Both the position numbers and the translations under genes were made by a program. A DNA stretch of 23,573 nucleotides, taken from positions 1-23,573 of the forward strand of contig JALOPD010000023.1 of the NCBI GenBank assembly GCA_025454075.1, in the 5' to 3' direction. This document shows positions 1 to 23,573 of this stretch, one piece after another (the stretch's first letter is position 1; the number at the start of each line of letters is the position of its first letter). The notes below the pieces were generated by a model. It made no database searches. It was not told the DNA's origin and saw nothing but the letters and a program-made list of their open reading frames with translations. The stretch is from Desulfobacterales bacterium. Its GTDB lineage: Bacteria > Desulfobacterota > Desulfobacteria > Desulfobacterales > UBA2174_A.

Positions 1-681
1 GGCATGCCGCTGATCGTGCTCAACGTGAAATCGAGCATGAAGCTCGTGGAGGCCCTCTACCAGTACGACACCCTCACGCGGCTCAACGACAGCCGCTTCG
101 CCGACTCCAAGCGGGACGTGAGTCGGATCGAGGACTACATCCGCATGGGCAAGATCGGCCAGGCCTTCAGCGCAGAGACCCGCACGGTGCTGCTGATCGA
201 CGAGATCGACAAGGCCGACACCGACTTCCAGGACGACATGCTGGACGTGCTTGACCAGATGGAGTTCGACATCATCGAGATCGACAAGACCGTGGCCGCC
301 CGCCACCGGCCGGTGATCATCATCACCAGCAACGCCAAGAAGGACCTCTCCGACCCCTTCCTGGGGCGGTGCAATTTCCATCACATCGCCTTCCCGGAAC
401 CGGACATGATGCGCCGCATCCTCGCCGTGCATTTCCCCGGCGTCGACCGGGATCTGCTCGAGAACAGCATCAGCGCCTTCTACCGCATGCGCCAGATCGA
501 GGGCGTGGAGAAGCGGCCGGCCACCCGGGAGCTGATCAACTGGATCCGCGCGCTGCAGTCCGACCCCGATTTCAACCCGCGGCACCTCGGCAAGGGCGAA
601 CTGCCTTACCTGGGGGTGCTGTTCAAGAAGAGCCAGGACCACCAGCGGGCGCGGGAGGCCGTCAGCAGAAGGCGCCTGTAA
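1..681 (+). CDS. MoxR-type AAA+ ATPase, C-terminal part (5' end outside window)
   Basis: This is the C-terminal ~226 codons of an AAA+ ATPase; the reading frame is open at base 1, so the Walker A region lies upstream of the window. Visible motifs are a Walker B (VLLIDEIDKAD, about residues 62-72 of the visible part), a sensor-1 stretch (VIIITSNAKKDLSDPFLGRC) and a C-terminal helical lid ending near KRPATRELINWIRAL. MoxR ATPases act as chaperones that remodel or insert cofactors into metalloenzymes, usually together with a VWA-domain partner, and exactly such a gene follows at 773. The in-frame ATG at base 4 is not taken as the start because the AAA+ core would then be missing. The family call is firm; the client enzyme cannot be told from this window. 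Confidence 0.88.
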   Translation, partial: GMPLIVLNVKSSMKLVEALYQYDTLTRLNDSRFADSKRDVSRIEDYIRMGKIGQAFSAETRTVLLIDEIDKADTDFQDDMLDVLDQMEFDIIEIDKTVAARHRPVIIITSNAKKDLSDPFLGRCNFHHIAFPEPDMMRRILAVHFPGVDRDLLENSISAFYRMRQIEGVEKRPATRELINWIRALQSDPDFNPRHLGKGELPYLGVLFKKSQDHQRAREAVSRRRL

Positions 682-732
682 GGGGAGGCTGCCGCCGCTG
701 CGTTGTTTCGGGCATTCAGCCTTTTTGTTTTG

Positions 733-772
733 CCAAACACCAAACACCCGAACACCAAAACATCCAACAACC
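733..772 (+). repeat. A/C-rich degenerate repeat before the VWA gene
   Basis: The 91-base gap between the MoxR gene and the VWA gene ends in a run made almost only of A and C, with irregular copies of AACACC/AAACACC. It abuts the ATG at 773, so there is no purine-rich Shine-Dalgarno sequence in front of that gene. A similar string on the other strand lies at about 14659-14680 inside the element between the ABC binding-protein and permease genes. Function unknown; it may be a dispersed intergenic repeat of this genome. Confidence 0.45.
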
Positions 773-1963
773 ATGTTCATCGACTTCTTTTACCAACTGC
801 GCGGCGTTGGGCTGCCGGTCAGCCCCACCGCATTTCTCACGCTCCACCGGGCGATGTCCGGCGGACTGGTGAATTCCCTCGAGGACTTCTACACGGCGTC
901 CCGTTCGATCCTCATCAAGAGCGAGCGCTACTTCGACCTTTTCGATCAGGTCTTCGCCCATCACTTCAAGGGCGCCGAGATGCCGGACCCCAAGGGCATC
1001 GAGCTCGACGAGATGGCGCGGGCCATGCTGGACGCCTGGCTGCAGCACTCCGGAGAGCTATCGCGTCTGCTCGGGATGGACGAAAAGGCCCTCAAGCAGC
1101 TCACCCCCGAACAGCTTTTGGATTATTTCAAGGAGCGTCTGAAGGAGCAGACCGAAGCCCACCACGGCGGCGCCAAGTGGATCGGCACCGGCGGGACATC
1201 GCCGGTCGGCCACTCCGGCTATCACCCCGGGGGCATGCGTGTGGGCGGGGTTTCGCGCCGACAGTCGGCGGTGAAGGTGGCCCTGGAGCGGCGTTACAAG
1301 GACTATTCGCTGGAAGGCCCGCTGACGCAGGCCCTGATGGGCGAGGCTCTCAAGCGGCTGCGGCACATGGTGCCGGCCGGGCCCAAGGACCGGCTCAACG
1401 TCGAGGCCACCATCTACCAGACCACCAAGAACGCGGGGGAGATCGAGATCGTCTTCGACCGGGCGTTGAAAGACAAGCTCAAGGTCATTCTCGCCGTCGA
1501 CAACGGCGGCTGGTCCATGGACCCCTACATCCCGCTGGTCCAGACCCTCTTCGACTATGCCCGGTCCCAGTTCAAGGATTTAAAGACGTTTTTTTTCCAC
1601 AACACCATCTACGACACGCTGTGGGGGGACCCGGCGCGTTTTCGCAAGCCCCAGCGGATCGAGGAGTTCGCCCGGTTCGACCCGCAAACCCGCCTGGTGA
1701 TCGTGGGGGATGCCAGCATGGCGCCCTACGAGCTGCTGGCCACGGACGGCTCCATCTACGCCGAAGAGCGCAGCGGCCGGGCCAGCATCGAGTGCCTGAG
1801 CTTCCTGGCCGAGACGTTCCCGCGCAGTGTCTGGCTCAACCCCAAGCCGATCGAGGTCTGGGACTACACCCGCAGCATCATCGCCATCCGCAAGGTCTTC
1901 CCCATGTTCGAGTTCACCATCGACGGCCTCGAGCAGGCGGTCGCCCACCTGATGAGGAAATGA
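773..1963 (+). CDS. VWA domain protein, CoxE-like partner of MoxR
   Basis: A 396-residue protein. An N-terminal helical region (about 1-130) is followed by a Gly-rich linker (138-154, GTGGTSPVGHSGYHPGG) and a von Willebrand factor A fold from about 205 to the C-terminus. The strand that should carry the metal-ion-dependent adhesion site reads LAVDNGGWSMDPY (241-252): Asp243 is present, but the two Ser of DxSxS are replaced by Gly245 and Trp247. A second conserved acidic loop, VGDASMAPYE, is at 311-320. CoxE-type VWA proteins pair with MoxR ATPases to activate metalloenzymes, which fits the ATPase just upstream. The frame could open at 725, but those first 16 codons are the A/C-rich repeat, so the ATG at 773 (MFIDFFYQLR) is chosen. 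It is cytoplasmic, with no signal peptide or membrane segment. Confidence 0.85.
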   Translation: MFIDFFYQLRGVGLPVSPTAFLTLHRAMSGGLVNSLEDFYTASRSILIKSERYFDLFDQVFAHHFKGAEMPDPKGIELDEMARAMLDAWLQHSGELSRLLGMDEKALKQLTPEQLLDYFKERLKEQTEAHHGGAKWIGTGGTSPVGHSGYHPGGMRVGGVSRRQSAVKVALERRYKDYSLEGPLTQALMGEALKRLRHMVPAGPKDRLNVEATIYQTTKNAGEIEIVFDRALKDKLKVILAVDNGGWSMDPYIPLVQTLFDYARSQFKDLKTFFFHNTIYDTLWGDPARFRKPQRIEEFARFDPQTRLVIVGDASMAPYELLATDGSIYAEERSGRASIECLSFLAETFPRSVWLNPKPIEVWDYTRSIIAIRKVFPMFEFTIDGLEQAVAHLMRK

Positions 1964-2004
1964 TCCTGGGCCGGACCGGTTTCCCGCCCTGGCATTTTTG
2001 CCCC

Positions 2005-2047
2005 TGAGACGAGTGCCGCTGCTCGATGCGGCTGAAATGGCGTCTCA
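2005..2047. terminator. Nested inverted repeat between convergent genes (possible terminator)
   Basis: Seven-base arms TGAGACG (2005-2011) and CGTCTCA (2041-2047) enclose a second pair, GCCGC (2015-2019) and GCGGC (2028-2032). The structure lies between the convergent VWA gene and the lipoprotein operon, where a two-way terminator would be expected. There is no clear U-run on either side, so an intrinsic terminator is only a possibility. Confidence 0.4.
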
Positions 2048-2103
2048 ATCTCTCGAAAACAAGTTATCCGTTTACATCATTTGAGCAACATTCTTAAATC
2101 TTT

Positions 2104-2541
2104 TTATTGCTTGCCGATATATCTGCAGTTTTCAATCTCTTTTTCGCCCGTCACAGGCTCCACAAGCTCGGGATAAACATGCCCAACGAAGAACCCCATG
2201 GATATGTTCAAGCGCACGAAGCGCACCTCGCCCTTATCCAGCGTAAGCGTCAACTTGCGATCCACTTCTGTTGACGTCATGATCTCGTAGGTCCCCGAAG
2301 GCCTGTCGGCATAAAAAAATCCGTTTGGCTGAGCTGATCCGACCACTTCTCCATTCAATTTTACATCGGGTTGTATCGCTGCTCCCAGTACTGTAGCGCG
2401 ATAAATATAAATTCTTCCCATGTCCGGCCCTAATTTGGTCATATTCGGCACCATTTCGACATATTTAGGGCCGCTGGTCGCACAACCGGAAAAAATAAGA
2501 GCCATGGCGAGAAGAGCCAACCATTTCGAAGGTGTTCTCAT
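2104..2541 (-). CDS. DUF2846-type lipoprotein
   Basis: A 145-residue exported lipoprotein. The N-terminus has a short basic start, a hydrophobic segment and a lipobox (IFSGC, Cys20), so it should be lipid-anchored in the envelope. The mature part, with GRIYIYRATVLGAAIQPDVK, a short 'VKLNGEVVG' strand and YADRPSGTYEI, matches the pattern of DUF2846 proteins: small beta-rich lipoproteins of unknown function. A clear ribosome-binding site (AAGGAGAG) sits about 5 bases before the ATG. It is the second gene of a two-lipoprotein operon, 16 bases after the gene at 2558-2959. Family assignment is from recognisable sequence pattern; molecular function is unknown. Confidence 0.75.
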   Translation of the reverse strand: MRTPSKWLALLAMALIFSGCATSGPKYVEMVPNMTKLGPDMGRIYIYRATVLGAAIQPDVKLNGEVVGSAQPNGFFYADRPSGTYEIMTSTEVDRKLTLTLDKGEVRFVRLNISMGFFVGHVYPELVEPVTGEKEIENCRYIGKQ

Positions 2542-2557
2542 AACACTCTCCTTTCTC

Positions 2558-2959
2558 TTACGGGTTTAAATTTTTCATTGATAATTCCTGGGGTGCATTC
2601 AACGGGGAAAATGTTTTTTCGACCGGGAGGTAGAAACCAACCAGTTTCCCGGATGAAACCACAATGTAGGCTTCGTGGATATGGGACGCCTCCACGGTCA
2701 GGATCTGATCTTTGGTTTTAAAAACCTCCCCCTGCGGGATACTTCCCGCATAATCCCATCGAGTACCCGGACGTAGTGTTCGGCTGTAACCCGTTCCCAG
2801 GTCTACATTCACCTCTTTTTCCAAGACACAGGAGTTCTTTGGTGCTTGGCCGGAATCGAGGTTTGCAGGGATTTGTTTCACATGAACGACATCGAATGCG
2901 CAGCCCGTCAACAAAAAAGTCAAAGCGCAGAACCAAAAAGGAACTTGCAACTTTTTCAT
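2558..2959 (-). CDS. Small lipoprotein of unknown family
   Basis: A 133-residue protein starting MKKLQVPFWFCALTFLLTGC: a signal peptide with a lipobox at Leu-Thr-Gly-Cys20, hence a predicted lipid-anchored envelope protein. The rest is a mostly beta-strand domain (RTLRPGTRWDYAGSIPQGEV, then VEASHIHEAYIVVSSGKLVGFYLPVEKTF) that I do not recognise. A very strong ribosome-binding site, AAGGAGG, lies 5 bases before the ATG. It is the first gene of the operon with the DUF2846 lipoprotein downstream, so the two probably act at the same site. The ~140 bases upstream (2960-3098), between it and the 3' end of the ATPase gene, hold a 10-base palindrome TTGCCGGCAA (3018-3027) and no clear promoter. Confidence 0.72.
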   Translation of the reverse strand: MKKLQVPFWFCALTFLLTGCAFDVVHVKQIPANLDSGQAPKNSCVLEKEVNVDLGTGYSRTLRPGTRWDYAGSIPQGEVFKTKDQILTVEASHIHEAYIVVSSGKLVGFYLPVEKTFSPLNAPQELSMKNLNP

Positions 2960-3098
2960 AGAACCTCCTTTTTGCCATTCGCGTGCCGAACGAGAAAAGA
3001 TACAGGCTTCAGGCCGTTTGCCGGCAACCGGAAAACATGGAAGGGCTCTTATCGGTCACGTAAGCCGAATGATCCTTCGGGATTCGCATTCTGATCCA

Positions 3099-4256
3099 TC
3101 ATTGCAAGACCCGACCCGACCAGAGGTCTTCGAGAAAAACCTTCCACGGCATGATCTCGATGCCCTGCTCCGTCAACCGCGGGCGAGGGTCGCACGATAC
3201 CAGCAGCCTTCGGCGCGCATGGTACTCCTCGCCGAACGCGACAAGCCCCTTGAAATGATGCGCCTGAGCCTTTTCGGTCCCCTTGACCTCTATCGCCACC
3301 TCATGGTCGCCGAGAATGAAATCGATTCCCAACTTGGATGCCGTGCGCCAGTAGGACAGGGGGTATGCCAGCCCGGAATAGCGGGAATGGGCGCAGAGTT
3401 CCATGAAGATGAAATGCTCGAAAGCCCTGCCGAACAGCTCCGATCCCTGCGTCACGCGTCCACGCTTCGTGAGGAAGTTGACCACGCCGACATCGAAAAA
3501 ATAAAAGCGTGGCGTCGCAATGACACGCCGTTTCGGTCGCTTTCTGTAGGCAGGCAGGAAACGCCCGATCAACGTGTCTTCCAGTATCTGGTAATACGAC
3601 TTGACTGTCGGTACGCTGACCCCACACTCCCTGGCAATGGTCGAGAACTGCAGCATTTCCCCGTTGCCGAGGGCGGCCATCTCCAAAAAACGGCTGAAGG
3701 ATGGGACATTCCGCGTAAGGGCTTCGGCCACGATTTCTTCTCTCAGATAATCTCCGACGTAAGATTCAAGGCGCCGGCGCGCCAGGCGGCTGCCATAATG
3801 CGGAGGCATCAGCCCGTCGTTCAAAGCCGAATCCAGCGAGAAGCCCGGAATTTCGGTGAACGACAGTGGGAACAGTTCATATCGCAGGGCGCGGCCGCCA
3901 AGCAGATTGCCATGACCGCGACGCAGTTTTCGAGCGCTCGAGCCGCAGAGGATGAACTGCAGATTGGTGTTTTCGATCAGCCAGTGGACTTCATCGAGCA
4001 GATCAGGGACTTTTTGGACTTCATCCAAGATTATTGGTTGAGTCACCGCCGCGTTGCGCAGCAGGGCAAGGCACTCTTCCCGGAACAGGGCCGGTTGATG
4101 CAGCAGCCGACGATACTCGTCCGAGAGGAGAAGGTCGTAGCGGCGGGAGTGTGGAAAGCGTTCGCGCAGCAGCGTGCTTTTACCGGTTTGGCGCGGACCC
4201 CAAAGAAAGCAGCTTGATCGCTCGGGCAAATCGATGTTCAACCAGCGCTGAAACAT
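3099..4256 (-). CDS. AAA+ ATPase with DUF4143 C-terminal domain
   Basis: A 385-residue protein. The N-terminal P-loop domain has Walker A GPRQTGKST (20-28), Walker B PIILDEVQK (74-82) and a sensor-like CGSSARKLRRG (104-114). The middle region carries a winged-helix-like segment (IARECGVSVPTVKSYYQIL, about 207-225). The C-terminal DUF4143 part ends in a restriction-endonuclease-like core, with Asp312 in GIDFIL and Glu323-Val-Lys325 in AIEVKG. Proteins of this build are common, often horizontally spread single genes of unknown cellular role. It stands alone between two unrelated minus-strand groups, with its own promoter in an AT-rich gap (4257-4293). No Shine-Dalgarno sequence precedes the ATG, so it may be translated from a very short leader. 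The family call is strong; the function is unknown. Confidence 0.87.
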   Translation of the reverse strand: MFQRWLNIDLPERSSCFLWGPRQTGKSTLLRERFPHSRRYDLLLSDEYRRLLHQPALFREECLALLRNAAVTQPIILDEVQKVPDLLDEVHWLIENTNLQFILCGSSARKLRRGHGNLLGGRALRYELFPLSFTEIPGFSLDSALNDGLMPPHYGSRLARRRLESYVGDYLREEIVAEALTRNVPSFSRFLEMAALGNGEMLQFSTIARECGVSVPTVKSYYQILEDTLIGRFLPAYRKRPKRRVIATPRFYFFDVGVVNFLTKRGRVTQGSELFGRAFEHFIFMELCAHSRYSGLAYPLSYWRTASKLGIDFILGDHEVAIEVKGTEKAQAHHFKGLVAFGEEYHARRRLLVSCDPRPRLTEQGIEIMPWKVFLEDLWSGRVLQ

Positions 4257-4265
4257 GATAGTTTA

Positions 4266-4292
4266 AATATATGTTTTAATTAATCGTGTCAA
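4266..4292 (-). promoter_or_regulatory. Candidate promoter of the DUF4143 ATPase gene
   Basis: Read on the minus strand, a perfect -35 TTGACA (4292-4287) is followed after 15 bases by TATATT (4271-4266); the expected start site falls only a few bases before the ATG at 4256. The surrounding ~40 bases are strongly AT-rich, including the palindrome TTAATTAA, in contrast to the GC-rich genes on both sides. The spacer is short of the ideal 17. Confidence 0.5.
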
Positions 4293-4293
4293 A

Positions 4294-5094
4294 TTAAATT
4301 GATGATTGTTGGTCGATCAGCTCCGCCACCAGCACGGTGACCGCTTGGCCCCGCAGGCGCACCCGGTCCCCCATCACCGTGACCCCGACCACGCCGCCGC
4401 GCGCCGAGGCCTGGTAGGCGAGCATTTCGGTCCTGCCCAGGCGCTTGCTCCAGTAGGGACCGAGACAGCAGTGGGCCGAGCCGGTCACCGGGTCCTCGTC
4501 GATGCCGACGGCCGGCCCGAAGAACCGCGAGACGAAGTCGAAGCCCGGCATGGAAGCCCGGCTGGTCACCATGACGCCGCGCACCGGCAGGGCTTTCAGA
4601 CGCGTGAGGTCGGGGCGCAGGCTTCTCACGATCTCTTCGGATCCCACCTCCACCAGGTGATCGAAGCGGCTGCCGCGGAAGTTTACGATCTTCGCCCCCA
4701 GGGTCTCGGTCAGGCCGGGCGGGGCCTGCGCCTCCTCGTCCGGCACGGCGGGAAAATCCAGTTCGATGCCGCCCTGCCGGCGCGCGGCTGTCAGCAGGCC
4801 GCTGAGGGTGTAAAACCGCGCGGATTCGCGGCCGTCCAGCAGGCCGGTCTCCCACAGGATGTGGGCCGAGGCGAGCGCCGCGTGGCCGCAGAGTTCGACC
4901 TCCACGGCGGGCGTGAACCAGCGCAGGCGAAAGCCGTCCGATTGCTTCAGCAGGAAGGCCGTCTCCGAGAGGTTCATCTCCCGCGCGACATTCTGCATCC
5001 AGGTGTCGTCTTTAGGGTCGGCCAGCACACAGACGCCGGCGGGATTGCCCGTGAACGGTTTGTCGGTGAAGGCGTCGACCTGGTAGATTTTCAT
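4294..5094 (-). CDS. PhzF-family isomerase/epimerase
   Basis: A 266-residue protein of the PhzF fold (two diaminopimelate-epimerase-like halves). Diagnostic stretches are MKIYQVDAFTDKPFTGNPAG at the start, NLSETAF with the family's catalytic glutamate (Glu44 from this start), VELCGHAALASAH, and DEDPVTGSAHC in the second half. Members catalyse cofactor-free proton shifts or isomerisations on small metabolites; only a few have known substrates. A GTG two codons upstream (5100) is in frame, but the ATG at 5094 gives the usual family N-terminus. It is the last gene of the minus-strand catabolic block, 72 bases after ygeW, which suggests it acts on an intermediate of that pathway. The 5095-5166 gap carries two copies of GGGTTCAG (5106-5113, 5121-5128). 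Confidence 0.88.
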   Translation of the reverse strand: MKIYQVDAFTDKPFTGNPAGVCVLADPKDDTWMQNVAREMNLSETAFLLKQSDGFRLRWFTPAVEVELCGHAALASAHILWETGLLDGRESARFYTLSGLLTAARRQGGIELDFPAVPDEEAQAPPGLTETLGAKIVNFRGSRFDHLVEVGSEEIVRSLRPDLTRLKALPVRGVMVTSRASMPGFDFVSRFFGPAVGIDEDPVTGSAHCCLGPYWSKRLGRTEMLAYQASARGGVVGVTVMGDRVRLRGQAVTVLVAELIDQQSSI

Positions 5095-5166
5095 GTGCAC
5101 CCAGAGGGTTCAGGATTCAAGGGTTCAGTAGGCCGAAGAGATGAATCCTCCAGCCCTTCGGTCACG

Positions 5167-6357
5167 TTAGAGGCCGATGCGCTTAGCCGTGCGGCGCTTC
5201 ATGGCCCGGAGCAGTTTGGCCGGGTCCTCGAAGCGGGCGGCCAGCATGGCGGCGGCGATGATGTAGGGCTTGAAGCCGGCCTGAATGTAGGTCGGGATGC
5301 GGTAGCGCTCGAACACGCCGGCGGCAACCTCGCCGGCCGTGCACGAGACCCCGGAGATGTCCGCCGGCAGGCAGTGCATGTAAAGCGCCTTGCCCCTGCG
5401 GGTGAGCTTCATCTTGGCTTCGGTGCACTCCCAGTCTTTGAACCGGGCATTGTTGGCCAGGCACGCGTTTTCGAGCTCCTTGAGCCCGTCCGTGTCGTTG
5501 TTGCGCAGCAGTTCGGTGCGTTTTTCCATGACGTGAAAGGGGGCCCAGCTCTTGGGGTAGACCACGTCGGCGCCGGCAAAGGCCTCGTCCATGGAGTTCA
5601 CGACTTTGAAGCTGCCGCCGTTTTCTTTCGCGAAGACGCCCGCCTTCGCAACCACGTCGGGGATCAGTTGGTAGCCCTCGGGGTGGGCCAGCACCACCTC
5701 CATGCCGAAGCGCGTCATCAGCCCGATCACCCCCTGGGGCACGGACAAGGGCTTGCCGTAGCTGGGGGAATAGGCCCAGGTCATGGCGATTTTCTTGCCC
5801 CGCAGGTGGTCCAGCGAGCCGAAGTGGTGTTGGAGCTGCATCAGGTCGGCCATGCTCTGGGTGGGGTGGTCGATGTCGCTCTGCAGGTTGACCAGGTAGG
5901 GCCGCTGTTCCAGGACCCCGGCCTTGAACCCGTCCTCCACGGCGGCGGCCACCTCCTGCATGTAAGCGTGGCCCGCGCCCAGAAAAATGTCGTCCCGGAT
6001 GCCGATGAATTCGGTGAAAAAGCCGATCATATTGGCCGTCTCGCGCACGGTCTCGCCGTGGGCGATCTGTGAGCGGCCTTCGTCCAGGTCCTGGACGCCG
6101 AGCCCCAGCAGGTTGGCGGCGGAGAAAAAGGAGAAGCGCGTGCGGGTCGACTGGTCGCGGAAGATGCTCACGGCCAGGCCGGAGTCGAAGCAGCGGGTCG
6201 AGATGTTTTCCCGGCGCAGCCATTGCAGCGCATCGGCCACGGCAACGATTTTCCTGAGTTCATCAACGGATTTCTCCCAGGTCAGCAGGAAATCCTTGTG
6301 GTAAAGCTCACCGGGCAGGCCATCGATCTCCTTCATCAGCTGGGGAAAGCTGGTCAT
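5167..6357 (-). CDS. ygeW: Knotted carbamoyltransferase, YgeW type
   Basis: A 396-residue protein, the length expected for YgeW. It keeps the carbamoyl-phosphate motifs of the aspartate/ornithine carbamoyltransferase superfamily: DQSTRTRFSF (S-T-R-T-R), HPTQSMADLM (HPxQ) and HCLPAD (HCLP). The N-terminus (MTSFPQLMKEIDGLPGELYH) and the insertions in the C-terminal half fit YgeW rather than ArgF or PyrB. The true substrate of YgeW is not settled; in other bacteria it sits with ygeX/ygeY in purine and diaminopropionate degradation clusters. Here it follows the YgeY-like hydrolase by 33 bases with a strong AAGGAGG ribosome-binding site. A catabolic role, releasing carbamoyl phosphate from a ureido compound, is inferred. 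No carbamate kinase is seen in the window. Confidence 0.9.
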   Translation of the reverse strand: MTSFPQLMKEIDGLPGELYHKDFLLTWEKSVDELRKIVAVADALQWLRRENISTRCFDSGLAVSIFRDQSTRTRFSFFSAANLLGLGVQDLDEGRSQIAHGETVRETANMIGFFTEFIGIRDDIFLGAGHAYMQEVAAAVEDGFKAGVLEQRPYLVNLQSDIDHPTQSMADLMQLQHHFGSLDHLRGKKIAMTWAYSPSYGKPLSVPQGVIGLMTRFGMEVVLAHPEGYQLIPDVVAKAGVFAKENGGSFKVVNSMDEAFAGADVVYPKSWAPFHVMEKRTELLRNNDTDGLKELENACLANNARFKDWECTEAKMKLTRRGKALYMHCLPADISGVSCTAGEVAAGVFERYRIPTYIQAGFKPYIIAAAMLAARFEDPAKLLRAMKRRTAKRIGL

Positions 6358-6390
6358 CGGTCCTCCTTGCAGGTCGTCCGTTTCTGGCTA

Positions 6391-7575
6391 TTAAAAAGCG
6401 AACGCGTACAACGCATAAAAGGCGGCGGCGTTGACGAGGTCCTCGACCGGGGTCTTTTCATCGGGGGCGTGGGCCATGGCCTCCGCCCCCGGCCCGAAGC
6501 CGATGGTCGGGATCCCATACATGCCGGAGATGGTGACGGCGTTGGTCGAGAAGGTCCACTTGCCGATGCGGGGCGGCTTGGCAAACAGCGCCCGGCAGAC
6601 CCGAACGCCGGTCTGCACCGCCGCGTGGTCCTCGGGCCACTTCCAGGTCGGGTAATATTTTTCCATGCCGTAGCGTCGGCCGGTGTAGCCCGTTTCCTCG
6701 TAGTTCAAAACGAAGACCTTGGCATCTTCCCCCTTGACCAGCGCTTCTATCTCCTTGACGGCCGATTCCTTGGTTTCGCCCCAGGTCAGCCGGCGGTCCA
6801 GGTGGATGCGGGCGTAGTCGGCCACCGCGCAGAGCGACGGGCTGCCGGAGACGAACTGGCTCAGTGCAATGGACCCCTTGCCGAGAAATTCGTCGACGGG
6901 CAGCCGCTCGTTGAGCTGCTCGGCGGCCAGACAGGCGCGGGAGGCCATGTAGATCGCATTCTTGCCGCGTTCCGGGGCCGATCCGTGGGAGGAGAGGCCC
7001 TTGAACTCGACCTCGATTTCCATCCGGCCGCGCTGGCCGCGGTAGAGGCCGCCGTCGGTGGGCTCGGTGCTCACGACCACCTCGGGCCGGATCCCGTCCT
7101 CTTCGATGACATACTTCCAGCACAGGCCGTCGCAGTCCTCCTCGATGACGCTGCCGACGAAATACACCGTGAGATCCCGGTTCAGACCCAATTCCTTGAG
7201 GATGCGGCCCGCGGTGACCATGGAGGCGACGCCGCCCTTCTGGTCCGCGGCCCCGCGGCCGTGGACGAACCCGTCGCGGATCTCCCCGCAGAACGGGTCG
7301 AAGCTCCAGTTGGCCGCGTTGCCCACCTCCACGGTGTCGATGTGGCCGTCGAACGCCAGGATGCGTTTGCCGTTTCCGATGCGGCCGATCACGTTCCCGA
7401 GCCCGTCGATCTTGACCTCGTCGAAGCGGGCGGCCTGCATCTGCTCGATCAGTTTTTGCGCCACCTCCTTCTCTCCAAGGCTGAAGGACTTGATCTTGAT
7501 AAGTTCGGACAGGTTTAAAGCCGTGTAGTCGCGATATCGTCGGGATAGTTCCAGGATCCGTTCGGCGGTTTGCAT
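6391..7575 (-). CDS. ygeY: M20-family metallohydrolase, YgeY type
   Basis: A 394-residue M20 peptidase/deacylase. Metal and catalytic residues are visible in order: His78-x-Asp80 (FDGHIDTV), Asp111 (GRGAADQKGG), the Glu145-Glu146 pair (VIEEDCDG), Glu171 (STEPTDGG) and a C-terminal His in FGPGAEAMAHAPDE. The dimerisation/lid domain lies between about 180 and 290. This matches the YgeY family, annotated elsewhere as a 'selenium metabolism-linked hydrolase' because of gene neighbourhood; there is no in-frame UGA here and no selenium gene in the window. Enzymes of this fold remove acyl, carbamoyl or peptide groups from amino acids. Its place between the PLP lyase and ygeW supports a role in breaking down an N-substituted amino acid. 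The start has an AGAGGG ribosome-binding site. Confidence 0.88.
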   Translation of the reverse strand: MQTAERILELSRRYRDYTALNLSELIKIKSFSLGEKEVAQKLIEQMQAARFDEVKIDGLGNVIGRIGNGKRILAFDGHIDTVEVGNAANWSFDPFCGEIRDGFVHGRGAADQKGGVASMVTAGRILKELGLNRDLTVYFVGSVIEEDCDGLCWKYVIEEDGIRPEVVVSTEPTDGGLYRGQRGRMEIEVEFKGLSSHGSAPERGKNAIYMASRACLAAEQLNERLPVDEFLGKGSIALSQFVSGSPSLCAVADYARIHLDRRLTWGETKESAVKEIEALVKGEDAKVFVLNYEETGYTGRRYGMEKYYPTWKWPEDHAAVQTGVRVCRALFAKPPRIGKWTFSTNAVTISGMYGIPTIGFGPGAEAMAHAPDEKTPVEDLVNAAAFYALYAFAF

Positions 7576-7596
7576 GGAAGCCCTCTTTACTTTGAA

Positions 7597-7633
7597 TTCG
7601 ATTTTCCCTGAAAATCGAAGCCGCTCAAGCGGC
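7597..7633 (-). other. Two tandem hairpins between the PLP lyase gene and ygeY
   Basis: Two perfect stem-loops lie side by side: TTCGATTTT/AAAATCGAA (7597-7605 and 7611-7619, 5-base loop) and GCCGCT/AGCGGC (7620-7625 and 7628-7633, 2-base loop). The second overlaps the stop codon of the upstream lyase gene. On the transcript they would fold one after the other about 20 bases before the ygeY start. There is no U-run, so they look more like mRNA stability or processing elements than a terminator. Confidence 0.55.
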
Positions 7634-9031
7634 TTTGATTCGATATTCCTCGATCAGGCGGTCGACGTTCGCCACCTCGGCCTGCTGGCCTTCCCAGTAG
7701 GCCTGGCTGCGCTGGGCGTTCAGCTCCTCGACGGTCTTGCCCTGCTGTTCGATCCAAGTGAAGTACTTTAGGTTGTGCCATTGGCTGCGGTTGCGGCGGG
7801 TGCCCTCGTCGATCCAGTCGAGCTTCTGGCGGTGGAAGATGCTGACCAGGCGGACCTCGGCGGCGGTCCGGTCCATGGGGCCGAAGCACTCCGAGAGGGA
7901 AGCCATGACCGAATGATAGCGGTCGATGGCGTCGGTGCAGACGGTGACGATGAGGTCGTCCTTGCCCATGCCGAAGAACTTGGCCGTCTTGATTGCACCC
8001 AGCACGTTGCAGACCCCCGAAATGCCGAAGATCTGCGAGAGCTTTTTTACCTTTTCCTCGGCCACGCCGTATTTGCCGATGAGCAGCTCCCAGCCGGGCT
8101 CCTCGGTCAGCAGCTGCAGGCCGAGCTTGCTCTCGATGTCGTCGATGCACATGACCGCGTCCATGTTCACGACGTTGTGGATCCAGGTGACGTGCTTGTC
8201 GCCGATGCCCTGGATGTCGTGGCCGCCGTAGCCGTTCCAGTAGAGGGTCGGGCACTGGATCGGTTCGAGCCCCACGATCACGTGCCGGCCGGGCCACTGC
8301 CGCTTGAGCCGGTCGCCGGCGGCAATCGTGCCGGAGGAGCCCATGGCCGAGATGTAGGCCGAAACCACGCCTTTCCCAATGCCCTGGGCCTCAAGCACCC
8401 GAGCCAGCTCGACGATGGTGTTGCCGGTCACATAATAATGAAAGCGGTAGTTGGCGAACTCCTCGAACTGGTTCATGATGCGGATGCGGTCGGGGTCCGA
8501 GCGCTTGAGCGCATGGCACTTGTCGTAGATCTCCTTGACGCTGCTTTCGCAGCCCGGCGTCAGCTCCAGACGCGCGCCGTAGCGGCGGACGATCTCGAAG
8601 CGCTCCTTGCTCATTTCCTCGGGCAGGATCACGACCGAGTCGAACTGCATGCGGCAGCCGACCCAGGCCCCGCCGATGCCGTAGTTGCCGGTGGACGGCC
8701 AGACGATGGTGTGGCGCGCCGGGTCCACCTCGCCGCGGATGGCCTTCTCGATCAGAACCGAATAGGTGGCGCCGACCTTGTGGCTGCCGGTCGGGAAGTC
8801 CTTGCCGTAGAGGACGACGATCGGGGTGTCGACCCCGGTCAGCTCGCGCGGCAGGACCTCGTGGTAGATACGGCCGGTGCCGTCCTTCCAGGAGATGTTG
8901 TAGAGATTGATGGGGTCCAGCGGATCCTTCTCCTTCGTGGCCAGGGCCTTGGCCCGCAGGTCTTTGCGAATCTTGGATGGGTCCAGCATTTCGGCGAAGG
9001 TGGGGCCGGTGATCAGTCGCTGTTGCGTCAT
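7625..9031 (-). CDS. Fold-type II PLP-dependent lyase of the ygeW/ygeY cluster
   Basis: A 468-residue enzyme of the tryptophan-synthase-beta/cysteine-synthase fold. The cofactor lysine is Lys85 in TGSHKVGATYS, a Ser-Thr-Gly-Asn loop (STGNYGIGGAW, from 113) should bind the substrate carboxylate, and GSSGT (231-235) forms the phosphate cup. It is longer than a standard cysteine synthase, with a C-terminal extension rich in Trp and charged residues (about 400-468). It is not the classical diaminopropionate ammonia-lyase YgeX by sequence pattern, although it occupies the same position relative to ygeY and ygeW. I infer an ammonia-lyase, beta-elimination or beta-replacement reaction on an amino acid. 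An extended -10 promoter and a GAGG ribosome-binding site precede it, so this gene may begin its own transcript. Substrate unknown. Confidence 0.82.
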   Translation of the reverse strand: MTQQRLITGPTFAEMLDPSKIRKDLRAKALATKEKDPLDPINLYNISWKDGTGRIYHEVLPRELTGVDTPIVVLYGKDFPTGSHKVGATYSVLIEKAIRGEVDPARHTIVWPSTGNYGIGGAWVGCRMQFDSVVILPEEMSKERFEIVRRYGARLELTPGCESSVKEIYDKCHALKRSDPDRIRIMNQFEEFANYRFHYYVTGNTIVELARVLEAQGIGKGVVSAYISAMGSSGTIAAGDRLKRQWPGRHVIVGLEPIQCPTLYWNGYGGHDIQGIGDKHVTWIHNVVNMDAVMCIDDIESKLGLQLLTEEPGWELLIGKYGVAEEKVKKLSQIFGISGVCNVLGAIKTAKFFGMGKDDLIVTVCTDAIDRYHSVMASLSECFGPMDRTAAEVRLVSIFHRQKLDWIDEGTRRNRSQWHNLKYFTWIEQQGKTVEELNAQRSQAYWEGQQAEVANVDRLIEEYRIKAA

Positions 9032-9056
9032 AGATGCCTCGTATAACTAAGCAATT

Positions 9057-9065
9057 ATTATAACA
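9057..9065 (-). promoter_or_regulatory. Extended -10 promoter before the PLP lyase gene
   Basis: On the minus strand the bases read TGTTATAAT: a perfect TATAAT (9062-9057) with the TG of an extended -10 one base upstream. It lies in a locally AT-rich patch about 25 bases before the ATG at 9031. No good -35 is seen at the usual distance, which extended -10 promoters can tolerate. Together with the repeat at 9098-9148 it probably separates the lyase-ygeY-ygeW-PhzF unit from the ABC transporter unit upstream. Confidence 0.5.
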
Positions 9066-9097
9066 AGAGCCGGTTATGGCGAGCCGCACTGTCCGAA

Positions 9098-9148
9098 GTG
9101 GAACATAATCCCCCCGGCCCCCTTTTCCAAAGGGGGTTGGGGGGATTT
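9098..9148 (-). repeat. Palindromic C-run/G-run intergenic repeat, copy 1
   Basis: A ~51-base element with arms AATCCCCCC...GGGGGGATT and an inner stem CCCCCTTT/AAAGGGGG, plus a conserved tail (GTTCCAC read on the minus strand, 9104-9098). It is nearly the same as the element at 18732-18783 in opposite orientation. It lies between the two PLP enzyme genes, where the strong hairpin could stop or attenuate transcription from the transporter side. Confidence 0.8.
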
Positions 9149-9163
9149 AGAGCTTTTCCCATA

Positions 9164-10636
9164 TCACCCGGCTTTTGAGCGGTCAAACCCGGTGAAGAAA
9201 AGGCCAACCGATTCGCTCCTGTCGATGGCCCCGGATGCCTGCAGCTGCATCAGCCCGGCCAAGCCCGCCGCTCCCGTGGGGCAGACGGGGATCCCCGTGT
9301 GGAGTTGCGCCTTCTCATACGCGTCGCGGATGGTGCCCTCGGCGAGGATTTCGGCCTTGCCCCCCGAGCGTAGAACGGCGCGCAGCAGATAGTACCAGTC
9401 GTAGGTGAGGTCATCCAGAATGCCGTGTGCCAGGCTGTGCGGGGCGGCCCCGTCCCAGGGCCACATGAAATGGCCGGCGTTGCCGGCCATATGGTTCAGG
9501 GCGGATTGGACCGCTGGGGAATCGAAGTTGCGACTAGTGAAAGCGGCAAGCTTTTGAACCTGGTCGGAGCGGGCGCGACTGAATTCCAGCGCGCGCTGCA
9601 GCTGCTCAACCGGATCGGCGCCGTTGTCGTAGTTCAGGTCGAAGGATTGCCCGCTGCGGCGGGCGATCTCGGACAAGGCCAAAAGATAGGCCCGCACAAA
9701 GGGAAAGCCGCCCTCGGGCTGGCAGACGTGGATGCGCGGCAGCCGCTCGAGCAACCCCAGCCGGTACGCCTCTTCGATCGCCTGCGCCACTGCGCGGGCC
9801 AGTGCCCCGCCGCCCACTTGGATCACGAGGTGGTCGACCGTCTCGGCCCGTTCTTCAAACTGCAGCGCGAGTTCCCAGCCCAGGGTGGAGCCCCCCTCGA
9901 TGTTCGACCAGTTGTCGTTGCCGGCGCAGGCGAAGGGCAGCCAGCCGTTTTCGGTCAACGCCTTATGAAATGCGAGGTAGCAGGGGTCGCCTGCGCCGGT
10001 GCTCGAGCGGGGGATTTTTTCAACGACCGTGCCCCGCTCCTCCAGCATGGCGGCCACCGCAGGGTCGACATCCTCCGGCACGAAGGCGTGCAGCTCGTAG
10101 CCGCCGGCCCGGGCCACGGCCGAGGCGCCCAGCGCCGCGTTACCGCAGCTGTAGATGGCCAGGATCTTCTTTGCCCCTTCACCCTTGAGTTCCCTCAGCG
10201 CCTCCACGTATAGCAGCGTGCCCATCAGGTGCCGGCCCTTGTGGGACCCTGTCACGTTGCCGGTTTCGTTCTTCACCCACAGGAGGCCGGACCGGCCGAG
10301 ACCCGCTGCCAGGCCGGGTTCTTCGCTCAGAGGCGTAATTTCGAAATCCCGCCCCTCCAGTCGCAGCAAGCGGTCCGTCACCCCGTCTAAAATCCTGCAA
10401 TAGCGACTTTGGCCGAGCAGGTTGCAGCCGGAAAGGAGTGGATGAAAAAGGTCGAAGGTGCGCCGCGATCCTGCCACCCAGGATTTTCGGATGCCTTTGG
10501 CAGCTTGTGAATCCGGGGGCAATATGCGGCACAACGTGTGCTCCTCTCCGGTGCGGTCGCCGGGGCAGCTGAAGATGCCCGATTCGATCGGGTAATCTTT
10601 ATGGCAGGATGGGCATTTAAGAAAACCTCGAAGCAT
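9164..10636 (-). CDS. Threonine synthase-like PLP enzyme with zinc ribbon
   Basis: A 490-residue fold-type II PLP enzyme. The N-terminus carries a small zinc ribbon (Cys8, Cys11, Cys24, Cys36), as in some threonine synthases and cysteate synthases. The PLP lysine is Lys133 in NVTGSHKGRHLMG, followed by the SCGNAALGASA loop (163-173) and the glycine-rich phosphate cup QVGGGALA (273-280). The C-terminal domain ends with the PTGAAGLAGL segment usual for the fold. The frame is open further upstream to 10834, but that part overlaps the end of dppF; the ATG at 10636 gives the zinc ribbon at the N-terminus and has an AGGGAG ribosome-binding site. It follows dppF by 52 bases and likely shares its transcript. 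No threonine-pathway genes are near, so a catabolic lyase role is more likely than threonine synthesis. Confidence 0.8.
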   Translation of the reverse strand: MLRGFLKCPSCHKDYPIESGIFSCPGDRTGEEHTLCRILPPDSQAAKGIRKSWVAGSRRTFDLFHPLLSGCNLLGQSRYCRILDGVTDRLLRLEGRDFEITPLSEEPGLAAGLGRSGLLWVKNETGNVTGSHKGRHLMGTLLYVEALRELKGEGAKKILAIYSCGNAALGASAVARAGGYELHAFVPEDVDPAVAAMLEERGTVVEKIPRSSTGAGDPCYLAFHKALTENGWLPFACAGNDNWSNIEGGSTLGWELALQFEERAETVDHLVIQVGGGALARAVAQAIEEAYRLGLLERLPRIHVCQPEGGFPFVRAYLLALSEIARRSGQSFDLNYDNGADPVEQLQRALEFSRARSDQVQKLAAFTSRNFDSPAVQSALNHMAGNAGHFMWPWDGAAPHSLAHGILDDLTYDWYYLLRAVLRSGGKAEILAEGTIRDAYEKAQLHTGIPVCPTGAAGLAGLMQLQASGAIDRSESVGLFFTGFDRSKAG

Positions 10637-10688
10637 CCGGAGCTCCCTCTCAAGGCATAGCGATAGGCAGGACCGCGCCCCTTTCGTA

Positions 10689-11657
10689 TCAGGCCGCGTG
10701 TAACCAGCACGCCACCTGGTAGCTCTCGCCGACGTCGCGCAGTTCAGGCGCCTGCCGCCGGCAGCGCTCGGTCGCGTCCGGGCAGCGCGGGTGAAAATGG
10801 CAGCCCGACGGCGGCGAAACGGGGCTCGGCACATCGCCCTTCAGCACCATGCGCCGGCGTTCGCCCGCCGACGTCGTCTTCGGCACCGCGGACAGCAGCG
10901 CCCGCGTGTACGGGTGCAGCGGCTGCCCGAAGAGCCGGTCGCCATCGCCGGTCTCGACCAGCCGCCCGAGGTATATCACGGCCACGCGGTCGCTGATGTG
11001 CTGCACCACGGCCAGGTCGTGCGCGACGAAGACGTAGGAAATGCCCAGTTCCTTCTGCAGGTCGATCAGCAGGTTGATGATCTGCGCCTGGATCGAGACG
11101 TCGAGCGCGGAGACCGGCTCATCGCAGACGATCAGGCCCGGCTCCAGCGCCAGCGCGCGCGCGATGCCCAACCGCTGCTGCTGGCCGCCCGAAAACTCGT
11201 GTGCATACTTGCGCATCGAATCGCGGTGCAGGCCCACCCGGTCGAAGAGCTTCTCCACGCGCCCGGTGCGATCCGCCGCGCCCACGCCGAAATTGCGCAG
11301 TGGTTCGCCGATGATGGCGCCGGCGCTCATGCGCGGATTCAACGAGGCATACGGGTCCTGGAAGACGATCTGAACGCGCTTGCGATACGGCCGAAACTGC
11401 GCTCGTGACAGCGCGGTCACGTCCACGCCGTCGAGCAGCACCTGCCCCGCCGTCGGCTCGATCAGGCGCAGAATGGCCTTGGCGGCGGTCGACTTGCCGC
11501 AGCCCGACTCGCCGACGATGCCGATGGTTTCGCCGTGGCCGAGCGTGAAGGAAATGCCGTCGACGGCGCGCACTTCCTGTCGCTCGCCGAAAGGCTTTCG
11601 GCTCAACGGGAAGTACTTCTTGAGATCCCTGACTTCGAGCAGCGGTGCATCGGACAT
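10689..11657 (-). CDS. dppF: Dipeptide/oligopeptide ABC importer ATPase (DppF type)
   Basis: A 322-residue ABC ATPase. Visible are Walker A GESGCGKST (49-57), the Q-loop QDPYASLNP, signature FSGGQQQRLGIA, Walker B LIVCDEPVSALD and the switch His in FVAHDLAV. The C-terminal oligopeptide-transporter extension ends in GCHFHPRCPDATERC, whose Cys residues are a hallmark of Dpp/Opp ATPases. The start chosen is the ATG at 11657 (MSDAPLLEVRDLKKYF), which overlaps the dppD stop by one base (TGATG), a sign of translational coupling. It is the last transporter gene of the operon. It powers uptake together with DppD at the cytoplasmic face of the DppB/DppC pore. Confidence 0.93.
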   Translation of the reverse strand: MSDAPLLEVRDLKKYFPLSRKPFGERQEVRAVDGISFTLGHGETIGIVGESGCGKSTAAKAILRLIEPTAGQVLLDGVDVTALSRAQFRPYRKRVQIVFQDPYASLNPRMSAGAIIGEPLRNFGVGAADRTGRVEKLFDRVGLHRDSMRKYAHEFSGGQQQRLGIARALALEPGLIVCDEPVSALDVSIQAQIINLLIDLQKELGISYVFVAHDLAVVQHISDRVAVIYLGRLVETGDGDRLFGQPLHPYTRALLSAVPKTTSAGERRRMVLKGDVPSPVSPPSGCHFHPRCPDATERCRRQAPELRDVGESYQVACWLHAA

Positions 11658-12703
11658 CACGCGCCCCCGCAGTTGAAGCACGACACGATGTGCCCGTTGC
11701 CGCGATCCTCCAGCGTGGGTGCGGATTCGCGGCAGATCGCGGTGGCCTTGTGGCAGCGCGGCGCGAAGCAGCAACCCTTCAGTTCGCCCTTCAGCGTGGG
11801 CACCATGCCGGGAATCTCGACCAGCCGCGGACGGTCCGCGCGGCGCGTGCCGGGCGCCGTTTCGAGCCGTGGCGTCGCCGACAGCAACCCCTGTGTGTAG
11901 GGGTGCAAGGGCGCGGCAAAGAGTTCACCGGCGGCGGCTTCCTCGACCTTGCGCCCCGCGTACATCACGACCACGCGGGCGCAGGTTTCGGCGACCACGC
12001 CCAGGTCGTGCGTGATCATGATGATCGAGGTGTCGAACTCTCGCTTCAGGTCCAGCATCAGCTCGATGATCTGGGCCTGGATCGTCACGTCCAGCGCGGT
12101 AGTGGGTTCGTCCGCGATCAGCACCTTCGGGTTGCAGACCAGCGCGGCGGCGATCATCGCGCGTTGGCGCATGCCGCCGGAGAACTGGTGCGGATACTCG
12201 TCCGCGCGGCGCTCCGGCTCCGGGATGTTGACCCTGTGCAGCATCTCCACCGCCAGCTCGCGCGCCGCGCGCCGGCCGAGCTTCCGGTGCAGCACCGCCG
12301 TCTCCGCGATCTGCTCGCCCACCGTCAGCACCGGATTCAGCGACGTCATCGGATCCTGGAAGATCATCGATATCTCGTTGCCGCGGATCTTGCGCATGCG
12401 CTTTTCGTCGAACTGCAGCAGGTCGGCGCCGTTGTAGCAGATGGACCCGCCGGCGATCACCGACGGCGGCGAGGGAATCAGCTGCAGCATCGTCATGGCC
12501 GTCACGCTCTTGCCGCAGCCCGATTCACCCACCAGGCCCAGTGTCTCTCCCCGCTGCAGGTCGAAGGACACGCCGTCGACCGCACGCAGGATGCCGTCAC
12601 GGTTCGCGAACCAGACCTTCAGGTCGTCGATTTGTATGATGGGATCGCGCGAGCCGATCCCGGCGAGCGGGTTGCGGGCCGCGTTTGACGTCATGGCGTC
12701 CAT
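11657..12703 (-). CDS. dppD: Dipeptide/oligopeptide ABC importer ATPase (DppD type)
   Basis: A 348-residue ABC ATPase with Walker A GESGCGKSV (59-67), Q-loop QDPMTSLNP, signature FSGGMRQRAMIA, Walker B VLIADEPTTALD and switch MITHDLGV. The DppD/OppD C-terminal extension with GCCFAPRCHKATAIC is present. It begins one base after the dppC stop and ends overlapping the dppF start, so the ATPase genes are tightly coupled. A second in-frame ATG lies at 12694. It should pair with DppF as a heterodimeric motor. The Dpp label means the transporter class only; the transported molecule is not shown by the sequence. Confidence 0.93.
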   Translation of the reverse strand: MDAMTSNAARNPLAGIGSRDPIIQIDDLKVWFANRDGILRAVDGVSFDLQRGETLGLVGESGCGKSVTAMTMLQLIPSPPSVIAGGSICYNGADLLQFDEKRMRKIRGNEISMIFQDPMTSLNPVLTVGEQIAETAVLHRKLGRRAARELAVEMLHRVNIPEPERRADEYPHQFSGGMRQRAMIAAALVCNPKVLIADEPTTALDVTIQAQIIELMLDLKREFDTSIIMITHDLGVVAETCARVVVMYAGRKVEEAAAGELFAAPLHPYTQGLLSATPRLETAPGTRRADRPRLVEIPGMVPTLKGELKGCCFAPRCHKATAICRESAPTLEDRGNGHIVSCFNCGGA

Positions 12704-12704
12704 C

Positions 12705-13586
12705 TCACAGCCGCCGCGCGATCTTCGGATCTAGCATGTCGCGCAACCCGTCTCCCAGTAGGTTGATCGACAGCACCGTGAGTCCTAGGAAGATGCCGGG
12801 GAACAGGATGATGTTGAACGCGAGCTGCACCACGGCGCGGCCTTCCGCCATCATGTTGCCCCAACTCGGAATCTCGGGCGGCGTTCCGGCGCCGAGGAAC
12901 GACAGGTACGCCTCGAACAGCACGGCCGAGGCGGAGATGAACGTGCCCTGCACGATCAGCGGCGTGACTGCGTTCGGCAGCACGTGGCGCAGCAGGATCC
13001 AGTGGAAACGCGTGCCGATGGCCTCCGCCGCCTGCACGTAAGGCTGCTCGCGGATTACCAGCACCAGTGAACGCACCAGCCGTACGACGCGCGGGATCTC
13101 CGGCACCGCGATGGCAATCACGACCGTCTCGATGCTGGCGCGCAGCAGCGCCATCAGCGCCACCGCCAGCAGGATGCCGGGAATGGCCATCATGCCGTCC
13201 ATCACGCGCATGACCAGCGCGTCCGCCATCCGCGAAAAACCCGCCACCATGCCGATCAGCACGCCGATGCTGGTCGCTAGCAGCGACACGCTGATGCCGA
13301 CGATCAGCGACACGCGTCCGCCCCACAGCACGCGCGAAAACACGTCGCGGCCCATCGCGTCGGTGCCGAAAAGATGCACGGCGCTCGGCGCCTTCAGCCG
13401 CTGCATCACGTTCATGTCGATCGGGCTGTAGGGCGCCAGCCACGGGGCCGCCAGCGCGACCAGCGCCATGATCGCCAGCAGCACGCCGCCGATCACGAGC
13501 AGCGGGTGGCGTCGCAAGAAGGACCACCACGGCCGGCGTCCCTCCGTGTCGACACGCGATTCGATCTGAGCCAGCGTCAGGGCCAC
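12705..13586 (-). CDS. dppC: ABC importer permease (DppC type)
   Basis: A 293-residue inner-membrane permease. After a short cytoplasmic N-terminus with FLRRHPLLVIGGVLLAIMAL (first membrane helix about 29-49) comes an OppC-type N-terminal region (LAPYSPIDMN, then HLFGTDAMGRDVFSRVLWGGR) and five more helices. The EAA loop that docks on the ATPases reads YVQAAEAIGTRFHWILLRHV. The start is a GTG at 13586 and is supported by the conserved early sequence; no better ATG exists. It lies 18 bases after dppB and one base before dppD, in a compact operon. It forms the translocation pore with DppB. Confidence 0.92.
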   Translation of the reverse strand: MALTLAQIESRVDTEGRRPWWSFLRRHPLLVIGGVLLAIMALVALAAPWLAPYSPIDMNVMQRLKAPSAVHLFGTDAMGRDVFSRVLWGGRVSLIVGISVSLLATSIGVLIGMVAGFSRMADALVMRVMDGMMAIPGILLAVALMALLRASIETVVIAIAVPEIPRVVRLVRSLVLVIREQPYVQAAEAIGTRFHWILLRHVLPNAVTPLIVQGTFISASAVLFEAYLSFLGAGTPPEIPSWGNMMAEGRAVVQLAFNIILFPGIFLGLTVLSINLLGDGLRDMLDPKIARRL

Positions 13587-13604
13587 GATGTCGTTACCCC
13601 GTCC

Positions 13605-14543
13605 TCAATACCGGATCCGCGGATCGAGCACCGTGTATAACAGGTCGATCGCCAGATTGATGAACACGTAAACCGCCGCGACCACCAGCACAATCCCCTG
13701 GATCACCGGGTAGTCGTGCCGCAGCACCGAATCGACCGTCAGCCGGCCGATGCCGGGGATCGCGAACACGCTTTCGGTGATGATGACGCCGCCCAGCAGC
13801 AGCGCGATGCCAAGGCCGATCGTCGTGACGATCGGCACCGCCGCATTCTTCAGCGCATGGCGCAAGAGCAAGCGCTGGTTGCCCACGCCGCGCGCCCGCG
13901 CGGTGCGGATGTAGTCCTCGCCCAGCACCTCGAGCATGGTGGCGCGCGTCATCCGCGCGATCAGCGCCATGTAGACGAGGCCGCCGCTCAACGCGGGCAG
14001 GATCAAGTGTTTGATGAACGGGCCGAACCCTTCGCGCAGGCTATGGAAGCCCTGCACCGGCAGCCATGCGAGCTTGATCGAGAAGCCGAAGATGAAGAGG
14101 TACCCGATCAGGAAAACGGGAAGGGAAAACGCCATCACCGCCAGTGCCATCAGCGTGCGGTCGATCCATGTGCCGGCCTTCCATGCGGCGACGATGCCCA
14201 TCGGCACCGCGAGGATGACCGCGAACGTGATGGTCAGGAATGTCAGCCACAGCGTCGGTTCGATGCGCTGGCCGATCATCGTCGTTACCGGCAGGCCCGT
14301 GAACACCGACACGCCCAGGTCGCCCTGCAGCAGCCGCCACAGCCACGAGAAGAACTGCTCGTGCAGCGACCGGTTCAGGCCCAGCAGCTGGCGCACGCGC
14401 TCGACGTCGTCCGAGCTTGCGGTGTCGCCGGCGATCAACGCCGCCGGATCGCCGGGGCTCAGATGCAGCAGCAGAAACACGATCACGGCAACGATGCCGA
14501 GGACCGGGATGACCGCCAGGATGCGCTTGAGGACATACAGCAT
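13605..14543 (-). CDS. dppB: ABC importer permease (DppB type)
   Basis: A 312-residue permease. The N-terminus MLYVLKRILAVIPVLGIVAV is the typical OppB/DppB first helix, followed by the periplasmic loop with LSPGDPAA and VRQLLGLNRSLHEQF, then five further membrane helices. The EAA loop is EDYIRTARARGVGNQRLLLR, and the C-terminus ends YTVLDPRIRY as in this family. The ribosome-binding site is weak. A ~117-base inverted-repeat element separates it from the binding-protein gene upstream, so its expression relative to that gene may be reduced. It partners DppC in the membrane. Confidence 0.92.
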   Translation of the reverse strand: MLYVLKRILAVIPVLGIVAVIVFLLLHLSPGDPAALIAGDTASSDDVERVRQLLGLNRSLHEQFFSWLWRLLQGDLGVSVFTGLPVTTMIGQRIEPTLWLTFLTITFAVILAVPMGIVAAWKAGTWIDRTLMALAVMAFSLPVFLIGYLFIFGFSIKLAWLPVQGFHSLREGFGPFIKHLILPALSGGLVYMALIARMTRATMLEVLGEDYIRTARARGVGNQRLLLRHALKNAAVPIVTTIGLGIALLLGGVIITESVFAIPGIGRLTVDSVLRHDYPVIQGIVLVVAAVYVFINLAIDLLYTVLDPRIRY

Positions 14544-14597
14544 GGGGCAGGGCCCAAGGGTAAGGATGTTTTGCGGGGCCGAAGGTGATTTTCGGTG

Positions 14598-14714
14598 AAA
14601 GGGACCAGAGAGACGAAAGAGACCTATGGGGGCAGCCCGGGTGCGGGATGCCGCCGCGGGTGTTTAGTGTTGGGCGTTTAGGTCTCGGATCCCTTTGGTC
14701 CCTTTGGTCCCTTT
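14598..14714. repeat. Terminal-inverted-repeat (MITE-like) element in the ABC operon
   Basis: The gap between the binding-protein and dppB genes holds a non-coding element with inverted ends: AAAGGGACCA (14598-14607) against TGGTCCCTTT (14696-14705 and again 14705-14714), and inside these GAGACCT (14619-14625) against AGGTCTC (14680-14686). The right end is made of 9-base tandem units CCCTTTGGT. The centre contains a GC-rich part and an A/C-type repeat resembling 733-772. It carries no open frame. In the mRNA it could form a long hairpin that protects the 3' end of the binding-protein transcript. Confidence 0.6.
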
Positions 14715-14725
14715 ATGGTCGTGCG

Positions 14726-16312
14726 CTACTTCTCCACGTTCCACATCACCGGGATCCCGGTGATGATCAGGCCCTTGAGATTGGCGCGGTATGCCATCGG
14801 CCAGAAGAACTGGCCGAAGTTCACGTAGGGAGACTGATCGTACGCGCGTTTTTGGATGTCCTCGGTCAGCTTCTTGCGCTTGGCCGGATCGTCTTCGCGC
14901 GCCCACGCCATCCGCAGCTCTTCCATCGTCGGGTCGCACGACCAGCCGGCCGGCGCCGCACCGCAGGTTCCCTGCAGGTACGCGTTGGTGACCGGCGAGA
15001 TCACGTCATAGCCGACCGAGTAGGTGTGGAAGATGTGCCAGCCGCCCTGGTCGATCGGCTCCTTCTTCGCGCGCCGGCCCAGCAGCGTGCTCCAGTCCAT
15101 CGCCTGCGCGTCGACGTTCACGCCGGCCTTGCGCAGGTTCTGCACCGTCACCAGCGCAGCGGCAGCCTGCACCGGCGGATCGCTCGGCGTCAGCACGACG
15201 ATCTTCTCGCCGTTGTAACCCGCCTCCTTCAAAAGCTGCTTGGCCTTCTCGATGTTCTGGCCGCCCTTGAACGGCTCGGCGCCGGCCGCTGTCTCGTTCA
15301 GGCTGCCGCACATGAAGTACGCGGGGCAGTACTTGACGCGGAACTTTTCGGGAAAGCCGGCCGCCGCCAGGTACTCTTCCTGGTTGATGAGGTGCTGCAA
15401 CGCCAGGCGCGCCTTCGGGTGGTTGAAAGGCGGCTGCAGGTGGTTCGGACGCAGCCAGCCCTGGTTGCCGAGCGAGTCGGCCGCGAGCTTGATATTAGGG
15501 TCCTTCTCCAGCGCCGGGATGAAGTCGGCCTGCGGCAGCTCGAAGATGTCGGCCTCGCCTTTGGTCAGCGCCGCGAGCGCCGTGTTCTGGTCGGGGATGT
15601 AGATCCACTCGACACGGTCGACCTTCACGACCTTGCCGCCGGCCAGCCCGTCGGCCGGTTCGTTGCGCGGCACGTAGTTCGGGTTCTTCACGTACACGAC
15701 CTTGTTGCCGGGCACCCACTCGTCCTTCTTGAAGATAAACGGGCCGGAGCCGGTGGCGTCCGTGATCTGCTGATTCGGGTCGGTCTTGGCGATGCGCTCG
15801 GGCATCATGAACGGCACGTTGGACGATGGCTTGCCCAGCGCGTCGATCACGAGGCCGAACGGGGCCTTCAGTGTCAGCGTGAAGGTGCGACCGTTGACCA
15901 CGTCAAGCGAGGCAAGCTCCCGCATCACCAGCGTGCCGGACACGTCCTTCGCCCCCCAGCGCTTGATCGACGCCACGCAGTCGGCCGCCGTGACCGGCGC
16001 GCCGTCGTGCCACTTCAGGCCCTGGCGCAGCGTGAACGTGTACGTCTTCTTGTCGGGCGAAAGCGTGTATGTGTCGATCATCTGCGGCTTGACCTGGCCC
16101 TTGGAGTCGACCGAGAACAGCGTGTCGTAGACCATGTAGCCGTGGTTGCGGCTGATGTACGAGGCGTTCTGGATCGGGTCGATGATTTTCAGGTCGCCGC
16201 CCGGAATCATCCTGATGACCTTGCCCTGCGCGAACGCAGATCCGCCGCCAAACGTTGCGGCCACCGCAACCATCGCCGACAGCGTCGCCTTTACAAACGT
16301 CGCTCGTTTCAT
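14726..16312 (-). CDS. ABC importer periplasmic substrate-binding protein, family 5
   Basis: A 528-residue exported protein. A Sec signal peptide (basic MKRATFVKAT, hydrophobic core, cleavage near AFA-QG at 28-29) precedes a family 5 solute-binding domain (SBP_bac_5). The early conserved stretch GYMVYDTLFSVDSKGQVKP, then LRQGLKWHDGAPVTAADCV, and ATGSGPFIFKKDEWVPGN further on are characteristic. These proteins capture peptides, but also opines, glutathione, nickel chelates or other small compounds, so the ligand is open. It is the first gene of the transporter operon, with a GAGGAGA ribosome-binding site and a plausible promoter upstream. High expression relative to the permeases would be expected. 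Confidence 0.92.
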   Translation of the reverse strand: MKRATFVKATLSAMVAVAATFGGGSAFAQGKVIRMIPGGDLKIIDPIQNASYISRNHGYMVYDTLFSVDSKGQVKPQMIDTYTLSPDKKTYTFTLRQGLKWHDGAPVTAADCVASIKRWGAKDVSGTLVMRELASLDVVNGRTFTLTLKAPFGLVIDALGKPSSNVPFMMPERIAKTDPNQQITDATGSGPFIFKKDEWVPGNKVVYVKNPNYVPRNEPADGLAGGKVVKVDRVEWIYIPDQNTALAALTKGEADIFELPQADFIPALEKDPNIKLAADSLGNQGWLRPNHLQPPFNHPKARLALQHLINQEEYLAAAGFPEKFRVKYCPAYFMCGSLNETAAGAEPFKGGQNIEKAKQLLKEAGYNGEKIVVLTPSDPPVQAAAALVTVQNLRKAGVNVDAQAMDWSTLLGRRAKKEPIDQGGWHIFHTYSVGYDVISPVTNAYLQGTCGAAPAGWSCDPTMEELRMAWAREDDPAKRKKLTEDIQKRAYDQSPYVNFGQFFWPMAYRANLKGLIITGIPVMWNVEK

Positions 16313-16375
16313 TGCCTATCTCCTCATCAAGAAGTTTGCATGCTGCTTGACTTGCCGGAGTTCCATCCGACGTTT

Positions 16376-16404
16376 CGCCTAGCACGTGCCGTCGGTTCTG
16401 TCAA
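16376..16404 (-). promoter_or_regulatory. Candidate sigma-70-type promoter of the ABC importer operon
   Basis: On the minus strand, a perfect -35 TTGACA (16404-16399) is followed after exactly 17 bases by TAGGCG (16381-16376), with the extended TG motif in TGCTAGGCG. The predicted start site is about 55 bases before the binding-protein ATG at 16312. The -10 is poor, but the -35, spacing and position are right. Confidence 0.5.
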
Positions 16405-16527
16405 GGCCATTTGTGTGCCGATATCATTGTGAATAATGACAGGCACCATCACGCTGTGACACCTTGGCGGTCGGAGCGAACCCCCTCTTTTTTCAGTATG
16501 TTTCCCCTCTTATGGCGCTGCTCGCAG

Positions 16528-16545
16528 AAGGCGGACGGCCGCCTT
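16528..16545. other. Hairpin in the divergent intergenic region
   Basis: A perfect 7-base inverted repeat, AAGGCGG and CCGCCTT with loop ACGG, lies in the 279-base region between the divergent ABC operon and the deacetylase gene, about 47 bases before the deacetylase start. It could be an operator or an RNA stem. No clear -35/-10 pair for the plus-strand gene was found; TATAAA at 16581-16586 is only 6 bases from the chosen ATG. Confidence 0.35.
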
Positions 16546-16591
16546 CAATAAAGGCTAATCCCCAGGGCCCATACGGTCGATATAAACAATC

Positions 16592-17395
16592 ATGAGATCG
16601 TTATTGATGGTTTGTCTATCCTGCCTGTTCCTCTGGGTGCCCGGTTCCGGAACGCACGCGGACCCGGGCGTGCCGATCCTGCTCTACCACCGCTTCGGCC
16701 CCACGGTCGCCGACAGCATGACCGTGACCACCCCGGTCTTTGAATCCCACCTGAAATATCTGCACGAAAACGGCTACCAGGTCGTCCCGCTCAGGGACCT
16801 GATGGGGATGTACTTCGGCGATGGAATCCCGGCCGATTCACGCTACGTCGTCCTCGTCGCCGACGACGCGCACATCTCGGTCTACACGACCGCCTGGCCG
16901 CTGCTCAAAAAGTACAACGCCCACATGACGCTGTTCGTCTACCCGTCGGCCGTATCCAACGCCTCCTACGCCATGACCTGGAACCAGCTGCGGGAGCTGA
17001 AAGGGACCGGGCTCTTCGATTTCCAGTCCCACACCTACTGGCACCCCAATTTCAAAAAGGAACGGGAGCGTCTGGCCCCGGTCGAGTTCGAGAAACTCGT
17101 CCACATGCAGTTCACCAAGTCCAGGGAGAGGCTGGAAAAAGAGCTGGGCGTGAAGGTCGACCTGCTGGCCTGGCCCTTCGGCATTTTCGACCCCTGGCTC
17201 ATGGCCAAGGCCGCCGAGGCCGGGTACACCGCCGCCTTCACCATCGAGCGGCATGCGGTGACGCGGGAGGACCGGCCCCTGGCGCTGCCCCGCTACCTGC
17301 TGACCGACACGGACCGCGGCAAAGCCTTTGAAGCCTTATTGAACGCATCGCATTTCGTCGCCAAGAGGGAGAGCAAGAATGGGAAAAGCAATTAG
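16592..17395 (+). CDS. Exported polysaccharide deacetylase (NodB/CE4 type)
   Basis: A 267-residue protein with an N-terminal signal peptide (MRSLLMVCLSCLFLWVPGSG, cleavage near HAD at 22-24) and a polysaccharide deacetylase fold. PILLYHRFG (28-36) opens the domain. Metal-binding positions are Asp91-Asp92 and His147/His151 in SHTYWHPN, and LLAWPFGIFDPW matches the later catalytic motif. The usual first motif TFDDG is changed to VADDAH, so the Gly is missing although the Asp pair is kept. Such enzymes remove N- or O-acetyl groups from peptidoglycan, chitin-like or exopolysaccharide chains in the periplasm. It overlaps the next gene by 17 bases, so the two are one translational unit. Substrate unknown. 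Confidence 0.87.
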   Translation: MRSLLMVCLSCLFLWVPGSGTHADPGVPILLYHRFGPTVADSMTVTTPVFESHLKYLHENGYQVVPLRDLMGMYFGDGIPADSRYVVLVADDAHISVYTTAWPLLKKYNAHMTLFVYPSAVSNASYAMTWNQLRELKGTGLFDFQSHTYWHPNFKKERERLAPVEFEKLVHMQFTKSRERLEKELGVKVDLLAWPFGIFDPWLMAKAAEAGYTAAFTIERHAVTREDRPLALPRYLLTDTDRGKAFEALLNASHFVAKRESKNGKSN

Positions 17396-18689
17396 GAGTC
17401 TGGTTTGGGTTGCGGTTTTGGCATTGGTTTTTCCCGGGGCCGGCTGGGGGGAGGGCCTTTCGGGCGTGAAAGTGGTCGACCAGAGCACCGGGCAGGCCGT
17501 CGCGGGCGCCACAGTCGTGCTGGACGGCAGTATCCTCGCGGCGGACGAAGAGGGGCTTTTTCCCATCACAAAAGGCGGCGGCAGGCTGCGTGTGAAAGCC
17601 CCCGGTTACCATCGGGTCGAGCAGGCCCTGGCCGATCCATTGCCGGAAGGGATCATCGAAGTCCAGCTGGCGTCGTTGACGCCCAAGGCGCTTTACCTGT
17701 CCTTCTACGGGGTCGGTTCGAAAGCCCTCCGGGACCCCGCCTTGAAACTGATCAACGAAACCGAGCTGAACGCCCTGGTCGTCGACGTGAAAGGCGACCG
17801 GGGCATGATCCCTTACCGCAGCAGCGTAGCGCTGGCGGCCGAGGTGGGCGGCCAACGCATCATCACCGTGCGCGACATCGACGGCCTTCTCGCATCTTTC
17901 AAGGAAAAAGGCATCTACACCATCGCACGCATCGTGGTTTTCAAGGACGATCTTCTGGCGACCGCCCGGCCGGAGCTGGCGGTGAAGACCCCGGCGGGTG
18001 GGCCCTGGCGCGACCGCGAGCATCTGGCCTGGGTCGACCCCTTCCGCAAGGAGGTCTGGAACTACAACATCCAGATCGCCGAAGAGGCGGCGAAGCTCGG
18101 CTTCGACGAGATCCAGTTCGACTACGTGCGGTTCCCGGATTCGCACTCGCCGCGCTTTTCCCAGCCGAGCACGGAAGAGGCCCGGGTAAAGGCCATCGCG
18201 GGGTTTCTGCATGAGGCCAAGGCCCGGCTGGCGCCTTACAACGTGTTCCTGGCGGCCGACATCTTCGGCTATGTCTGCTGGAACCTGAACGACACCGACA
18301 TCGGCCAGAAGCTCGAGCCCATCGCCTCGGCGGTGGACTACCTTTGCCCCATGCTCTACCCGTCCGGCTTCCAGTTCGGGATTCCCGGCTTTCGCAACCC
18401 CGTGCAGAACCCGCATGAGATCGTCTACCTGTCGCTCAAGAAAGCGCAGGAGCGCGCGAAAATCTCCCCGCTGCGTTTCCGGCCCTGGCTGCAGGCGTTC
18501 AAGGACTACGCCTTCGACCGCCGGCAGTTCAACGGCAAGGAGCTGCGGGACCAGATCGGCGCCAGCGAGAAGTTCGGCTCCCAGGGCTGGATGCTCTGGA
18601 ACCCGGTCAACCAGTACACGGCCACGGCCGAGTCCCTCAAGAAAGAGATCAAGACGGCCGGCATCGGCGCGGTTGCCTCGAACCCCTGA
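17379..18689 (+). CDS. Putative glycoside hydrolase, DUF4015 type, with N-terminal regulatory-like domain
   Basis: A 436-residue exported protein. After a signal peptide (to about residue 24, GAGWG) comes a carboxypeptidase-regulatory-like beta domain (about 27-95: GVKVVDQSTGQAVAGATVVL). The main TIM-barrel-like domain, about 103-425, resembles the putative glycoside hydrolase family DUF4015. Conserved barrel stretches are ALVVDVKGDRGMIPY (132-146), GFDEIQFDYVRFPD (241-254), with acidic residues typical of a catalytic pocket, and VDYLCPMLYPS. The ribosome-binding site GAGGGAG lies inside the preceding deacetylase gene, which overlaps by 17 bases. Co-production with a deacetylase suggests that both act on the same polysaccharide: one deacetylating, one cleaving. 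The activity of the family is not well established. Confidence 0.83.
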   Translation: MGKAIRSLVWVAVLALVFPGAGWGEGLSGVKVVDQSTGQAVAGATVVLDGSILAADEEGLFPITKGGGRLRVKAPGYHRVEQALADPLPEGIIEVQLASLTPKALYLSFYGVGSKALRDPALKLINETELNALVVDVKGDRGMIPYRSSVALAAEVGGQRIITVRDIDGLLASFKEKGIYTIARIVVFKDDLLATARPELAVKTPAGGPWRDREHLAWVDPFRKEVWNYNIQIAEEAAKLGFDEIQFDYVRFPDSHSPRFSQPSTEEARVKAIAGFLHEAKARLAPYNVFLAADIFGYVCWNLNDTDIGQKLEPIASAVDYLCPMLYPSGFQFGIPGFRNPVQNPHEIVYLSLKKAQERAKISPLRFRPWLQAFKDYAFDRRQFNGKELRDQIGASEKFGSQGWMLWNPVNQYTATAESLKKEIKTAGIGAVASNP

Positions 18690-18731
18690 CACCGGTAAAA
18701 TATCTTCGTCAATCCGAAAACGGCAATTTTT

Positions 18732-18783
18732 AAATTCCCCCAACCCCCTTCGGCAAAGGGGGCGAGGGGGGATTTCGTTCCAC
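18732..18783 (+). repeat. Palindromic C-run/G-run intergenic repeat, copy 2
   Basis: A 52-base element running AAATTCCCCC, inner stem CCCCCTT...AAAGGGGG, then GGGGGGATTT and the tail GTTCCAC (18777-18783). Compared with the reverse complement of copy 1 at 9098-9148, it differs at only a handful of positions and shares the tail outside the palindrome, so this is a true repeat family and not chance base composition. It fills most of the 99-base gap between the glycoside hydrolase gene and the amidase-NamZ gene and ends 5 bases before that gene's first ATG. Confidence 0.8.
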
Positions 18784-18788
18784 ATAGG

Positions 18789-21110
18789 ATGGCGCCGCGT
18801 GCCATGACCAGCTTCCGACTTCATCTTCTGCTTGTGGCCGTGGCGGCCGTCATAGTGTCGGCTGCGGCGGCCGCCGCCGCCCTCCTGCCCGAGCCTCTCG
18901 CCGCCATCCCGCCGGCCGTCGAGGAGGCCATCCGCGCGGGCGAAACGCCCGGTGCGGTCATTGTGATCGGCCACCAGGATCAAGTGGTTCTGCGCCAGGC
19001 CTTCGGCCATCGCAGCCTGGCCCCGCCGCAGCCCATGACGCCGGATGCCGTCTTCGACGTCGCCTCGCTCACCAAGGTCGTCGCCACCACCCCCGCCGTT
19101 CTCCAGTTGGTCGAGAAAGGCCGGTTGCAGCTCGATGCACCGGCGGCCCGGTACTGGCCGGCGTTCAAGGGCCACGGCAAGGAGCGCATCACCCTCCGCC
19201 AGCTGCTCACCCACTACTCCGGGTTGAGGCCCGGCATGCCCCCCCAACCGGCATGGTCGGGGTACAACGCCGCCCTGAAACAGATCGCCGGGGACACCCC
19301 AACGCAGCCGGCGGAATCCCGTTTCATCTACAGCGACCTCAATTTCACCATCCTGGGCGAACTGGTCCGGCGCGTCTCCGGCGATCCCCTGGAGGCCTAC
19401 TGCCGCCGGTACATCTTTGAGCCCCTGGGGATGAAAGATACCGGGTTCAAACCGCCGCGCTCTCTTAACGGCCGCCTGGCGCCCACCATGGAGGGCAGCT
19501 TCGGCGTGGTGCACGACCCGGATACCCGGCGCATGGGCGGCGTCTCCGGCGCGGCCGGACTCTTCTCCACCGCCGACGATCTGGCATGTTTCGCCCAAAC
19601 CCTCCTGGACCAGGGTCGCCGTGCGGAAAGGCAGCTCCTCAGCCCCGCGGCCGTCAAGGAGATGGCGCAGCCCCAATCACCGGACGGCAGACTGCCCGCC
19701 AGAGGCCTGGGCTGGGCCATCCATTCCCCTTCCGGTAACTGGAGCGAAATGCTCCCCGCCGGCACTTTCGGCCACAAGGGGTTCACCGGAACGCTGCTCT
19801 GGGTCGATCCGGAAACCCGGACCTACCTCATCGTCCTGAGCAACCGCGTCTACCCCGACGGCGAGGCCCGGGAGGAAACCCTGCGGGACAAGGTGTTTTC
19901 ACTGGCGGTGCAGGCTACCGGCCGGCCCGCACCCGCATCCCCCGCGGACGCGCTTTCACAACGCCCCGCCGGCGTGTCGACGGGCAGGGTTCTGACCGGC
20001 GTGGATGTCCTGGCCGCCCGGAAGTTCGCCGCCCTTGCGGACAAGCGGGTGGGTCTGATCACCAACCACACGGGCCTGGACGCCGTCGGGAGGCGGACGA
20101 TCGATTTGCTGGCCAGGGCGCCCGGGGTGAAGCTGCGGGCGGTCTTCAGCCCCGAGCACGGCCTGTCGGGCAAGGCGGATTGGAAGGTGGCTTCGGGCCG
20201 GGATGCATCGACGAACCTGCCGGTGTACAGCCTTTACGGTGAAACCCGGCGGCCGAAACCCGAGATGCTGCAGGGCCTGGATGCGATGGTTTTCGACGTG
20301 CAGGATGCGGGCGCCCGTTTCTACACCTACATGAGCACCATGGCCTACGCCATGGAGGCGGCGGCCCAAAAGGGGATCGAGTTCGTCGTGCTGGACCGCC
20401 CCAACCCCATCAGCGCCTCCCGCGTGGAAGGCCCGGTGATGGACTCGGATCTCAGGAGCTTCACCGGTTATTTCCCGCTTCCGGTCCGCCACGGCATGAC
20501 CCTCGGCGAGCTGGCGCGGATGTTCAACGGCGAAAACCGGATGGGAGTCCGGTTGAAGGTGATACCGATGCAGGGCTACCGCCGGGACATGTGGTTCGAC
20601 GAGACCGGCCTTGCCTGGGTCAACCCCTCTCCGAACCTGCGCTCTCTCGACCAGGCCGTCCTCTACCCCGGGGTGGCTCTCAGCGAAGCCTCCAACGTCA
20701 GCGTCGGCCGGGGCACGGACACGCCGTTCGAGCTGCTCGGCGCGCCGTGGGTCAGGGCCGACGAACTGGTGCAGCACCTGCGAGGCCGACGGATCCCCGG
20801 CGTGGAATTCGAGCCCGCCGCCTTCACGCCCGATTCGAGCGTTTTCGCGGGGCAGCCGTGCCACGGCATCCGCATGGTTCTCAAAGATCGCGGGAGCTTG
20901 AATGCGGTCGGACTCGGGGTTGAGATCCTCTGCGCCCTCCACCGCCTCTACCCCGGGGTGTTCCAGCTCGAGCCGGCGCTGCACATGGTCGGCTCACGCG
21001 CGGTGGTCCGGGCGATCGCGGACGGGCTGGAACCCGAATCGATCGTCGCCTCCTGGCAGCCGCAGCTCGATGAATTCAGACGGCGCAGCGGGCAGTATCT
21101 TCTTTACTAA
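18789..21110 (+). CDS. namZ: Serine-hydrolase amidase (AmiE-like) fused to NamZ/DUF1343 exo-muramidase
   Basis: A 773-residue two-domain exported protein. The N-terminus has a hydrophobic signal segment (about 8-32). The first domain, about 40-380, is a class C beta-lactamase/penicillin-binding type serine hydrolase with SLTK (93-96), Tyr181-Ser (YSDLN) and HKG (329-331). The second, about 398-773, is a DUF1343/NamZ domain with SPEHGLSG (454-461), DVQDAGARFYTYMSTM and LDRPNPI. In Bacillus subtilis, NamZ (YbbC) removes terminal MurNAc from peptidoglycan fragments and AmiE (YbbE), a beta-lactamase-fold amidase, strips the peptide from MurNAc; they are separate genes of one recycling operon. By analogy this chain would carry out both steps outside the cytoplasm. 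The start may instead be the ATG at 18804. A lactamase or esterase role for the first domain is possible but less likely. Confidence 0.88.
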   Translation: MAPRAMTSFRLHLLLVAVAAVIVSAAAAAAALLPEPLAAIPPAVEEAIRAGETPGAVIVIGHQDQVVLRQAFGHRSLAPPQPMTPDAVFDVASLTKVVATTPAVLQLVEKGRLQLDAPAARYWPAFKGHGKERITLRQLLTHYSGLRPGMPPQPAWSGYNAALKQIAGDTPTQPAESRFIYSDLNFTILGELVRRVSGDPLEAYCRRYIFEPLGMKDTGFKPPRSLNGRLAPTMEGSFGVVHDPDTRRMGGVSGAAGLFSTADDLACFAQTLLDQGRRAERQLLSPAAVKEMAQPQSPDGRLPARGLGWAIHSPSGNWSEMLPAGTFGHKGFTGTLLWVDPETRTYLIVLSNRVYPDGEAREETLRDKVFSLAVQATGRPAPASPADALSQRPAGVSTGRVLTGVDVLAARKFAALADKRVGLITNHTGLDAVGRRTIDLLARAPGVKLRAVFSPEHGLSGKADWKVASGRDASTNLPVYSLYGETRRPKPEMLQGLDAMVFDVQDAGARFYTYMSTMAYAMEAAAQKGIEFVVLDRPNPISASRVEGPVMDSDLRSFTGYFPLPVRHGMTLGELARMFNGENRMGVRLKVIPMQGYRRDMWFDETGLAWVNPSPNLRSLDQAVLYPGVALSEASNVSVGRGTDTPFELLGAPWVRADELVQHLRGRRIPGVEFEPAAFTPDSSVFAGQPCHGIRMVLKDRGSLNAVGLGVEILCALHRLYPGVFQLEPALHMVGSRAVVRAIADGLEPESIVASWQPQLDEFRRRSGQYLLY

Positions 21111-21151
21111 TCTGAGGCCCTCCTGAGATCAGGATTGATCACACTCCGCCG

Positions 21152-21188
21152 TTGACAAATTCATGAAATTGGTATAATAATTCATGAA
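21152..21188 (+). promoter_or_regulatory. Toxin-antitoxin promoter with paired palindromic operator
   Basis: A perfect TTGACA (21152-21157) and a perfect TATAAT (21173-21178) are 15 bases apart. The 8-base palindrome TTCATGAA occurs twice, at 21160-21167 inside the spacer and at 21181-21188 just after the -10. The copies are 21 bases apart, two turns of the helix, on the same DNA face. This is the layout expected for autorepression by a dimeric ribbon-helix-helix antitoxin, and the antitoxin start is only 25 bases downstream. Confidence 0.7.
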
Positions 21189-21212
21189 CCCTGCATGATG
21201 GAGGTTCTGGCA

Positions 21213-21485
21213 ATGGCCAATTTGCAAATCAAGGGCATCGATGACGAACTCTACCGCGACATCAAAAAGTTGGCGGCGGCGGAGAACCGGTCTGTGAGCC
21301 AGCAGATTCTTTTTTTGGTTAAAAGCTACCTGGCGAAGAAGCCGCGCTGCGATGCCGCCAAATCCCCGGCCGAGGTGTTGATCGCGCTTCACGGATCCTG
21401 GCTGGACAAGCGCAGCGGGGATCAAATCGTCGACCAGATCAAGAAGGCTCGAAAAAACTCGAGAAATCTCGCGGAAGGTTTCTGA
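21213..21485 (+). CDS. Ribbon-helix-helix antitoxin (FitA/VapB-like)
   Basis: A 90-residue protein. The N-terminal MANLQIKGIDDELYRDIKKL followed by AAAENRSVSQQILFLVKSYL is a ribbon-helix-helix DNA-binding fold of the Arc/FitA kind. The C-terminal ~45 residues are charged and would be the toxin-binding tail. An in-frame ATG exists at 21195, but the ATG at 21213 has a GGAGG ribosome-binding site 8 bases upstream and gives the usual compact N-terminus. The toxin gene starts 31 bases after its stop. It should neutralise the PIN toxin and, with it, repress the promoter at 21152-21188. Confidence 0.85.
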   Translation: MANLQIKGIDDELYRDIKKLAAAENRSVSQQILFLVKSYLAKKPRCDAAKSPAEVLIALHGSWLDKRSGDQIVDQIKKARKNSRNLAEGF

Positions 21486-21516
21486 CCCGCATGTTTGATG
21501 GAAAGGCGAGACGCCG

Positions 21517-21921
21517 ATGTGCCTTCTGGACACCGACATCGTCATTTACAGTCTCAAGGGACATCCGGCAGTAAAGAAGAACCTGGAGCGCAACCTCCAT
21601 GCCGCGCTGAAGATCAGCGTCGTCACCCTGATGGAACTTTACTATGGCGCTTACAAATCGCAAAAAGTGACAAGCAACTTGGGCAAGATCAAGAGCATCG
21701 AGGATGCCGTCGAAATCATCCCCATTGGCCGGGAATCCGCTGAAGTCTTTGCGATGTTGAAAGCCGGCCTCGAAAAATCAGGCACTCCGCTGGATGATTT
21801 TGACCTGATCCTCGCCGCGTGCGCTCTGGCGAATGATTTCGTCTTGGTTACCAACAACATGAAGCATTTTGAACGCATCGAAGGCCTCCGCCTGTCAAAC
21901 TGGGCTCAGGAGTCGCCCTGA
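21517..21921 (+). CDS. vapC: PIN-domain toxin ribonuclease (VapC/FitB-like)
   Basis: A 134-residue PIN-domain protein. The acidic catalytic residues are in place: Asp5 (LLDTD), Glu40 (TLMELYYGA) and Asp94/Asp96 (PLDDFDLILAA), followed by the VTNN motif (111-114) and the usual C-terminus HFERIEGLRLSNW. PIN toxins are magnesium-dependent ribonucleases that cut tRNA, rRNA or mRNA when freed from their antitoxin. It lies 31 bases after the antitoxin gene, with a weak GAAAGG ribosome-binding site, and is presumably on the same transcript. All active-site residues are intact, so it should be functional. Confidence 0.9.
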   Translation: MCLLDTDIVIYSLKGHPAVKKNLERNLHAALKISVVTLMELYYGAYKSQKVTSNLGKIKSIEDAVEIIPIGRESAEVFAMLKAGLEKSGTPLDDFDLILAACALANDFVLVTNNMKHFERIEGLRLSNWAQESP

Positions 21922-22006
21922 CCGACACGTTGAATCTCATCAAGACGACAGTAACGGATAAGACGGAATACATTGAATAGCGCTACGCTGAATGGACCAC
22001 CTATAA

Positions 22007-22381
22007 TCAAATTGAACCAGCCAAGCCATTTGGGTCGAAGATCATCGGTGTTTCTTTCTGCCTATCCCAAAGACAGATACCGGATTGATCACCATGGTTC
22101 GACACGACAAATAGACCCGGGTCGTTCTCTCCAACCCCGCTGAGCCACTGAAGTCCTTTTTCGACATCTTGGCGTCTGGCGCTTGTTGCCCTTGTCGCCG
22201 GTGGAACGGGTTCGTTCACACAGCCATCGGCGATGCAGATCCAGCACTCGTATCCTGTCGAATCTAAAAGCTCGGCCCACCGTGTGGTTGCATTCGAAAG
22301 GCAAATCCAAAGAGCGCTCCTAAAAGAGCCATATTTTTTCTTGACACCGAACAGCGGAATATTGTAATCAAATAATAGATG
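22007..22381 (-). pseudogene. Start-less open frame, possible gene remnant of unknown family
   Basis: On the minus strand, 124 codons are open between a TAA at 22384-22382 and the TGA at 22009-22007, but without an ATG; a GTG at 22219 would leave only 70 residues. The translation looks protein-like rather than random (LLDSTGYECWICIADGC, DVEKGLQWLSGVGEND, GLFVVSNHGDQSGICLWDRQ), but I do not recognise it. Shifting frame by one base near 22375 would join it to an ATG at 22415-22413 that adds about 15 codons. Its upstream end overlaps the perR promoter region. I read it as a broken gene; a short GTG-started gene or a sequencing frameshift are alternatives. The flanking stretches 21922-22006 and 22382-22427 hold nothing else clear. 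Confidence 0.35.
22341..22368 (+). promoter_or_regulatory. Candidate promoter of perR
   Basis: TTGACA (22341-22346) and TGTAAT (22363-22368, five of six matches to TATAAT) are 16 bases apart in an AT-rich stretch about 60 bases before the perR ATG. A degenerate AT-rich inverted pattern overlaps the -10 and could be a self-binding PerR site, but I could not match it convincingly to the consensus. Confidence 0.5.
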
Positions 22382-22427
22382 TTATCCAAAAATATAAATT
22401 ATCCTTCGTTTCCATATCCTAAAACAA

Positions 22428-22877
22428 ATGAAAAAGCGATCCGATCCGGCTCCAGCCAAGAAGCGTTTAGACCAGATGCTGTCAAAGCTTAAGGGTCATG
22501 ATTTCAGGATCACACCTCAGCGGCTGGCCGTGTTGAAGGTGTTGGCCGCCAGCGACGGGCATCCCAGTGTTGAGCGGATCTATGACACTGTTAGAGCTCA
22601 GTTTCCTACCACCAGCATCGCTACCATCTACAAGACGGTAGCCCTGCTGAAGCAGGAAAATGAAGTCATCGAGATCAGCTTCCCGGATGGGAGCAATCGG
22701 TACGACGGCAACAAACCGTACCCGCATCCCCATTTGATCTGCACGCGGTGCAAAAAAATCATCGACCCGGATTTGAGCAGCCTGGAAGAGCTGGCGAAGG
22801 AGGTTACCGCAGAGACCGGTTTCCAAATAACCACTCACCGGCTTGATTTTTTTGGCCTTTGCCGCGAGTGCCAATAG
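22428..22877 (+). CDS. perR: Fur-family peroxide-responsive regulator, PerR type
   Basis: A 149-residue Fur-family repressor. The winged helix covers about 27-90 (FRITPQRLAVLKVL, then TTSIATIYKTVALLK as recognition helix). A structural zinc site is formed by Cys105/Cys108 (CTRC) and Cys145/Cys148 (CREC). Regulatory metal ligands align with those of Bacillus PerR: His45, Asp93, His100, His102 and Asp113. The aspartate at position 93, where Fur proteins have glutamate, is the hallmark of peroxide-sensing PerR. With iron bound, peroxide oxidises the ligand histidines and releases DNA. The katG gene downstream on the same strand fits regulation of peroxide defence. No clear Shine-Dalgarno sequence precedes the ATG. 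Confidence 0.9.
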   Translation: MKKRSDPAPAKKRLDQMLSKLKGHDFRITPQRLAVLKVLAASDGHPSVERIYDTVRAQFPTTSIATIYKTVALLKQENEVIEISFPDGSNRYDGNKPYPHPHLICTRCKKIIDPDLSSLEELAKEVTAETGFQITTHRLDFFGLCRECQ

Positions 22878-22908
22878 CCGGAACAAAACTTTTTTTTGCC
22901 CCACAAAC

Positions 22909-22921
22909 GATAGCAACTATC
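22909..22921 (+). promoter_or_regulatory. Inverted repeat after perR, possible PerR/Fur-type half-site pair
   Basis: GATAGCAACTATC is a perfect 5-3-5 inverted repeat, 31 bases after the perR stop and 160 bases before katG. GATA-type half sites occur in Fur-family operators, but the match to a full Fur or PerR box is partial. Confidence 0.3.
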
Positions 22922-23011
22922 AATAAATAATTGGAATCTGATAACCCGTTGTCTCCAGGCCGCCATCCTTCCCGGCGAATGGCGACGGGGCCAGACGAAT
23001 TCCGATATTAA

Positions 23012-23573
<562 letters not shown>

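Follow-up and report, generated by a model that had tools for sequence, protein, structure and literature searches.

An uncultured Desulfobacterales bacterium carries, on a stretch of 23,573 nucleotides (the window), a carbamoyltransferase, an M20 hydrolase and two fold-type II PLP enzymes next to a Dpp-type importer, which raises the question of what such a block would degrade and whether its route is a new one. Ten consecutive intact ORFs are found on the minus strand between positions 4294 and 16312 and, together with their profile matches, they bear out the ten genes and the family names given by the first-pass annotation:

4294..5100, minus strand: PhzF-family isomerase, optional member (Pfam PF02567, PhzC-PhzF, 221.5 bits, cut-off 27; TIGR00654 130.7, cut-off 76.2)
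5167..6357, minus strand: YgeW, knotted carbamoyltransferase (TIGR03316 631.2 bits, cut-off 500)
6391..7575, minus strand: YgeY, M20 hydrolase (TIGR03526 493.5 bits, cut-off 321.5)
7625..9031, minus strand: PLP1 (468 aa), fold-type II PLP enzyme resembling cysteine synthase, candidate for the terminal lyase (PALP family match)
9164..10636, minus strand: PLP2, fold-type II PLP enzyme resembling threonine synthase, with a Cys-rich stretch at the N terminus, candidate for a second PLP step (PALP family match)
10637..16591, no strand: importer slot, occupied by the Dpp operon in the window; in relatives, a TRAP importer lies on the same side of PLP2
10689..11657, minus strand: Opp/Dpp-type ATPase, DppF-like (NF008453 410.3 bits, cut-off 408; Pfam ABC_tran and oligo_HPY)
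11657..12703, minus strand: Opp/Dpp-type ATPase, OppD-like (Pfam ABC_tran and oligo_HPY)
12705..13586, minus strand: Opp/Dpp-type permease C (Pfam BPD_transp_1 and OppC_N)
13605..14543, minus strand: Opp/Dpp-type permease B (Pfam BPD_transp_1 and BPD_transp_1_N)
14726..16312, minus strand: periplasmic binding protein of the Dpp-type importer (SBP_bac_5 249.8 bits)

For two genes a start further inside the listed ORF fits better: 10636 for PLP2, where a database protein (490 aa, 100% identity) begins, and 11657 for the second ATPase, which coincides with the stop of the first ATPase. The last transporter gene and PLP2 are separated by 52 nt, and the following gaps measure 132 nt (PLP2-PLP1), 49 nt (PLP1-YgeY), 33 nt (YgeY-YgeW) and 66 nt (YgeW-PhzF). 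By tblastn at 1e-8, E. coli HyuA, XdhA, XdhD, YgeX and YqeA (carbamate kinase) had no stand-alone match in the window, which fits the earlier statement that hydantoinase, molybdenum hydroxylase, YgeX and carbamate kinase are absent. Additionally, no match in the window was found for E. coli SsnA, nor for XdhD, YgfK and HyuA, and Rfam and tRNA scans of the window found nothing.

The conserved unit and pathway genes in relatives

Genome-wide searches were carried out in relatives of the window species, most of them draft MAGs; locus counts were taken from tblastn or profiles where possible, and some antisense ORFs persist among the gene calls. The core PLP2-PLP1-YgeY-YgeW was co-directional in seven of the eight testable Desulfobacterales relatives, whose YgeY and YgeW are 62-92% identical to the window proteins. 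These four genes form a unit that Desulfobacterales conserve, and the Dpp importer lies outside it. PhzF, which had been counted as a member of the block, is not constant, as it follows YgeW in 2/7 relatives (G002 and G003 only).

In the five nearest draft genomes, neither YgeX nor SsnA, the marker of the reductive uricolytic cluster in a study of anaerobic urate degradation (PMC12507026), exceeded its threshold; genome-wide, SsnA reached 209.3, 210.6, 206.3, 20.8 and 206 bits in G001-G005 (cut-off 455.5). Carbamate kinase was detected in eight of nine relatives at E<=1e-40, and over its cut-off in 7. The YgfK profile was used through its cut-off only, because it matches many NAD(P)-binding proteins, and no genome out of 20 was above it, the G006 copy being split over two contig ends. 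D-hydantoinases were found in 3/9 relatives only, each in a GltD-PreA-hydantoinase string, and they were rejected as urate genes since these neighbours look like pyrimidine degradation.

In the Desulfobacteraceae genome G006, PLP2-PLP1 is found with a TRAP importer, and other contigs carry YgeX-YgeY over cut-off. One contig holds a carbamate kinase-YgeW-Mo hydroxylase-SsnA-YgfK string and another YgeX-YgeY, SsnA (324 bits) and the string's carbamate kinase (343) both being under their cut-offs. Since that genome thus has, on contigs other than that of the pair, most of the classical set including YgeX, PLP2-PLP1 is not simply a YgeX substitute there.

An exchangeable importer class

The Opp/Dpp-type ABC importer of the window is complete, with one SBP_bac_5, two BPD_transp_1 and two ABC_tran/oligo_HPY proteins, and the solved structure nearest by sequence to its binding protein is 8vdx (376 bits). 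A divergent TRAP importer was found upstream of PLP2 in all eight relatives with sequence there, and the Dpp binding protein in none of nine at E<=1e-40, so that the earlier claim of an importer belonging to the block is not supported for the Dpp genes. The gene-neighbourhood comparison gave a divided answer to the first-pass annotation: the Dpp genes are not with the lyase block in relatives, the outcome set beforehand as a refutation, and an importer of another class occupies the same place. That the Dpp genes were not found in relatives also suggested a chimeric assembly, an idea that was rejected. With short gaps, DNA similarity between the window and G002 covers 4314-10501 (L002) and 16673-21109 (L108), with nothing between, and at the gene for the TRAP binding protein the ends of two G002 contigs overlap by 141 identical bases. 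Both flanks match the G002 locus, which, together with this overlap, favours a genuine exchange at a single site. The importer class is exchangeable, being TRAP in relatives and Dpp-type ABC in the window.

It is rather unlikely, though to be weighed seriously, that the Dpp genes encode an importer of general peptide or glutathione type, placed next to the block by chance and functionally unconnected with it. This would fit the fact that they were not found in relatives, which carry TRAP instead, and the at least 11 full-length close homologs (89-91%) among 120 matches listed, all from other records. A weak terminator-like site at the PLP2 start (10646-10630) also separates the Dpp genes from PLP2; however, the terminator scan was near chance overall (10 found vs 9.1 expected), and the Dpp genes are co-directional, 52 nt ahead of PLP2 and in the importer slot of a syntenic locus.

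PLP1, PLP2 and the urate pathway elsewhere

Against the YgeX profile TIGR03528, PLP1 scored 18.7 bits, below the cut-off of 532.25, and PLP2 gave no match at E<=1e-3; PLP1 and E. coli YgeX share 25% identity in a loose global alignment. The positions of YgeX Asp120 and Asp189, which we take to have a catalytic role, correspond to Cys164 and Cys237 in PLP2 by alignment only (10 sequences), and both cysteines are invariant in an alignment of 28 sequences. PLP1 was also below the cut-off of the cysteine synthase profile TIGR01139 (119.6 bits, cut-off 350.95) and had a weak match to SbnA (46.5 bits, profile cut-off 349.95), and PLP2 was below that of threonine synthase NF006050 (92.3 bits, cut-off 303). 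The length of PLP1 had suggested OrtB, the 2-amino-4-oxopentanoate thiolase of ornithine fermentation, which was discarded as NF040741, a model that the searched library contains, was not among the 13 families matched at E<=1e-3. Fold matches give the fold only, and diaminopropionate ammonia-lyase was not among the matches listed, which does not count against that activity.

In 19/20 genomes with PLP1, no YgeX (TIGR03528) match was detected at E<=1e-20. PLP1 and SsnA lie on one contig stretch in 8 of 33 loci. Among Chloroflexota, SsnA is present in all twelve PLP1 genomes (12/12) vs 58/400 genomes overall (hypergeometric 3e-11, ignoring kinship); PLP1 lies within about 11 kb of SsnA in 4/12 genomes only, and in the remaining ones the two are found on separate contigs or more than 300 kb apart (G611). 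PLP1 is tied to the reductive urate pathway elsewhere by this co-occurrence with SsnA in Chloroflexota. YgeY was above cut-off in six of the nine non-Desulfobacterota genomes G007-G015. In 14/33 loci, those of Eisenbacteria type, PLP1 is 60-64% identical and none of the E. coli-like pathway genes lies within reach; the five such genomes that were tested gave no YgeY at E<=1e-60. A threonine-synthase-like protein had seemed a constant companion of PLP1 next to SsnA, but this idea lost support in the Chloroflexota set, where a relative of it was found near SsnA in G010 and in one of 11 further genomes examined (G422).

A proposed lower half and its rivals

The window YgeW shares 67% identity over 394 aa with the catabolic E. 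coli YgeW, its closest match among the enzymes compared, and YgeY shares 51.5% identity over 390 aa with E. coli YgeY. A 2025 study, the first to report the anaerobic urate pathway in full, from gut bacteria, described phosphorolysis of 2,3-diureidopropionate by E. coli YgeW, giving albizziin, and the formation of pyruvate by YgeY and YgeX (PMC12507026). An N-carbamoyl or ureido amino acid as substrate and carbamoyl phosphate as product, both suggested earlier, are likely, given the YgeW identity and the carbamate kinase encoded elsewhere in 8/9 relatives.

The chances are about even, in our judgement, that, of the reductive (anaerobic) urate pathway, the block encodes just the lower half, which stands alone. 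The importer would take up 2,3-diureidopropionate or a closely related ureido-diamino acid. On the strength of its identity to the assayed E. coli enzyme, YgeW is proposed to phosphorolyse one ureido group of 2,3-diureidopropionate with Pi, giving albizziin (or an isomer) and carbamoyl phosphate, and YgeY to hydrolyse the other ureido group, converting albizziin into 2,3-diaminopropionate. PLP1 and/or PLP2 may then eliminate ammonia to leave pyruvate, replacing YgeX, a place assigned to them because YgeX was not found and PLP1 co-occurs with SsnA. Pyruvate, ammonia and carbamoyl phosphate would be the end products, the last possibly yielding ATP through a carbamate kinase encoded elsewhere, which was found in relatives only. 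Community members running the upper half could, speculatively, be the substrate donors. Rather than the possible undescribed route first suggested, the second half of a known route with other last enzymes is the better reading. On the other side stand the two PLP enzymes, where the pathway needs one fewer, PLP1 in Eisenbacteria-type genomes without pathway neighbours, the G006 pair besides YgeX, the position of PLP1 near SsnA in only 4/12 Chloroflexota genomes, and the terminator-like site (10646-10630) at the PLP2 start.

The whole pathway could instead be present, with its upper half elsewhere in the genome and the block as part of a split uricolytic cluster. G006, with its two sets on different contigs, and the draft MAG nature of the relatives examined would allow this, yet it is quite improbable given SsnA far under cut-off in G001-G005, YgfK over cut-off in 0/20 genomes, the pyrimidine-degradation-like setting of the D-hydantoinases in 3/9 relatives and the dedicated importer beside PLP2, which points to uptake. 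We also consider it unlikely that PLP2-PLP1 and the importer make up a module serving some other beta-substituted alanine or diamino acid, which YgeY-YgeW joined to remove the carbamoyl groups of another ureido compound, since PLP2-PLP1 is co-directional and conserved with YgeY-YgeW in 7/8 testable relatives and PLP1 co-occurs with SsnA in Chloroflexota. The biosynthetic direction, in which diaminopropionate would come from an SbnA-like PLP enzyme and beta-ureidoalanine from the carbamoyltransferase, in the manner of zwittermicin or viomycin biosynthesis, could draw on the weak SbnA match of PLP1 and on the diaminopropionate carbamoyltransferases known from those clusters (PMC4581275). It is nevertheless very improbable, as a hydrolase (YgeY) and importers lie alongside, none of the profile-searched window genes was named NRPS or SbnB, and, of the enzymes compared, the catabolic one of E. 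coli is nearest to YgeW.

Returning to the lower-half reading, a tentative extension is that uncultured Desulfobacterales without urate-opening enzymes feed on an extracellular diureido or ureido-diamino intermediate from urate degraders, with a PLP2-PLP1 module of new specificity in place of YgeX and a TRAP/Dpp swap at one conserved site. If true, urate-pathway intermediates would be traded between species, and two protein families that at present go by the names 'cysteine synthase' and 'threonine synthase' would gain a testable job. Among the literature matches listed (titles and abstract starts), no such block was described in Desulfobacterota, and no paper was found joining diaminopropionate, TRAP transporter and carbamoyltransferase. 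What appears new here is the proposed self-standing lower half of a known pathway, with unusual last PLP enzymes and a swapped importer.

The E. coli uricolytic cluster comprises xdhD, ygfM, ygfK, ssnA, hyuA, ygeW, yqeA, ygeY and ygeX (PMC12507026). The block shares with it close YgeW and YgeY homologs, the expected order of steps and carbamoyl phosphate as product; however, it lacks SsnA, YgfK, XdhD, HyuA and YqeA, and has PLP1 and PLP2 for YgeX as well as a TRAP or Dpp importer. The Chloroflexota variant of the cluster carries a putative F420-dependent reductase (PMC12507026), and PLP1 is present in 12 Chloroflexota genomes with SsnA, whereas the window block has neither SsnA nor F420 genes. 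In Acidobacteria, an LLM-class F420-type oxidoreductase was observed near SsnA (L023 and L085). PLP1 and PLP2 resemble YgeX, the diaminopropionate ammonia-lyase, in being fold-type II PLP enzymes presumed to catalyze the same reaction, and differ from it in their TIGR03528 results. Since the Figure 3 legend of PMC12507026 marks 'YgeX' by Pfam PF00291, a general PLP domain found in PLP1 and PLP2 as well, one or the other may have been counted there as YgeX, and such marking can credit a different enzyme. Finally, diaminopropionate/beta-ureidoalanine chemistry would be shared with the zwittermicin and viomycin carbamoyltransferases (PMC4581275), but those clusters are biosynthetic, whereas the window carbamoyltransferase stands beside a hydrolase and importers.

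Gene content of the block and conservation of its core

The ten consecutive genes at 4294-16312, all on the minus strand, were assigned with NCBIfam and Pfam as follows, in transcription order:

Minus strand: family-5 binding protein
Minus strand: two permeases
Minus strand: two Opp/Dpp-class ATPases
9164-10636, minus strand: PLP2, threonine-synthase-like PLP protein
7625-9031, minus strand: PLP1, cysteine-synthase-like PLP protein of 468 aa
Minus strand: YgeY (493.5 bits, cut-off 321.5)
Minus strand: YgeW (631.2 bits, cut-off 500)
Minus strand: PhzF protein

Since the intergenic gaps of the enzyme part are short (33 to 132 nt) and only 52 nt separate the last transporter gene from PLP2, the block could possibly be transcribed as a single unit. 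The promoter scan of the window returned 5 sites (1.9 expected), with minus-strand predictions at 16618-16589, before the binding protein, and at 9082-9054, before PLP1, while the terminator scan returned 10 sites (9.1 expected), with a minus-strand prediction at 10646-10630, at the start of PLP2.

The species-genome collection was scanned with PLP1, yielding 33 loci, of which the nearest (L001-L005; PLP1 84-91% identical) belong to Desulfobacterales or other deltaproteobacterial MAGs. A PLP2 search of 291 same-class genomes, positive in 8 at E<=1e-80, added G023, G040 and G288, and the resulting nine Desulfobacterota genomes are referred to here as relatives. It was verified that YgeY-YgeW immediately follows PLP2-PLP1 in seven of the eight relatives where the order is visible (G001-G005, G023 and G040), G006 being the exception; G288 ends too soon and was left out of this count, PLP2 is cut in G003, and the G005 genes are spread over two contigs. 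Two of seven relatives (G002 and G003) have PhzF after YgeW. The block proposed in the first-pass annotation is real and meaningful, its gene content being confirmed and its core, PLP2-PLP1-YgeY-YgeW, being kept in relatives.

Outside the block, the window carries the following genes:

1-681 and 725-1963: left-hand AAA gene and its partner
2104-4256: in the interval from the left-hand AAA gene and its partner to PhzF, an AAA_14/DUF4143 ATPase accompanied by two small genes that read as lipoprotein-like
18789-21110: single protein fusing a Pfam Beta-lactamase (serine hydrolase) domain to both NamZ muramidase domains
21195-21921: small ribbon-helix-helix gene, then a PIN-domain gene, in a toxin-antitoxin-like arrangement
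22428-23573: Fur-family regulator, then an ORF running off the window, presumably a catalase-peroxidase

In G002 (locus L002), a GAF protein and a GDPD-family phosphodiesterase occupy the position of the 2104-4256 genes. Three relatives (L108, L109 and L110) have 75-85% identical orthologs of the Beta-lactamase-NamZ fusion, each beside the same DUF4015 gene.

Importer replacement beside PLP2

Upstream of PLP2, where the window carries the Dpp operon encoding its ABC importer, a divergent TRAP importer was found in all eight relatives with sequence there (G001, G002, G004, G005, G006, G023, G040 and G288), the G004 contig reaching only the two TRAP permease genes. Profiles matched DctP in L001 (207.5 bits versus 175) and DctM in L073 (403.6 versus 268), and the small subunit weakly. 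The Dpp binding protein was detected in none of the nine relatives at E<=1e-40, and a search of 389 class members at E<=1e-100 gave two matches, with 51-52% identity; among the 120 database homologs listed, 11 full-length ones are 89-91% identical to it.

Apart from short gaps, the window DNA aligns with G002 over 1-1954 and 4314-10501 (locus L002) and over 16673-21109 (locus L108), with no match across the Dpp operon in this comparison. L002 at one of its ends and L108 at its start reach into the same TRAP binding-protein gene, where 141 bases overlap exactly. For G002 this most likely gives the order core, TRAP importer, sugar-type ABC set (named by reading, not by profile) and deacetylase; in the window, the deacetylase gene borders the Dpp operon. 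With matching DNA on both sides and this overlap, the window thus bears another class of importer at the site that TRAP occupies in G002. Consequently, the view that the block has "its own" Dpp-type importer does not hold as a general rule, given TRAP at that place in 8/8 relatives, although an importer of some class there is the rule. In the neighbourhood comparison that the same annotation had proposed, the lyase block was retained (YgeY-YgeW with PLP2-PLP1 in 7/8), but the Dpp importer was not.

Carbamate kinase and upper-half genes

Carbamate kinase was found at E<=1e-40 in 15 of the 20 genomes examined (12 over cut-off), including eight of the nine relatives (7 over cut-off), G288 having none at that threshold. 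Its sites are separate, lying near a second carbamoyltransferase in the four cases inspected outside G006 (L111, L112, L117 and L118, from four Desulfobacterales relatives), where this neighbour is OTC-like. A 441-477-aa protein adjoins carbamate kinase in L111, L112 and L116, with no Pfam match in L112, and an aminotransferase-like gene (by reading) lies near it in L111, L116, L117 and L118, not in L112. D-hydantoinase was found at E<=1e-80 in three of nine relatives (G002, G003 and G006); because each copy sits in a GltD-PreA-hydantoinase string, a role with pyrimidines is more likely. YgfK was over cut-off in none of the 20 genomes.

PLP1, SsnA and the reductive urate pathway

SsnA, the marker of the reductive urate pathway, was sought in 15 of the genomes behind the 33 PLP1 loci, a count that is biased because these 15 were picked after SsnA-like neighbours had been seen. 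It was over cut-off in 7/15: seven of the nine genomes outside Desulfobacterota, the other two reaching about 405 bits against a cut-off of 455.5, and none of the six Desulfobacterota. PLP1 and SsnA share a locus in 8/33. In a less biased test on Chloroflexota, PLP1 was present at E<=1e-130 in 12 of 400 genomes, all 12 with SsnA over cut-off versus 58/400 overall (ignoring kinship, the probability is 3e-11, and 2e-10 when the centre genome G010, itself found via PLP1, is left out). PLP1 and SsnA thus co-occur outside the near relatives of the block, although 46 of the 58 SsnA genomes lack PLP1 at that threshold and PLP1 lies within about 11 kb of SsnA in only 4/12. In G707 and G555 both stand beside genes of an ABC importer that are found again from one of these loci to another, and the G707 binding protein belongs to the PnrA type (Pfam Bmp). 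The Chloroflexota loci L169, L170 and L172 share a combination of SsnA and PLP1 with a metallo-beta-lactamase-fold protein and an ABC importer, G707 having two such places. Since a threonine-synthase-like PLP protein lies near SsnA in six loci (L009, L010, L023, L027, L031 and the Hakubella locus L086), the two-PLP pattern recurs, though not everywhere. The Hakubella contig carries one string of a PreA-like gene, SsnA, three Xdh-like genes, a Rid-family deaminase and the threonine-synthase-like protein, which would fit a step forming 2-aminoacrylate.

Other results point the other way. At 14 of the 33 PLP1 loci (L012-L022, L024, L028 and L030), from Eisenbacteria and unnamed bacteria, PLP1 is 60-64% identical to that of the window and no other E. 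coli or window pathway protein was matched. The same GTPase gene, profile-named in one locus only (TGS, MMR_HSR1), precedes PLP1 in 13 of them, the 14th starting inside PLP1, and YgeY was found in 0/5 of their genomes tested at E<=1e-60. Moreover, the Desulfobacteraceae MAG G006 (L045, L082 and L006) combines an almost complete classical set for reductive urate breakdown with a PLP2-PLP1-TRAP module. One contig carries carbamate kinase (342.7 bits) and SsnA (324 bits), both below cut-off, YgeW (by reading), a Mo hydroxylase and YgfK cut by the contig end; another carries YgeX, the usual last enzyme of the pathway, with YgeY, both over cut-off; and a third carries PLP2-PLP1 with TRAP, HyuA being seen on none of the three. 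Therefore, in G006 the PLP2-PLP1 pair is additional to YgeX.

In the near relatives G001-G005, neither SsnA nor YgeX was found over threshold. Taken together, the most fitting reading of the core is that the lower half of reductive urate breakdown stands on its own here, fed by import. The importer would supply the substrate, PLP1 and PLP2 would take the last step or steps, and cross-feeding between organisms may be involved. In E. coli, as described in a 2025 work (PMC12507026), YgeW phosphorolyses 2,3-diureidopropionate to albizziin, YgeY, assayed together with YgeX, acts on albizziin, and YgeX converts diaminopropionate to pyruvate. A commentary reports that, according to another group, the initial cut falls on the other ureido group (PMC12990295), and earlier work reported YgeW to be inactive on >20 compounds (PMC11326118). 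With 67% identity over 394 aa for YgeW and 51.5% over 390 aa for YgeY, the window enzymes likely perform the same chemistry as their E. coli counterparts.
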